A DNA stretch of 55,445 bases from Ruminococcus callidus. GTDB lineage: Bacteria; Bacillota; Clostridia; Oscillospirales; Ruminococcaceae. Shown here piece by piece: positions 1 to 55,445 of the stretch; within the stretch, counting starts at the first letter, position 1; every line of letters starts with the position of its first letter. Made by a program: the position numbers and the translations under genes. The stretch is from contig NZ_JAJFCK010000020.1 in assembly GCF_020709055.1 (NCBI RefSeq), positions 1-55,445 of the forward strand. Reading direction: 5' to 3'. A model generated the notes under the pieces. It did no database searches. It was not told the origin of the DNA and saw only the letters and a list, made by a program, of their open reading frames with translations.

Positions 1-52
1 TCGCTTTGCATAAATTTTCTTTTGAATCTTTGTCTAACTTTTTGGGGTCAGT

Positions 53-745
53 TCAATATAGATCTGGTACTTTCTTTTTGAAGATAAACAAAGCAGCCAC
101 AAGAGTAACAATAGCGACTAAAAGAATTTGCAGTATGGACTCCTGATAGGTTGCATTTTTACTGATAATAACTTGCCGAAACACAATGACAATCAGAGAA
201 GTAACGATTGTTGTAGGAACAGATTTTCGGATCATGCCAATGATGAACGGCCATAGCGATAGCACCGTGCATACAATCACAGTAGTTATTGCCATTGGTA
301 TCCATGTCTGAAGCATTGAGGGTTGGAATGTTCCCTCCAACATATCAAAAAATCTATCCACAAACACAATATAACCGCTACAACAGACATATCCAATCGC
401 CATTGAAATTGCTGTATAAATAATAATGATAGTCAATTTGCTGGCAATCAATTTTGCTCGGTTCAAAGGATAGGAAAACATAATCGTAATTGTTCGCTGA
501 TTATATTCTCTGATAACCAACCTTGCAGTTAAAACCGACGAGTACACAAGAAAAATAAATGACATCAGCAGTCCAATAACAAGGTATGTGCTTTCAAAAG
601 TGTCTTTGGTCTGTTCCGGGTCTGTCGTGCTATCCCATAAAGATATTGTGATGAAAAGTATGCTGAACAGGATTGCGGCAATCATAAAGATAACATTTCG
701 TGCAATTCCAAATTTTTTTAACTCCAATTTAATCAGGTGCGCCAT
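53..745 (-). CDS. ABC-2 type transporter permease (bacitracin/lantibiotic-immunity class)
   Basis: Membrane subunit of about 230 aa for an ABC exporter, working with the ATPase encoded just upstream (747-1658). The protein has about six hydrophobic segments separated by short charged loops, as in ABC-2 permeases of the BcrB/lantibiotic-immunity type; the first spans roughly residues 15-35. I start at the ATG at 745, which follows a GGGGGGAAA ribosome-binding site formed by the end of the ATPase gene, with one base between that stop and this ATG. A longer reading frame to 907 lies inside the ATPase gene and is a shadow. Likely substrates are antimicrobial peptides or bacitracin-like compounds, inferred from the adjacent two-component system. 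The gene is complete. Confidence 0.85.
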   Translation of the reverse strand: MAHLIKLELKKFGIARNVIFMIAAILFSILFITISLWDSTTDPEQTKDTFESTYLVIGLLMSFIFLVYSSVLTARLVIREYNQRTITIMFSYPLNRAKLIASKLTIIIIYTAISMAIGYVCCSGYIVFVDRFFDMLEGTFQPSMLQTWIPMAITTVIVCTVLSLWPFIIGMIRKSVPTTIVTSLIVIVFRQVIISKNATYQESILQILLVAIVTLVAALFIFKKKVPDLY

Positions 746-746
746 C

Positions 747-1658
747 TTATTTTCCCCCCTCTGTAAGCTGGAAAAAGAAATCTTCCAGTGTGTCTTGTTT
801 ACGGCCGATGCTCTCCAAACCAACACCATTCTCAATGAGGGCTTTTGACAGGGATTTGCCTGAAACATCAGAATCATAAATACGGATAAATTCTTTATCC
901 AACACACTAAAATTCTTTATCCCCATGCCTTCGAGTAATGCGGCAGCACTGGTTACATCGTCAACCTGCAAGCTGATATAATCCGTTTGATGCTTGTGAA
1001 TTTCTTCGATAGGCAATTCTGTTAGGAGTTTTCCATCTCGAATAATCCCAATCGTATCAGCAAGAAGATCCACTTCGGACAGAATGTGGCTGGAAATAAA
1101 AATTGTTGTTCCATCTTCCCGGTTTAACCGCTGAAAGAGGTTTCGCATTTCACGAATACCCTCGGGGTCTAACGCATTGATTGGTTCGTCTAAAATCAAA
1201 AACTCTGGTCTTGCCAGAATAGCCCTTGCAATAGCAAGTCGTTGTTTCATGCCTAATGAGTAATGACGGACTTGTTTTCCCTCGACATTCTGCAAGTCCA
1301 CCAAATGCAAAACCTCGTCAATCCGTTCCTTGTTGGGGAATCCCATGTACTCACAATGCAGCTCTAAGTTTTGCCGAGCTGTCATTTTATCGTAAAAGTA
1401 TGGGTTTTCAATGATAGAGCCAACCTTTTTGAAGATTTCGTAGCTGTGATCGGTAACTTTTTCGCCTAAAAGCTGAACCTCTCCGGCGTCTGGCTGGATA
1501 AGATTCAAAATCATTTTCATAACCGTGCTTTTTCCTGCACCGTTTGGGCCGACAAAGCCATAGATTGCCCCTTTAGGTATGTGGATATTTACATCGTCTA
1601 CAACGACATTTCCCTTGTAAGCCTTTCGCAAGCCTACGGTTTCCATAATATAATCCAT
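747..1658 (-). CDS. ABC transporter ATP-binding protein (BcrA-like)
   Basis: ATPase subunit of 303 aa that powers the permease at 53-745. Walker A is GPNGAGKST at about residues 37-45, the signature is SLGMKQ, and Walker B ends in LILDEP followed by an H-loop in ISSHIL, so all catalytic elements are present. The roughly 80-residue C-terminal extension beyond the nucleotide-binding domain is typical of BcrA/lantibiotic-immunity ATPases. The start at 1658 has GGAGG eight bases upstream. A TATAAT-like -10 lies at 1687-1692 in the 77-base gap to the kinase gene, with no good -35. That suits a promoter activated by the response regulator encoded upstream, but this regulatory link is inference. Confidence 0.92.
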   Translation of the reverse strand: MDYIMETVGLRKAYKGNVVVDDVNIHIPKGAIYGFVGPNGAGKSTVMKMILNLIQPDAGEVQLLGEKVTDHSYEIFKKVGSIIENPYFYDKMTARQNLELHCEYMGFPNKERIDEVLHLVDLQNVEGKQVRHYSLGMKQRLAIARAILARPEFLILDEPINALDPEGIREMRNLFQRLNREDGTTIFISSHILSEVDLLADTIGIIRDGKLLTELPIEEIHKHQTDYISLQVDDVTSAAALLEGMGIKNFSVLDKEFIRIYDSDVSGKSLSKALIENGVGLESIGRKQDTLEDFFFQLTEGGK

Positions 1659-1735
1659 TTTGTGTGCCTCCTATATGGCTACTACTATTATACAAAATGG
1701 ACTTCGCTTTTCTCTGCCGCAAATCTAACAATTTT

Positions 1736-2656
1736 CTAACTTTTCAAGATGATAGAGAAAGTGGTTTGCTCATTTTGTACGCTATGAACTTCTAATTCTG
1801 CCCCAATTTGTTCAGCAAGACGCTTTGAAATTGCAAGGCCCAAACCGCTGCCGGAAGATTTTCGGGTTGTTGTATAATTCCTTGCGAAAATCTGTTTTTG
1901 CTGCTGTGGTGACATTCCGTTTCCGTGATCTTCTATTTCAATTATGCTATTTCCGTTTGATGTGGTGAGCCTTAGAGAAAGATACTTGCCATCACCACCA
2001 TGTCGGATCGCATTGTCTATCAGATTTTTCAAAATGCGCTGTAATGCCTCATTATCTGTGTAGGCAAAAATCGGTGTATCTGGTATCTGAATATCGACTT
2101 CAAATTGTTTCTGTTCAAGCAGATCATAATAGTCCAAAATGGTGTCTTGGCAAAGTCTTGAAACATTTTCCTTTTTCAGTTTAATGGGAAGATCGCCAGA
2201 AGCTATTTTGGACATTGTAAAATAGTCATTGATTGTCGAGATTAAATCATCAGCCTTTCGGTCTATTTTAGCGGCCATAGCATGAACATTTTCAGGCATA
2301 GAGGGGTCGTTTGTTATATTGGAAAGCATTTCGCTATTTCCTTTTAGGACAGTGAGCGGGGTACGGATGTCGTGAGAGATATTTGTTAGATCCTGCGCCA
2401 TTGCCTGTTTGCTCTGCTCAAACTCTGATTTTTTTGTATAAAAATCTTGAAGTAAGGTATTAAGCACAGCACCTAATTTTTTGATACTATCATTATCCGT
2501 GGGTATAAGCACAAAGCCATTTTCAGAAGTAATTGAAAGAGAAGCAAGTCTGTCGGTGATAGAGTTGATCTCTCGTTCTAACTCTTTGTGCTGTATCTGT
2601 TGACAAATTAGGATAAGCAACAGAACAAATGAAAGAATTGCAAACAGAAGCCACAT
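1736..2656 (-). CDS. Sensor histidine kinase (short intramembrane-sensing type)
   Basis: Histidine kinase of 306 aa. It has one N-terminal transmembrane segment (about residues 2-18), no extracellular sensor domain, a HisKA region with the phospho-acceptor in SHDIRTPL (His95), and a HATPase domain with an N-box (LIDNAIRHG), a G1 box (DHGNGMS) and a G2 box (GSGLGLAIS). The single short membrane anchor without a periplasmic loop resembles kinases that sense through a partner ABC transporter. Its ATG directly abuts the TAG of the response regulator gene, so translation is coupled. The downstream ABC pair fits a peptide-antibiotic detoxification module. Confidence 0.92.
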   Translation of the reverse strand: MWLLFAILSFVLLLILICQQIQHKELEREINSITDRLASLSITSENGFVLIPTDNDSIKKLGAVLNTLLQDFYTKKSEFEQSKQAMAQDLTNISHDIRTPLTVLKGNSEMLSNITNDPSMPENVHAMAAKIDRKADDLISTINDYFTMSKIASGDLPIKLKKENVSRLCQDTILDYYDLLEQKQFEVDIQIPDTPIFAYTDNEALQRILKNLIDNAIRHGGDGKYLSLRLTTSNGNSIIEIEDHGNGMSPQQQKQIFARNYTTTRKSSGSGLGLAISKRLAEQIGAELEVHSVQNEQTTFSIILKS

Positions 2657-3349
2657 CTATTTGTCCTCCATCTTGTAGCCGATACCCCATAAGGTTTTAA
2701 TGTAAGCCGTAGTATCTTCCGCATTATTCTTCAACTTCAAACGCAGGCGATTGATATGGGTATTCAACACATTTTCACTCCCAAAATACGGCTCTTTCCA
2801 AATGAGTTCATATAGCCGTTCTTTTGAATATGCCTGTCCCGGATGGCTGGCCAAAAGGTACAAAAGTTCAAATTCGATTGGTGTTAAATCTATGGATGTC
2901 CCTTTCCGCGTAACCATGTGACTTTGGGGGTCAATTTCTATGTCTTTGATTTTGACAATCGAATTACTCGGTAATACTTGGTAGGTTCTGGCTCGTCTGA
3001 TATTAGCCTTTATCCTTGCAGCAAGTTCAATTAAAGAAAAAGGCTTTACCACATAATCGTCAGCGCCCAAATTCAATCCTAATGATTTATCAGTATCATT
3101 ATCTTTTGCAGTAATGATGATGATAGGAATATTGCTGACCTGTCGGATGGCCTTGATAATCTCCATGCCACTCATGTCCGGCAGCATAAGATCAATAAGG
3201 GCAAGTGAATATTCATCATAACTTGTGTTCGTCCGTATGGCTGTTGTGCCATCATTAAAGGACAACACTTCAAATTCTCCTGATAAATAGTCCGTTATCA
3301 TTCCTCTGATTTCTTCATCATCTTCAATCAATATTATCTTGTTTTCCAT
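2657..3349 (-). CDS. OmpR/PhoB-family response regulator
   Basis: Response regulator of about 230 aa with an N-terminal receiver domain (acidic pocket EDD near residues 9-11, phospho-acceptor Asp53 in LIDLMLP, Lys in VKPFS) and a C-terminal winged helix (the SIDLTPIEFELL and LNTHINRLRLKL regions). I choose the ATG at 3349, eight bases after AGGAG; a GTG at 3352 is the alternative. Its start overlaps the end of the small HTH gene by 26 bases. It is expected to activate the ABC transporter operon (53-1658) after phosphorylation by the kinase. Domain order and length match VanR/BceR-type regulators. Confidence 0.92.
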   Translation of the reverse strand: MENKIILIEDDEEIRGMITDYLSGEFEVLSFNDGTTAIRTNTSYDEYSLALIDLMLPDMSGMEIIKAIRQVSNIPIIIITAKDNDTDKSLGLNLGADDYVVKPFSLIELAARIKANIRRARTYQVLPSNSIVKIKDIEIDPQSHMVTRKGTSIDLTPIEFELLYLLASHPGQAYSKERLYELIWKEPYFGSENVLNTHINRLRLKLKNNAEDTTAYIKTLWGIGYKMEDK

Positions 3350-3530
3350 CACGATTGCTCCTTGCTATTTTTGTTCTTCCGTCAATAGGCTTTTCGGCGT
3401 TCTTCGGGATTAACCATACTGTCCCCATTTTTATGGCTCCGGGAATACGGGATGCAGCACAGTAATAATTTATCCATCGAGGGGTCACGTCCCATTTTTC
3501 ACTTGCTTCTTTCAAAGTCATATAGTCCAT
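3324..3530 (-). CDS. Small helix-turn-helix DNA-binding protein
   Basis: Protein of 68 aa opening with MDYMTLKEASEKWDV, the look of a HTH_17/excisionase-like winged helix (LKEASEKWDVTPRWINYYC), then a basic tail. Such small HTH genes often precede two-component systems in clostridial mobile elements; that comes from family knowledge. It is the first gene of the operon: a good promoter lies at 3551-3579 and GGAGG stands eight bases before the ATG. It overlaps the response regulator gene. It may be an autoregulator or an excisionase relic; the sequence cannot decide between them. Confidence 0.7.
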   Translation of the reverse strand: MDYMTLKEASEKWDVTPRWINYYCAASRIPGAIKMGTVWLIPKNAEKPIDGRTKIARSNRDGKQDNID

Positions 3531-3550
3531 AATACACCTCCAACTTATTC

Positions 3551-3579
3551 ATTATAATTCGTTTGCTCGAAGAATACAA
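3551..3579 (-). promoter_or_regulatory. Promoter of the HTH/response regulator/kinase operon
   Basis: Read on the minus strand: TTGTAT, 17-base spacer, TATAAT, about 20 bases upstream of the 68-aa gene's start. The -10 is perfect and the spacing ideal. Confidence 0.75.
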
Positions 3580-3849
3580 GGAACAGAATATGAATTATAG
3601 AGTGTAGCAGCGCCACAAATGATATACTGAACACGAGAGCTGGAAAGCCCCTCCTGTCTACGCATTTAGAGTGCCAAAAGCCCACGGAAATCAAGGCTTT
3701 TCGGCGATGGTCGGTGGGGTGGCAGAATGATTTATCAAATACCCGCCGAAACGGGCTTTGAAATGCGTAGGAAAATCTTTCCGCCGCTGGTTTTCCTGCC
3801 GGTTCTGTGGTATGCTGGAATAAGACAAAAAACGACAGGAGTTGACACG
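3580..3849. other. Intergenic region with hairpins, no gene seen
   Basis: This stretch holds short inverted repeats, for example AGGAAAA near 3770 pairing with TTTTCCT near 3795, and several GCCGAAA-type boxes. I see no convincing reading frame. The frame that runs into 3850 from 3727 lacks a ribosome-binding site. Confidence 0.4.
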
Positions 3850-4044
3850 ATGGCCGAACAGGAAATGTTACTGGACACAGCTACCATCAAGGCCGCCGTC
3901 GCCGGTAAGAAGTGGGCCAAACAAAAGGTGATTGAGCACTACACCCTCATGATCGACGAGCTGGCCGTTGACGAAGATATGAAGCAGCACTTGATTTTGA
4001 AGCTGCTGGAAGAACTGCCACACTTCCCGATGGGACAGGCATAA
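3850..4044 (+). CDS. HTH_16-type conjugative-transposon protein
   Basis: Protein of 64 aa starting MAEQEMLLDTATIKAAV, with the pattern (A)AVxGxxWAxxKVxEHYxxxID followed by DEDMxQxLILKLxEElP. This pattern is shared by the small helix-turn-helix proteins of clostridial conjugative transposons (PF12645-like), which usually sit beside a sigma-70-like gene. I start at 3850 because AGGAG lies eight bases upstream; an upstream extension to 3727 has no such site. No sigma-like partner follows here because the IS3 remnant begins soon after. Its role in element regulation is family knowledge only. Confidence 0.72.
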   Translation: MAEQEMLLDTATIKAAVAGKKWAKQKVIEHYTLMIDELAVDEDMKQHLILKLLEELPHFPMGQA

Positions 4045-4092
4045 GAAAAAAGCGCCGGACGCAGAGGCACACCCACCGCTGTGAAAGGGAGC

Positions 4093-4713
4093 TTACCGAC
4101 TTGAACACACTTCTTTTCTGTACTTAAGAGCCTGATACATACGTACTCTTCCGTAATCCGCATTTTCTTCGTCCTCATCATGAATTTTCAACATGGCGTC
4201 AGCAAGCGGCTGATACTTCTATGGTTTGCCCTTACACTCAAGATAATCGTAAAATGCCTGTCTGCTGACTTGCAGCGTGCTGCAGTAAAAACTGATTTTT
4301 CCGATGTTTCTGCCGTCATCTGTCCGGATTGCAATATACATCAGCCTTTGTTCTTTCCCGATCTCTGACGGCCGGCAGCGAAAAAAGCCGTTGCATCCTC
4401 CAAAAACTCATTCATTTCGCAAAAACTCATTTATTTCGCTTAGGCGTTTGTTTTCTTTTTCCAATGCTTTGATCCGCTTCCTCAGCTGCTGGTTTTCTTC
4501 GGCGATATTCAGAGATTCTTCCGGGCTGCGTTCTCCGCAGCCAATATCAAGGCTTCCGATTTTTACTTTTCTGATCCAGCCGTACAGCGTATTTACGGGT
4601 ATCTGAAGTTCATTCGCTGCTTTTACCGCACCTATCTTTTTTGCAAGCTTTACTGCCTGCACTTTGTACTCATTTTCATATTGTTTATTTTCTGACATTC
4701 CTTTTTCCTCCAT
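4093..4713 (-). pseudogene. IS3-family transposase remnant (orfA broken, orfB truncated)
   Basis: Reading leftward, orfA starts at 4713 with MSENKQYENEYKVQAVKLAK, an HTH_Tnp_1 domain with the helix VNTLYGWIRKVK and a terminal leucine-rich coiled coil. It stops early (TGA near 4408) because about 19 bases encoding NEFL are duplicated in near-tandem; skipping one copy continues into FLEDATAFFAAGRQ, the usual end of such orfA proteins. In the next frame orfB begins (RTDDGRNIGKISFYCSTL), reads on past one in-frame stop, and reaches IHDEDEENADYGRVRMYQAL, a conserved IS3 orfB block, then loses homology. The DDE catalytic core is absent, so the element is dead. Confidence 0.8.
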
Positions 4714-4726
4714 TTTTTCTTTCCCT

Positions 4727-4755
4727 ATTTTATTCCTTTGAGGTTAGGGTGTCAA
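4727..4755 (-). promoter_or_regulatory. IS3 orfA promoter
   Basis: On the minus strand TTGACA (4750-4755), 17 bases, TAAAAT (4727-4732). The -35 lies inside the terminal repeat of the insertion sequence, as is common in IS3 elements. Confidence 0.6.
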
Positions 4756-4774
4756 GTTTTATTATACTACATCA
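4745..4774. repeat. IS3-family terminal sequence, copy 1
   Basis: Thirty bases that recur at 14709-14738 with a single mismatch. Here they lie just outside orfA and directly abut the integrase fragment, so they mark the orfA-side end of the IS3 element. Confidence 0.7.
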
Positions 4775-4898
4775 TACAACGACTTCTATCTACTGTCATG
4801 TGTTCAATCAGGCTCAGGCGAGGGCAGGAGATGCTATCGCATCAGTGCTTGACTTCAAAAAGCACGACACGGACAAAGGACAGCCCGAAGCTGTATAA
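4775..4898 (+). pseudogene. Tyrosine integrase, C-terminal fragment only
   Basis: The frame reads TTTSIYCHVFNQAQARAGDA and ends PEAV before TAA at 4896. This is the end of a tyrosine recombinase: the nucleophile Tyr (TAC at 4791) sits in IYCHVF, followed by the usual Ala-rich last helix. Everything upstream, including the Arg-His-Arg residues, was lost where the IS3 terminus joins at 4774. The fragment lies about 80 bases from an att-like tRNA end, the normal place for an integrase at the end of an integrative element. The element is therefore probably immobile by itself. Confidence 0.7.
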
Positions 4899-4940
4899 AG
4901 GACAAGTAAAGGACAGAAGCCGTATCAGGGTAAAAAATAA

Positions 4941-4972
4941 CTCAGAAATGGCGATTTAACGTCATTTCTGAG
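4941..4972 (+). terminator. Hairpin after the integrase remnant
   Basis: CTCAGAAATG pairs with CATTTCTGAG, with CG/CG further in around a short loop. There is no T-run after it, so termination is uncertain. Confidence 0.45.
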
Positions 4973-4981
4973 CCTTGTGTG

Positions 4982-5004
4982 TGGTGACCCGTACGGGAAT
5001 TGAA
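4982..5004 (-). other. tRNA 3'-end-like attachment site
   Basis: On the minus strand the stretch reads TTCAATTCCCGTACGGGTCACCA in two parts: a T-loop-like TTCAATTCC, then an acceptor end closing in ACCA. Bases on the T-stem side do not pair, so this is not a whole tRNA but a 3' segment, as left at the border of an element that integrates into a tRNA gene. An 8-bp inverted repeat (GCATTTTA, 5015-5022, and TAAAATGC, 5034-5041) follows and may be an integrase core site. Confidence 0.5.
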
Positions 5005-5200
5005 TCAATCCTTAGCATTTTAGTAGTCTTTAGTAAAATGCGAAAAAGGCTGTAAATCGCGGATTTTTGAAGTTTCAACTACAGTAACTTCAAGCGATTT
5101 CAGGCGATTTTTAGTACCAATAAGAGCCAAACAAGTGCCAAAAGTGGCGCATTTTCCTCCGAATAGCAAACCTGCGTTAAATAAATAGTATATCAGGGAT

Positions 5201-5374
5201 ATGGATCTGAAAGTCGGTGAAGTTATCTCACGTCAGATAAAACTTTGGAAACAGATTGACAGCTGATACCTAAAAGATGTATTTGACACCGATGCTGAGA
5301 AGATGCTCGGTCTTGAAAACTACTTCTTCAGTATGGTAAGGGAAGCGGTGTTTGAGAGTATGGTTTATATTTGA
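5201..5374 (+). pseudogene. Degraded small gene, unknown family
   Basis: An ATG at 5201 opens MDLKVGEVISRQIKLWKQID, then one in-frame TGA, then the same frame goes on as YLKDVFDTDAEKMLGLENYF to TGA at 5372. Protein-like composition on both sides of a single stop suggests a decayed short gene or gene tail. I do not recognise the family. A UUCG-loop hairpin follows directly. Confidence 0.4.
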
Positions 5375-5380
5375 TCGTTT

Positions 5381-5413
5381 ACGGCTGTGCCTTCGGGTGC
5401 AGCCGTTTAATTA
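5381..5413 (+). terminator. Hairpin with UUCG loop
   Basis: ACGGCTGTGCC-TTCG-GGTGCAGCCGT forms an 11-bp stem with two wobble pairs, then TTAATTATTAT. It lies between the remnant at 5201-5374 and the 3' end of the leftward kinase gene and could serve either. Confidence 0.65.
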
Positions 5414-7594
5414 TTATAGTATGCTTTTTACTGTTGCATCAACAATATTAAGCTCTTTAAGCTTATATTCCTTAACCAAATCTTTCCAACGATTTCTTAT
5501 TGTTTGATTGTTTTTGATATAGTTCACCAGATCAGGTTCGTCTTTCATGTATGATTCAAGGTAAGTTGTCCACTGTTCCACCGTAATTCTGGATAATAGT
5601 TTATCCGCATAAGGCTGAGCTGCCCAACTAATGCCATAGCTATTACCAATTTTAACAAATATAATTGCTGTTAAACATTCTTTAAGTGCTAAATCTGGAA
5701 TTTTTGTTCCTAAGCTTTCCAATTTTTTGATATGAGGAGGCTCATTGTAAAAGTTATTAACTTCAAAATGAGCGGATTTTAATAGATTTGCAACTTTTAT
5801 AAATGTTCTTGATCGTGTGTTTTCTGCTACATAATCAAAACCTTTGACTTTTAACAATATGTTTGCAAGAGATTTTGTTCGTACGCCATCGTTTTTTGAG
5901 TTAAAAAACTCATAAGTATCAGCAAGAGCACGTCTTTCTTCAAATTTCAAATTTTCCCAAATTGCTGGGAAAAGGATTGTCATATTCTCAGTAACATTTT
6001 CCAATTCAATATCTTCTGTCTCTCTAAACAAGTTTAGTAAAGACCTTACTGTTGTTTTAAGATAGAAATAGGGGCTTGTTGAAAACATTGTATCAACATC
6101 TTCGTATAAATCGGTAATTCTTCCGCTTTTTAATTTTTCTCTAAAATCATTCATTTGCCAGCCGAAACTATCTGCATCGTAACACAAGATATAAGAAATG
6201 CAGTTTTTTATAACAACATTAGCTTCGTCTTGAGGCATTTCCTCGTACTCGTCAGCATCATTTCCTGCATAATGATTAAATATGTCATTTGAGTATAAGA
6301 GTTTCTGTTTTCCTGACTTGTCGATAAATCCCAATTCATGTGCGAGACAAATAAGAGTATATGGAGGAAGATTTTGTAAATAATCTGATTCATCTATTCC
6401 TACCATATCTGCAACAAATTCTTCACCTAATGAAAGAATTCGTTTTCTCAGGATAGTTATAGCTCGCTGCCATATTTTTTCAACTGATGTTTCAAAATCA
6501 CAATTCATATAATAGTTAACTATTTTATTTCTTGTTTTATCTGGAATAGCAATAGCATAAGGAACTAAAGATTTTATATCTGTTATGATTGGTAATTGCA
6601 TTCCAGAAGGATTTAATAATCCAGGAGTCGGATTAAGAATAGTGATTAATTCTGAGTATCTAAATGTATCACCAGATTCTGTTGGTGCTAATTGAAAATT
6701 ATTATCCAAAATACTTCCTCCTTTATCTGTAACACGGGGTTCATCAATTGTCTCTATTATTTTTAGAAGTTCACTCACATCATCAAATCTATTAGCTGTC
6801 TCGTATTCAAATGCTTTGTCAAAAATAACAAATACATTGTTTCTCACCGTTGAATCAGATATTTTTTTATTTAGTATTTCAAATGCTTGAGCTCTTTGAT
6901 GTGGTTTTTTTCCTTCACCGTCTACAAGTGTATTGGGAATAATACCAGTAAGGACGTAAAAGAATACACTACATATCTGCGTAATATCAGAGCAATATAA
7001 CCTCTTCTGTTCCTTGCTTCCAGCGACCAGTTCAGGTAATAAGAGGAAACGATTTCCTAATTGTTGATCGCTCAATGTACAAGTTTCTTGACAGTTTTCC
7101 TCAGATGAATTAAATGAAAGTCCGAAATCAATCAAAACAAAATCATATAAATTATTGTCTCTTAACATTATATTCTCAGGTTTTATATCTCTATGCAAAA
7201 TTTTTTTCTTATGACAATATGATACGACCTTTAGCATTTCCTTAAAAAGAGATAACGCCTCTAAAAATGGTATATCATTTTCATCACAATACTTTTCTAA
7301 GGTGCAACCTCCAATATATGAAGTAACATAGTACAAATCGACATTTTCTGACTCATACAAATTACAATTGGTATCTATAATGCTTATTAAATGATCATTC
7401 TGCAAAAGCTTAACATTGTTTACTTCGTTAAACATTCGTTTTCGTCTTTCTATATCATCTTGCTTTTTCAGATATTTTAAAGCAAATATCTCTGTAGGAT
7501 TATCAATTTCAGTTGCTTTATAAACGGTGGCTTGCCCACCACCACCAACTGCATCTCCTCTTTGCCATCTTTCTGCGATTATCTTTTTTCCCAT
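5414..7594 (-). CDS. Ser/Thr protein kinase linked to the restriction-modification operon
   Basis: Protein of 726 aa. Residues about 10-290 form a eukaryotic-like kinase: glycine loop GGGGQATVY (17-25), ATP-binding Lys40 in FALKYL, catalytic HRDIKPEN (Asp136, Asn141), and DFG (156-158). All key residues are present, so it should be active. The remaining 430 or so residues match no domain I recognise; they are mostly helical with no clear membrane segment. The start at 7594 has AGAGG about ten bases upstream; the frame extends farther up but that part overlaps the methylase gene. It is the third gene of an operon after an Eco57I-like endonuclease and methylase, eight bases after the methylase stop. 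The substrate is unknown. A defence role is inferred from the neighbours. Confidence 0.85.
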   Translation of the reverse strand: MGKKIIAERWQRGDAVGGGGQATVYKATEIDNPTEIFALKYLKKQDDIERRKRMFNEVNNVKLLQNDHLISIIDTNCNLYESENVDLYYVTSYIGGCTLEKYCDENDIPFLEALSLFKEMLKVVSYCHKKKILHRDIKPENIMLRDNNLYDFVLIDFGLSFNSSEENCQETCTLSDQQLGNRFLLLPELVAGSKEQKRLYCSDITQICSVFFYVLTGIIPNTLVDGEGKKPHQRAQAFEILNKKISDSTVRNNVFVIFDKAFEYETANRFDDVSELLKIIETIDEPRVTDKGGSILDNNFQLAPTESGDTFRYSELITILNPTPGLLNPSGMQLPIITDIKSLVPYAIAIPDKTRNKIVNYYMNCDFETSVEKIWQRAITILRKRILSLGEEFVADMVGIDESDYLQNLPPYTLICLAHELGFIDKSGKQKLLYSNDIFNHYAGNDADEYEEMPQDEANVVIKNCISYILCYDADSFGWQMNDFREKLKSGRITDLYEDVDTMFSTSPYFYLKTTVRSLLNLFRETEDIELENVTENMTILFPAIWENLKFEERRALADTYEFFNSKNDGVRTKSLANILLKVKGFDYVAENTRSRTFIKVANLLKSAHFEVNNFYNEPPHIKKLESLGTKIPDLALKECLTAIIFVKIGNSYGISWAAQPYADKLLSRITVEQWTTYLESYMKDEPDLVNYIKNNQTIRNRWKDLVKEYKLKELNIVDATVKSIL

Positions 7595-7601
7595 ATTCTC
7601 G

Positions 7602-9233
7602 TTATCCTCTTCCCAATCTACGCTTCTGCATCTTCTTCCAAATCTGACGACATGAAATGCAGACTTCCTTATCAATACCCAATACTTCAACGAGCAGTCT
7701 ATGATCCACAAGGTCAAGAGCTTTTTCAATATTATCATCGTTACGAACGATAGAATCTATCTGCTCCAAAAGCTCGTTTTTTAAGGCTTCATCAATATCC
7801 TTAACCACTGGCAACATTATATTACCGACTTCTCCAGGGAGAATTTCAAGTACACCGCCGCCATAGCTTCTACCACATATTTCTGTGAATGCAAAGGAAA
7901 TGCTGTTATAGTACGACAGAAGGACATTTTCAGCATTTACTCCCTCATTGAACTTTATGCGGTGCATTGTATCTGTTGATACTGCATTGCATCTGTTCAG
8001 CACAAACTTAGGGTAAAGGTTATTTCTTCTGAGAAAGAAAGCATCAGGTATCCATACCGACGGGACGATATACCACCTGTCACGGATAGAACACTTATAT
8101 CCTTTGTTTTCTTCGTTCCTCTCGCCAAGTTCAATGTATTCCTTATGTTTAGCAGGATATGCTTCATAAGGTGTGTCAGGAAAGCTAATAAGCATAGCTC
8201 TTTTATCTGCTTTTATATTCTCCTGCCAATCTTTATCAGTAAAATATATACCATGTGCGTGAGAGCTTCTGCCAATAAGCGGAAACGTTACAGAAGTGAG
8301 GTCATATCGTTCATTTGTTGTTTTGTCAACAGAAAAATAAGTATTGTTTCCTGTGGTAATACCCACGTTAATAAGCGCTAAATCAGCGAATTTCGTGAAT
8401 CGCTTATCATCACGAATGGACTGGATCACTTTTATTTCTTCTGCTGATACAAAATACTTTGTCCACTTTTCCTTAACGTGCTTTAGCTTCTGGAAGCCAT
8501 TTGAATTAAGGTCGAGTTTCTTAAAATCTTCGAGGTTGCTCAGTTCTATGATCCTGATACCTTTTTCCTCTTTGCCCTTCTCTCCGATGAAAACAAGTAT
8601 TTCCTGTTCAATATCAGGGAATACGAGCTGTTCAAATGTCAGCAATGTTATTTTTGAGAGCTGATTGGAGAGGAAAAGCCGTAAATCTTCGGCATAAACT
8701 ACTTGAAGTATCTCTGCAGGAATGATAAACGCTATTTTTCCGTTCTCAGAAAGCAACTGAACACAAGCAACAAGGAAAGCTACCCACGCATTTATCAGCT
8801 TATTGGACTTCATTCCATGAGAAGTGAGTATGCTTGACTGTATTTCACGCTGTTCCTCGGTGAGATACTGGTAACGAATATAGGGGGGATTGCCCAGGAT
8901 CAGATCATAGGTTTCTTTTCCGTATACTCGCTGATAAAAGTCCAAGAAATCCTCATTTAGAACGTGGACATTAGTGTTGTCCTTATAGTTATTACCGACT
9001 TTCTCTGCTTCGTCGGGTTCTATCTCAACTGCAGTAATGTTTGGAATATCGTTGATGAGGTTCAATGATGCAAGGCTATCAAGGAATACTCCATCTCCGC
9101 AGCTCGGCTCTAATACATTGGTGATGTTTTGGGACGCAACAAGGCTCACCATTGCATTGGCAAGCTGCAATGGCGTATAGTATGCTCCTCTTAATTTCTG
9201 TTCGGAACTATCCTTTTTGAGTCTCATAATCAT
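7602..9233 (-). CDS. Eco57I-like N6-adenine DNA methyltransferase (modification subunit)
   Basis: Protein of 543 aa that should methylate adenine within the recognition site of the adjacent endonuclease. SAM-binding motif I is VLEPSCGDGVF near residue 40 and catalytic motif IV is NPPY in LILGNPPYIRY, giving the gamma-class order; the C-terminal half is a target-recognition region (SYGGGVLEILPGEV resembles TaqI-type specificity domains). M.Eco57I is 544 aa, almost the same length, and its endonuclease partner is 997 aa against 995 here. The start is either ATG at 9233 or ATG at 9227; AAGAAGG lies just upstream and is better spaced for the second. Specificity cannot be read from the sequence. 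Confidence 0.88.
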   Translation of the reverse strand: MIMRLKKDSSEQKLRGAYYTPLQLANAMVSLVASQNITNVLEPSCGDGVFLDSLASLNLINDIPNITAVEIEPDEAEKVGNNYKDNTNVHVLNEDFLDFYQRVYGKETYDLILGNPPYIRYQYLTEEQREIQSSILTSHGMKSNKLINAWVAFLVACVQLLSENGKIAFIIPAEILQVVYAEDLRLFLSNQLSKITLLTFEQLVFPDIEQEILVFIGEKGKEEKGIRIIELSNLEDFKKLDLNSNGFQKLKHVKEKWTKYFVSAEEIKVIQSIRDDKRFTKFADLALINVGITTGNNTYFSVDKTTNERYDLTSVTFPLIGRSSHAHGIYFTDKDWQENIKADKRAMLISFPDTPYEAYPAKHKEYIELGERNEENKGYKCSIRDRWYIVPSVWIPDAFFLRRNNLYPKFVLNRCNAVSTDTMHRIKFNEGVNAENVLLSYYNSISFAFTEICGRSYGGGVLEILPGEVGNIMLPVVKDIDEALKNELLEQIDSIVRNDDNIEKALDLVDHRLLVEVLGIDKEVCISCRQIWKKMQKRRLGRG

Positions 9234-9241
9234 TACCTTCT

Positions 9242-12229
9242 TTAAAACTCTAATCTGTAAACACGGGAAATAAGTTCATCTATCTCCTTGATAAGAGCAG
9301 TTTTCTTGTGTATAAGAGTAGTTTCAACTTGCTTTGCAGGCTTTTCTGCAAGCTTATCGTTGATAGTATACACCTCACGAGTCGCTTCAACTACTCGGTC
9401 GTATAGTGTCTTTTGTTTCGGATCATCAAAGTTCAGCATTACAAACGGTAGTGATGACAATACAAATGTACCTCTCGAAATGAAGCCGCCTTCAAAGTCA
9501 CTGCCGACAATATTAAAAATCTTCTCGGTGTAAGAATTGGCAAGCCAAGCCTGTATATATTCAAGATCATAACAGCTATCAGCTTTCTTGGCAACAGCAC
9601 AGTATCCTGCCGTTCCACCGGAAGCGATAAGCATATCCGCTTTATCCATAGCATACATAGGATTATCTTTTGCCATAACCTTAACGATGAGCTTTGGCGT
9701 ATCAATAAACGCTGTTAATGCCTGTGTTCTGCCGTACTGATACCAAGTATCGGCTGTGGCATTGGGAACATCTCTTATTCCTTCTTTTGATACACACTTA
9801 GGCACTAACCTATCATAATAATCTAAGAGATAAGCGTATGTTCCAGGATAATCAACCTTCATCGTTTCAATAGGAATCAGGTGACCTTCGCTGTCATAAG
9901 GGAAGATGATCTTCTTATCAGTTGATAGACTGTTATACGTTGTAAGCCCCTTTTCTGCTTTTTTGGTGGGTTTGAAGTACGGTTTGAGTATCTTCTTCTC
10001 GATTGAATATACCTTTCCGTCCTTCTTGACAGTAATCGTATCATCTTCTTCGCTGATTATTTCTTCGTCTGCAAACCAATAGATAGGCTGCGGTCTTTCA
10101 GCACTTGTTTGGATACAATTAAATATATTGGCAACTTGTGGCAGTGGCGCAGAGAATGGCTCGATCTTCTTGAGTATCTCCATAAACTCAAAGTCTAACG
10201 TGAGTTTCCACGGCAACTCATCAAGTAATGAGGTGTTTAGCTCTATGCTGTTTGTTGGTTTGCCAATCCACAGATTATTGGCAGAATCAACATATGTATA
10301 TATGAAGCTGTCCTGAGCCTTTTTTTGCATCAGTATAATAGAACTGTATATTGTCTTATCCTCAAATAACTGTGCTGCACCAAAATCGTCCAAGCTGACG
10401 AGATATTTTGCCTTAGCAATATAATCACGGAGTTTAGCACCTGCGCCAATCTTGAAGAACTTGTTAGGCACTATGTAACAAACATAGCCGTTTTCTTTGA
10501 CTTTTTGTAAAGCTCTTTCAAGGAAGATGAAGTATTTATCAAACTGCTTATGGGCGGTTTTATATTTCTTCTTATAAATCTCAAATTCGGGAGCAGGGAT
10601 AAGAGAATGAATATCCTCGGTAGTGACATATGGTGGGTTGCCCACAATGGCATCGAAACTATTTACAGTAAGTTCGTCCCAATTAAGCGGTACGATCTCA
10701 ACAAGCTGTTCATCTGTGCATTTTATTCCTTTCAGTTCAGCATCACTGACCAATGAATTGCCGTGAAGAATATTAGTACTGAGGTCAGGCAATATAGGAG
10801 TTACTGCCTTAACAGAGGGAGCGGTTTCATTCTCTATCAGCTTTATAAGCAGAGAGAACTTAGCGACTTCAACAGCGTGAATATCAATATCAACACCGTA
10901 GATGCAGGAGCAGAGGAGCTTTTTCTTTTCTTCAAGAGGAAGCTTGTATCCTCCGTTGTCTATCTCTATCAGGTGCGACTTATCATTTTCAAGATACCAC
11001 TCTACACAATAAGTCTGCAAATACTGAAATACTTCTTCAAGAAATACTCCTGAACCGCAAGCAATGTCAGCAACATTAAGCTCACATATTTCATCAGGTG
11101 TTTTTCCGTCACAAAGGCGAGAGAGCGTTTTCTCTATCATATACTTCACGATCTCCGTAGGAGTGGTAACAACAGAACGGTTAAGGCATTCTTTTTTCTG
11201 TGCCAGTCCTATTTTACCATTATCGAGTATGGTGAACTGCTCTGTAAGGAACATCTCATAGATTTTGCCGAGCATATTCGGCTCTATGATGCTGAACAGA
11301 TACGGACTTTGTGGGTAGTACAAGCCTTTTATCATATCTGCGATAACGCTGTTGTTGAGGTCGAAAATGATATAATCTCCTGAGAACATACCGGAATTAT
11401 ATCTCTTGTCAGCATCACGGAAGAGGGCTTCCAGTTCTTTTTGAAGCGTTGCAGAATCAGTAATTGTATCTTTAAGCTTGTGGTAGAGAGGAAGGTTCTT
11501 GTCCTCACATATTCTGATAAAAACGATCTGGTTGATAAATTCCTGAACGACATCATTCAACACATCAAGAGAGGCATATCGTCCGCCTTTAGCATACAGT
11601 TCATTACTTAATGCGATTCGCCAATCATTGATCTGCTTTAAGAAAAGAACATCGACCTGCTGCTTCTGACTGCCTGCACCTGCAAATGTCTCACTAAAAT
11701 ACTTATCAAAATCACCGCTGTAAACTGAGTCTCTCGATACAAGTTTGATAATTTCATCAAGTTTCTCTACGTATTCAGTGTACTTATAAATACGGTAGCG
11801 TGAAACGGAGCATTTATCATTATCGTGTGGTACGGTTGTAGTATCATAAATAATGAAATACTCAAAGTTAGTGAGAACAGCTATCTTGTGCTTTGCGTTC
11901 CAACCATACTTTCTTGCCTGAACAGCAGGCGAAGGATCTTTGCTGATGTCAACATGAGGCTTCTTAGCTTCAACAAAGAACTTGGATACTCCTCTCAGTG
12001 TAAGAGAGTAGTCAGGACGGTCGCTTGAACTTGCGTGGTACTCTGCTATTACTTCTCTATACTGCGGAACTAAACCCTTGCTATTGGTAACATCCCAACC
12101 GAGTATCTCCAAAAAAGGATTGATAAACTCATCACGGCAGGAGTGTTCATTATATGTATCTCTCTTATATTCTTTATAGTTTTCATCGAAACGCTTGACA
12201 AGCTGTTTTAGGGCATCTATTCTATCCAT
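9242..12229 (-). CDS. Type IIG (Eco57I-like) restriction endonuclease-methyltransferase
   Basis: Fusion enzyme of 995 aa. The N-terminal nuclease carries a PD-(D/E)xK pattern: Asp73 in RPDYSL and E87-A-K89 in FVEAKK, preceded by Glu34. A helical linker leads to a gamma-type methyltransferase with motif I in ADIACGSGVFLEE (about residue 390) and NPPY in DAIVGNPPYV. The C-terminal 350 residues look like a TaqI-type specificity region (ASGGTAGYCAV). Length and order match R.Eco57I. Such enzymes cut to one side of an asymmetric site and are stimulated by SAM. It is the first gene of the operon, with a consensus promoter at 12286-12315 and GAGAGG eight bases before the ATG. No frameshift is seen, so it should be functional. 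Confidence 0.9.
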   Translation of the reverse strand: MDRIDALKQLVKRFDENYKEYKRDTYNEHSCRDEFINPFLEILGWDVTNSKGLVPQYREVIAEYHASSSDRPDYSLTLRGVSKFFVEAKKPHVDISKDPSPAVQARKYGWNAKHKIAVLTNFEYFIIYDTTTVPHDNDKCSVSRYRIYKYTEYVEKLDEIIKLVSRDSVYSGDFDKYFSETFAGAGSQKQQVDVLFLKQINDWRIALSNELYAKGGRYASLDVLNDVVQEFINQIVFIRICEDKNLPLYHKLKDTITDSATLQKELEALFRDADKRYNSGMFSGDYIIFDLNNSVIADMIKGLYYPQSPYLFSIIEPNMLGKIYEMFLTEQFTILDNGKIGLAQKKECLNRSVVTTPTEIVKYMIEKTLSRLCDGKTPDEICELNVADIACGSGVFLEEVFQYLQTYCVEWYLENDKSHLIEIDNGGYKLPLEEKKKLLCSCIYGVDIDIHAVEVAKFSLLIKLIENETAPSVKAVTPILPDLSTNILHGNSLVSDAELKGIKCTDEQLVEIVPLNWDELTVNSFDAIVGNPPYVTTEDIHSLIPAPEFEIYKKKYKTAHKQFDKYFIFLERALQKVKENGYVCYIVPNKFFKIGAGAKLRDYIAKAKYLVSLDDFGAAQLFEDKTIYSSIILMQKKAQDSFIYTYVDSANNLWIGKPTNSIELNTSLLDELPWKLTLDFEFMEILKKIEPFSAPLPQVANIFNCIQTSAERPQPIYWFADEEIISEEDDTITVKKDGKVYSIEKKILKPYFKPTKKAEKGLTTYNSLSTDKKIIFPYDSEGHLIPIETMKVDYPGTYAYLLDYYDRLVPKCVSKEGIRDVPNATADTWYQYGRTQALTAFIDTPKLIVKVMAKDNPMYAMDKADMLIASGGTAGYCAVAKKADSCYDLEYIQAWLANSYTEKIFNIVGSDFEGGFISRGTFVLSSLPFVMLNFDDPKQKTLYDRVVEATREVYTINDKLAEKPAKQVETTLIHKKTALIKEIDELISRVYRLEF

Positions 12230-12285
12230 AACGGCGACCTCTCATATAAGTAAAATCAAATAAAACAACATATTTACTCATATTA

Positions 12286-12315
12286 ATTATAGCACAAAAG
12301 AGTTCGTTTTGTCAA
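12286..12315 (-). promoter_or_regulatory. Consensus promoter of the restriction-modification/kinase operon
   Basis: On the minus strand TTGACA (12310-12315), 18 bases, TATAAT (12286-12291), preceded by TG for an extended -10. It lies about 55 bases upstream of the endonuclease start. No operator or controller gene is visible nearby. Confidence 0.82.
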
Positions 12316-12412
12316 TTCAGAATTAGTGTTTTGTATGGTTTCTTTGTAAACACTTGATTTCTTTGACTATTGGTGATTGGGTGCTTGATAGCGTTATAAT
12401 TCTCTCATTCAG

Positions 12413-13411
12413 TCAAGCTGATGTATAAGCCTCTTTGAACTCTTCATCCGACATCTCTCCTGACATGAAAGACATCTTAGCAGTATGAAGCTCCCTGAGC
12501 CAGTCAGCATAGTCGTTATAGGACAAGTCCTTACCCTGCTTTTCGTATCCGAGCTTTAGTTCATACCGCTCCACCCGCCGGTAATTGCGATTGATAGCTC
12601 TGTCATAGTCAGCCAGAAGTTCGCTGTGTTGAAGCCTAAATTTATATATCTGCTGCGGACCTATCTGTTTACAGGTGCGCCCGTCATCAGTCCTGACCCG
12701 ATCACAGTATCGGGGCTTTTTCTTTGTCTTGGGCTTAAAAAAATGACCGCAGTAGTCGCATTGACTGAAACCAGTGTCGAACTCCATTGCGTGCAGGAAG
12801 ATGTACCATATATAGTCAGGCAGATTGTCAAAGCGGTAACCTCTGCTGTATGGCAGCTTAGGTCTTGTCATCTGAAACATTTCTGTGCCGACATCTGTAT
12901 GAGCAATGACTTGCTCAAATTGGCACTTGAAAATAGTTTCCCTGCCTAAGAATGCTTTAGTAGTCTTTTCCTCGTGGGTGCCTTCAAATCTGCAATACGC
13001 ATCTGCGATAGTGAAGAAAATGTTTTGAGCGTGTACCATATCTCGCAGCATTTCAACAGCGTGATCCTTATGCTCAAAAAGCTCTTCATAACTTGATATA
13101 TCATAACTGTCAACATACAGCTTTGTACACAGCAGAAAGCTGTACACAGGTTCTTCCTGACAAAAAATCTCAGCGGTATATCCAATGGCTCGGTACACGC
13201 CCAAAAGTTCATCAGGAGTCGTGTTCTCCTTGGTATATGCTTTCAGTTTGTCAAGAAGTCTGTTGAACGGCGTCAGATTGATCTCAAGAAAGTCTATCAG
13301 CTGCTGCTCAAATGTAATCTCAGGCAGCTCGGTTTCTTCCTCTCCATCATACATAAAGCGCCTGATAGTATGTTTATTTGGGAAAACGTACAGTCCACGA
13401 CTCAGATACAT
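12413..13411 (-). CDS. DUF6076-like cysteine-cluster protein, unknown function
   Basis: Protein of 332 aa. The N-terminal 220 residues are alpha-helical and acidic. Near residue 225 is a zinc-finger-like cluster CDYCGHFFKPKTKKKPRYCD followed by TCKQIG, giving four or five cysteines, then a basic helical tail. The pattern resembles DUF6076 proteins found beside mobile elements in Clostridia, a tentative match from memory. I place the start at 13411 (MYLSRGLYVF), which has GGAAG ten bases upstream; the frame itself runs to 13459. An extended -10 (TGCTATAAT) at 13443-13451 could be its promoter. It has its own transcription unit between the restriction operon and the structured region. Its role is unknown. 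Confidence 0.6.
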   Translation of the reverse strand: MYLSRGLYVFPNKHTIRRFMYDGEEETELPEITFEQQLIDFLEINLTPFNRLLDKLKAYTKENTTPDELLGVYRAIGYTAEIFCQEEPVYSFLLCTKLYVDSYDISSYEELFEHKDHAVEMLRDMVHAQNIFFTIADAYCRFEGTHEEKTTKAFLGRETIFKCQFEQVIAHTDVGTEMFQMTRPKLPYSRGYRFDNLPDYIWYIFLHAMEFDTGFSQCDYCGHFFKPKTKKKPRYCDRVRTDDGRTCKQIGPQQIYKFRLQHSELLADYDRAINRNYRRVERYELKLGYEKQGKDLSYNDYADWLRELHTAKMSFMSGEMSDEEFKEAYTSA

Positions 13412-13489
13412 AAGTTTTGCTTCCAAAAAATAGGTTACCACTATTATAGCACACATCATATTGAAATGGAAGTATAAATAAACAATTGA

Positions 13490-14100
13490 GTTTCATTTCG
13501 TATTTGTTATGTGAAAAAAGTCTGTTATGATTGAAACTGAGGAAGAGTCTTCGGACTTGGACAGCAGCTTGAAAATTGAATATGGGATCAGGAGTTACGT
13601 TGTTTCCGATGGTGGGGCGGTGAGCCGTACCAGCCCAGAGATGCGCGATGACGCGAGAGCCGAGCGATAACATCTTTGGTTTCACATAGCGCAGATGTGA
13701 AGCAGCGATGAAAGTCGGGAACGGATACTTACACTCAGCCACAGTCCGAGCGTGATAAAACCGTCGCAGGCAATGGGAGTGTGCTGGGGCAGCCGAGCAT
13801 TTAAGCTGCCTATGAGTCCGATGTGCAGTCGGGCGGCTTCTGATTTGTCAGGCATAGTACGGCGGATACTGCTGTAAAAAGCAGTGTGTCCGTTATGCTG
13901 GGCGTACTATGTCCTGATGCGTTCGTGATGTGTCTGATTTATGTGCCAAAAATAGTTCAAATTGCAATAAAGATACTGCTTCCACATTTTTCACTTGGGA
14001 TAGCAGAAATCAGTCGGACACAGCCCACACAAATAGTTCGCACGAGCAACTTGCCCGTAACGAAAAAAGCTGTCGGCTGTGTTCGGGAATCTCATGGGAA
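13490..14100 (+). ncRNA. Highly structured noncoding stretch, candidate structured RNA
   Basis: About 600 bases without a plausible gene but rich in inverted repeats: TTCACAT/ATGTGAA (around 13680-13700), GGCAGC/GCTGCC (around 13785-13820), and a long composite stem in which CATAGTACG (around 13853) pairs with CGTACTATG (around 13904), with an inner CTGCT/AGCAG hairpin (13870-13885). Its GC content is higher than the flanks. It lies upstream of a RepA-like ATPase gene whose ribosome-binding site starts at 14101. It may be a structured RNA, a replication origin or an element leader. The strand is a guess and no known RNA family was recognised. Confidence 0.4.
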
Positions 14101-14112
14101 AGGAGGAATCAC

Positions 14113-14708
14113 ATGAGTAATATGTTACAAACGAAAACCGCAGAAGAAATACTGTCAACAGTATTCAAGCCGAAGGAGTTCATCATTGACGGACTGCTCA
14201 CGCAGGGATTGTATGTACTTGCAGGTGCGCAAAAGGTTCGTAAGTCTTGGATGGCATGGATATTTGCCTCAGCATTGCAACAGGAGTTCCTGTACTTGGA
14301 CGTGGTACTATTCAAGGAACTGCTTTGTATCTTTGTCTCGAGGATAACTATCAGCGACTACAGCGCAGATTGTTTCAGATGAACGCCGAACCGATTGAGA
14401 ATCTTCACTTCGCACTTGCTGCTGATAAGATAGGCGCAGGTCTTGAAGAGCAGATAGAAGCGTTCAAGAAAGAGCACGATGACTTGAAAATAGTTGTTGT
14501 AGATGTAATGCAAATGGTGCGTAGCAATGTTGAGTCGAGTTATGGTTCGGATTACGCAGAACTGATCGCACTCAAACAAGTCGCATACCGCTTAGGTATA
14601 TGCATACTGATGATACATCATATGCGAAAAGCTAAGTACGATAATCCGTTCAATATGATGACAGGCAGTACAGGTATCGGCGGTGCAACTGATGGAAACT
14701 TTGCGCTC
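14113..14708 (+). pseudogene. RepA-like AAA_25 ATPase, frameshifted and truncated
   Basis: The ATG at 14113 follows AGGAGG. The first frame reads to GLYVLAGAQKVRKSWMAW, and the correct continuation (DICLSIATGVPVLGRG, ALYLCLEDNYQRLQRRL, VVVDVMQM, MIHHMRKA) is in the next frame. Adding one base near 14250, where ATGGCATGG would become ATGGCAATGG, repairs it. The protein is an AAA_25/RepA-type replication ATPase with Walker B VVVDVMQM; the P-loop (GAQKVRKS) has Arg where Gly is usual. It ends at GGATDGNFAL, where a solitary IS3 terminus joins, so the C-terminal third is missing. Both lesions indicate a dead gene. Confidence 0.8.
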
Positions 14709-14738
14709 TAGGGTGTCAAGTTTTATTATACTATATCA
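14709..14738. repeat. IS3-family terminal sequence, copy 2 (solitary)
   Basis: The same 30 bases as at 4745-4774, with one mismatch, in the same orientation, but with no insertion-sequence body on its inner side. It cuts the ATPase gene and supplies its TAG stop. Probably a deletion scar of an insertion related to the remnant at 4093-4774. Confidence 0.65.
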
Positions 14739-14795
14739 ACCACAAAACAACATAATTCTACAACCACTTTCAGACAATACAGCAGACTGTCACTC

Positions 14796-16448
14796 TTACT
14801 TTATTTTATAGTAAGCAAATTTTCCCTTTCCAACGAGCAAAAGCTTTCCTTCTTCCGTCATCTTAACAAGCAGACGATATGCCTGCCCCTGATTAAGATG
14901 CAAAAGCTGCATTACATCCTTTCTGGTTACTTTGCCTTGATTATTTTTTGCAAACTTCAAAACAAGTTCTGGATAACGAATCCGATCAATCCCTGTCTGC
15001 CGCACGTATCCAATTACATTTACATTGTCCGCATTTTTATAAAGTGCTGCACTCAAAATATAAGCTCTGCTGTTTCCATTTCCGTCCGCTTCCACAAGTC
15101 CGGATTCAACTAATTTTTCAACGGTTGTGCGTACTTTGTACTCGTTGAGATGAATCATATGTGCAAGTTCTCCAAGCCGCAGTCTTCGAGTGGATTTCAG
15201 AGCATTTAATATCAGTAATGCATTGATAGATAATTGTCTGCCGATCTTGCTTTGTTCTTCTGCAATCATTTTAATAAACGCCTTATCCGGCAAACTTTTA
15301 GGAATAAATAGTTTCACTTGATTTGTATTGGATTCTGAATAGTCCGGCAATGATTTTCCATAGGAAAGTGAACCTTCAAAAATACGATCTACGCCTCGTC
15401 CAGTACGCTCCGCAAGACCGATTCGCTTTAATACATCAGCAAGTGCAGGATTTCTTCCATGTGGTTCGGCTGTCAATAAATTTTCAATTGTTACACCTTC
15501 AATAAATCCACCCGGATTACTGATGGTCAAACCATCATCATCCAGTAAAACACGAACACGTCCCAACATCGTATAATCCCGATGGCAGAAAGCATTTACC
15601 AGTGCCTCTCGAAATGCCCTTTTATCAAAATCCGGAATGGAAATTCGAAACAGTCCTTCTTCCATTTCTTCTGTATGGTTTCTGGCATCCATATATGATT
15701 CTATTTTCTCAAAAGCCGTCAATATCGGCAATACAAAGGATTCATTTACTGCTACATCCGTTCCCTGTAGTTCTTGAAAGGCTGCTTCAGCAGTCGGAAC
15801 AAGCGTTGAAAGCCGTTCTCGGCGTCCTATTAGTAACATACCACAGTAAGTAGGAACAAAAGTACCATTTTGTTCTACTGCCAAACGAAGTGCAAGATCT
15901 AATTCCGTATCATCAAGATCAAGCAAATTTTTTTCACCATGATAATTTTGTATAATGTTACGAAGATGTTCTCGTTCTACCGGATCTAAATCCGAATATA
16001 CTGCCTCCGGAACAGGCTGAGCAGAATAATCCAGCATACGCAAAGAAGAAAGCCGTGTATTCATTTCATATGGATACATCGGGATATTTTCCGGCTCTCC
16101 ATCTAATTTTATGCGTCTTCTCAGAACTTTTCCATTTGAAGCAGCAACAATCGCTGTATATTTCGGAACTGTTACGATCAAGTACTTTACATCATCCGCA
16201 TCCATAAGTTCCGTTTGAACTGCAACAGGTGGAATCGTCTTATTGGCAATAAATGCTGCCAACTTAGAAGGATCCTTGTGAGACGGATGCAGTCCTGTAA
16301 TATCACCATTATCTTCTACACCAAGAAAAAATTTACCACCGTCAGTATTCGCAAAAGCGACTACACTTTCGATTATCACATCATCTGATAACTTTTTCAG
16401 ATCGCTCTTGAATTCAACCGTCATATTTTCTCGAAATCCAATATTCAT
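14796..16448 (-). CDS. Schlafen/AlbA_2-domain ATP-binding transcriptional regulator
   Basis: Protein of 550 aa. The N-terminal AlbA_2 (Schlafen-like) domain has EFK at residues 12-14 and the block ANTDGGKFFLGVEDNG. A GHKL-type ATP-binding region (HATPase_c_4) follows, with ALVNAFCHRDY and NPGGF, then two winged-helix segments near the C-terminus (LRLGELAHMIHLNEYKVRTT and KVTRKDVMQLLHLNQGQAYR). The start at 16448 has AGGAGTG seven bases upstream. Members of this family are usually annotated as ATP-dependent regulators or RecG-like proteins. The repeated operator boxes overlapping its promoter suggest autoregulation. A link to phage stress or a toxin-like role is possible but not shown. Confidence 0.85.
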   Translation of the reverse strand: MNIGFRENMTVEFKSDLKKLSDDVIIESVVAFANTDGGKFFLGVEDNGDITGLHPSHKDPSKLAAFIANKTIPPVAVQTELMDADDVKYLIVTVPKYTAIVAASNGKVLRRRIKLDGEPENIPMYPYEMNTRLSSLRMLDYSAQPVPEAVYSDLDPVEREHLRNIIQNYHGEKNLLDLDDTELDLALRLAVEQNGTFVPTYCGMLLIGRRERLSTLVPTAEAAFQELQGTDVAVNESFVLPILTAFEKIESYMDARNHTEEMEEGLFRISIPDFDKRAFREALVNAFCHRDYTMLGRVRVLLDDDGLTISNPGGFIEGVTIENLLTAEPHGRNPALADVLKRIGLAERTGRGVDRIFEGSLSYGKSLPDYSESNTNQVKLFIPKSLPDKAFIKMIAEEQSKIGRQLSINALLILNALKSTRRLRLGELAHMIHLNEYKVRTTVEKLVESGLVEADGNGNSRAYILSAALYKNADNVNVIGYVRQTGIDRIRYPELVLKFAKNNQGKVTRKDVMQLLHLNQGQAYRLLVKMTEEGKLLLVGKGKFAYYKIK

Positions 16449-16460
16449 TTTAACACTCCT

Positions 16461-16637
16461 TTTACGCTCGGCGAGCATTAAATCAAACTCATTATAACAC
16501 GACCGAGCGTTAAAAGCAAGCGTTAAACGATAAAAAATTTTATTTGCATTTGAAAAAAGCACGGAATTTCGGAACATTTATAGAATTTGGTTTAACACTC
16601 GCTAACGCTCGCTGCGTGCGTTAAACCGAGCGTTAAA
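16461..16637. promoter_or_regulatory. Cluster of GAGCGTTAAA operator boxes
   Basis: At least seven copies of CGAGCGTTAAA or close variants in both orientations: 16461-16470 reverse, 16472-16483, 16505-16514, 16518-16527, 16591-16601 reverse, 16604-16611 reverse, 16616-16625 and 16628-16637. The first pair forms a near-palindrome over the leader of the AlbA_2 gene and the next pair covers its promoter. Likely autoregulatory binding sites. Confidence 0.65.
16491..16519 (-). promoter_or_regulatory. Promoter of the AlbA_2 regulator gene
   Basis: On the minus strand TTGCTT, 17 bases, TATAAT. The spacer and -35 contain two of the repeated operator boxes. Confidence 0.7.
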
Positions 16638-16725
16638 ATGACTTTGGCTCATTTTCCAATATATTTTAAGGATAGATTTTCAAAAAACACATCACCTTCC
16701 TCACTCCTAAAAAGCCATAAAACAA

Positions 16726-16765
16726 CCAGCCTGAGATTCCAATCGCAGAACCTCAGGCTGGTCTT
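16726..16765 (-). terminator. Terminator after the kinase-STAND gene
   Basis: Perfect 10-bp stem CCAGCCTGAG/CTCAGGCTGG around a 16-base loop. Leftward it is followed by TTGTTTTAT and rightward by TCTTATCTTT, so it can work in both directions. Confidence 0.8.
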
Positions 16766-16806
16766 ATCTTTATATACCGTGAAAAAAGTGACACACTTTC
16801 CCACAA

Positions 16807-19800
16807 TCACATCCCCTGCAATATCTCCTCCACTCGTTCTTCCAGCTCATCCGTCTCATAATCATTTTCCCGCAAGACCCGGATCGCCAGGTCATAATAT
16901 CGCTTGGCATTTTCCTTATCCCCTGCCTTGCGGTAATTGTCTGCCATCATAAGATACACCCATTCCATTTGTTCATGCAGTTCCCCGAAATTCTTCTGAA
17001 AGCACTCCAATGCCTCAGCTGCAACGATGTCACAATTCTGGAATTCTCCCAATTCTGACAGCACAGAACTATACCGCATCATCAAATTTGCAATCCTAAC
17101 TTCGCCATACACATCATGCTCCAGCAAAGTTTCCAATGCCTGTTCCATGGCAGCTTTGCATTTTTTCAGCAGTTCCCGGCTTGGCTGAGCGTTGTACCAG
17201 TCGATCAATGCACAGGCATAGGTAGCCCAGATCTCTCCGGTTTCTTCATGCTCCTCTCCATAGAGCTGATTTGCCAGTGCGATTGCCTCCTCGTAATTTT
17301 CTTCCATTTCAGAAAATTGTTTCATTTTCAAATTGCAGACTGCCACAGCGGTTTGAAATTGCACCAGTTTGGTACTTTCCTCCATAGGCTCTTCCTGCAT
17401 TTGCACTTGAAACAATTCCCGCTCTTTTTGATAACACGCCATTGCACGGGAAAACTGCTCACAGTCCCGATAAATATCCCCCAGTTCTGACCAAAATGAT
17501 ATATCTTGCTCCTGTTCCGCCGTTTGTTCTGCAAAGCACTGGTCTGCGTAGAACAACGTTTTTTCAAGGTAAAACGCACTATTGCAATCGATCCAATAAG
17601 CATTTTCCAGCAAGATAAAATTGGAATAAGCCGAAGCAAGCTTCATAGGCTCTCCGATTTCTTCTGCAAGCTGTAAGATCTGTTCTACACATGATTTCGT
17701 TCCTTCAAAATCACAGCGATCGGTTATATACCCTAACAGTATTCCACTCAGATCGCTGAGTTGTTCCTCTGCTGATAAATGCAGTTCCGCTATTTCTGCC
17801 GCCGCTTTTTCACTGGTTTCTGTATCATGCAGCTGTGCTGCAATATCCCGGATAAAAGACAGTGCATTGAATTGCCGTTGCCTGGAATCCTCCTCCAGCC
17901 TCAGAATCCGAAGTTCCTGCTGTGCCGCCCATAGAGCATCCTCATAACGATCTTCTCCCAGATACAGCGGATAACACATGGTGCCGAAGAAATACGAAAG
18001 TTCCGGATCATCACCTTGAATATGATGTGCCATATGATCCAGCCACTGCACAGATGCAAACCGTTGTTCCGCATTCTCGGATTCCTCAATGTAACTGGCA
18101 ATGGCACCTGACATAATCAGGATTCGTTTGCATTCCCTGCTGTTCGGACGCAGTTTTTCACACAGCACTTCTACGATCAGCGGATGAGTGGAAAGAATAC
18201 GCATTTCATCCTGATACACTTCGGAGATCCAGCCGCTTTGAATCAGCCGATCCAGGCTGTTGATCTCTGCCTCGTTTAAGTCACTGATGACTTCAAAATA
18301 CTGCCGTTCCATTGGCGTTGCACCGACCAGGGCAGCACAGCGAAGCACCTGCTTTTCCGATTCGGACAAATCCAGCACCGAGAACAGGATCTCCATATGA
18401 TGGAACGCTGTTTTTTCCCGAAGTGTGCTGTCTTTCAGCTGACGCACTTTGCCGTCATCTCCGGAAATGCCTTCTGCACAGAGTTTCTCATACATTTCAC
18501 GGGAGGTGAGCTGATGCAGTGCCATTTGCTTCGCCACCAGTTCCACTGCCATGGTATGCCCATTCAGTGCCTTCAATATGGCATCGGTGTACAAGTCCGG
18601 CTCTCGCTTTGTATAATACGCCATCATCTGATACAACGCCGATTCGTCAGACAAAATGTCTACCTCATACTGGGGAAAAATGCCGTCATAATCCACTCTG
18701 GAGGTCACCAGAATGGGGCAAGGCAGTTCTGTCAGGAAGTCCAGATTCCCGCAGTCACCGGTATCAAAATTGTCCAGCAGGATCAGATGCCTTGGCGTAC
18801 AGATTTGACGCAGTACCTGCAATTTTCGTTCCAGATATGCCGCATCACTTTCCCCGTCAGAGCGTGTGCAATGCACAATGGGAAAATTGGTATCGCTGAG
18901 AATGGTGTTCTCCATACTATCCAGAAACCGAACAAATACAACGGCGTCATACTCCTCCGCATACGTCATAGCATAGTGCTTTGCCAGTTCTGTTTTTCCG
19001 ATACCGCCAACACCGTGGAGCAGCAGAAACTTTTCCTGCTGCAAAAGGGTATGGATCTCCTGCAATTCGATATCCCGTCCGCAAAAGTAATTGTTACCCA
19101 AGGGCAGTTTTGTTTGCAGATAGGGCTTTGGCTGTCGAAACGAATCCAGAAAAGGCTCGATCTGTGCCAGAAGTTCCGCACAGGAGGCATATCGCTTTTC
19201 CGGATTGGCAGCCAAGGTCTTTCGCAGCAGCTCCGTGACCATGCGTCTGATTTCCGGAGAAGTTCCGGCAAGCACCGAGTCCGGGAACTCCGTATCCCAT
19301 ACCGCACGATTTCTCCTGTCCTTTACTTCCGGAGCACGGCGAAACAACAGGTACAACAACAGTCCGCCCAGCGTATAGACATCGGACACAACGCCGATCT
19401 TTCTGCGGTTTTGCTGTAACACTTCCGGTGCTGCCCACTTTGCTGTACAGGAGATCACTGCATCAGAAAGCCGGCTTTTTTCAACGGCACTGTCAAAATC
19501 AAACAGCATCACCAGTTCCGGCGTTTCCGGATAGAGCAGCACGTTGGCAGGCTTTAAATCCAGATAGAGATACCCATGCTGATGCAGATTGTCCAGTTGC
19601 TGTGCCACTGCACGCAGTACCCGAAATGTGTCATAAAGCGACAGTTCCTGCTGTTCCAGCGGAATGCTGTTCTGACAGTTCATAGCAATATACCGGGTGC
19701 CGTTTCCGGAAAAAACGCCCTGGACATTGCTGATACTGTTGCAGCTTTCCGGAAACTGCCGGAACTGCATCTGCTTTTGATACCCCCAGATAAAGCTTTG

Positions 19801-20055
19801 CATCTGCCGTTGAAAAGCTTCTTCGTCTGCCGCAAGCAAACTGCCGTCCTGCTGCCGAATCAGGTGTAGATTTTCCGGACAGAACTCTTTCAGCCGGAGA
19901 TAAAATTCGTTTTGTTCTCCGTCCCTGCAAACCGCCGTATAGACCAGACAGCTGGCTCCTGTTCCGATCAGTTCCTGAATCTGCACTGTGATCTGATGCT
20001 GGGTTCCAATGGCGGAAAGGGTCAGATGTGTACCGACTGGCAGTGGCGTTCGCAT
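16807..20055 (-). CDS. Ser/Thr kinase-STAND NTPase-TPR fusion protein
   Basis: Protein of 1082 aa with three parts. Residues about 20-305 are a kinase-like domain: glycine loop GTGASCLVY (31-39), Lys56 in LRLKEF, YLDLKPAN (Asp166, Asn171) in place of HRD, and DFD (186-188) in place of DFG. Residues about 320-620 are an NB-ARC/STAND ATPase: P-loop GVGGIGKT (348-355), Walker B LILLDNFD (Asp428), sensor VTSR. From about 620 to the end are helical TPR-like repeats. This is the design of ligand-sensing NTPases that oligomerise when the repeats bind a trigger, and many act in phage defence or regulation. The start at 20055 has GAGGAA seven bases upstream. It follows the small gene at 20091-20489 by 35 bases in the same operon. 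Confidence 0.88.
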   Translation of the reverse strand: MRTPLPVGTHLTLSAIGTQHQITVQIQELIGTGASCLVYTAVCRDGEQNEFYLRLKEFCPENLHLIRQQDGSLLAADEEAFQRQMQSFIWGYQKQMQFRQFPESCNSISNVQGVFSGNGTRYIAMNCQNSIPLEQQELSLYDTFRVLRAVAQQLDNLHQHGYLYLDLKPANVLLYPETPELVMLFDFDSAVEKSRLSDAVISCTAKWAAPEVLQQNRRKIGVVSDVYTLGGLLLYLLFRRAPEVKDRRNRAVWDTEFPDSVLAGTSPEIRRMVTELLRKTLAANPEKRYASCAELLAQIEPFLDSFRQPKPYLQTKLPLGNNYFCGRDIELQEIHTLLQQEKFLLLHGVGGIGKTELAKHYAMTYAEEYDAVVFVRFLDSMENTILSDTNFPIVHCTRSDGESDAAYLERKLQVLRQICTPRHLILLDNFDTGDCGNLDFLTELPCPILVTSRVDYDGIFPQYEVDILSDESALYQMMAYYTKREPDLYTDAILKALNGHTMAVELVAKQMALHQLTSREMYEKLCAEGISGDDGKVRQLKDSTLREKTAFHHMEILFSVLDLSESEKQVLRCAALVGATPMERQYFEVISDLNEAEINSLDRLIQSGWISEVYQDEMRILSTHPLIVEVLCEKLRPNSRECKRILIMSGAIASYIEESENAEQRFASVQWLDHMAHHIQGDDPELSYFFGTMCYPLYLGEDRYEDALWAAQQELRILRLEEDSRQRQFNALSFIRDIAAQLHDTETSEKAAAEIAELHLSAEEQLSDLSGILLGYITDRCDFEGTKSCVEQILQLAEEIGEPMKLASAYSNFILLENAYWIDCNSAFYLEKTLFYADQCFAEQTAEQEQDISFWSELGDIYRDCEQFSRAMACYQKERELFQVQMQEEPMEESTKLVQFQTAVAVCNLKMKQFSEMEENYEEAIALANQLYGEEHEETGEIWATYACALIDWYNAQPSRELLKKCKAAMEQALETLLEHDVYGEVRIANLMMRYSSVLSELGEFQNCDIVAAEALECFQKNFGELHEQMEWVYLMMADNYRKAGDKENAKRYYDLAIRVLRENDYETDELEERVEEILQGM

Positions 20056-20090
20056 GGTAAGTTCCTCTTTTCAAAAGTTGTGATATTGAT

Positions 20091-20489
20091 TTATGACGGC
20101 ATCTGTAAAAGGTATTCCTGCAATTCCTGCAATGTCTGAAATCGCCTTTTCCAATTGCTGCACAATGTTTTCTGATAAAATTCCGAGTGTGACGGAAGGA
20201 CAGCAAACCGTCTTCGCTCCAGCCATGTCACCGGTTTTCTCTCCCATTGAAAATACAAATAGCTGCCGATCAAGTAGACATAGCTGCTTTCTGTGTAAAC
20301 TGCCTTCTGCCTGCATTCCGGTGCGAGCAGTGACCACAAAGGGATACCCGAAAAAAATGGTGCGTGCCGTTTCAAAAAAGCTGCCGGGGAAACGGACTCC
20401 TTTTGCAAAGCAGAGATCAGTTCCATTGCCTGGCGAACACATTCCTGCAATCCCATCACCTCCCGGCTGTCATCGTAACACATTGCCAT
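20091..20489 (-). CDS. Unknown small protein upstream of the kinase-STAND gene
   Basis: A frame of up to 132 aa from MAMCYDDSREVMGLQECV to LLQMPS. It is rich in Trp, Tyr and Arg (SYLYFQWERKP, NWKRRFQTL) and ends in a helix, with no known family. The start is uncertain: ATG at 20489, 20483, or 20459; the last comes directly after GGGAGG, which is rather close. It is the first gene of the leftward unit containing the kinase-STAND gene, and the dyad operator (20496-20530) lies right at its 5' end. It may be a partner or ligand-side regulator of the STAND protein; that is inference. Confidence 0.5.
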   Translation of the reverse strand: MAMCYDDSREVMGLQECVRQAMELISALQKESVSPAAFLKRHAPFFSGIPLWSLLAPECRQKAVYTESSYVYLIGSYLYFQWERKPVTWLERRRFAVLPSHSEFYQKTLCSNWKRRFQTLQELQEYLLQMPS

Positions 20490-20495
20490 ACAGCA

Positions 20496-20530
20496 TTTGT
20501 AACAACCACTTGAAAAGTCATTGTTACAAA
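20496..20530. promoter_or_regulatory. Dyad operator between divergent island genes
   Basis: Perfect inverted repeat TTTGTAACAA (20496-20505) and TTGTTACAAA (20521-20530), 15 bases apart. The right half overlaps the -35 of the rightward primase-helicase promoter and the left half lies at the start of the leftward small gene. Related half-sites sit in two other island promoters. Confidence 0.7.
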
Positions 20531-20553
20531 CCCATTTCTTCCTATGATACAAT
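20521..20553 (+). promoter_or_regulatory. Island-type promoter of the primase-helicase gene
   Basis: GTTACA (20523-20528), 19-base spacer, TACAAT (20548-20553) preceded by TGA as an extended -10. It has the same geometry as 23346-23376 and 34498-34528. Confidence 0.68.
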
Positions 20554-20602
20554 GAATCATGCGGAAATCTCTCCGCCAATTTACAACAGGAGGAAAAATC
20601 AT

Positions 20603-22045
20603 ATGAAACCATTTCAGGAAACAAACTACATTGCCAAAGACAAAGAAAACGAACAATGGAAAAGCAGTCTGCCGCCGGAAGAAGTCAAGGAAAAGATGCT
20701 GGCACAACGTGGATTTACTCAAGAAAACAGCAGCAAGATTCAATTCGACCACACCGTATTTATTCAGTATGCAATGACAAGAGTTCACGCATTATACTGC
20801 AACGGAAAGCTCTACTTCTACAATTTTAAGTCAAAGTGTTATGAATATCTGGAAGATCACGCATACAAAAAGATTTTCTTTGCGATCATTGAAGAAGCTT
20901 CCTGCAATATCTGGAAACGAAAGCAGGAAAACGAGTACATCCCCTATTTTAAGCGAAAAGTTCCCTATGCAGAAGATAACGGAATGCGTCCGGGACTCCT
21001 GCAGTTCCAAAACTGCATCTTCGATTTACAGAAGGAAACGATAGAGAAACCAACGCCGGACATTTTCTGTCTGGTACAGATTCCATATGACTACGACCCC
21101 AAGGCAAAAGCACCGCAGTTTTTCCGCTTTCTGCAGGAACTCTTTGACAATGACCAGACACGGATCGATCTGGTTCAGGAGATCATGGGAGCCTGCCTAT
21201 ACTATGAAGACATTATGCAGAAGCTTGTTGTCTTTCTGGGTTCCGGTTCCAACGGAAAGTCTCTGTTATCCAACATGATCAAGCATATGCTGGGAGAACG
21301 GAATGTATCTGCTGTTGCGTTGGATCAGATCAGCAGCGGAAGATTTGGCAAGCAAAACCTGGACCGAAAGCTGCTGAACATTTCCTCTGAGACCAAGACT
21401 GAAAAGCTGTACAGCACAGCTGACCTAAAGGCACTGACCGGCGGCGATTCCATTGAAATCGAAGAAAAATTTGAAAAGTCCTATACCACAGAGATCCACA
21501 GCAAGTTTATTCTCCTTGCAAATGATATGATCCAGACCAAGGATTACAGCGACGGGTTCTATCGCCGGCTGCTGATCATTCCCTTTGAACAGTGCTTCCA
21601 TGACCTCGCTCCCAATCAGGAGCCGGAGGAGGGTGTTCTCTACAAGAACATTTATCTGGAAGGAGATCTGATGCAAGAACTCCCGGGCATCTTCAATTTT
21701 GCCTATGCCGGACTGGAACGACTGATCGACAATGATTACAATTTCACCTATTCTCCTGCCTGCGAAGCTGCATTGGAGCATTACAAAAACGAACACAATG
21801 TGGTAAAGGCATTTTACAATCACTGCATCGTCCTATCAGAACCCAAGCACAAAAAAGCAGAGCGAACCGCTGTGGTATATGCCGGATTTTTAAGCTACTG
21901 CCGGGAGAACCGATTCCCCTGCAGCATTTCCAGCATTCAATTTCACCGAATGTTTCAAAACATTCTGACCGAAGAAGGCACAGAAGCACGCATGGTACAC
22001 CGTAACCGCGGCGACTTCTACTTACACCTGCAAATGCAGTTCTAA
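20603..22045 (+). CDS. D5/P4-type phage-plasmid primase-helicase
   Basis: Protein of 480 aa for replication of the island. The N-terminal D5_N-like region (about 90-200) precedes a superfamily 3 helicase: Walker A GSGSNGKS at about residue 212, Walker B region and sensor in the stretch containing LNISSETKTE, and KFILLAND near residue 305. No primase catalytic domain precedes it, so it is the helicase half, shorter than P4 alpha (about 770 aa). The start at 20603 has AGGAGG eight bases upstream; the frame to 20093 is spurious. A terminator follows directly. It suggests that the island replicates after excision, as phage satellites and integrative mobilizable elements do. Confidence 0.88.
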   Translation: MKPFQETNYIAKDKENEQWKSSLPPEEVKEKMLAQRGFTQENSSKIQFDHTVFIQYAMTRVHALYCNGKLYFYNFKSKCYEYLEDHAYKKIFFAIIEEASCNIWKRKQENEYIPYFKRKVPYAEDNGMRPGLLQFQNCIFDLQKETIEKPTPDIFCLVQIPYDYDPKAKAPQFFRFLQELFDNDQTRIDLVQEIMGACLYYEDIMQKLVVFLGSGSNGKSLLSNMIKHMLGERNVSAVALDQISSGRFGKQNLDRKLLNISSETKTEKLYSTADLKALTGGDSIEIEEKFEKSYTTEIHSKFILLANDMIQTKDYSDGFYRRLLIIPFEQCFHDLAPNQEPEEGVLYKNIYLEGDLMQELPGIFNFAYAGLERLIDNDYNFTYSPACEAALEHYKNEHNVVKAFYNHCIVLSEPKHKKAERTAVVYAGFLSYCRENRFPCSISSIQFHRMFQNILTEEGTEARMVHRNRGDFYLHLQMQF

Positions 22046-22080
22046 AATCAAGACCATGTTCTAACAGCAACATGATCCAG

Positions 22081-22123
22081 GCACATCACTTTCATCACAG
22101 TGTGGAAAGTGATGTGCTTTTTT
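22081..22123 (+). terminator. Strong terminator after the primase-helicase gene
   Basis: Perfect 13-bp stem GCACATCACTTTC/GAAAGTGATGTGC with an 11-base loop and six Ts. It overlaps the 3' end of the convergent gene at 22095. Confidence 0.9.
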
Positions 22124-23321
22124 CGTCTGCCTGGTCAAAATAGTACCGCCGCATGGCAGACCGCAGTTCTTCCAACGGATAGGGATGATTGGCACAGTGC
22201 AGAAACAGCCAGTCATAAGGATTCCGCACATACAAAGCCGGCAGACCGCTGCTGCACAACAGGTCATTGGTTTCATGGACAAAGTCCAGAAAATCAGACT
22301 CAATGGCACAAAACAAATCAGATGTGTCATTCTTTGCAAACAGCACTGCAAAGAAACAATAGAAGTTCAGCAGGATCAGTGTCTTTCTCAAAATCGTATC
22401 TGAAACTGGTTCTCCTCGTTTGATTCTGGAAAGGTTCATTCCCAAGGGAAAATCAGAACGTATCAATTCCGGAAAAACAGCCTCTTTGGAAAAGGAACTC
22501 TTTTTCTGGTAAGTCCGCATATTCTCCCCGAAGATCACACTCAGCAGCAGATCAACATTTCCGGACTTCTGCTTTTGGTGGGAAATTTCATTTTGATCTG
22601 CAACTGCATTTTGGGCAAGTTCTGTGGCTTCCTGTATCAGACACTTCGCATAGTGAATGGCAGTCTTTCTGGGCATCTGAAAATCCAGACGGTTTTCTCG
22701 GAAAAAGCAAAGCAGTTCTTCCGTGGAACCAACTTGCAGCAGTGCACTTTCCAGCTGACTGGTCTGCTCATAGCACATTTCTTCCTCTGCCGCACTTTCC
22801 CCATTTATCAGCTGTTCCGCCTGCTCTGCCAGAGACAGCATTTCCGGATACCCCAGTCCATTTCGCAGACAGTACCAGATCACTGTTTCTTTTGCACTGC
22901 GGAAATTGAAGGGACAAGAAAAGTACACCTTCTGAAAAAAAGAAGCCGTTTCCCGGTCGTTCAATCCCAGAGCAAAACAGAGCCGGAACAGACTGTCCCG
23001 GCTGCGTTCGCCACTGTTAGGACGAGTTCCGCAGAACCAGCTTTTGATGACTTCCGGATTGAGCGTTACCCCTCGCTGCTTACAGCATTCCCGAACATAA
23101 GCAATCTTTTCTTTGGCATCGTCTGCCTGTCCGGAAAATCCATGCTGCAAAAGCGTATCCGTCAAGCCCTCTGCAAATGTTTTGCACGGATAAGTCAGCA
23201 GGTACTCCGATGTGTAAGTTTCTTCATCGTCCTGCACAAAGCCATACTCAGATTCCAGAATGTCATCCAAACACTTTCTGGTAACCTCACCTGCACCTGC
23301 GTACAATTCTTCTTCCGTCAC
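22095..23321 (-). CDS. Unknown island protein, 408 aa, possible regulator
   Basis: Largely helical protein with several Cys and Trp residues. A central part (GVTLNPEVIKSWFCGTRP, then LFRLCFALGLNDRETASFFQ) reads like an XRE-type repressor fold, in which a target helix is followed by a developmental-switch-like helix; that is tentative. The rest has no recognised domain. Translation starts at GTG (23321), seven bases after AGGAGG. It is divergent from the 330-aa gene and convergent with the primase-helicase gene. It might regulate the shared island promoters, since its 5' end faces one of them. Function not known. Confidence 0.55.
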   Translation of the reverse strand: MTEEELYAGAGEVTRKCLDDILESEYGFVQDDEETYTSEYLLTYPCKTFAEGLTDTLLQHGFSGQADDAKEKIAYVRECCKQRGVTLNPEVIKSWFCGTRPNSGERSRDSLFRLCFALGLNDRETASFFQKVYFSCPFNFRSAKETVIWYCLRNGLGYPEMLSLAEQAEQLINGESAAEEEMCYEQTSQLESALLQVGSTEELLCFFRENRLDFQMPRKTAIHYAKCLIQEATELAQNAVADQNEISHQKQKSGNVDLLLSVIFGENMRTYQKKSSFSKEAVFPELIRSDFPLGMNLSRIKRGEPVSDTILRKTLILLNFYCFFAVLFAKNDTSDLFCAIESDFLDFVHETNDLLCSSGLPALYVRNPYDWLFLHCANHPYPLEELRSAMRRYYFDQADEKSTSLSTL

Positions 23322-23345
23322 ACGATCGCCTCCTGCAAAGTCGTT

Positions 23346-23376
23346 TTTACAAAATGGATTTTTAGCATGGTATACT
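23346..23376 (+). promoter_or_regulatory. Island-type promoter of the 330-aa gene
   Basis: TTTACA (23346-23351), 19-base spacer, TATACT (23371-23376) preceded by TGG as an extended -10. The upstream box TTTTTACAAA (23344-23353) matches the half-site of the dyad at 20496-20530. Confidence 0.7.
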
Positions 23377-23422
23377 ATAAAGGCAGAAAAAACTGCAAAT
23401 CAATACAAAGGAGATTTTTTCA

Positions 23423-24415
23423 ATGAAAGACACTTGCAACTACCCAGACGGCACATTTATCGGCATCATCACAGACATTCAGACAGTGGAAAAACCGTAT
23501 CCCAGTGTTACAGTAACCGCTGCACTGGCAATCAACGGCAAGATTGCTAAGCATCAGAAATGTTTCAACAAGCCCTTTACCAACGGACGAGAAGCATTCC
23601 AGAATTTCTGCGAGGAGTTCGACCTGTTTTCCGACCGAACAGAACATCGAAATGACTACGTGCTGGAACTCGACTATGCCATTGGAACACCTTGCACCGC
23701 TGTCCTTTCTTCAGACCGTGGCTTTGAAAGCATCACACCTCTTGGCGATACAGATCTGAAAATTGCTTTCGGACTGGACGACTGCTACGAGAAGATCCGC
23801 TGGTTTCAGCCGGAAACCTACTGCACTGAGAAAGATATGGCAAACCTTGCTCCGGAGATCAGGGAACAGCGTCTGCAACTAAAACGAGATCTCATGCTGA
23901 TAAAGAGCGTTTCTTATCAAAAGGCAGAACGGGAGATTCCGGCATTATTCCAAAACTACCGTCGTTTTCCGCCGCTGCAGCTGCATCGCCCCTGTGCCGG
24001 ATTTATCGAAAAGATCCAGCTGAAAAAAGACCGCTTTCGTCCGGAAGAACTAACACTATACTGTTACGTTGCTATCATAGACAGAGGACACATCGTACAC
24101 AGGGACTATTACATCAACCGCATTCACTCTGTAGGGCGTGGCGATTACGAGCACTTCTGTGCGACGCTTGGGCTGCTCTATGAAGAGGACAACCCCAATG
24201 AGCTGATCGATCTGTGTGAGCTGCACAATGCCTGCTTTGTACCGCTTACCATCTATCTCTATCAGTCCCCGAAATCCGGAAACCTCTATGTAAACCGGCT
24301 GATGAAGTATTCTTCAGCGAACTTCCAGGACGAAATGGACATGATGCAGTTTGTCTGGGCTTATGAGTATTATTGCAACCAGGAACATGGCAGCTTCGAT
24401 TTTTGCGAATGCTAA
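23423..24415 (+). CDS. Two-repeat island protein, unknown function
   Basis: Protein of 330 aa that seems to consist of two related halves. In each, an opening segment (GTFIGIITDIQTVEKPYPS and AGFIEKIQLKKDRFRPEEL) leads to a beta strand with hydrophobic alternation, a charged I-x-x-H segment (GKIAKHQK, GHIVHRDY), a Phe-rich helix (REAFQNFCEEF, YEHFCATLGLL), and a final Cys-containing strand (GTPCTAVLS, NACFVPLTI). Such small beta-rich duplicated domains resemble single-strand-DNA-binding folds, which is an inference. AGGAGAT lies eight bases before ATG. It is co-transcribed with the 53-aa zinc protein, whose start overlaps its stop. Confidence 0.6.
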   Translation: MKDTCNYPDGTFIGIITDIQTVEKPYPSVTVTAALAINGKIAKHQKCFNKPFTNGREAFQNFCEEFDLFSDRTEHRNDYVLELDYAIGTPCTAVLSSDRGFESITPLGDTDLKIAFGLDDCYEKIRWFQPETYCTEKDMANLAPEIREQRLQLKRDLMLIKSVSYQKAEREIPALFQNYRRFPPLQLHRPCAGFIEKIQLKKDRFRPEELTLYCYVAIIDRGHIVHRDYYINRIHSVGRGDYEHFCATLGLLYEEDNPNELIDLCELHNACFVPLTIYLYQSPKSGNLYVNRLMKYSSANFQDEMDMMQFVWAYEYYCNQEHGSFDFCEC

Positions 24416-24570
24416 AGCCAAACCAACCCTGGAAAGACACTTCCGGCAATTGCCGCTGTGAAAGCTGCGGCAAAGTCGTTCCGGAACAGCAGCTGCATTG
24501 GGAAAAGCGATTAGGCTACTGTGACACGTGTTTTGCAGAAATTCGGAAATATACTCCCAAGAAATCATAA
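24409..24570 (+). CDS. Small zinc-ribbon protein (53 aa)
   Basis: Opens MLKPNQPWKDTSGNCRC and has two CxxC pairs (CESC and CDTC) 19 residues apart, so it should bind one zinc ion. The stretch CESCGKVVPEQQLHW resembles CESCGQIVPESIVCW in the amidoligase encoded at 34673, so the two share a module. ATG at 24409 overlaps the previous stop (ATGCTAA), giving translational coupling. A strong terminator follows. The role is unknown, perhaps an adaptor. Confidence 0.62.
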   Translation: MLKPNQPWKDTSGNCRCESCGKVVPEQQLHWEKRLGYCDTCFAEIRKYTPKKS

Positions 24571-24573
24571 TGG

Positions 24574-24609
24574 AAAGGATCGGCTGCATGACAAGCCGGT
24601 CCTTTTTTT
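24574..24609 (+). terminator. Terminator after the zinc-ribbon gene
   Basis: AAAGGATCGGCT pairs with AGCCGGTCCTTT (one G-T pair) around an 8-base loop, followed by four to five Ts. Confidence 0.85.
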
Positions 24610-24672
24610 ATTACAGCCGTAACATTTCTTTGAACGGACAGGCGTTTGTCCTGCTCGTTTGCTACAATAGAA

Positions 24673-24948
24673 TCAAAGGGAATCTTTCTGCACCGCCACG
24701 GGAATTGTCGGATCAATCAAGTCCGTGATCTCCACCTGCAGCACTTTTGCCAGTGCCACCAGCTCCATATCTGTCACAAATCGTTCTCCATTTTCGATGC
24801 GGCGGATAAAGTGGTGGTCTACGTCATATCCGGCAATTTGCAGATTCTTTGCCAACTGTCGCTGAGAAAGCCCTTTTTCATGCCGGATCCGAATCAGATT
24901 CGGTCCGCAGATATTGTTGGTGCCCAAGGTGGTTTTCAGTTTGAACAT
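24673..24948 (-). CDS. XRE-family repressor, divergent from the GTPase operon
   Basis: Protein of 91 aa with a lambda-repressor-like HTH: IRIRHEKGLSQRQLAKNL, then a recognition segment HHFIRRIENGERFVTD. I choose ATG at 24948 (MFKLKTTLG), eight bases after GAGGG; an ATG at 24963 lacks a ribosome-binding site. The gene faces the large GTPase/kinase operon, and a palindrome in the intergenic region overlaps that operon's promoter, so it most probably represses that operon and itself. No ligand-binding domain is attached, so the inducing signal must come from another partner or from loss of the repressor. Confidence 0.82.
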   Translation of the reverse strand: MFKLKTTLGTNNICGPNLIRIRHEKGLSQRQLAKNLQIAGYDVDHHFIRRIENGERFVTDMELVALAKVLQVEITDLIDPTIPVAVQKDSL

Positions 24949-24985
24949 ATTGGTTTCCCTCATTTGAAGATATGGTAAATATTAT

Positions 24986-25014
24986 TTGACATCATATCTA
25001 TTATATGATATAAT
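24986..25014 (+). promoter_or_regulatory. Perfect consensus promoter of the GTPase/kinase operon
   Basis: TTGACA (24986-24991), exactly 17 bases, TATAAT (25009-25014). A full match to the sigma-A consensus, so it should be very strong unless repressed. Confidence 0.9.
24991..25009. promoter_or_regulatory. Palindromic operator within the promoter spacer
   Basis: ATCATAT-CTATT-ATATGAT, a perfect 7-bp dyad filling the space between -35 and -10. A fitting binding site for the divergent XRE protein. Confidence 0.78.
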
Positions 25015-25099
25015 GAGAATAGTGGTGGTTAATAGTATTCACCATTTGAAAAATAATTTTTTGAGAAGAAATATGCTTATCAGAAAGGTTGAGCTATCG

Positions 25100-27634
25100 A
25101 TGAATCGTGAAGAAACATTAGAACGGCTGAGTTCAGAGATTTCTTGTGTACAAAAACTATTGGATACCAAATATAGTGAGGTAATTGAAATTTCTTATCA
25201 GCAAAAGCTCCGGGAAATTCTGAAAAAAATGACTTTTTTTCAGGAAAAGCTAAAAAACAATACCTTTGAGATTTCCATTGTTGGCCTTGAAAAATCCGGA
25301 AAAAGTACTTTTGCAAACGCATTTATGGGGAATGATGTTCTTCCGACGAAAGACGCACGGTGCACATACACCGCAACCAGCATCCGGTTTGGCACGGAGA
25401 ACGATGCACAGGTCGATTTCTACTCCGATGCACAGTTCAACGAGGAATTTCACAGAAAGCTAAACCTTCTCGGCATTGAAAACCCGCAGCATTGGAGCGA
25501 ATGGTCAAAGGAATTGCTGGACAAAGAAACCGAACAATTGCCACCCTTGCGTTCGGAACAGAAAAATATCTATAACGACATCCTCGAAATCATCACAAAT
25601 CGGAGCAGCATTCAAAATCTGATCGGTTCTGAATCTCTGCATTTTGTTAACCATGAACTAGAAACCGAGGTAAAGGAATACATCGAAAATCCTGCAAAAG
25701 CACTTGCCGTTAAGGAAATTGTGATACGCTCCGATAAGCTTTCCGCCATGCGAAATGCGATCATATATGATGTCCCAGGTTTCGATTCTCCGACACAACT
25801 ACACAAAGACCAGACCAGAGCGTGGATGAAAAAATCGGATGCTGTCATTTTAATTGTCAATGCAGATCGCCCCAGTTTCAATGATTCTCTGGTACAGTTC
25901 TTTGAATCTGTGGACAAAGACGATGACGGCATTTCCATTGGGGAAAAGCTATTTGTTTTCGCAAACCGTGCAGATATTGCAACCACACTCCAGGATAATT
26001 TGCAGCGGATTCGAGAGGAACTGCAAAATTACAGAATCATGCCAACGGCATTGATTGCACAGCGCCTGACGGCCGGCTCCGCAAGGGCAAGAATTGAACT
26101 TGACAACGGCAATACGCAAAGTGCAATTTTACAAAGCCTAAAAGAAAAAGGACTTGCCGGAGACGGCATCGACACCATCCGCAGCCTGCTTGAAGACTAC
26201 AACAATACCGTTCGCCTGCAAGTGATGCAGCAGCGCATTGCCAACTTAAAGGAAAATGTGCTCGCACTATTCAGTGAACTCCGACAGGAAAATCAGATCG
26301 ACGGCAATTCCAGCATAGAATTGCAAATGGACAATCTGGTTGACGAACTAAAAAGAACGGCAAGGCAGAGAATCCATAACGCACTGGCAGAGTGCCGGAC
26401 GCAAATTGTACAGCAGTGCAAAGAGAACAAGCCAATCACGGATAAAGTCCGCAAAAATGCAATTCAAAGCATCGACCCTGTACGCTATCAGATCACCGAA
26501 GACGAGATTCGAAGAGCACAGTACGAGGAACTCTCCGGTGCAGGTGTTTTGGAGCGATTTGACGCATCCATACGGGACAGCAAATTTACTGCGATGTATG
26601 AGGAGTTTATCGACAATGTAGTACATTTGGCAGTGGAAGAGTATCGTGAGAGCGAAAAGAAGATTTTAACCGCATTTGAATCCGGTCTGGAACTGACACC
26701 TTCCCATCCTTTTTTCAAGGAGCTGGAGAAAGCACTGAAAAAGTACATCTCCGAACAATGCGGAAAAATTGCACCGGAAGGCTATTATAACAGCTTGATT
26801 CGCCGCTACTCCAGAAGCCTGTTTGAAATATTGATTTCCACACCCTTTGGAAACATCGCAAGATATAAAAAATTTGATGACGACCGACGCAACTTCTACA
26901 GCATCTCTCTGTTTACAGATGAAGAAAATCCGCAGATCCAGCCGGACAAACAGTCGATGCACTATCAGATCTTATTTCATCAGCAAATCAATTCCAACAA
27001 TGACCCGCAAAGCAATTCTTTGAACGATGCAATTGTAAAGGTGGAATCTGTGACAAACGAAGTGATCGCAGTTAACAGCCCGCTGTACCACAATCTGCAA
27101 AACTTCTGTGAAAAGCATCCGAACAATGCACTCGCCGAACTGGACACCCTTCTGGCTCAACTCCCACCGGTTGAAACGGCAGATGCCAATGCAATTCCAT
27201 TCTTTGCCATTCAGGAAAATCCAGCAGTCACCAAGCTGAATCAGCTGCTGGAACATGCACTACAGGAAAGTCCAAATTCCGCTGAAAGCCAGTTGACAGA
27301 AAGAGCATATGCGCAGTTCTTTCAGAACTACAGAAAAACAATTGAAAAGATTCCGAGCGAGTTCAACCAGGATGTCTGCATCCTGAAGAACATTTTAAAC
27401 GAACAGGTCATGAATGCGGTTTCCATTGAAATTCCTTTCTTGGATCTGGTAAAGCAGGATATTATCAGCTTACAAAAAAGTCTGGAAACTGCGGCATTCA
27501 CCTCGTTCATCAACATGGAAAAGGCACATATTTTAGAGGAAAAATACAATCAGCTGAATGCAGAGAATGAAAATCGGAAACGCAGGCTGGAAATCATTCG
27601 GGAAATCGACCGGATTCTCGCTGCGGAGGACTAA
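25100..27634 (+). CDS. Dynamin-like large GTPase
   Basis: Protein of about 844 aa. The GTPase domain lies at about 55-320: G1 GLEKSGKST (62-70), a G2 threonine in the TYTAT region near 90, G3 DVPGF (224-228), G4 NRAD (289-292). The rest is predominantly helical with long amphipathic and coiled segments, as in the stalk of bacterial dynamin-like proteins. There is no clear transmembrane segment, so membrane binding would be peripheral. The start is uncertain: ATG at 25100 has AAAGG 12 bases upstream; ATG at 25073 is an alternative. It is the first gene of a long operon, with the kinase gene starting 18 bases after its stop. Dynamin-like proteins remodel membranes and occur in phage-defence and stress loci. 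Confidence 0.85.
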   Translation: MNREETLERLSSEISCVQKLLDTKYSEVIEISYQQKLREILKKMTFFQEKLKNNTFEISIVGLEKSGKSTFANAFMGNDVLPTKDARCTYTATSIRFGTENDAQVDFYSDAQFNEEFHRKLNLLGIENPQHWSEWSKELLDKETEQLPPLRSEQKNIYNDILEIITNRSSIQNLIGSESLHFVNHELETEVKEYIENPAKALAVKEIVIRSDKLSAMRNAIIYDVPGFDSPTQLHKDQTRAWMKKSDAVILIVNADRPSFNDSLVQFFESVDKDDDGISIGEKLFVFANRADIATTLQDNLQRIREELQNYRIMPTALIAQRLTAGSARARIELDNGNTQSAILQSLKEKGLAGDGIDTIRSLLEDYNNTVRLQVMQQRIANLKENVLALFSELRQENQIDGNSSIELQMDNLVDELKRTARQRIHNALAECRTQIVQQCKENKPITDKVRKNAIQSIDPVRYQITEDEIRRAQYEELSGAGVLERFDASIRDSKFTAMYEEFIDNVVHLAVEEYRESEKKILTAFESGLELTPSHPFFKELEKALKKYISEQCGKIAPEGYYNSLIRRYSRSLFEILISTPFGNIARYKKFDDDRRNFYSISLFTDEENPQIQPDKQSMHYQILFHQQINSNNDPQSNSLNDAIVKVESVTNEVIAVNSPLYHNLQNFCEKHPNNALAELDTLLAQLPPVETADANAIPFFAIQENPAVTKLNQLLEHALQESPNSAESQLTERAYAQFFQNYRKTIEKIPSEFNQDVCILKNILNEQVMNAVSIEIPFLDLVKQDIISLQKSLETAAFTSFINMEKAHILEEKYNQLNAENENRKRRLEIIREIDRILAAED

Positions 27635-27652
27635 GGAAAAGGAGATAGAAAA

Positions 27653-28933
27653 ATGTCTGAATTGCAAGCAGGAATGCAAATTGAATTAGATGATAACATG
27701 GGAACGATTCAAATCGTCCGGAAATTAGGAGAGGGCGGCCAGGGATATGTCTATCTGGTGGACTATCTCGGAAACCAGATGGCATTGAAATGGTACAAAA
27801 AAGGTTCGATAAAGGACATGGAGGGATTTCGCAAGAACCTGCAAAACAACATCCGGGAACAGGCTCCCACAGACTCATTCCTGTGGCCCGTTGCCATCAC
27901 CCGTATGTACTACGATACATTTGGCTACATTATGAAACTGCGCCCCGATAACTACTATGACTTTTCTGATTTTCTGATCGGAAAGATTGACTTTTCCAGT
28001 GTTCACACGCTGCTGAATGCAGCCATCAACATTGTAGAGAGTTTCCGGATTCTGCATAACCGTGGATTCTCCTATCAGGATTTGAATGACGGCAACTTCT
28101 TCCTGAACCCTGAAACCGGAGATGTCCTGATCTGCGATAACGACAACGTTTCCCAGTTTGGAGAAAAGTCCGGGATTGCTGGAAAATGCAGATACATGGC
28201 ACCATCTATCGTTGTAGGAAGAAAGACGCCGGATAAGAGAACCGACCAGTTTTCTCTTGCCGTTGTCCTTTTCCTGCTTCTGCTGAGAAACCACCCTCTG
28301 GAGGGCGAGCAGACGCAGAGCAAGGCCGTCATGACGGAACAACGACAGAAGCGCTATTACGGCGAATCCCCTGTTTTCATTGCCGACCCCAAGGATGCGT
28401 CCAACCGTCCGGTAAAGGGCGTGCACAATAACTTCCTGATGAGATGGCCGCAGATGCCGGTATATATTCAGAATACCTTTATCAAGGCTTTCAGCAAGGA
28501 AGTCATGTGCGAAGACAAAATGGGAATCACGGAAAAGGAGTGGCTGCAAAATCTGCTTCGGTTCCAGTCGGAAGTCATCATCTGTCCCAATTGCGGAAAA
28601 GAAACCAGATATACCACTGAAAATGCAACGTGTATGTGCTGTCATCAGCCAATCACGCACATTGGCTGGATCCAGACACAATATTTCCGCATTCCGATTT
28701 TCCCCAAGCAGGAGATTGTTACAGCCTACATCACAGATTGCTACGACCAAAACGAATGCCGGACAGTTACAGCAAAGGTCGTACAGAATAAAACCAAAAC
28801 CAAAATTGCACTCATGAACAAGTCCGGCGAATCTTGGCGGATCAACAATGAAACTGTCGCTCCCGGAGAGCGTGTTCTGATTCAAAAGGGAATCCGCATT
28901 CAAATCAAAAATGAGTATATGGAAATCAAATAA
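27653..28933 (+). CDS. Protein kinase with C-terminal zinc ribbon (TerY-P type)
   Basis: Protein of 426 aa. Kinase domain about 15-300: glycine loop GEGGQGYVY (26-34), Lys46 in MALKWY, YQDLNDGN (Asp143, Asn148) where HRD is normal, and DND (162-164) where DFG is normal. The catalytic acidic residues and Lys are kept, so it may still be active. A zinc ribbon follows at about 311 (CPNCGK, then CMCC), and the last 75 residues are beta-rich and may be a FHA-like or Ig-like domain (KTKIALMNKSGESWRI). These substitutions resemble kinases of the TerY-P triad. A good ribosome-binding site (AAGGAG) precedes the ATG. vWA and PP2C genes follow. Confidence 0.85.
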   Translation: MSELQAGMQIELDDNMGTIQIVRKLGEGGQGYVYLVDYLGNQMALKWYKKGSIKDMEGFRKNLQNNIREQAPTDSFLWPVAITRMYYDTFGYIMKLRPDNYYDFSDFLIGKIDFSSVHTLLNAAINIVESFRILHNRGFSYQDLNDGNFFLNPETGDVLICDNDNVSQFGEKSGIAGKCRYMAPSIVVGRKTPDKRTDQFSLAVVLFLLLLRNHPLEGEQTQSKAVMTEQRQKRYYGESPVFIADPKDASNRPVKGVHNNFLMRWPQMPVYIQNTFIKAFSKEVMCEDKMGITEKEWLQNLLRFQSEVIICPNCGKETRYTTENATCMCCHQPITHIGWIQTQYFRIPIFPKQEIVTAYITDCYDQNECRTVTAKVVQNKTKTKIALMNKSGESWRINNETVAPGERVLIQKGIRIQIKNEYMEIK

Positions 28934-28952
28934 CAGAAGAGGAGACTAGACT

Positions 28953-29801
28953 ATGTCTGAAAATCTAAGCAGTTTTCTGGGAAATGCAGAGAGCATCCCG
29001 AAAAGAGTCATGCCGATCTTTTTCCTGATCGATACCTCCGGAAGCATGGAGGGCAAAAAAATCGGTGCCGTCAATTCTGCAATCGAGGAACTGATTCCGG
29101 ATCTGCGGCATCTTTCCGAATCGCAGGCAGATTCCGAAATCAAACTGAGCGTGTTGAAATTTTCCACCGGCTGTGAATGGGTCACGCCTGCTCTGATGTC
29201 TCTGGACGCCTTTGATGATTGGGAACCGCTGGACGCCAACGGCCTGACCGATCTGGGAGCTGCATTTCTGGAGCTGAACGACAAGCTGTCCAAAAATGGA
29301 TTCATGGACCGAGGCGCAGCATCTTCCGGATTTTATGCGCCTGTCATCCTGCTCCTCTCTGACGGCGAGCCAACAGATGACTACCTCACTGCACTGAAAA
29401 AGCTACAGCAAAATAAGTGGTATCAGGCTGCGTTGAAAATTGCAATTGCAATCGGCGAAGATGCCAACCGGGAAGTGCTGAAAAAAGCAATTCGCAATGT
29501 TGAACTTCTGTTTACCGTAAATGACATTGGAAGCCTCAAAAAGATCATCCGTTTCATTGCAGTCACCTCCTCACAGATCGCAAGCACCTCTGCAACGGTT
29601 TCCGAGGATTCTGCGGAAGCACCGGCAGATGTGAAGGACGTCCGTTCTACGTCTGCGGAACATCAGATGGCGGAAGCCGCAAAGGTTATGCTGGAAGAAG
29701 AAAAGGAATCTGCATACAGCAGTATAGAAAGCACCGAAGAATCGCCCGAACCGATGATACTGGGTTCGGATGATTCCGATGATGATGACGAATGGGATTA
29801 A
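28953..29801 (+). CDS. von Willebrand factor A domain protein (TerY-like)
   Basis: Protein of 282 aa. The vWA domain (about 18-210) has a complete metal-ion-dependent adhesion site: DTSGSM (Asp27, Ser29, Ser31), Thr99 in LTDLG, Asp137 in LLSDGEP. The C-terminal 70 residues are acidic and low-complexity, rich in Ser/Glu, ending in a run of Asp, with many possible phosphorylation sites for the neighbouring kinase. Length and fold match TerY. Gene spacing is 19 bases to the kinase gene and 3 bases to the phosphatase gene, with GAGGAG before its ATG. In the TerY-P system the kinase, vWA protein and phosphatase form a phospho-signalling unit. Confidence 0.9.
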   Translation: MSENLSSFLGNAESIPKRVMPIFFLIDTSGSMEGKKIGAVNSAIEELIPDLRHLSESQADSEIKLSVLKFSTGCEWVTPALMSLDAFDDWEPLDANGLTDLGAAFLELNDKLSKNGFMDRGAASSGFYAPVILLLSDGEPTDDYLTALKKLQQNKWYQAALKIAIAIGEDANREVLKKAIRNVELLFTVNDIGSLKKIIRFIAVTSSQIASTSATVSEDSAEAPADVKDVRSTSAEHQMAEAAKVMLEEEKESAYSSIESTEESPEPMILGSDDSDDDDEWD

Positions 29802-29804
29802 ACA

Positions 29805-31268
29805 ATGATGATGTACGAAGGATTTGCCGTTTCAGAAAAGGGCTATCAGCATATCTTGAACCATACCGTATGCCAGGACAGTACACAATATCTGCAGGAT
29901 GCGGACTGTGTCGTTGCAACTGTGGCAGACGGTCACGGCAGCAAGCAGTACTTCCGGAGCGACCGAGGTTCCCGCTTTGCCGCAGAGATCGCTTGCAATA
30001 AGATTCGGGAATTTCTAAAATCAATCACCTTTCCGTTTCCAGACTCCAAAACGAAAAAAAGTGTGGTGACACAGCTGATCCACAGCATCATTACGGAATG
30101 GCATATTGCCGTGAGAAATGACCTGATCAAATCCCCTTTCACGCCGAACGAACTGGAGAGAGTGCCGGAAAAGTACCAGAAAACCTTTCAATTTTTCACC
30201 GAGGAAAACTACAGAGCACATACGGAAAGCGAGGTCTCAGACCTGATACAAAAGGAGCATTCTCACGTACAGAAAGCCTACGGTACTACTCTAATTGCGG
30301 TCGGGTTATGCAAATCCTACGCCATCGGTCTGCACATCGGCGATGGGAAATGCGTTGCCCTATACGAGGACGGGACCATGGACGAGCCGATTCCATGGGA
30401 TGAGAACTGCCATTTGAACCGCTGCACTTCCATTTGCGATAAAAATGCAGCCAGTGAATTTCGCTGCCACATCTGGGACAACCAGATTCCCGTTGCCATT
30501 TTTCTAGGAACGGACGGTATCGATGATACATTTGCCGAGATGCTGCACTCTTTTTACCGCAACGTTGCGCTTGATTTTTTACACGACAATTTCCGAAAGC
30601 GAACAGAAATGCTGCAAGCCAATCTTGCAAACATCTCCAAATCCGGCAGTCATGACGATGTTTCCATTGCGGGGATTCTGGATGTGCAGAAGTTATCCGC
30701 TATCGAACAAACCTTACAACAGATCACAAAATTGGAGACGCTAACTGCACAGAAAAAGCATTTGCAGGACACCATTCAGGAATTGCAGTTCCAGCTGGAA
30801 AAGATGCAGCGCCTTTTGTCACAATCGGCTGAAACGCCGGAAACCGAGGAAAAAATCAAGCGGTATCTGGAAAAGAAACGTAAAATCGAGGAAAAGCTCT
30901 CCGAACAGCAGCAGAAGCTGGCAGGTGTCACACGGGATATTGCAGCAGTGCAAAGAGGCTGGGAAGAAAAAGATGAGGCTTCCGGTCAGGTGCAAGCTGC
31001 TGATACAGAGGAGAAAACACAAGACAACGCTGCAATCTGTCCCACGGTTTCAGAGGATGACCGGTCACAGGAAATCACAGCGCAGCAAGATGCACAGGAA
31101 GCCCACATTCCCGCCTGTGAAACAGAAACCGCATCCGCACAGCCAGAGGAATTCTCTCTGGATGCAGCAGAACCGAATTCGGCAGAAAGCGACAATGCCG
31201 GCGAAGTAAATGACGCAGTTCCGGAAGAGATCATCAGCGAAAGCGAAAACGAATGGGAAGAGGAGTGA
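29805..31268 (+). CDS. PP2C-family protein phosphatase with coiled-coil acidic tail
   Basis: Protein of 487 aa (start among ATGs at 29805, 29808 or 29811). The PP2C domain (about 1-290) has the metal-binding ADGHGS (Asp42), a GDG block (HIGDGKC), FLGTDGIDDTF and a final SGSHDDVSIAGI with Asp-Asp, so both metal sites look intact. A coiled coil follows (about 300-390, heptad Leu with LEKKRKIEEKLSEQQQK), then an acidic disordered tail that ends in Glu, like the tail of the vWA protein. It is expected to reverse phosphorylation by the kinase. It lies three bases after the vWA gene, so the two are translationally coupled. Confidence 0.9.
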   Translation: MMMYEGFAVSEKGYQHILNHTVCQDSTQYLQDADCVVATVADGHGSKQYFRSDRGSRFAAEIACNKIREFLKSITFPFPDSKTKKSVVTQLIHSIITEWHIAVRNDLIKSPFTPNELERVPEKYQKTFQFFTEENYRAHTESEVSDLIQKEHSHVQKAYGTTLIAVGLCKSYAIGLHIGDGKCVALYEDGTMDEPIPWDENCHLNRCTSICDKNAASEFRCHIWDNQIPVAIFLGTDGIDDTFAEMLHSFYRNVALDFLHDNFRKRTEMLQANLANISKSGSHDDVSIAGILDVQKLSAIEQTLQQITKLETLTAQKKHLQDTIQELQFQLEKMQRLLSQSAETPETEEKIKRYLEKKRKIEEKLSEQQQKLAGVTRDIAAVQRGWEEKDEASGQVQAADTEEKTQDNAAICPTVSEDDRSQEITAQQDAQEAHIPACETETASAQPEEFSLDAAEPNSAESDNAGEVNDAVPEEIISESENEWEEE

Positions 31269-31273
31269 GAAAC

Positions 31274-31630
31274 ATGGCGATCAAAGAGGCACACATTGTT
31301 CTTGCACGCTGCCCCCAGTGCAACCGGCGCTTATACGGCATCCGAGTCGAAAAGCAGCCAGACCACTGGGCACTGACATGGGCGTTCCCGATTGACGAGA
31401 GCAAAGCAAAATCGGAGGGTTACGACGAAACTGTTTTGAACGGAACGTTTCACCCGTCCCCCGATTATAACGGCTGTCCCTTTTGCGGAACCAAAACTTT
31501 TTTACACTGTCCACGCTGTTCCAAGATTACCTGCTACCATGGGGAATCCTATGCAACGTGTGCCTGGTGCGGATTATCCGGGGAAACAAAAACACAAAAC
31601 AACATGTCGCTAAAAGGCAGCAGTATGTGA
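31274..31630 (+). CDS. Cysteine-rich zinc-ribbon protein (TerY-C like)
   Basis: Protein of 118 aa with four CxxC pairs (CPQC near residue 15, CPFC near 67, CPRC near 79, CAWC near 95), making two zinc ribbons or one rubredoxin-like double knuckle, and a central WALTWAFPIDE segment. It resembles the zinc-binding C-terminal part found fused to TerY vWA proteins, here as a separate protein; this is an inference. ATG at 31274 follows AGGAG. Probably a scaffold or regulator for the kinase/vWA/phosphatase complex. Confidence 0.65.
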   Translation: MAIKEAHIVLARCPQCNRRLYGIRVEKQPDHWALTWAFPIDESKAKSEGYDETVLNGTFHPSPDYNGCPFCGTKTFLHCPRCSKITCYHGESYATCAWCGLSGETKTQNNMSLKGSSM

Positions 31631-31648
31631 GAAAAGAGGAATCTGATT

Positions 31649-33628
31649 ATGAAGTGCAGCAAATGCAATAAGACATGGAGCTTGTTTGACGAAAAATTGT
31701 CAGATAAGCAGCATTGTCCCCATTGCAAAGAAAAATTTATCTCTAAGTTCCAGTATTTCGATTCGGTTTCGGAGGGAATTGCCTACTGTCTGGAAATGGG
31801 CGGAAAGGAAATCCTGAAAAACAAATCCAAAATGAACGCCTATATCAATGACCTGATGGGCAATGATTTTCCGGATCACAATCTGGTGAAAAATGCCATC
31901 GACAGCGACATTGGTTCGATTCTGATCGATGCAGACGAAAAGGACGAAAAAGCAAAACAGGCTGCCGTACAGCAGGCCATTGGCAGACTGATTCGTGAAT
32001 TCTCGACAGAGAAAAAGAAAGCCGAAGAAGTTGTCACGTATTTTACAAACGCACTGCAATGGAAACTTCCCGCAGCAACAGCGGAAAAAACAGGGGCTGT
32101 GAATGCAGCAGCGAATCCGGCTGCACCGAAGCCCGCTGCAAAAGCCGCCGCACCGCCGACACAGAAACAGCAGCCGGCAGTGTCGAATGCTTCTCAGACA
32201 AGCCCGAATCCGGCAGGTCAAAATGCAACATTTTCACCTGCTGCTGCACCCGGAACTGCAGCACTTCAGAATGCTGCAATCGCCGGTCAGCCAAATCTTG
32301 CCGCAACTCCAAACGGACAGAATCCTCGGCAGCAAGCACCGAACGCTACCTTTCAGGGTGCACAGCCCTATCCTGTCCCGCCGGTGCCGAACGGACAAGC
32401 TTATCCCAACGGAACGATTGCACCGCAAAATGCAAACGGTGCACTTCAAAACAATCCTAACGGCACTCTGAATCCGGAAAATGCTGCCGTCAAAAAGAAG
32501 AAGTCGCCGCTTGGCTGCCTGATCGCAATCCTGATTCTGCTGCTGCTTCTCGCCGGATTGGTCATCTGGTATCTGATGAGCCACAAAAATGAACCGGAGC
32601 AAACGGTGTCCACTCCTGCCATCGTCGCCGAAGTCGAAGAGAGCAGCGAAGCGTCCACCGAACCGGAAACAGAATCCAAAGAAGAGACCACAGAAAAAGC
32701 GACAGAGACAGAGTGCACAACGGAAGCAACAGAGGAACAGACAACAGAGAAAACAGCTGGCAATACGGCAACTTATGGAGTAAAATCTTTAGCACATTTT
32801 AATACACATGATGGAACATATAAAATTCAATATAATCCGGTAAACAATAGAATCTACTATATGCAAGACGAAGCTAAAATCATGTATTACGACCTGAATA
32901 CAAATAAAACAGAAACAGCGGTTGATTTATCCGAAAGCGATTACCGAGATGCATTCAAAACATATGGGGTGAATCCGTATACCGGAAAGCTTTACCTGAA
33001 TGTTCAGAATGAAAATATTGGTATTTACGATGTAGAGGCAGATAAAAGTGTATGCTATATAGAAGAGTCTTACAACGTTGTTTCGCCAACAGCTTTTACT
33101 TTTTTGTCAGAAAATGAAGCCTTTACAAATGGATATCAATTTTCTTTGGATACGGGTGATGTTCTCGCTTCCGGAAAAGTTCCTTATGTAGGTTATCCTT
33201 CCTTCTCTTATCCTTTTTTGTATAATGATGAATATTATTATTTGACTGCTCTTTCAAGCAGCGTTGATGATAAAATTAGTATTGTAAAAACGACACAGCT
33301 GCTAACTTCGGACGGAGAATATTCTGAAAAAATAAAAACAAACATTGATGAAAATCCGTTCTTTGTAGACACAGATGCCGTGTATTACATGACAGAAGAC
33401 CATTCCATCTATCAGGTGAATCTTGACTATCAGGAATCTGATACAGGTGCCTTAAATAAAAAAAGTGACGAAAACCATGATATCCTAATCATAGACGGCA
33501 AAGACATCGAAAACTCCAGCACCAATTATCTCAGCGACAACATTGTAGCTTTCACCAAAATTGACGACTCCACATTCGCCGTTCTGGACGGTCTGGATAA
33601 CTCCCTAAAATTGGTTTCGGCAAAGTAA
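31649..33628 (+). CDS. Membrane sensor-like protein: zinc ribbon, TM helix, extracellular beta-propeller
   Basis: Protein of 659 aa. It begins with a zinc ribbon (CSKC near 3, CPHC near 23), then a helical domain to about 130, an Ala/Pro/Asn-rich linker (150-280), one transmembrane helix (about 286-308, LGCLIAILILLLLLAGLVIW), a Thr/Glu-rich outer linker (315-370), and a C-terminal domain of repeated beta strands like a propeller (YKIQYNPVNNRIYYMQD, GKLYLNVQNENIGIYD). Lys residues before the helix suggest an intracellular N-terminus and an outer C-terminus. It is the last gene of the operon. It may sense envelope change and pass the signal to the kinase unit. Codon use becomes clearly AT-richer after about 32768. 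Confidence 0.75.
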   Translation: MKCSKCNKTWSLFDEKLSDKQHCPHCKEKFISKFQYFDSVSEGIAYCLEMGGKEILKNKSKMNAYINDLMGNDFPDHNLVKNAIDSDIGSILIDADEKDEKAKQAAVQQAIGRLIREFSTEKKKAEEVVTYFTNALQWKLPAATAEKTGAVNAAANPAAPKPAAKAAAPPTQKQQPAVSNASQTSPNPAGQNATFSPAAAPGTAALQNAAIAGQPNLAATPNGQNPRQQAPNATFQGAQPYPVPPVPNGQAYPNGTIAPQNANGALQNNPNGTLNPENAAVKKKKSPLGCLIAILILLLLLAGLVIWYLMSHKNEPEQTVSTPAIVAEVEESSEASTEPETESKEETTEKATETECTTEATEEQTTEKTAGNTATYGVKSLAHFNTHDGTYKIQYNPVNNRIYYMQDEAKIMYYDLNTNKTETAVDLSESDYRDAFKTYGVNPYTGKLYLNVQNENIGIYDVEADKSVCYIEESYNVVSPTAFTFLSENEAFTNGYQFSLDTGDVLASGKVPYVGYPSFSYPFLYNDEYYYLTALSSSVDDKISIVKTTQLLTSDGEYSEKIKTNIDENPFFVDTDAVYYMTEDHSIYQVNLDYQESDTGALNKKSDENHDILIIDGKDIENSSTNYLSDNIVAFTKIDDSTFAVLDGLDNSLKLVSAK

Positions 33629-33660
33629 GCCTTTCTTACAAATTTCAACCCTATCACATA

Positions 33661-33703
33661 AAAAATCCGGCAAGGTTTCCTCCCAAACCTCACCGGATTT
33701 TTT
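33661..33703 (+). terminator. Bidirectional terminator ending the GTPase/kinase operon
   Basis: AAAAATCCGG, then AGGTTT/AAACCT with a short loop, then CCGGATTTTTT. The stem is long and has an A-run on one side and a T-run on the other, so it can serve the operon and the convergent gene at 33733. Confidence 0.88.
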
Positions 33704-33732
33704 CACTTCTTCCCTACTCTATCAGCTTCCCC

Positions 33733-34443
33733 TTATCGATTCCGCCGCAGCGGCTCCTTTCCATAGTATGACTCCGCATCATGCTCCATTCGCAGGTCAT
33801 ATTCCTTGACCGGAACATACAGATTATGCTCTGGAAAATCCCTTTTCCGCATCGAGATCCATTTCTTATCATGTTCCGGATGTCTGGGCATCGGAAGCTC
33901 CGGCAGATTCTTTCGATAGATACACCGAATGTTCGGGTGCAGCCATAGATGATTGACGCAAAACCAATATGTTTCTTCGATATCATCTACATACTTTGCC
34001 AGCGGTATGGTACTTTCCACTTTTTCTTCTGCCACGGCAATACGAGCAAATGGTTCTGCAAATTGCAGATGATCCCAATCATTTTCCCTGTCACAATTCG
34101 ACACCACCGGCATGACTTCGTCAATTTTATCCTCCGGTATTTGCCGCTTTTTCGGATAATACTGCACAATACAATAGGCTCCCAGCAGACGGTTCAAATC
34201 GCAGTATACAGACTCCGCACAAGCCAGCAAGCCAAAATCCACACACAAATCACGGAATTGACTGCTGCCCCATGTGGTCAGATAGCTAAAGTATTTCACC
34301 TCTTCCTGCACAGTCACACCATCCCAAACCGCAAGAATCAGTTTCAGATGATAGTCGCAGCAATCCTCGTAAAGCAGATAATCTGTCACCATTGCCTTGT
34401 ATCCTATTGTAAATTCGTTTGGTTTTCGTTTTTTCTGAGACAT
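33733..34443 (-). CDS. Unknown island protein, 236 aa
   Basis: Starts MSQKKRKPNEFTIGYKAM with GGGAGG nine bases upstream. Composition is rich in Tyr, Trp and Cys with alternating charged helices and strands (DYHLKLILAVWDGVTVQEEV, FCVNHLWLHPN), and the C-terminus ends in a basic RRNR. I recognise no domain. It stands alone on the minus strand between the GTPase/kinase operon and the amidoligase unit, under one of the three shared island promoters. It may be a regulator or an element-specific factor. Confidence 0.6.
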   Translation of the reverse strand: MSQKKRKPNEFTIGYKAMVTDYLLYEDCCDYHLKLILAVWDGVTVQEEVKYFSYLTTWGSSQFRDLCVDFGLLACAESVYCDLNRLLGAYCIVQYYPKKRQIPEDKIDEVMPVVSNCDRENDWDHLQFAEPFARIAVAEEKVESTIPLAKYVDDIEETYWFCVNHLWLHPNIRCIYRKNLPELPMPRHPEHDKKWISMRKRDFPEHNLYVPVKEYDLRMEHDAESYYGKEPLRRNR

Positions 34444-34497
34444 TGAAAATTCCTCCCGTTTCGTTATTGGCTGCAATGCTTTTGCAACCGCAGTATC

Positions 34498-34528
34498 AGT
34501 ATAACACTTTGAATTTTCAGTTTGTAAA
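34498..34528 (-). promoter_or_regulatory. Island-type promoter of the 236-aa gene
   Basis: On the minus strand TTTACA (34523-34528), 19-base spacer, TATACT (34498-34503) preceded by TGT as an extended -10. The box TTTGTAAAAA at 34521-34530 is the same half-site as at 23344-23353 in reverse. Confidence 0.7.
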
Positions 34529-34611
34529 AACGAGTTGTTTTCGGAAAGGTGCTGCGAAAACCACATCACTTTTCTCACCCGTATCAACCCCCAACCTCAA
34601 ATATATATTAT

Positions 34612-34660
34612 AATTCCGGTAAGGTAAATTCTTTCAGCCTTACCGGAATTTTTGTTTTTG
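34612..34660 (+). terminator. Strong hairpin in the amidoligase leader (attenuator-like)
   Basis: Perfect 13-bp stem AATTCCGGTAAGG/CCTTACCGGAATT with a 13-base loop and a T-rich run, ending immediately before the ribosome-binding site GGAGG of the amidoligase. A TATAAT at 34609-34614 overlaps its 5' arm. It may insulate the gene from upstream transcription or act as an attenuator. Confidence 0.7.
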
Positions 34661-34672
34661 GAGGAACTTGAA

Positions 34673-35764
34673 ATGGAAGAAGAAGTAAGAATCTGTGACT
34701 ACTGCGGAAGAGTGCTTGCGGAGGGAGAAGGCACACCGGTAGACGATGAGCTGCTCTGCGATGACTGTGTTGAGGAACACTGTGTCACCTGCGACCACTG
34801 CGGCGAGACGATCTGGGAACAGAACAGCGTCTCCGATGAAGACACCTGCCTTTGCCAGGACTGCTTTGATGCCCACTACTATCGATGCGAATCCTGCGGG
34901 CAGATCGTTCCGGAAAGCATCGTCTGCTGGCACAGCGACTTGCCCTACTGCGAAAGATGCTTTGACGAATTTGAGGACGAGATCGAGGAGTACGGCTACA
35001 AGCCCACACCCATTTTCTACGGAAACGGAAAGCGATACTTTGGCGTAGAACTGGAAGTGGATGAAGGCGGCAAGGACAACGACAACGCCGCAGCTCTCAA
35101 AAGCATCGCCAATGTGCATGAGGAAAATATCTACATTAAGTCGGACGGCAGCTTGGAGGATGGCTTTGAAATTGTAAGTCATCCCATGACCTTAGAGTAC
35201 CACACAGAGGAAATGAACTGGAAAGAAATCCTTCGGGAGGCAGTTGCCATGGGCTACCGTTCCCATCAGACATCGACTTGCGGTCTGCACATTCACGTCA
35301 ATCGCAATGCTTTTGGGGACAATCAAGCAGAACAGGAAGATGTCATCAGCCGGATTCTGTTCTTTGTGGAAAAGCATTGGAACGAGTTGTTCACATTCAG
35401 CCGCAGAAGCAGCTACAACATGAGCCGATGGAGTGCAAGATTTGGCTTTGAAAAGACTGGAAAACAAATCCTAGAGAAAGCGAAAAGCGGCTGCAACGGC
35501 AGATACGTTGCGGTCAATCTCAATAACTACCACACCATTGAGTTTCGCCTGTTCCGAGGGACACTCAAATACAACACTTTCATCGCCACATTGCAGATGG
35601 TCAACCACATCTGTGATGCGGCGATTTCTTTGTCTGAGGAGGGCATCGATGCCATGAGCTGGTCAGAATTTGTAAGTTCCATCGAAGAACCGGAACTGAT
35701 CCAGTATCTCAAAGAGAGAAGACTGTACATCAATGAAGTGGTGACAGAAAGCGAGGAGATGTAA
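34673..35764 (+). CDS. Amidoligase with N-terminal zinc-ribbon modules
   Basis: Protein of 363 aa. Residues 1-100 contain four CxxC-type zinc ribbons in series (CDYC, CDDC, CDHC/CQDC, CESC/CERC), a LIM-like array. From about 110 it is a glutamine-synthetase-like amidoligase (PF12224 type): FGVELEVDEG, SDGSLEDGFEIVSHP, CGLHIHVNR with paired His, and TIEFRLFRG. These enzymes join an amine to a carboxylate using ATP, and family members are found with glutamine amidotransferases in systems that make peptide or nucleotide-like metabolites or tag proteins. Here a class II amidotransferase gene lies two bases downstream. The start at 34673 follows GGAGG at eight bases. Confidence 0.88.
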   Translation: MEEEVRICDYCGRVLAEGEGTPVDDELLCDDCVEEHCVTCDHCGETIWEQNSVSDEDTCLCQDCFDAHYYRCESCGQIVPESIVCWHSDLPYCERCFDEFEDEIEEYGYKPTPIFYGNGKRYFGVELEVDEGGKDNDNAAALKSIANVHEENIYIKSDGSLEDGFEIVSHPMTLEYHTEEMNWKEILREAVAMGYRSHQTSTCGLHIHVNRNAFGDNQAEQEDVISRILFFVEKHWNELFTFSRRSSYNMSRWSARFGFEKTGKQILEKAKSGCNGRYVAVNLNNYHTIEFRLFRGTLKYNTFIATLQMVNHICDAAISLSEEGIDAMSWSEFVSSIEEPELIQYLKERRLYINEVVTESEEM

Positions 35765-35765
35765 G

Positions 35766-36731
35766 ATGTGTGCAGTGTTTGGATTTTTAGACTACAAGGG
35801 TAAGACCAGTAATGCCGTTTTGAAAAAGCTGATACACTACCTCTCAGTCGCTGCGGAAGTCCGTGGCACAGACGCAACGGGAATCGCCTACGTCCGGGAC
35901 GGCAGCATGGTCACCTACAAAAAGCCCAAGCCGTCACACAAGGTCAAGCTGTTCTTCCCCAGAGGGACACGATCGGTCATCGGGCACACCCGGTTCACGA
36001 CACAGGGCAGCGAAAAGCGGAACTGCAACAACCACCCGTTCGAGGGGCACTGCGGCACAGAGGCGTTCGCCCTCGCCCACAACGGCGTGCTGTACAACGA
36101 CAGGGAGCTTCGCCGGGAACAGCATCTCCCAACGACACCGATCGAAACCGACAGCTACATCGCCGTGCAGCTTCTGGAACAGGGGCAGCAGCTGGACACG
36201 GAAAACATCAAACGCATGGCAGGACTTGTGGAGGGCAGCTTTGTCTTTACGATTTTGAGAAATGACAATACGCTGTTTCTGGTGAAAGGCAATAACCCGC
36301 TGACTTTGTATCATTTTCCCGCACTGGGATTGTACGTTTACGCCAGCACAAAGAGCATTTTGGACAATGCTTTGAAAAAGGTAAAGCTGAATGGCAAGTA
36401 CAGCGAAGTCGATGTTTCAGAGGGTGAAATCGTCAAAATGTCTTCGAGTGGCAATCTCCATAAGAGCACCTTTACCATGCAGGACTACATCCATACCATG
36501 TTCAACCCATACAATTGGAATTACCTGAACTATGCAAAATGGTGGGAAGCGAACGAACGGGAAGAACTGCTGTTGGAGTACTGCGGTACATTTGGCGTTT
36601 CGGAAGAAGAAGTAGAATTGTTGCTGGAAGTCGGCTATGATCCGGACGAGATCGAAGAACTGCTCATGGATACAGCGGCAATGGAGGAAGCAATTAACGA
36701 GGCGAAAACACTGTTACAGTGTGAAGCATAA
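35766..36731 (+). CDS. Class II glutamine amidotransferase
   Basis: Protein of 321 aa. The N-terminus is MCAVFGFLDYKG: after removal of Met, Cys2 is the N-terminal nucleophile of Ntn-type amidotransferases. The glutamine-binding Arg is in VIGHTRFTTQG and the oxyanion Asn and Gly in ALAHNGVLYND, so the glutaminase site is complete. The last 80 residues form an acidic helical extension (EELLLEYCGTFGVSEEEVEL). It probably feeds ammonia to the amidoligase encoded next to it. Its ATG follows the amidoligase stop by one base, so expression is coupled. Confidence 0.9.
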   Translation: MCAVFGFLDYKGKTSNAVLKKLIHYLSVAAEVRGTDATGIAYVRDGSMVTYKKPKPSHKVKLFFPRGTRSVIGHTRFTTQGSEKRNCNNHPFEGHCGTEAFALAHNGVLYNDRELRREQHLPTTPIETDSYIAVQLLEQGQQLDTENIKRMAGLVEGSFVFTILRNDNTLFLVKGNNPLTLYHFPALGLYVYASTKSILDNALKKVKLNGKYSEVDVSEGEIVKMSSSGNLHKSTFTMQDYIHTMFNPYNWNYLNYAKWWEANEREELLLEYCGTFGVSEEEVELLLEVGYDPDEIEELLMDTAAMEEAINEAKTLLQCEA

Positions 36732-36760
36732 ATCAAAACGAAAAATTGGAGGAATTTGAC

Positions 36761-36874
36761 ATGAAGGAATTTATCGCAGGACTGGTACTGACACTGGTGA
36801 TCGGCGGCATCGGGATCGCCATCGAAATGCAGGAACGGGAGGAGGTGAAGTACATCAATGCCGATTGCAATTGA
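36761..36874 (+). CDS. Tiny membrane peptide A (37 aa)
   Basis: MKEFIAGLVLTLVIGGIGIA then a charged tail EMQEREEVKYINADCN. One transmembrane helix covers residues 4-20. GGAGG lies eight bases before the ATG, and the amidotransferase gene ends 29 bases upstream. It overlaps the next small gene by 17 bases. It may be a substrate or anchor for the amidoligase pair, or a toxin-like peptide; no family known. Confidence 0.6.
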   Translation: MKEFIAGLVLTLVIGGIGIAIEMQEREEVKYINADCN

Positions 36875-36938
36875 AATGTTTCTGGCAGGAGTCGCCTGCG
36901 GCGTAGAACTGCTGGCACTGGTCAAGAAGAGTAAGTAA
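36858..36938 (+). CDS. Tiny membrane peptide B (26 aa)
   Basis: MPIAIEMFLAGVACGVELLA then LVKKSK: one short hydrophobic helix with a basic end. GGAGG stands ten bases before its ATG, within gene A, in a different frame. Overlapping genes and good ribosome-binding sites on both support real expression, but the peptide is too short to be certain. Confidence 0.5.
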   Translation: MPIAIEMFLAGVACGVELLALVKKSK

Positions 36939-36953
36939 AAATTCTGTTTGCGG

Positions 36954-36987
36954 GAGGCTTGGCATGACGCTGAGCCTCTTTTTTTGA
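36954..36987 (+). terminator. Terminator after the small peptide genes
   Basis: GAGGCTTGGC pairs with GCTGAGCCTC with two wobble pairs, then seven Ts. It closes the amidoligase/amidotransferase/peptide unit. Confidence 0.8.
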
Positions 36988-37007
36988 AACAAAATTGGAG
37001 GAAAATC

Positions 37008-37325
37008 ATGCAAAAATTACACTCTATTGCAACTATTTCAAATGCTGCAATGCCGTCAGATCTCAAATCATATCTGGTGCAGAAAATGGAAAACATCGAA
37101 AAAACCTATCACTGTGACATGGGTGATATCCTTTCTGTAATTCTCTTAGAAAAACAGGAGAAATCCTATCTGCTCGACAAAGGTTTGGAATTCTATGAGA
37201 TCCTTTCCTTTTCCCACTCTGACTGGATCCACACTGTCTGGGCATCTTCGGACGGATACAGCGAGGATATCTACATCCCATTTTCCACAGAAGCACAGGA
37301 ACTTGTGGAAAGAAGATGCTGCTGA
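37008..37325 (+). CDS. Unknown small protein before DUF960
   Basis: Protein of 105 aa, MQKLHSIATISNAAMPSDLK onward, mixed helix and strand, Cys-rich last residues (RRCC). It starts eight bases after GGAGG. Its stop overlaps the start of the DUF960 gene (TGATG), so the two are coupled. It may be a partner of the DUF960 protein. No domain recognised. Confidence 0.55.
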   Translation: MQKLHSIATISNAAMPSDLKSYLVQKMENIEKTYHCDMGDILSVILLEKQEKSYLLDKGLEFYEILSFSHSDWIHTVWASSDGYSEDIYIPFSTEAQELVERRCC

Positions 37326-37627
37326 TGTTTTCGGGAAACCGCTATCTGACAAAAAGAATCCATGAGGAACTACCGCTTTTTCTGCAATTATTTCTCTGGA
37401 ACTGCATTGCAGAACTGCCTGTTCCCAAGGATTATCTGCAAATATTTCGGCTTTCCGGAGCAGGCAGCCAGCAGATCATTTTGCATTGTCAGGAAGTTCC
37501 GCCTTATGAAAAATGCTATCAGTTTGCCGTGCCGTTTTCGCCGGTCACAGCGAAAATCTATGTGATTGCAGAATATGATGCAAACCAAAAGCCCTATGCC
37601 ACCATGCTGTTTGCAGAAGAATACTAA
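37325..37627 (+). CDS. DUF960 family protein
   Basis: Protein of 100 aa with the family pattern NRYLTKRIHEELPLFLQLFL near the start, KDYLQIF in the middle and a final KIYVIAEYDANQKPYATMLF then AEEY. Length and both ends fit DUF960 (PF06124), small Firmicute proteins often found in integrative elements and prophages; their function is unknown. I prefer ATG at 37325, as members start MF.x.NRY; ATG at 37316 is possible. The integrase gene lies 68 bases downstream. Confidence 0.8.
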   Translation: MFSGNRYLTKRIHEELPLFLQLFLWNCIAELPVPKDYLQIFRLSGAGSQQIILHCQEVPPYEKCYQFAVPFSPVTAKIYVIAEYDANQKPYATMLFAEEY

Positions 37628-37695
37628 TCTTTTTCCGTCTTTTTCAAGAAAAGCCCGAAGAACATTCTGTTATACTTTTCAAAGGAGGCGGTTTT

Positions 37696-38838
37696 ATGCC
37701 ATATACCGGTCATGTGCGAAAGCGGACGACCAAATCCGGGATCACAACCTATCAGGTCATCGTGGAAGAAGAATCCTCTTTTGCCAACGGAAAACGCAAA
37801 CGCTATTACAAGACCATTCAGGGCGGAAAAAAACAAGCAGAAAAAGTCATGCGGGATATGATCCATGAACTGGAGACCAAAACTTTTGTCAAAGACAATC
37901 GGATCACGGTTCAGGATTTCATGCACCAGTGGCTGGAGATCTATGTGAAAAATCAGCTCTCCCCTACCACTGTACAGCACTACATCGATCAGACGGAAAA
38001 GTACATCATTCCACAGTTTGGAGATACCTGTTTGCAGCAACTGAAAAACATTGACATTCAGAAATGGGTCTTTTCCCTGCAAAAGGCATCTCCCAGAACC
38101 GGAAAGCCGCTTTCACCCAAAACGATCAAAAACATTATGTTGAATCTCTCAGCGGCAATGAAAAAGGCAGTCATGCTAGAACTGATTCCGAAGAATCCCT
38201 GTGACGATCTCACGCTGCCCAAGCTGGAACATTACCAACCGGAAGTGTACAGCATGGAAGAAGTGAAGACCCTGCTGCAATGTGCCAGAAACACTGCCCT
38301 TTATCTGCCGCTGATGATCGAGATTTGTTTGGGCCTGCGGCGTGGAGAACTGCTCGCACTGCGGTGGCATCATGTGGATTTTCAAACCGGCTGTCTCACT
38401 GTCGAAGAAAATCTGGTAACTGTCAACAATCAAACGATCACCAAAGCCCCGAAAACACAAAGCGGCAGACGGGAGATTCAGATTCCCGGAACGCTGCTGC
38501 GGCTGTTGAAAAACACCAAAGCGGAACGCCACGCCGGACAAAATGATTACATCGTCTGCCAGGAGGACGGCTCTCCCTACAAAAGCGATTCCTTTTCCAT
38601 GAAGTTTCGGCGATTTCTGAAAGCCAACGATCTGAAGCACATTCGGTTTCATGACCTTCGGCATATCAATGCCACGATCATGCTTTCGCTGGGTATCTCT
38701 CCCAAGGTCGCACAAGAGCGGCTGGGACATTCCAGCTATCAGATCACCATGGACATTTACAGTCATGTGCTGAAAAAAGTCGAGCAGGAAGCCGCCGACA
38801 AGCTGGATGCTGCTCTGTTTGAACAGAACCCTGCATAA
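37696..38838 (+). CDS. int: Tyrosine integrase of the kinase/GTPase island
   Basis: Protein of 380 aa that excises and integrates the island. Its order is Tn916/phage-like: an N-terminal arm-binding part (VRKRTTKSGITTYQVI), SAM-like core-binding domain (about 60-160), and a catalytic domain with Arg in GLRRGELLALRW, His-x-x-Arg in HDLRHINATIM, a later His in LGHSSYQ and the nucleophile Tyr in MDIYSHV. All catalytic residues are present. AAAGGAGG lies eight bases upstream of the ATG. It lies within about 500 bases of a tRNA-Met fragment, its probable attachment site, and is followed by a strong terminator. Confidence 0.92.
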   Translation: MPYTGHVRKRTTKSGITTYQVIVEEESSFANGKRKRYYKTIQGGKKQAEKVMRDMIHELETKTFVKDNRITVQDFMHQWLEIYVKNQLSPTTVQHYIDQTEKYIIPQFGDTCLQQLKNIDIQKWVFSLQKASPRTGKPLSPKTIKNIMLNLSAAMKKAVMLELIPKNPCDDLTLPKLEHYQPEVYSMEEVKTLLQCARNTALYLPLMIEICLGLRRGELLALRWHHVDFQTGCLTVEENLVTVNNQTITKAPKTQSGRREIQIPGTLLRLLKNTKAERHAGQNDYIVCQEDGSPYKSDSFSMKFRRFLKANDLKHIRFHDLRHINATIMLSLGISPKVAQERLGHSSYQITMDIYSHVLKKVEQEAADKLDAALFEQNPA

Positions 38839-38840
38839 GA

Positions 38841-38883
38841 AAAATACCTGGAATTCCAACAACGGGATTCCAGGTATTTTTTT
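38841..38883 (+). terminator. Terminator after the island integrase
   Basis: Perfect 14-bp stem AAAATACCTGGAAT/ATTCCAGGTATTTT with a 12-base loop, then Ts. Works in either direction. Confidence 0.9.
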
Positions 38884-39252
38884 CGGAAATGGAAGAAGAT
38901 TTTATAGAGAGTTTGGGGAAGGGTATCACTTTTTTCACTGAGTGGGGTGGTGAGGAAAGAGATGTTTCCTTTTACAACCATCTTCAATTTTCAGAAAAAT
39001 CAGCATTCTAACCTTCAATTTTAATGTCAAAGTCCCACTCCGCCAACAAAATTAAAAACATTACAGGCATCCGGAACTTTTCGGTCGTTTTCAGCCCCGT
39101 CCTATCAAAAATGGGCATTCTACCATTTCATGCCAACGGATTCGCCGACGAGTGCGAGCCATTGCCGACCTGGCAGTTTTCAAGTCAACAAAAAATGAGC
39201 CGAGAAAACTCGACTCATAAGGCCTGACAAAAAGCAAGAAATAGGATATAAT
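38884..39252. other. Noncoding end of the island
   Basis: No convincing gene. A 67-codon frame at 39024-39227 has no ribosome-binding site. A hairpin with a TGAGCCGAG/CTCGACTCA stem (one mismatch) lies at 39194-39216. Sequence of this kind would hold arm sites and the end of the element. Confidence 0.4.
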
Positions 39253-39325
39253 AAAAAAGAACATTCAGGCAAATCAACAGCTAAACTTGCACCTCCAGCT
39301 GTTTCACTTGCTTGAATGTTCTTTT
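39253..39325 (+). terminator. Long interrupted hairpin beside the att site
   Basis: AAGAACATTCA pairs with TGAATGTTCTT, then GCAA/TTGC, then AACAGCT/AGCTGTT around a 14-base loop. A-run before, T-run after. Either a bidirectional terminator or an att-associated structure. Confidence 0.6.
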
Positions 39326-39330
39326 CCATT

Positions 39331-39375
39331 TGGTTGCGGGAGCCAGATTTGAACTGACGACCTTCGGGTTATGAG
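39331..39375 (-). tRNA. tRNA-Met(CAT) 3' fragment (attachment site)
   Basis: On the minus strand, 45 bases run from the anticodon loop (CTCATAACC, anticodon CAT) through the variable loop, a T-arm with pairing stem (GTCAG/CTGGC around TTCAAAT) and an acceptor end closing in ACCA. The 5' half of the tRNA is missing: bases beyond 39375 do not continue the cloverleaf. This is what tyrosine integrases leave when they cross over inside a tRNA gene. It lies between two integrase genes (37696-38838 and 39524-40516), so it may be the shared junction of two elements in tandem. Confidence 0.82.
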
Positions 39376-39523
39376 TTGAAAGAATCTGTTTCATGCAGCT
39401 AATATTATTGCATATTTTCATGTAACTCCTCCTTGAGAATAAAATCAACCAAATACCATAATGTTCTTAAAAGAGTAAATACTTTCATGTGGTATTATGA
39501 TATGCAAGGAGGTATTAATTATC

Positions 39524-40516
39524 ATGAAAAAGAATCAAAAAGACATTTTGCTACAAGATTGGCTTGATACGTGGTATGAGATTTACGCAAAACCGTTCGT
39601 AAAAAAATCAACACTGGTTTCTTACGAATGCTACATTCGTCTTCATATCAAGCCATATATCGGAAATATCAAATTGTGTGATTTTAACACGATGACATTT
39701 CAACGCTTTTTCAATCAACAGTTTCAAAACGGCAGCTGCAAAGGGACAGCACTTTCTCCCAAAACCATCTATAATCTGCGAATGATGCTTCATGAAGCAA
39801 TCGGCGATGCCGTAAAGAATGACTTAATGAAGTGCAACTATATAGAATACGTTAAACTTCCAAAGCTTCAAAAAGAAGATCAGCGTGTTCTTACGAAAAA
39901 GGAACAAGCAAAGCTTCTTACAACACTGAAGGCAAGCGATGATCCGTTTGCTTTCGGTGTTTTTTTCTGTCTTGCTACAGGAATACGTTTGGGAGAGTTG
40001 TGCGGTTTACGCTGGAGCGACTTTTCAGAACACAACGGAAAAGTAACTGTACACATTCAGAGAACTTTAAACCGTATTCCGGACTTGGAAAAAGGCACGG
40101 GAACGATTATTAACATTTCAGCTCCAAAGACAAAAGCTGCAAACAGAATCATCCCATTGAATCAAACTGTGGTTGAATTCTTGAAAAAGCATTGGATGAA
40201 ACAGACAGAGTTACTTGGAAAAGAATATGCTACAGGAGATCACTATGTTCTTAGCCGTATTCCAAACAAACCAGTAGAACCAAAATTCATGCAGATGCGT
40301 TTCAAACGTTTTCTATGCGAGTCTCATATAACTGATGCAAACTTCCATGCATTGCGACACACTTTCGCTACAAGGGCTCTGGAAGCAAATGTAGATTATA
40401 AGACACTTAGTGTACTTCTTGGACACGCTAATGTCACTACAACAATGAATTTGTATCAGCATATTCTATTAGATCAAAAAATCGTTGCAATGGAAAAAAT
40501 CCTACAGCAATTTTGA
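39524..40516 (+). CDS. int: Tyrosine integrase of the conjugative element
   Basis: Protein of 330 aa. Core-binding domain to about 150, then a catalytic domain with Arg in ATGIRLGELCGLRW, HALRHTFATRA, a later His in LGHANVTTTMN and the nucleophile Tyr in LYQHIL. The set is complete. Its ATG has AAGGAGG eight bases upstream. It is only distantly similar to the other integrase here and belongs to the element that extends to the right edge (sigma-like factor, PcfB, coupling protein, Maff2). Inverted boxes AATACCA (about 39452) and TGGTATT (about 39490) in its leader may be integrase or operator sites. Confidence 0.92.
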   Translation: MKKNQKDILLQDWLDTWYEIYAKPFVKKSTLVSYECYIRLHIKPYIGNIKLCDFNTMTFQRFFNQQFQNGSCKGTALSPKTIYNLRMMLHEAIGDAVKNDLMKCNYIEYVKLPKLQKEDQRVLTKKEQAKLLTTLKASDDPFAFGVFFCLATGIRLGELCGLRWSDFSEHNGKVTVHIQRTLNRIPDLEKGTGTIINISAPKTKAANRIIPLNQTVVEFLKKHWMKQTELLGKEYATGDHYVLSRIPNKPVEPKFMQMRFKRFLCESHITDANFHALRHTFATRALEANVDYKTLSVLLGHANVTTTMNLYQHILLDQKIVAMEKILQQF

Positions 40517-40543
40517 TACTGAAAACGAAATAAATATTTTTCG

Positions 40544-40575
40544 TAAAGCTCATGCCGTTGGCGTGAGCTTTTTTA
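40544..40575 (+). terminator. Terminator after the second integrase gene
   Basis: AAAGCTCATGCC/GGCGTGAGCTTT with one G-T pair and a 3-base loop, then TTTTATT. Confidence 0.85.
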
Positions 40576-40599
40576 TTGCCCAAAGGAGGTTTTTAATCT

Positions 40600-40950
40600 A
40601 TGAACGCTGAAAAAAAGAGTGATTGGTATTTGGCAAGAAAAAAGATGCTGCGTCATGAAAAATATCTCATAGAAAAAGATCAAGAACATGGCATCTTTCT
40701 TTCAGGTGATACAGAGATTGCCGCAAACATTGACGTTTATAAAGCAGTAGAACGAAATATGATGTTCGCAAAATTACGAAAAACCATTCAGCAGCTCAAT
40801 GAAAAAGAACAGTATCTAATCACTTGCATTTATTTTCGTGATATGACAATTCGCCAGTATGCGAAAGAACAACACATTGCCTATGCAACTGCATGGGAAC
40901 GTCATGATAAGCTCTTGAAAAAGATGAAAAACGTAATGATTTCTGTGTAA
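40600..40950 (+). CDS. Sigma-70-like factor of the conjugative element
   Basis: Protein of 116 aa. The second half reads as sigma region 4: LNEKEQYLITCIYFRDMTIR, then a HTH (QYAKEQHIAYATAWERHDKL). The first half is charged and helical. Such short sigma-like proteins occur in clostridial conjugative elements and are thought to control transfer or excision genes. AAAGGAGG lies at a good distance from ATG. Being alone between the integrase gene and the replication-type genes suggests a regulatory place. Confidence 0.78.
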   Translation: MNAEKKSDWYLARKKMLRHEKYLIEKDQEHGIFLSGDTEIAANIDVYKAVERNMMFAKLRKTIQQLNEKEQYLITCIYFRDMTIRQYAKEQHIAYATAWERHDKLLKKMKNVMISV

Positions 40951-41035
40951 AACGGCACATCCATACAAACACGCATATGAAAAACCTTATTTTACAAAAA
41001 TATGAAATTGCAAAAAGGCAAAAGGAGTGTTTTAC

Positions 41036-41335
41036 TTGCAAAAGATAATTTCTCATGGCTTTATCGCATTGAAACCAGAAAAAATTTCTGAACTGTCACT
41101 GGAAGCATATGGCGTTCTTTCCATGATGGTAAACGACCCTCAATGTGACTTCATAACCCTTCAGGAACTTTGTGAACTTTCTCCAAAAGACAGCAAATCG
41201 ATCTTGAAAAGCATCTTGGAGGAACTCGTAAATAAAAACTGGGTTTTCGAAACAGTCGATAACAAATTTATGGTAAACAAAGAAAAAATGATTATGAATA
41301 TGACTTACGTAGGTGCAACGATCAATAGGGGGTGA
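41036..41335 (+). CDS. Winged-helix protein of the conjugative element
   Basis: Protein of about 99 aa, starting at TTG (41036) with AAAGGAG eight bases upstream; the frame has no nearer in-frame ATG with a ribosome-binding site. The part LSLEAYGVLSMMVNDPQCDF to DNKFMVNKEKM reads as a small winged helix (helix, DFITLQELCELSP, recognition helix, wing). It precedes and overlaps the larger HTH gene. It is likely a replication or regulatory accessory. Confidence 0.6.
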   Translation: MQKIISHGFIALKPEKISELSLEAYGVLSMMVNDPQCDFITLQELCELSPKDSKSILKSILEELVNKNWVFETVDNKFMVNKEKMIMNMTYVGATINRG

Positions 41336-41340
41336 TGATA

Positions 41341-42369
41341 TTGCCGATTGTACGAAAAAAGGTGAAATGTGACTTCACAACAGTACACAATGCATTTCTT
41401 CGAGACAACAAACTTGGGGCAACTGCCAGAGGAGTACTGCTAACAATGATTTCCATGCCGGAAAACTGGAAATTTTCAATCAAGGGATTATCTGCTATTC
41501 TTCCCGACGGGGAACGTAAAATCAGCACTGCTCTAAAAGAGCTGGAAAACAGAGGATATTTAATACGCAAGCGAATTTATGTAAACGGAAAAATCGCAGA
41601 ATGGATTTATCTTTTCAGCGATGAGCCCATGGAGGAAGACGAAGAACCGGACCTGCCACCAGATCTGACTGAAACAGAACCACCCACTAAGGGCGATACG
41701 CAGCATCCTCAAGCTTCAAAAAAGGACGATATACCAGCCGCCGAAGATGTACAAAACCTTGATCTACAAAACGTCGATCAAGAAAATGTAGATCAAGAAA
41801 ACAGCGTCTATAATCAAATACTATATAATCAAAGACTATATAATCAAGTATTATATAATCAATATCCTATCCATCACAGTAATACGTTAACTTGTATCAG
41901 CGGCTCTGATCGGATAGATGCGGATAGATTTGAAATCACACAGCAGTCTGTACTAGAGCAAATAGAGGCTGAGGCATTGCTGTCTGAAAAAAACCGTAAG
42001 ACAGGAATGCTCTTGTACGATGCTGAAACAATCAGGGAATTGGTGAATTGCATCACATGGGTTTACGTTACGCCTAAAACAACTCTGCCTATTTGCGGAG
42101 ACAACCTGAGCACGGACATTGTCCGAAAGGAATTTCAGAAATTAACCTGCGAACATATCGCCTACGTACTGGACTGCATTGCTTCTACCGGAGCTGCTAT
42201 CAAAAACCGCCGAAATTACCTGTTAACGTGCCTTTACAACGCTCCCACCAGCATGGCAGGCTATTATCGCAATCTTGCCCAACACGATTTTGCAACACAA
42301 CACGGTACGGAAAATACCGAAACTGACAAGAGCCCCTATGCCTATGGGCAATTTATAGCAAATTTATAA
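41341..42369 (+). CDS. Replication initiator-like HTH protein (DUF6017-type C-terminus)
   Basis: Protein of about 342 aa. The N-terminal winged helix (KLGATARGVLLTMISMPENW, ISTALKELENRGYLIRKR) matches the replication-initiator-like proteins of Firmicute conjugative elements, and the C-terminal block YVLDCIASTGAAIKNRRNYL to LYNAPTSMAGYY resembles DUF6017. The middle is low-complexity: LYNQ repeats coded at about 41806-41868. The start is most likely TTG at 41341, six bases after GGGGGTG; GTG 41332 and ATG 41335 overlap the ribosome-binding site. A plasmid-like replication step is inferred. Confidence 0.75.
   Translation: MPIVRKKVKCDFTTVHNAFLRDNKLGATARGVLLTMISMPENWKFSIKGLSAILPDGERKISTALKELENRGYLIRKRIYVNGKIAEWIYLFSDEPMEEDEEPDLPPDLTETEPPTKGDTQHPQASKKDDIPAAEDVQNLDLQNVDQENVDQENSVYNQILYNQRLYNQVLYNQYPIHHSNTLTCISGSDRIDADRFEITQQSVLEQIEAEALLSEKNRKTGMLLYDAETIRELVNCITWVYVTPKTTLPICGDNLSTDIVRKEFQKLTCEHIAYVLDCIASTGAAIKNRRNYLLTCLYNAPTSMAGYYRNLAQHDFATQHGTENTETDKSPYAYGQFIANL
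41806..41868 (+). repeat. In-frame short tandem repeats encoding LYNQ
   Basis: Four copies of a 15-base unit based on TATATAATCAA, translating to YNQILYNQRLYNQVLYNQ. Located inside the initiator-like gene, in the linker between its two domains. Likely to vary in number between strains. Confidence 0.7.
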
Positions 42370-42387
42370 TTTCACAGGAGGATTCAC

Positions 42388-42774
42388 ATGAACATGACCA
42401 TTTTGACACAGAACGACGTATTCCTGAACTACGACCATATCATCGCAATCCGAGTTTATTCCGGAGAAGTATCGCTGGATAACGGGAAAACTATCGCTGC
42501 ATATCAGGTCGTTGCAGATTTATCTATGCCAATTTTGAATCTGGACGAAACAGAAAACGCACAGGAAGCCCCACAGACGCAGATTGAGCTGGGGGTATAC
42601 TTCGACGAGGGAGAATGCCAGAACGCTGCCAGAGCGCTGTCAGAATGGCTTAATAACGCTGATAGCAGACCGCATTTGTTCAAAATGCCAATGGCAAATT
42701 CTATTTCCGGATATTCTGACACGAATGCTGCCGCTTCTAAACTGGAATATCGACCGGATGAAGACGAAGCTTAA
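42388..42774 (+). CDS. Conjugative-element protein, unknown function
   Basis: Protein of 128 aa. The first half is beta-rich (VFLNYDHIIAIRVYSGEVS, AYQVVADL), the second acidic with a helical segment (ECQNAARALSEWLNNA). AGGAGG lies seven bases before ATG. It stands between the initiator-like gene and pcfB, a place often taken by small, poorly studied proteins in these elements. No membrane segment is visible. Confidence 0.6.
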   Translation: MNMTILTQNDVFLNYDHIIAIRVYSGEVSLDNGKTIAAYQVVADLSMPILNLDETENAQEAPQTQIELGVYFDEGECQNAARALSEWLNNADSRPHLFKMPMANSISGYSDTNAAASKLEYRPDEDEA

Positions 42775-42826
42775 AACTTGCATATAGCCAATACAGGTTA
42801 CTTTGCGAAGTCGGAGGTGAAAACAT

Positions 42827-43312
42827 ATGCCAGACGGAACAGAAAAAGATGTCCGAAGTGTCGTCGATCTTGTATTGCAATGCTCAGACATCACCAAAGA
42901 GCTAGTACAGCAAGCAATGCGTGACTATTTGCAGCAAAACCAAGATAAAAGCACACATGGAAAGACAAGTCTTCGGAAATTAGCCGAACAAAGCAACGGA
43001 AATTTAGATTCCATCGAAGTTTCTTCTGCAAATTTGCAGGATTTCAAGGAAATTGCAAAAAAATATGACATAACATATGCCATAAAACAAGATTCCAGCA
43101 CTACCCCACCCACAAACCATGTGTTTTTTGCGACAAATGACACGGATAATTTCAAGCGTGCTTTCACGGAGTACGCAGCCGAAGTATCAGAAAAAGCGAA
43201 AACACGGTATGAGATACCACGAGAACAGTTCAAAGCACGTGCTGCTAAGATCGAAAAAGAGCCACGCCAAAAAGAACAGGTTCGAACCAGAGAAAAACAA
43301 GAAACGAGATGA
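42827..43312 (+). CDS. pcfB: PcfB-like protein (DUF3801)
   Basis: Protein of 161 aa. The N-terminal helix (VVDLVLQCSDITKELVQQAM), a central beta part (FKEIAKKYDITYAIKQDSS, HVFFATNDTDNFKRAF) and a basic C-terminal tail match the PcfB/DUF3801 family, an accessory of the relaxosome or coupling protein. Its stop overlaps the start of the coupling protein gene (ATGA). Conserved gene order PcfB then VirD4-type ATPase supports the call. Confidence 0.82.
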   Translation: MPDGTEKDVRSVVDLVLQCSDITKELVQQAMRDYLQQNQDKSTHGKTSLRKLAEQSNGNLDSIEVSSANLQDFKEIAKKYDITYAIKQDSSTTPPTNHVFFATNDTDNFKRAFTEYAAEVSEKAKTRYEIPREQFKARAAKIEKEPRQKEQVRTREKQETR

Positions 43313-44361
43313 GGAACATGGATACCCAGAAAGTGAAAAAAGGAATTCTTTTTGCAATTCCAACCATCATGTTTGGCTATGCCGGAGACAAGCTAGCATT
43401 TGCATGGAGAATTACAGAAGGCACAAATATTTCCGAAAAACTTTTCCCGTTTTTCACGAATTTGGGTGTTTCTTTTGCGAATCCTGCACCCAGTCTGCAC
43501 CCGATAGACTTGTTCATTGGGCTGGCATTGGGCATTTTAATTCAAGTCATCATGCATTTCAAGCGTAAAAATGCTAAGAAATTCAGACATGGCGAGGAAT
43601 ATGGTGCTGCACGTTGGGGTACGCCAAAGGACATTGAACCGTATATGGACAAATCCAATTTTGAGAATAATATTATTTTGACTCAAACAGAACGGCTGAC
43701 AATGGGAAAACCATCTAGTCCTAAGTATGCCAGAAACAAAAACGTTCTTGTAATCGGCGGCTCCGGCTCTGGTAAAACACGATTTTTCCTAAAGCCCAAT
43801 CTCATGCAAATGCACAGCAGCTACGTTGTAACTGACCCCAAAGGCACTGTTTTGGTAGAATGCGGAAAAATGTTACAGCGAAACAAATACCAGATTCGTG
43901 TTTTCAATACTGTGGATTTCAAAAAATCCATGCATTACAATCCCTTTGCGTATATTCGCCCCGAAACAAGAGAGCAAGACATTCTGAAATTTGTCGAAGT
44001 TCTCATCAAAAACACTTCTGGTAGCGAACAAAAGGGCGAAGATTTCTGGACGAAAGCAGAACGACTGCTTTACACCGCCTACATCGCCATGATGTATACG
44101 GTTTCCCCACCAGAAGAATGGAACTTTGCAACGCTAATTGACATGATCAACTGTTCCGAGTGTCGGGAAGAAGATGAAACGTTTCAAAATGCGATTGACA
44201 TTCAGTTCTCCATGGTGGAAAAGTGGTTGAATCAACAGCTGGATGAGGAAGAAAATCTTGGCGAATTTGAAGCAATGCGTGAAATATCACCGACAAAAGA
44301 GCAAATGTCAATCGGAAGCTTTGCAGTAAAGCAATACAAAGCATATAAACTGGCTGCTGGT
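43309..44361 (+). pseudogene. VirD4/TraG-type coupling protein, N-terminal part (interrupted gene)
   Basis: First 351 codons of a conjugative coupling ATPase: two membrane segments in the first 80 residues, Walker A GGSGSGKTRF near residue 155, then VVTDPKGTVLVECGKML and the region up to KQYKAYKLAAG. At 44361 it runs into a 9.5-kb transposon, and the fused frame continues into the recombinase. The other part is at 53885-54769. Joining K-L-A-A-G (44361) to K-T-A-K-S (53885) gives the usual family sequence without a frame change. The element can probably not transfer by itself until the transposon leaves. Confidence 0.88.
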
Positions 44362-44448
44362 GTTGTATGCTCTAAAAGACTTCTTAATCAAGCAGTTGGG
44401 AAGTCTCTTAGAACACACAACCTAAAACCGAAGAAAGGAGCGCAAGTT

Positions 44449-46335
44449 ATGAGAAAAAACGAGAAAATCACAGCTCTGTACGAACGATTGAGCCGTGATG
44501 ACTTCGGCAAAGACGATGACCAACAGCGTGAGAGCAATTCCATTTCCAATCAAAAGGCTATGTTGGAGGAGTTCGCCGCACGGCAGGGCTTTACGAACAT
44601 TGTCCATTTCACGGATGATGGTATTAGCGGCACTTGCTTTGATCGTCCCGGATTTTTGGCAATGATGAAAGAAGTGGAAGCCGGGAATGTGGAGTACCTG
44701 TGTATCAAGGACATGAGCCGCATGGGTCGTGACTATCTGAAAGTCGGTCAGATTATGGAAATCCTGCGTCAGCGTGGCGTGCGACTTATCGCCATCAATG
44801 ACGGCGTGGATAGTGCCAGAGGTGACGATGATTTTACCCCTTTCCGCAACATTATGAACGAGTATTACGCCAGAGACACCAGCCGAAAAATCCGTTCCAC
44901 TTTCCAGTCCAAAGGCAAGTCCGGCAAGCACCTCACAGGCACGGTCATTTACGGCTATCTCTGGAACGAAGCAAGAGACCAATGGTTGGTTGACCCCGAA
45001 GCCGCAGAGGTGGTCAAGCGTATCTTTGCCATGACGATTGAAGGCTACGGTCCGTATCAGATCGCCAGCAAACTGAAATCGGAAAAGGTGCTTATTCCGT
45101 CCGCTTACCTTGCCCAGCACGGCGAGGGCGTGAACAAAAACAAGACTTTCAAAGATGTGTACGGCTGGGGTTCTTCCACCATCTGCAACATTCTTGAAAA
45201 GCGTGAATATCTGGGACACACCATCAATTTCAAGACCCGAAAGCACTTCAAGGACAAGAAAAGCCATTATGTCCCGGAGGACGAATGGACGATTTTTGAG
45301 AATACGCACGAAGCCATTATTGACCAGCAGACCTTTGACCTTGTGCAGAAAATCCGTGGGAATGTCAGACGCTACCCGGACGGCTGGGGCGAAGCAGCTC
45401 CCCTCACGGGCTTACTCTATTGCGCCGATTGCGGCGGCAAGATGTATGTCCACCGCACCAACAACGGCAAGCGCATTTCTCAATACACCTGCTCACAGTA
45501 CACCAAAGTTCCTTGCGGAACGCTCTGCAAGACCCAGCACCGTATCAATGAAGATGTGGTACTGTCCCTTGTCTCTGAAATGCTGAAATCCATTGCCGAG
45601 TATGCGAAGCATGACAGAGCCGAGTTTGTCCGTGTGGTGCAGGAAGCGCAGTCCAGCCAGCAGACCACAGAGGTCAGGAAACAGCGGACACGCCTTGCCA
45701 CAGCAAAGCAGAGAGTTTCCGAGCTGGAAGTCCTGCTCTGCAAAATCTACGAGGACAACATTTTAGGAAAGCTGTCCGACAGCAGATACGCCACTCTGGA
45801 CGCTCAATATGAAAAGGAGCAGACCGAGCTTACCGCCGAAATCTCTGTTCTGGAAAAGGCTGTCAAGAGCTATGAGAAGCACGAAAAGGACGCTGACCGT
45901 TTTATCGCTCTGATTGACAAGTACGAGAACTTCGACAAGCTGACCATTGCTATGCTCAACGAGTTTATCGAGAAAATCCTTGTGCATGAGCGTGACCGCA
46001 AAGGCAGTATACAGACCACACAGGAGGTCGAGATTTACTTCAATTTTGTCGGGCGTTTCGTTCCCCCAGCGTTTGGAGAAGTGGAGCTTACTCCGGAGGA
46101 ATTAGAGGAAATCCGCAAGCGTGAGGAACGCAAGGACAGGCTTCATCAGAACTACTTGAAGCGGAAAGCCAGCGGAGCGCAGAAGCGATACGAGGACAAA
46201 ATCAAGGGGAGAAAAAAGGCAGAAATCGAAGCCAAGAAAGCCGCTATTCGTGCGGAGGATATTGCAAAGGGAGTGTTCGTCCCTGTCAGCAGTTTACCGC
46301 AGAGAGAGCCGATGAAAGGAGTACAAACAGCATGA
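44449..46335 (+). CDS. Large serine recombinase (TnpX-like)
   Basis: Protein of 628 aa that moves the transposon. N-terminal resolvase domain with nucleophile Ser15 in YERLSRDD and a DMSRMGRDYLKVGQ block, recombinase domain (about 175-290), zinc ribbon domain with CADCGGKMYVHR and later Cys pair, and a coiled coil (about 400-480, TRLATAKQRVSELEVLL). This order and length fit TnpX-type recombinases. The ATG at 44449 has AAAGGAG nine bases upstream; the longer frame starting at 43309 is a fusion with the interrupted coupling-protein gene. It ends four bases beyond the start of tnpV (ATGA). Confidence 0.92.
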   Translation: MRKNEKITALYERLSRDDFGKDDDQQRESNSISNQKAMLEEFAARQGFTNIVHFTDDGISGTCFDRPGFLAMMKEVEAGNVEYLCIKDMSRMGRDYLKVGQIMEILRQRGVRLIAINDGVDSARGDDDFTPFRNIMNEYYARDTSRKIRSTFQSKGKSGKHLTGTVIYGYLWNEARDQWLVDPEAAEVVKRIFAMTIEGYGPYQIASKLKSEKVLIPSAYLAQHGEGVNKNKTFKDVYGWGSSTICNILEKREYLGHTINFKTRKHFKDKKSHYVPEDEWTIFENTHEAIIDQQTFDLVQKIRGNVRRYPDGWGEAAPLTGLLYCADCGGKMYVHRTNNGKRISQYTCSQYTKVPCGTLCKTQHRINEDVVLSLVSEMLKSIAEYAKHDRAEFVRVVQEAQSSQQTTEVRKQRTRLATAKQRVSELEVLLCKIYEDNILGKLSDSRYATLDAQYEKEQTELTAEISVLEKAVKSYEKHEKDADRFIALIDKYENFDKLTIAMLNEFIEKILVHERDRKGSIQTTQEVEIYFNFVGRFVPPAFGEVELTPEELEEIRKREERKDRLHQNYLKRKASGAQKRYEDKIKGRKKAEIEAKKAAIRAEDIAKGVFVPVSSLPQREPMKGVQTA

Positions 46336-46676
46336 ATATCACTTATACACAGAACGGCGATTATCTTATCCCGAACATCGTTATCCGCAAGACCAAGCCC
46401 CTCGGACACTACGGCAGACTTCGCAAGGCGTATCTGGAAATGCACCGTCCGATACTGTTCAATGAACTGGTGCTATCCGACAAGCTCTTTGAGCATTGCG
46501 CCGAGATTGACGAAGCGGCACGAAACCGCATGGAGCTGATCGTGCGGTCACTGGCAGAGCAAAACGGCGTGACCGAGCAACTAAAAGCCAAAAACCAAAT
46601 GGAATGGGTGCGGCAGATGAACGCTTGCAAGGCACAGGCAGAGGAGATTGTGAAAGCGGAATTGATTTATGATTGA
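46332..46676 (+). CDS. tnpV: TnpV-family transposon protein
   Basis: Protein of 114 aa: MNITYTQNGDYLIPNIVIRK then GHYGRLRKAYLEMHRPILFN and a C-terminal helix. The segment LxxxGxYGRLRKAYLExHRPILF is the mark of the TnpV family (PF14198) from Tn4451-like transposons. Its function is unknown and it is not needed for excision in Tn4451. Overlaps the recombinase stop (ATGA). Confidence 0.85.
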   Translation: MNITYTQNGDYLIPNIVIRKTKPLGHYGRLRKAYLEMHRPILFNELVLSDKLFEHCAEIDEAARNRMELIVRSLAEQNGVTEQLKAKNQMEWVRQMNACKAQAEEIVKAELIYD

Positions 46677-46816
46677 GCGAGGAAGTCCGGGCAGAAAACT
46701 GTTCGGACTTTTCTCATGTAGTCCAAAGTTGCGGTAGAATTGTTCACAAGTTTTATGGTACAATTTATGCGAATAAAAAAACGGAAAATTAGAATCTAAC
46801 AAGAGAATGTGGTTGT

Positions 46817-46894
46817 ATGAAAAAATCCATATTAGTATTTTGGGCAATCGTGTGTCTGTTACCTATTCAAAGGAGGTTTAAGAATTTCAAATGA
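46817..46894 (+). CDS. 25-aa signal-like peptide, possible relic of a bacteriocin precursor
   Basis: MKKSILVFWAIVCLLPIQRR then FKNFK. It has a basic start and a hydrophobic core like a Sec signal peptide, and ends overlapping the next gene's ATG (ATGA at 46891), whose ribosome-binding site AGGAGG lies inside this frame. Lactococcin-972-type clusters carry a short secreted precursor before the exporter, so this may be its decayed start. It could also be only a translational coupling peptide. Confidence 0.35.
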   Translation: MKKSILVFWAIVCLLPIQRRFKNFK

Positions 46895-48855
46895 AACATA
46901 TAAGAAATATATTGCTGTTGATTACGATTATTTTTGCTTTTGTTATGCAAGCTGAAGTATATCAAAATATGCTCTGGAACTTTAATGGTGCTTATTATTT
47001 ATCGTCCAGATACACAACTACTAATGACGATATGGATTCATTTTTAGCCAATGCAGAAGATACAGCTGAGAAGCATGGTGTTCATATTTTTTCGACTTTT
47101 AATCAGAGAGTTTCTAATTATCAGACAAGACTTTATATTTATGGTGATGATACCGTTGTTCGGGATAGTCTTAAAAGCACAATGGATATTGAGGAAAAAA
47201 CATATACGGCTTTGATAGGCGGAATCACCGTAATAGAATTTGAAGATTTTAGAGAAGCAAAAAACACAGGCAATGGACAGGAAATAATGGTCAGCTATAT
47301 CGGTGACGATGATGACATTATTGCCACATATCAAGATTTGGCAAAAGAATATTCTATATCGCAGCCAGAGTTTTGGCAATCAACCGAAACTGATATGATG
47401 TTCATTGTTTGGGGCCTGGTTGCCATATTGATGATTGTACTTAATATGATTGAGGTGATACGCAGACAAAAGGAAGTAGTTGTACGAGCTTCTCTGGGCG
47501 AAAATGCTGCTGTGATTGCTCTAAAAGCTGTAGTGGCTGATATGATTTCATATGCTGCATTATTCGTCTTAGCAAAGTTGCTTGTTTCTCAATTTATATC
47601 GGGAGCGTATGAAGATCATCTCATTTTGGCAGTGTATTGTGCCGGAGCAGTTCTTTCCGTAATTCCTTATGCTGCTTTTGTCCGCTTTGATGTAAAAAAA
47701 GCCTTTGCCAATGCTTCAGATAAAAAAGGTATGTTTTATCTTCTGAACGGTCTTAAAGTATTTGCTACTGCTATGACAATTTTTACAATAACTACAAATC
47801 TCAGTAGCATTCAAGGTAATTTACTTACAAACACTACTCTTTTAGAAAATCATTATAATGATTATTATTTTGGAGTTATGCAGATTGAACCTCCTTTTGA
47901 AGAAAATGAGGAGGAATCCAAAGAGAGCAAATTTTGGAATGACCTTTACGAAAATGAATACAACACTATAAATCCGGTGGTCTGCATAGGCAGCCGGATA
48001 AGCGATACGGATAATTATATTTTTGTAAATCATAATGCCAGAGATATGCTACAAGGGTTTTCTGATATGCTTACTGAAGATGATGAAAAAGAGGATATCG
48101 TGGTCTTCGTGCCAAAGGGAAGAAATGCGGAATCATACAAAGATATCGCAAAAGAGGAAATTGACTCTCTTACCCAAAATGCAGAAGAACTGCGTGTTGT
48201 TTATAAAGAATATTCTGGCAGAGAGCAATTTTATTATCTCAATTCGAACAGAGAAGAGGCTATTGACGGATTGTCAAGAGCAACAAATCCGATTGTTATT
48301 TATCAGGCAAATGAGGCTGTTGCTTTGAATGGAAGTTATATCGAAACAGGAACATATAATGGTGAGGTAATCTACGGATGCGATGAAAGCACAATTCGTA
48401 ATGCTGCGAAAAAATATGCAGAACAGCTTGGTTCACACTATTTTATGCTGACGAATGTCGGAGAGGATTACATTTATAGTCATAGTTTCCTTGTAAAATT
48501 GATTAGCTTTATAAGCTCTCTTTGCGTATTAGTATTGCTGTTAGATATAGCTATCATCGTATCTGAAGCGAAAATGGAATTTAGACTTAGCTCTATGGAA
48601 ATCTCCCTCAAAAAGGTTTTAGGTTATAGCTTTTATGAAAGGCACAAAAGATTTATTTCCGTTAATCTCATAGAAAATATAGCCGTTGTGATATTGATTT
48701 GCATTGTTTCGATTTTTATATCTAACGCAAGTGTCGGGATTGCTTTACTAATTGGATCATTGCTCACCATTATTGAAATGGCAATCATTTTCACAAATAT
48801 TATGTGGGTTGAAAAAACAAATATCTCAAAGTCATTGAAGGGAGGATGTTTATGA
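46891..48855 (+). CDS. FtsX-like bacteriocin-associated membrane protein (DUF1430 type)
   Basis: Protein of 654 aa with an N-terminal transmembrane helix (4-20), a large extracellular part (25-165), three to four helices (about 168-305), a second extracellular domain (about 310-530) and three helices near the end, the classic four-helix plus loops layout of FtsX/MacB permeases with a long form seen in lactococcin-972-type exporters (TIGR01654/DUF1430). AGGAGG lies 14 bases before ATG. It pairs with the ATPase gene, which starts within its last codons. Role: export or immunity for a small bacteriocin, by family inference. Confidence 0.8.
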   Translation: MKHIRNILLLITIIFAFVMQAEVYQNMLWNFNGAYYLSSRYTTTNDDMDSFLANAEDTAEKHGVHIFSTFNQRVSNYQTRLYIYGDDTVVRDSLKSTMDIEEKTYTALIGGITVIEFEDFREAKNTGNGQEIMVSYIGDDDDIIATYQDLAKEYSISQPEFWQSTETDMMFIVWGLVAILMIVLNMIEVIRRQKEVVVRASLGENAAVIALKAVVADMISYAALFVLAKLLVSQFISGAYEDHLILAVYCAGAVLSVIPYAAFVRFDVKKAFANASDKKGMFYLLNGLKVFATAMTIFTITTNLSSIQGNLLTNTTLLENHYNDYYFGVMQIEPPFEENEEESKESKFWNDLYENEYNTINPVVCIGSRISDTDNYIFVNHNARDMLQGFSDMLTEDDEKEDIVVFVPKGRNAESYKDIAKEEIDSLTQNAEELRVVYKEYSGREQFYYLNSNREEAIDGLSRATNPIVIYQANEAVALNGSYIETGTYNGEVIYGCDESTIRNAAKKYAEQLGSHYFMLTNVGEDYIYSHSFLVKLISFISSLCVLVLLLDIAIIVSEAKMEFRLSSMEISLKKVLGYSFYERHKRFISVNLIENIAVVILICIVSIFISNASVGIALLIGSLLTIIEMAIIFTNIMWVEKTNISKSLKGGCL

Positions 48856-49460
48856 TTATAATTCGTGGCTTAAATAAAGCATTTGGAGAGAAAATAATTT
48901 TCTCCAACTTTAATTTGGAAATTCCGGATGGAAGTTTTGTAGTAATCAGCGGGGATAGCGGCAGTGGAAAAAGCACTTTGCTCAATATGATTGGTGGTAT
49001 CGAAAAGCCGGATAGCGGCAGTATCATAATCGAAGGGCTGAATATTACCCGGCTTAAAAATAAAAACAGTTTTTTTGCGGATACAGTGGGGTTTCTTTTT
49101 CAGAATTTTGCACTGCTTGAAAATAAGACAGTTAAAGAAAATTTAAGTTTGATTAAAAAATCAAGCCGAACTAAAGTATCACTTAAAGAAGCTCTTAATC
49201 GTGTGGGGTTATCAAAGGAAGTTAACAAAAAAGTTTATCAGCTTTCCGGTGGTGAACAACAGAGAGTTGCTTTAGCTCGTCTTATGATGAAAAAATGTTC
49301 TGTTGTTTTGGCAGATGAACCTACTGGCTCACTTGACAAGAAAAATAGAGATATTGTTATGAGGTTGTTGCACGAACTCAATGAAGAAGGTAAAACGGTT
49401 ATCATTGTTACCCACGATCAGGGTATTATTGAAGATGAACCTTATGTTGTGAAAATCTGA
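48852..49460 (+). CDS. ABC ATPase of the bacteriocin exporter (lactococcin-972 group)
   Basis: Protein of about 202 aa, complete: Walker A GDSGSGKST near residue 35, Q-loop FLFQNFALLE, signature LSGGEQQRV, Walker B VVLADEPTGS, H-loop VTHDQ. The compact size is typical of MacB-type ATPases, and the LF(Q)NFALLE wording fits the lactococcin-972 exporter group. ATG at 48852 overlaps the permease stop (ATGA); an ATG at 48846 is possible. No bacteriocin gene is found after it. Confidence 0.88.
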   Translation: MIIIRGLNKAFGEKIIFSNFNLEIPDGSFVVISGDSGSGKSTLLNMIGGIEKPDSGSIIIEGLNITRLKNKNSFFADTVGFLFQNFALLENKTVKENLSLIKKSSRTKVSLKEALNRVGLSKEVNKKVYQLSGGEQQRVALARLMMKKCSVVLADEPTGSLDKKNRDIVMRLLHELNEEGKTVIIVTHDQGIIEDEPYVVKI

Positions 49461-49843
49461 GAGTACCTCTTAGAAATGTCTTGATCTACATTTTATATAA
49501 TTTGGGTCAGAAGAAAATCCCTTTAGGAACTAAAGGGCGCACTTCTATACTCTCCTATCGGGAGTATGTGCGTCCTGCGGAGCTTCATTCCCAGTCAGCA
49601 GAAGAAAACTGCCCGACCGAGAATGTTTCGTCACTTCGTTCCGTCAAGGGAGCTACACTCCCTTGCGACGCTTGTGCATCTATCCCTTGTGGACTTGCCG
49701 TCCGCAAACAGCATAAAATGCTGTTCGCCGCCAGCAAGTTTGGAAAAACAAATACTGAAAATCAGACCGTTGACTGGTCGCAATGTGCGAAAAGTTGACG
49801 GTCTTTTTTTATCCCAAAAATCAAAAAAAGGAGGTCAATCACA
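49461..49843 (+). other. Candidate oriT and leader of the mobilization genes
   Basis: No gene. It holds two neighbouring hairpins: CCCTTTAG-GAA-CTAAAGGG (49519-49537) and GCGCAC/GTGCG with ATACTC/GAGTAT (49538-49572), directly upstream of the mobilization genes. Paired hairpins next to a relaxase gene fit an origin of transfer. A terminator-like hairpin AGACCGT/ACGGTCT with T-run lies at 49764-49810. Confidence 0.45.
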
Positions 49844-50203
49844 ATGACAAAACCGAAAACCCTTGACCAGCTTCGAGCCGAAAAGGAACGAGCCGAGACG
49901 CAGCTTGCACAGGAACAGCACAAGTTGGAGCGTCTGGAGAACAGAAAGAAGTATCTGGAGAAAGGCGAACGCACCAAGCGCACCCACCGCCTTTGCAATC
50001 TGGGCGGCACGATTGAGAGCCTTGCCCCGGAGGTCAAAGATCTCACACGCACCGAAATGACAGAGCTGATGGAACACATCTTTTCCCTGTCCGAAGTCCA
50101 GCGAGCCGTCCGTCACATGGCGATTACCCACATCAGCCAAGCAAACAGAGAAAAGGAGTTGAAAGCCGATGGCACTATTTCATCTGAGCGTCACGCAGAC
50201 TAA
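49844..50203 (+). CDS. DUF3847 mobilization accessory protein
   Basis: Protein of 119 aa: a coiled coil in the first 45 residues (LRAEKERAETQLAQEQHKLE), then RTHRLCNLGGTIESLAPEV, which is the family mark of DUF3847 proteins found before MobA/MobL relaxases. AAGGAGG lies nine bases upstream. Its 3' end overlaps the relaxase gene start by 35 bases. A MobC-like role at oriT is inferred from position. Confidence 0.78.
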   Translation: MTKPKTLDQLRAEKERAETQLAQEQHKLERLENRKKYLEKGERTKRTHRLCNLGGTIESLAPEVKDLTRTEMTELMEHIFSLSEVQRAVRHMAITHISQANREKELKADGTISSERHAD

Positions 50204-51665
50204 GCGAAGCGCAGGACAGTCCGCTATTGCTTCTGCCGCCTACCGTGCCGGGGAGCGATTGTATAGCGAGTATTACGGCGAATACAGCGACTACACCCGC
50301 AAGGGCGGCGTGATCTGCTCCGATATTCTCCTGCCGTCCCATGCACCGCCCGAATACGCAGACCGCCAGACCCTATGGAACGCCGTGGAAAAAGCCGAGC
50401 GTGGAAAGAACGCCCAGCTTGCATACAGCTTTGACATTGCCTTGCAGAATGAATTTTCCCTTGAGGAAAACATCGCTCTTGCAAGGCAATTTTTGTTGGA
50501 GAACTTTGTGAGCCGGGGCATGGTGGTTGACTTCGCCGTACACCAGCCAGACAGGGAGGACGGCGGCATACCAAACCCACACTTCCATGTGCTTTGCCCT
50601 ATCCGTCCCATTAAGCAGGACGGCAAATGGGGGCTAAAGCAACGCCGGGTGTACGAGCTGGACGAGGACGGCAACCGTATCCGAGACCAGAACGGCGAGT
50701 TTATTTTCAACGCCGTTCCCACTACCGACTGGGGCAGTCCCGAAACGCTGGAATACTGGCGGCAGACATGGGCGGAGCTATGCAACGCCAAGTTTGCGGA
50801 AAAGGGGCTTGACGTTCGTATCGACCACCGAAGCTATGAGCGTCAGGGCGTGGAGCTTCTTCCCACCGTTCATGAGGGCGCAACCGTCCGGGCAATGGAG
50901 AAGAAAGGCATACGCACCGAGAAAGGCGAGTTCAACCGCTGGATCAGAGCGACCAATGCCGTTATCCGGGACATCAAGAAGAAAATCGCTCTCCTGTTTG
51001 ATTGGATTGTCGAAGCAAAAGCAGAGCTTGCCAAGCCGCAGGCACCCGACCTTGTTTCTCTGCTGAACGCCTATTACACCCAGCGCAGAGCCGGGGCATA
51101 TTCGCAGAAAGGCAAGGTCAGCAACCTAAAGGAGATGAACGAGACTTTCAATTATCTCCGGGCAAACGGCATTTACTCCCTTGAAGATTTGGAAAGCCGT
51201 GTCAGCGAACACAGTGCTGCCACAGAGAGCTTGAAGAAAACGCTGGACGAACAGACCGCCCGAATGAAAGCAATTAAGCAGCTCTATGACAGCTCTGCTG
51301 CTTTCCAGAGCTTGAAGCCTGTCTATGACGGCTTGCAGAAAATCAAGTTTGAGAAGCCCAGAGCCGAGTACAAGGCAGAGCATGAAGCGGAACTGAAACA
51401 GTTCTACGCCGCCAGACGCAAGCTGACCGGGGAGTTCCCGGACGGCAAGGTGGATATGAAAAAGCTGACCGAAGAGTATGACGAGCTGGAACAGGCGCAC
51501 GAAACCACCTATGGCGAGTTTAAGGCTGTCAGAGACGATTTACACCGCCTTTGGAAGGTCAAGTCATGTGTAGATACTGCCGCCCGATTTAACGAGCGTA
51601 CAGAGGAACAAATGCTCCAAAATCGACCCCAAACACGACACAAAAAGGAGGAACTATCCCGATGA
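50169..51665 (+). CDS. mobA: MobA/MobL relaxase
   Basis: Protein of 498 aa that nicks oriT. It opens MALFHLSVTQTKRSAGQSAI, then YRAGERL (catalytic Tyr region), and has the metal-binding HxH in NPHFHVLCP near residue 140 plus HQPDREDGG before it, all marks of MobQ-type (MobA/MobL) relaxases. The C-terminal half is a coiled coil and linker. Its start overlaps the DUF3847 gene and its stop overlaps the TOPRIM gene's ATG (ATGA), so the three are co-translated. It corresponds to TnpZ of Tn4451 in function. Confidence 0.9.
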   Translation: MALFHLSVTQTKRSAGQSAIASAAYRAGERLYSEYYGEYSDYTRKGGVICSDILLPSHAPPEYADRQTLWNAVEKAERGKNAQLAYSFDIALQNEFSLEENIALARQFLLENFVSRGMVVDFAVHQPDREDGGIPNPHFHVLCPIRPIKQDGKWGLKQRRVYELDEDGNRIRDQNGEFIFNAVPTTDWGSPETLEYWRQTWAELCNAKFAEKGLDVRIDHRSYERQGVELLPTVHEGATVRAMEKKGIRTEKGEFNRWIRATNAVIRDIKKKIALLFDWIVEAKAELAKPQAPDLVSLLNAYYTQRRAGAYSQKGKVSNLKEMNETFNYLRANGIYSLEDLESRVSEHSAATESLKKTLDEQTARMKAIKQLYDSSAAFQSLKPVYDGLQKIKFEKPRAEYKAEHEAELKQFYAARRKLTGEFPDGKVDMKKLTEEYDELEQAHETTYGEFKAVRDDLHRLWKVKSCVDTAARFNERTEEQMLQNRPQTRHKKEELSR

Positions 51666-53533
51666 ATTACACCCAAGCGCAGATTGACCGGGCAAACGCC
51701 GTCAGTCTGGAAGATTTTCTCCGCACACAGGGAGAGACACTTATCAAAAGCGGACGGGAATACCGCTGGAAAGAACATGACAGCCTGACCGTCCGGGGAA
51801 ACAAGTGGTTTCGCCACAGCCAGAGTAAGGGCGGCTATCCCATTGATTTCGTCATGGAGTTTTACGGCAAGTCCTTTCCCGAAGCCGTCCAAATGCTGAC
51901 CGGCGAAAGCGGCGAAGGACAGACCGAAGCCACCACAGCACCGCCCACAGCGTTCCACTTGCCCTTGCACAACCGAACAGCCGACAGGGTAATTCAATAT
52001 CTTTGCGAAAGCCGGGGTCTCAACAAAACGCTTGTTGAGGCTTTTCTTCTTTCCGGGGATATTTACGAGGACGCAAAGCGGCACAATGTTGTCTTTGTCG
52101 GCAGAGACCGAAACGGCACACCGAGATACGCCCATGTGCGAGGAACGGCAGACCCATTCAGACAGGACATTGCCGGGTCTGACAAGTCCTATCCGTTCCG
52201 CTATGAGGGAAACGGCAACCAGCTCTTTGTCTTTGAAGCACCGATTGACCTGTTATCGTTTATCTGCCTATATCCGCAAGACTGGCAGACAAGGAGCTAT
52301 CTTGCCCTGGGCGGCGTTTCGGGCAAAGCACTTGACCGTTTCCTTTCTGAACGCAAGGACACCCGAAAAGTGTTCCTCTGCCTTGACAGCGACACCGCAG
52401 GAAGCGAAGCCTGTACCCGACTGGCACAGTCCATTCCCGGCGAGATCGCCGTCATTCGCCTTGTCCCGGCAAGGAAAGACTGGAACGATGTTCTCCGTCA
52501 GCAAGGGGACATTCCCAGCCGCAAATTCATAGCCGAGACAATCACGCTGCGAGAGCTGCCCACCGCCCAGCCTGTTCCCATGCTCCGCATGGCAGATGTG
52601 GAGCTGACGAGCGTGGATTGGCTATGGTTTCCCTATATCCCCTTTGGAAAGCTGACGATCATACAGGGCAACCCCGGCGAGGGCAAGACCTACTTTGCCA
52701 TGCGTCTTGCGGCGGCTTGCACCAACCGAAAGCCTTTACCCGGTATGGAGACCCTTGAGCCTTTCAACATCATCTACCAGACCGCAGAGGACGGTCTGGG
52801 CGATACCGTCAAGCCCCGACTGATGGAAGCGGAAGCAGACCTTGAAAGAGTGCTTGTCATTGACGATAGGGACATGCCGCTGACCCTTGCCGATGAGCGC
52901 ATAGCAAGGGCAATCCGTGAGAACAACGCAAGGCTGGTTATCATTGACCCGGTGCAGGCGTTTCTGGGCGCAGATGTGGACATGAACCGGGCAAATGAAG
53001 TCCGTCCCATCTTCCGCAGTCTGGGAGACATTGCACAGGCTACCGGGTGCGCTATCGTGCTGATAGGACACCTCAACAAAGCCGCAGGAACGCAAAGCAC
53101 CTACCGGGGATTGGGGTCTATCGACATTACGGCGGCAGTCCGCAGTCTGCTTTTTATCGGCAAGCTGAAGGACAGCCCCACAACGAGGGTGCTTATCCAT
53201 GAGAAAAGCTCCCTTGCACCGCCCGGACAGTCCCTTGCCTTTTCTCTGGGAGACGTGAAAGGCTTTGAATGGATAGGAGCTTATGACATTACCGCTGACG
53301 AGCTTCTTGCCGGGACAGACACCTCCAAGACCGAAAGCAAGACTGCACAGGCAGAAGCACTGATACTGGAACTGCTGGCAGACGGAAAGCGTATGCCAAG
53401 TGCAGAGCTGGAAAAGACGGTCAATGAGCGTGGAATTTCTTCACGCACCATGAGAACGGCAAAGAGCCGTATCGGGGACAGACTTGTGACCGAGAAAGAC
53501 GGCACAGCATGGGTCTGCTATCTCCGAAACTGA
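51662..53533 (+). CDS. DUF3991/TOPRIM and RepA-like AAA_25 ATPase fusion
   Basis: Protein of 623 aa. N-terminal zinc-free primase-like part (DUF3991: GKWFRHSQSKGGYPIDFVME-like block near residue 45), TOPRIM domain with KVFLCLDSDTAGSEA near residue 240, then AAA_25 ATPase: Walker A GNPGEGKT near 335, Walker B VIIDPVQAF, and IGHLNKA; a C-terminal helix-turn-helix (SAELEKTVNERGISSRTMR). Such fusions unite primase and replicative helicase loader functions on mobilizable elements. It begins four bases before the relaxase stop. The broken ATPase at 14113-14708 is of the same AAA_25 class. Confidence 0.88.
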   Translation: MNYTQAQIDRANAVSLEDFLRTQGETLIKSGREYRWKEHDSLTVRGNKWFRHSQSKGGYPIDFVMEFYGKSFPEAVQMLTGESGEGQTEATTAPPTAFHLPLHNRTADRVIQYLCESRGLNKTLVEAFLLSGDIYEDAKRHNVVFVGRDRNGTPRYAHVRGTADPFRQDIAGSDKSYPFRYEGNGNQLFVFEAPIDLLSFICLYPQDWQTRSYLALGGVSGKALDRFLSERKDTRKVFLCLDSDTAGSEACTRLAQSIPGEIAVIRLVPARKDWNDVLRQQGDIPSRKFIAETITLRELPTAQPVPMLRMADVELTSVDWLWFPYIPFGKLTIIQGNPGEGKTYFAMRLAAACTNRKPLPGMETLEPFNIIYQTAEDGLGDTVKPRLMEAEADLERVLVIDDRDMPLTLADERIARAIRENNARLVIIDPVQAFLGADVDMNRANEVRPIFRSLGDIAQATGCAIVLIGHLNKAAGTQSTYRGLGSIDITAAVRSLLFIGKLKDSPTTRVLIHEKSSLAPPGQSLAFSLGDVKGFEWIGAYDITADELLAGTDTSKTESKTAQAEALILELLADGKRMPSAELEKTVNERGISSRTMRTAKSRIGDRLVTEKDGTAWVCYLRN

Positions 53534-53675
53534 CAACAGGAACACGGCAAGCGTGGCAAAGACGGCAAGGTTTTTATAGATACCTTAATGTTGCCGCCTT
53601 GCCTTGTTCCATCATACCGACACCGCCCGATGATGAACAGTCACCGGGCATTTTTCATTTACAGGAGGATTTTGA

Positions 53676-53837
53676 ATGAACAACAATACCGCAACCAACA
53701 CCGCCACTTGCCCGACTGTCAGAAAGCAGATTGGCAAGACCACCTATATCGTCCGTGTCCATTTCAGCGAGACCGCCAAGGAGACGATGGAGGACAAAAT
53801 CAAGCGTCTGCTCCGTGAGGAAGTCCGCAAAATGTGA
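53676..53837 (+). CDS. tnpW: TnpW-family transposon protein
   Basis: Protein of 53 aa: MNNNTATNTATCPTVRKQIG, then KTTYIVRVHFSETAKETMED and a final helix ending EVRKM. This fits TnpW (PF14202), the last gene of Tn4451-like transposons. AGGAGG lies eight bases before ATG. It ends 47 bases before the transposon's right border. Confidence 0.85.
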   Translation: MNNNTATNTATCPTVRKQIGKTTYIVRVHFSETAKETMEDKIKRLLREEVRKM

Positions 53838-53884
53838 CTTCTTTTTGAATTTGATGAAAAAGTCCTTGACTTTTCGTCTCTGGT

Positions 53885-54769
53885 AAGACTGCAAAATCCA
53901 TTTTGATCTCATGCTCCGCAAGACTTTCCTGCTTTTCTATCAATTCCGTTTTGGATATTACAGCATATGACGAAATGCAACTGGATAAAATCGGTGATCG
54001 AAAGACTGCCCTTTTCATCATCATTTCGGACACAGATGCCACTTTCAATTTTCTGGTGGCAATGTTGTACACCCAAATGTTTAACTTGCTTTGCACAAAA
54101 GCAGACAACAATCCGGACGGCAGCGGAAAATTAAAACATCATGTTCGCTGCTTGCTGGACGAATTTGCCAATATCGGGCAAATTCCAGATTTCGATAAAC
54201 TGATAGCGACTATTCGTAGTCGAGAAATATCAGCCTGCATTATCCTGCAAGCACAATCGCAATTAAAAGCGATCTACAAGGACAATGCAGATACTATCGT
54301 GGGAAACTGCGATTCCACCTTGTTCTTGGGTGGCAAAGAAAAGTCAACGCTCAAAGAGATCTCCGAATCTCTTGGAAAAGAGACCATTGACGACTACGAT
54401 ACCTCCAGAACACGAGGACAGTCAGAATCCTACGGTATGAACTACAAAAAACTTGGAAAGGAGTTGATGTCACAAGATGATCTAAACACAATGGATGGCA
54501 GCAAGTGTATCTTACAAGTTCGTGGAGTTCGTCCGTTTTTCTCCCGTAAATATGATATTACAAAACACAAACGATACCCTTTGCTCATGGATTCCAATCC
54601 CCAGAATATGTTTGACATTGCATCGTATATCAAGCGAAAAAGAGAAAAGAATGCACGCTATGCTCAAATTTCGCCAGACGAACCTATTGAAACATTTCAA
54701 GCGATGCAAGCTTCATCAGAACCAGAAATTGAAACGGACGTAAGCACAGAAGAACTTGATTTTATCTAA
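53885..54769 (+). pseudogene. VirD4/TraG-type coupling protein, C-terminal part
   Basis: Continuation of 43309-44361: KTAKSILISCSARLS leads to ITAYDEMQLDKIGDRKTALF, Walker B LLDEFANIGQ, then ATIRSREISACIILQAQSQL and a C-terminal tail with TEELDFI. The reading frame is intact from the junction to TAA at 54767. No good ribosome-binding site exists for separate translation, so this part is likely silent while the transposon is in place. Confidence 0.88.
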
Positions 54770-54784
54770 CTTGGAGGAAAAGCA

Positions 54785-55156
54785 ATGAAGAAAATGATGA
54801 TTGCAAAAGTAGCAACCCCGAAGAATACTGCTCGCATCAAAAAGATGATTGCAGCAGCCGTTACAGCATTGTGCATGGGCGTAATGCTGTCTATGACCGT
54901 TTTTGCAGATGGTGCATCTGTAGACACTAGCAGCTTTTTGGACACCGTAGAAACCGTTTTGAAGGCTGTCTGCATCTTGATTGGTGCCGGTCTGGGCGTA
55001 TGGGGCGTTGTAAACCTGATCGAAGGCTATGGTAACGATAACCCCGGTGCAAAGTCGCAGGGTATGAAACAGCTCATGGCTGGTTTGGCATTGATTCTGC
55101 TGGGCATTGTCATGATTCCGGTTCTGGTCGGCATGATGAACATTACCACCGGCTAA
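54785..55156 (+). CDS. Maff2-family membrane protein, copy 1
   Basis: Protein of 123 aa with a basic leader and signal-like helix (about 20-42, ending TVFADG), and two transmembrane helices (about 60-80 and 95-120) around GVVNLIEGYGNDNPGAKSQG, the mark of Maff2. Maff2 proteins are VirB2/TrbC-like small subunits of conjugation machines in Clostridia. GGAGG lies eight bases before ATG. A second copy follows. Confidence 0.85.
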   Translation: MKKMMIAKVATPKNTARIKKMIAAAVTALCMGVMLSMTVFADGASVDTSSFLDTVETVLKAVCILIGAGLGVWGVVNLIEGYGNDNPGAKSQGMKQLMAGLALILLGIVMIPVLVGMMNITTG

Positions 55157-55191
55157 TTTAGCTACATAAAATTTTAATCGGAGGAAAAGTA

Positions 55192-55445
55192 ATGAAGAAA
55201 ATGATGATTGCAAAAGTGGCAACCCCGAAGAATACTGCTCGCATCAAAAAGATGATCACAGCAGCCGTTACAGCATTGTGCGTGGGAGTAATGTTTTCTA
55301 TGACCGTTTTTGCAGATGGTGCATCTGTAGACACTAGCAGCTTTTTGGACACCGTAGAAACCGTTTTGAAGGCTGTCTGCATCTTGATCGGTGCCGGTCT
55401 GGGCGTATGGGGCGTTGTAAACCTGATCGAAGGCTATGGTAACGA
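55192..55445 (+). CDS. Maff2-family membrane protein, copy 2 (cut by the window end)
   Basis: Nearly the same sequence as copy 1 with a few changes (Ala to Thr in IKKMITA, Met to Val in LCVGVM, Leu to Phe in MFSM). Same ribosome-binding site. Runs off the right edge at GYGN. Period between the two starts is 407 bases, a recent tandem duplication. Confidence 0.85.
   Translation, partial: MKKMMIAKVATPKNTARIKKMITAAVTALCVGVMFSMTVFADGASVDTSSFLDTVETVLKAVCILIGAGLGVWGVVNLIEGYGN

Follow-up and report, generated by a model that had tools for sequence, protein, structure and literature searches.

Organization of the operon

The window analysed here, a 55,445-nucleotide stretch of DNA from the gut bacterium Ruminococcus callidus, contains a gene for an XRE-family DNA-binding protein (24673..24963, minus strand; Pfam HTH_31 3.1e-8, HTH_3 8.7e-8) that is divergent from a plus-strand operon with the order DYN-KIN-VWA-PP2C-TerY_C-MEM. 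The leading gene, DYN (25073..27634; Dynamin_N 3.2e-18), encodes an 853 AA dynamin-like GTPase resembling BDLP, SynDLP and mitofusin, and is followed by KIN, a Ser/Thr kinase with a C-terminal zinc ribbon and a short tail (27653..28933; Pkinase 5.3e-18), by VWA, a TerY-like vWA protein (28953..29801; VWA 1e-9), and by a PP2C phosphatase (29805..31268; PP2C_2 8.2e-32) in which a charged C-terminal extension and an acidic tail could be read from the sequence. A stand-alone TerY_C metal-binding domain, TERYC (31274..31630; PF15616 1.5e-7, above the gathering score), and a predicted one-pass membrane protein, MEM (31649..33628), complete the operon. The domain matches and gene order bore out the original prediction of a six-gene operon facing an XRE gene, and its TerY-P-like triad also held, with the zinc-ribbon kinase, the TerY-like vWA protein and the PP2C phosphatase all present and adjacent.

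Motifs were intact throughout. D143, N148, D162 and the cysteines 311, 314, 327 and 330 of KIN were invariant across 32 aligned rows, the MIDAS pattern DxSxS...T...D was legible in VWA, as were the DGHG and DD motifs in PP2C, and the P-loop (G76 K77 S78) and DxxG residues (D233 P235 G236) of DYN were invariant across 30 aligned rows. The predicted model of DYN (pLDDT 84.9, pTM 0.52) had SynDLP (9.8e-14) and BDLP (1.2e-13) as its best Foldseek matches, with Cj-DLP and mitofusin also among the best; TM-scores by query were low (0.2-0.3), and by this model DYN is of BDLP-type overall fold with unsure domain placement. Hydropathy reached at most 1.12 and revealed no membrane-spanning stretch in DYN. 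PADLOC gave no TerY-P match for the operon, although it is uncertain whether the release contains TerY-P models; VWA and TERYC had no match, KIN matched only mad6/PD-T4-6-type kinases (at most 52 bits), and the comparison triads of loci L017, L116 and E. coli were left uncalled too.

Between the XRE gene and DYN lies a sigma-70 promoter, TTGACA-17-TATAAT with a TG before the -10 element (24986..25014, plus strand), which matches at 12 of 12 positions and is the sole site above 9/12 between 24500 and 33900. Its spacer holds a perfect 7-bp inverted repeat with a 5-bp centre (24991..25009), present as a single exact copy in the whole window, and two further perfect 7-bp inverted repeats occur in the same A+T-rich 181 bp. 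The spacer repeat is possibly an operator for the XRE protein, a weak candidate read from sequence, and expression of the R. callidus operon may be kept low by that protein acting on the promoter region. Of the repressor control proposed originally, a weak sequence signal at the promoter stands, but the repressor itself was not found in the relatives, with no XRE match upstream of DYN in L020-L022; found in R. callidus only, it was rejected as a core component.

Linkage of the dynamin gene to the triad

Conservation of gene order in relatives had been set beforehand as a test, and the order DYN-KIN-VWA-PP2C was kept in all four informative loci: L019, from the same species as the window, and L020, L021 and L022, with dynamin identities of 71%, 46% and 44%, respectively. 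In L020 the contig ends within MEM, the L021 contig stops about 320 bp past TERYC, before any MEM could show, and L022 has two MEM-like genes and no TERYC match; in a further locus, L023, the contig ends inside DYN. Linkage was also reflected in contig sizes, as 8 of the 24 listed dynamin clusters with at least 40% identity (120 listed in all) matched one of 120 listed kinase clusters in exact longest-contig size, all eight at 56% identity or more, compared with none of the 96 more distant clusters and a mean of 0.098 (maximum 2) in a jittered control. For 12 dynamin-kinase pairs, one of them a near-duplicate of another (L022 and P0019), the two distance matrices were correlated at r 0.927, a value reached in none of 20000 permutations. 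The 12 linked kinases formed one group with support 100/100 in a tree of 46 rows (L016-L018 left out, nine further kinase clusters added). Likewise, the 11 linked dynamins formed one group with an SH-aLRT of 100 in a 41-row tree built by a quick method from the linked dynamins, including seven of the eight contig-linked clusters (P0019 left out), 24 of the 75 triad-free loci and six further clusters. Both trees are unrooted, and one group here means one side of a branch.

Elsewhere, on the second test set beforehand, the two parts were found separately. No dynamin gene was present at the 28 other kinase loci (L011-L018, L116-L120 and L121-L135, on several cut contigs). The vWA and PP2C genes lay within 8 kb of the kinase in 22 of these 28, the exceptions being L011, L018, L117, L120, L128 and L129; L117 has the same kinase sequence as L116. 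Of 225 confirmed dynamin relatives, 80 loci were kept, 75 of them outside the near clade, and none of these 75 had the triad (55 had at least 4 kb downstream of the dynamin gene and 62 at least 4 kb on one side or both); a few carried a lone vWA (L064, L065) or kinase gene (L041, L048) further off. Because the parts occur apart in the other genomes examined, the join is a clade-specific variant: the GTPase and triad are joined in their own clade, but not generally. An accident of this island was rejected on the conserved order, the single tree groups and the correlated distances, and we conclude that the join is not accidental, is restricted to a clade and is kept in a few relatives. Within that clade, the dynamin, the triad and the membrane protein recur as a unit, in agreement with the original prediction.

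The membrane protein and its helical domain

The predicted architecture of MEM comprises a zinc ribbon (residues 1-33), a helical domain (34-143), a disordered linker, one transmembrane segment at about 286-308, and an outer beta-propeller at about 390-659. The helical domain had no Pfam match, and at E values up to 1 on ten domain-bearing proteins no shared family appeared. It was found near 16 of the 22 complete dynamin-free triads, where its partners were LRR, Sel1, FGE-sulfatase or helicase domains, and matches were missing from 10 of the 28 kinase loci. Triad loci had been used to refine the final profile; a figure with less bias comes from a profile built on seven seed proteins, which found 19 proteins in 13 of 26 unseeded kinase loci (2076 ORFs) and none among 4847 ORFs from 76 other dynamin loci. 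The match in L116 is weak (6.3e-5). Full-length MEM-profile matches outside triad loci, some of them high-scoring (L048, L069, L072, L078, L080), were taken for transmembrane or low-complexity matches and discounted because the helical-domain profile found nothing in those 76 loci. On this sequence evidence the helical domain is a candidate adaptor for the triads.

Over region 376-560 the MEM ectodomain exists as two allele classes that differ deeply: there the 41 full-length class B rows had 51-58% identity to the window MEM, compared with 96-99% over residues 1-140; the linker (144-285) varies too, at 0.103 within class B. Among the 45 of 53 rows that were at least 600 AA long, there were 18 distinct ectodomain and 19 distinct helical-domain sequences, and it is the depth of the variation that differs and not the number of variants; the alleles are representatives of 90% clusters, a choice that favours divergent ones. 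Class B members are known as proteins only and probably occupy the same operon position. There are more close relatives of MEM than of the dynamin, which raised the possibility that MEM belongs elsewhere; this was rejected because the extra clusters keep the inner and transmembrane parts and change mainly in the ectodomain, with some change in the linker and stalk.

Possible function and relation to known systems

As claimed originally, the operon lies among mobile genes. The window contains conjugation genes (MobA, TraG-like) together with restriction and other defence-like genes, the restriction genes forming a separate 9.9-kb segment that is missing from ATCC 27760, and related triads adjoin PglZ/BrxL genes (L116) or a type ISP restriction enzyme (L118). 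Megablast-level searches of plasmid and phage records found no match to the operon, tblastn of the dynamin against plasmids gave only partial dynamin matches (23-27%, three records), viral contigs scanned with the dynamin and class B MEM yielded no relative, and PHROGs matches were weak or generic only.

The cassette has the look of a defence or surveillance system that acts at the membrane, and defence is its likeliest function. We give about an even chance to a receptor-gated TerY-P cassette whose output is a membrane dynamin and which would most likely be a mobile response to phage or envelope attack. In this reading MEM would be a surface receptor that crosses the membrane once: its propeller, on the outside, would encounter a variable ligand, and its zinc ribbon and helical domain, in the cytosol, would link it to the switch formed by the kinase, the vWA protein and PP2C, of which TerY_C is perhaps a split-off metal-binding part. 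The switch would alter phosphorylation of itself, of the dynamin, or of both, after which the dynamin might assemble at the membrane and either seal or break it, or else delay lysis. More tentatively, we propose a receptor-kinase-dynamin immune pathway in which strain-specific, diversifying ectodomains would signal through a new plug-in adaptor to the TerY-P switch and on to dynamin at the attacked membrane, and in which the exchange of adaptor-fused sensors and effectors would yield a single modular system that occurs in many forms across Bacillota.

It is rather unlikely that the cassette serves envelope-stress repair and not immunity, with MEM sensing wall or membrane damage by an antibiotic or bacteriocin and the triad turning on dynamin sealing, as proposed for DynA. 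The dynamin fold and family of DYN, the membrane surveillance against antibiotics described for DynA (PMC8844932, in part), the additional link of TerY-P triads to tellurite resistance (PMC11090510, in part) and the TerD-like neighbours judged by eye in L018 would fit such a role, but the kinase family is sparsely and unevenly distributed (found in 15 of 394 genomes of the order), the operon sits amid mobile genes, and ectodomain variation as deep as that between near-identical MEM proteins would not be expected of a general damage sensor. We consider abortive infection quite improbable, in which activated dynamin would permeabilise or remodel the membrane and so kill the infected cell unless restrained by PP2C: a regulator gene, a kinase and a phosphatase would suit so dangerous an output, and related triads occur with restriction and helicase proteins, but DynA is described as supporting membrane integrity and not breaking it (PMC8844932, in part), and nothing pore-like was recognised among the products of the operon. 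The existence of two separate ectodomain classes among otherwise nearly identical proteins, together with the conjugation genes, might also point to kin or partner recognition, or to mobile-element exclusion, with the ectodomain reading surface proteins of other cells at conjugation or contact, yet next to MEM we recognised neither a polymorphic partner nor an immunity gene, and the chance of such a role is slim.

In the receptor-gated reading that we prefer, one operon would bring together a switch, its likely input in the form of a transmembrane receptor whose outer domain varies, and its likely output, the dynamin. Other triads may be traced to their inputs and outputs through the candidate adaptor domain, and phospho-regulation of the dynamin, if real, would open regulated dynamin action in bacteria to direct tests.

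TerY-P triads are widespread among bacteria and some are phage-protective. Accounts of them describe protection of P. aeruginosa PAO1 against phages (PMC10889362, in part) and combination with various systems and effectors (PMC11090510, in part). The present set shares with them the MIDAS vWA protein, the PP2C, the kinase-zinc ribbon fusion, the adjacency of the genes and the TerY_C domain, but here a dynamin leads the operon, TerY_C has a gene of its own and the set is extended by a receptor-like protein with one membrane pass; no TerY-P set with a dynamin was described in the literature searched. The YegI-PphC-YegL proteins of E. coli (L115) are also kinase, PP2C and vWA homologues encoded close together (profile scores 55, 33 and 65 bits), but they are distant, with no dynamin or MEM listed and no TerY_C match. 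Among bacterial dynamin-like proteins (BDLP, SynDLP, Cj-DLP1/2, DynA), DYN resembles the others in G-domain motifs and predicted fold, and DynA of B. subtilis delays phage lysis (PMC8844932, in part). Most bacterial dynamin genes are paired, as stated in part of PMC6104087, whereas DYN is single and accompanied by a kinase triad: a neighbouring second dynamin ORF was found at none of the four triad-linked loci, compared with 28 of 71 dynamin loci with room downstream, a count that includes apparent split genes. Membership in Eleos/LeoABC was rejected, since LeoBC, the sole PADLOC match of DYN, scored 14.5 bits (E 0.0036) with no stretch passing alone.

The closest parallels for a GTPase-joined triad are the actinobacterial GAP1-N2 systems (third theme; PMC7159879, in part), which likewise combine a kinase bearing a zinc ribbon and a beta-rich domain, a PP2C, a stand-alone vWA protein and a GTPase with membrane or extracellular parts. 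They centre on a GTPase of a different class, which carries two zinc ribbons at its N-terminus, and on a GAP1 protein, whereas here there is one dynamin, in Oscillospiraceae. Pfam scans of 30 window proteins, run without GAP1's own model, named no GAP1 or FNIII-repeat component, and membership was rejected because DYN is a Dynamin_N protein without the two N-terminal zinc ribbons (no zinc ribbon was matched in DYN by Pfam). The effector-associated domain (EAD) adaptors of the same source (PMC7159879, in part) resemble the MEM helical domain in being small helical domains on varied sensors and effectors beside a signalling core, but no Pfam family was shared across the copies of the MEM domain, and a fusion to a core component, typical of EADs, was not seen: the copies of the MEM domain sit on many partner proteins, and none among the matches on a kinase, vWA or PP2C. 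Given the GTPase-joined triads, of another GTPase class, in PMC7159879 and the varied TerY-P effectors in PMC11090510 (both in part), the original statement that no described system is alike was too strong. TerY-P triads and GTPase-linked triads were already known, and what is new here is the dynamin-bearing variant.

Operon parts and the XRE-dynamin intergenic region

The open reading frames, directions, and named domains of the original prediction (24673..33628) were all present in the window by ORF reading and Pfam: a dynamin-like GTPase, a kinase with a zinc ribbon, a TerY-like vWA protein, a PP2C phosphatase, a cysteine-rich protein, and a membrane protein, with an XRE gene divergent to them. 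The kinase, vWA protein, and phosphatase constitute the TerY-P triad. The gene for the predicted cysteine-rich protein was borne out, but its identity is now that of a stand-alone TerY_C metal-binding domain (PF15616, 1.5e-7). This identification adds weight to the TerY-P reading; the vWA and TerY_C domains are two separate genes here.

The listed TTG start of the dynamin gene was rejected, as it marks the first base of a promoter with a 12/12 match at 24986-25014, between XRE and the dynamin gene. Based on the 100% homologue cluster, at 853 aa, the start was set at ATG 25073. The promoter spacer contains a perfect 7-bp inverted repeat (24991-25009) that has no second exact copy anywhere in the window and would be consistent with repression by XRE. 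Because two further perfect 7-bp inverted repeats share the same A+T-rich stretch, its designation as a candidate XRE operator is a guess.

Conservation of the dynamin-triad association

One genome per species was scanned with a 30-row dynamin alignment, 80 of 225 confirmed relatives were kept, and the ORFs of these loci were searched with profiles of the remaining operon genes. In the comparison that the original prediction called for, gene order was kept in relatives, with dynamin-kinase-vWA-PP2C found in all four near-clade loci with enough DNA, namely L019 (same species) and L020, L021, and L022 (dynamin identity 71%, 46%, and 44%); the contig of L023 ends inside the dynamin gene and took no part in this count. 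The TerY_C gene follows PP2C in L019, L020, and L021, and the membrane protein gene is present in L019, L020 (cut by the contig end), and L022 (two such genes), with the L021 contig stopping before any such position, so that the complete six-gene order was seen in two species-level loci. In L022, which has no TerY_C gene, the PP2C (5818-7008) ends by eye in a CxxC-type cysteine motif.

The proposed union of GTPase and triad held within this near clade but not beyond it. The triad was found in none of the 75 other kept dynamin loci, of which 55 have at least 4 kb 3' of the dynamin gene, and profile searches of locus ORFs found dynamin in none of 28 other kinase loci, a set that includes loci from viral contigs. 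Those 75 dynamin loci gave no PP2C or TerY_C matches, lone kinase matches in L033 (weak), L041, and L048, and vWA matches in L027 (weak), L064, and L065. The near-clade dynamin is unpaired; a neighbouring dynamin ORF occurs in 28 of 71 loci with at least 900 bp downstream, a count including some ORFs that resemble one split gene.

Independent comparisons supported co-inheritance. Among the 120 dynamin and 120 kinase clusters listed, 8 of the 24 dynamin clusters at 40% identity or more, all eight at 56% or more, had a longest contig of exactly the same size as that of a kinase cluster, as did 0 of the 96 more distant ones (jittered expectation 0.1). Dynamin and kinase distances were correlated across 12 pairs (r 0.927; 0/20000 permutations as high), dynamin-linked kinases formed one group of 12 rows (support 100/100), and triad-linked dynamins formed one group of 11 rows (SH-aLRT 100). 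The simplest history suggested by these sequences would be a single joining event followed by co-inheritance. We concluded that the cassette is a real, conserved, clade-specific TerY-P variant that includes a dynamin as well as a receptor-like protein whose ectodomain varies deeply.

Genes of the triad were sparsely distributed: a vWA search of 99 relatives gave 9 places in 8 genomes, and the kinase profile (E 1e-60) matched 15 genomes among 394 from the order and 3 among a sample of 398 from across the phylum, with genome G001 among the positives each time. In 22 of the 28 dynamin-free kinase loci, vWA and PP2C lay within 8 kb of the kinase. Their neighbours varied: in L116, an IMG/VR contig (4928-13331), PglZ and BrxL are followed directly by TerY_C, kinase, vWA, and PP2C, which reads as a TerY-P triad attached to BREX-like genes; in L118 (4675-16381), a type ISP restriction enzyme directly precedes the same four genes and two proteins with the helical domain described below; and in L126 (3776-19798), an FtsK-type ATPase and, by eye, small WXG100-like ORFs lie beside the triad and four helical-domain proteins. 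This variety agrees with the published picture (PMC11090510) in which TerY-P is a module that joins various systems. Read from sequence, the gene order is vWA-PP2C-kinase in both L016 and L017, and vWA-kinase in L018; P-type ATPase-like genes adjoin all three, with TerD-like genes additionally in L018.

Host strain and island setting

R. callidus ATCC 27760, the source of locus L019, has the operon with each gene 98.5-100% identical at the DNA level; it aligns to window 14699-55081 at 97.5-97.9% and lacks 4775-14698. This 9.9-kb segment, within 4745-14738, has 30-bp direct repeats on its flanks and encodes a type IIG restriction enzyme, a type II methyltransferase, and a kinase of PD-T4-6-like type. 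Around the operon are genes for a P4-type primase, two integrases, MobA, and TraG-like proteins, and an integrase-like fragment was read by eye 5' of the L022 dynamin.

At 16807-20055, a 1082-aa protein with a kinase domain, TPRs, and weak STAND/NB-ARC-type ATPase matches, also encoded in ATCC 27760, is likely another signalling or defence protein. Adjoining the operon (34652-36731), genes for an Amidoligase_2 protein (sub-threshold LIM match) and a glutamine amidotransferase-like protein form a possible peptide-modification pair. A single 1008-aa ORF at 43309-46335 fuses part of a T4SS coupling protein with a serine recombinase; since a TraG-like C-terminal part lies apart at 53903-54769, an inserted element may have split the coupling gene. 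The window ends in two 275-bp direct copies, 95% alike (54764-55445).

The helical domain and a proposed mechanism

Residues 34-143 of the membrane protein form a predicted helical domain (mean pLDDT of 69-92 per block, starting at residue 41), across which ten proteins carrying it had no common Pfam match at E up to 1. A seven-protein profile detected it in 13 of 26 kinase loci outside the building set (19 proteins among 2076 ORFs) and gave 0 matches in 4847 ORFs of 76 other dynamin loci; a refined profile detected it in 18 of the 28 dynamin-free kinase loci, with none in the remaining 10, and near 16 of 22 complete dynamin-free triads, the L116 match being weak. The domain precedes a TM and predicted outer propeller in the window or an outer LRR_5 in L022. 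In L012 and L013 it is joined to LRR_5 with no clear TM (L014 is similar in look), and its fusion partners elsewhere are a DEAD helicase (L124), Sel1 repeats (L125, L128), and an FGE-sulfatase domain (L135). It behaves like a plug linking sensors and effectors to the switch, and may bind the triad. By eye, the LRR_5 fusion and triad in L012, L013, and L014, all from the family, sit near similar-looking lipoprotein-like and membrane-protein genes.

A reading that would account for all parts takes the membrane protein as input, the kinase, vWA, PP2C, and TerY_C proteins as switch, and the dynamin as output; phosphorylation of the dynamin, the ligand, and a defence role are inferred. The solved structures nearest to the dynamin model were SynDLP, BDLP, Cj-DLP, and mitofusins. 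In published work, TerY-P gave P. aeruginosa PAO1 protection against phages (PMC10889362), and lysis by phage is delayed by DynA in B. subtilis (PMC8844932). The cassette would likely function in defence.

We found no described system joining a dynamin to the triad in a search of open-access papers; the one paper naming both TerY-P and dynamin offered no precedent, the words sitting in unrelated rows of the table concerned. The nearest precedent found was an actinobacterial GTPase-linked triad (PMC7159879), and the effector-associated domains of the same paper follow a logic comparable to that of the helical domain.
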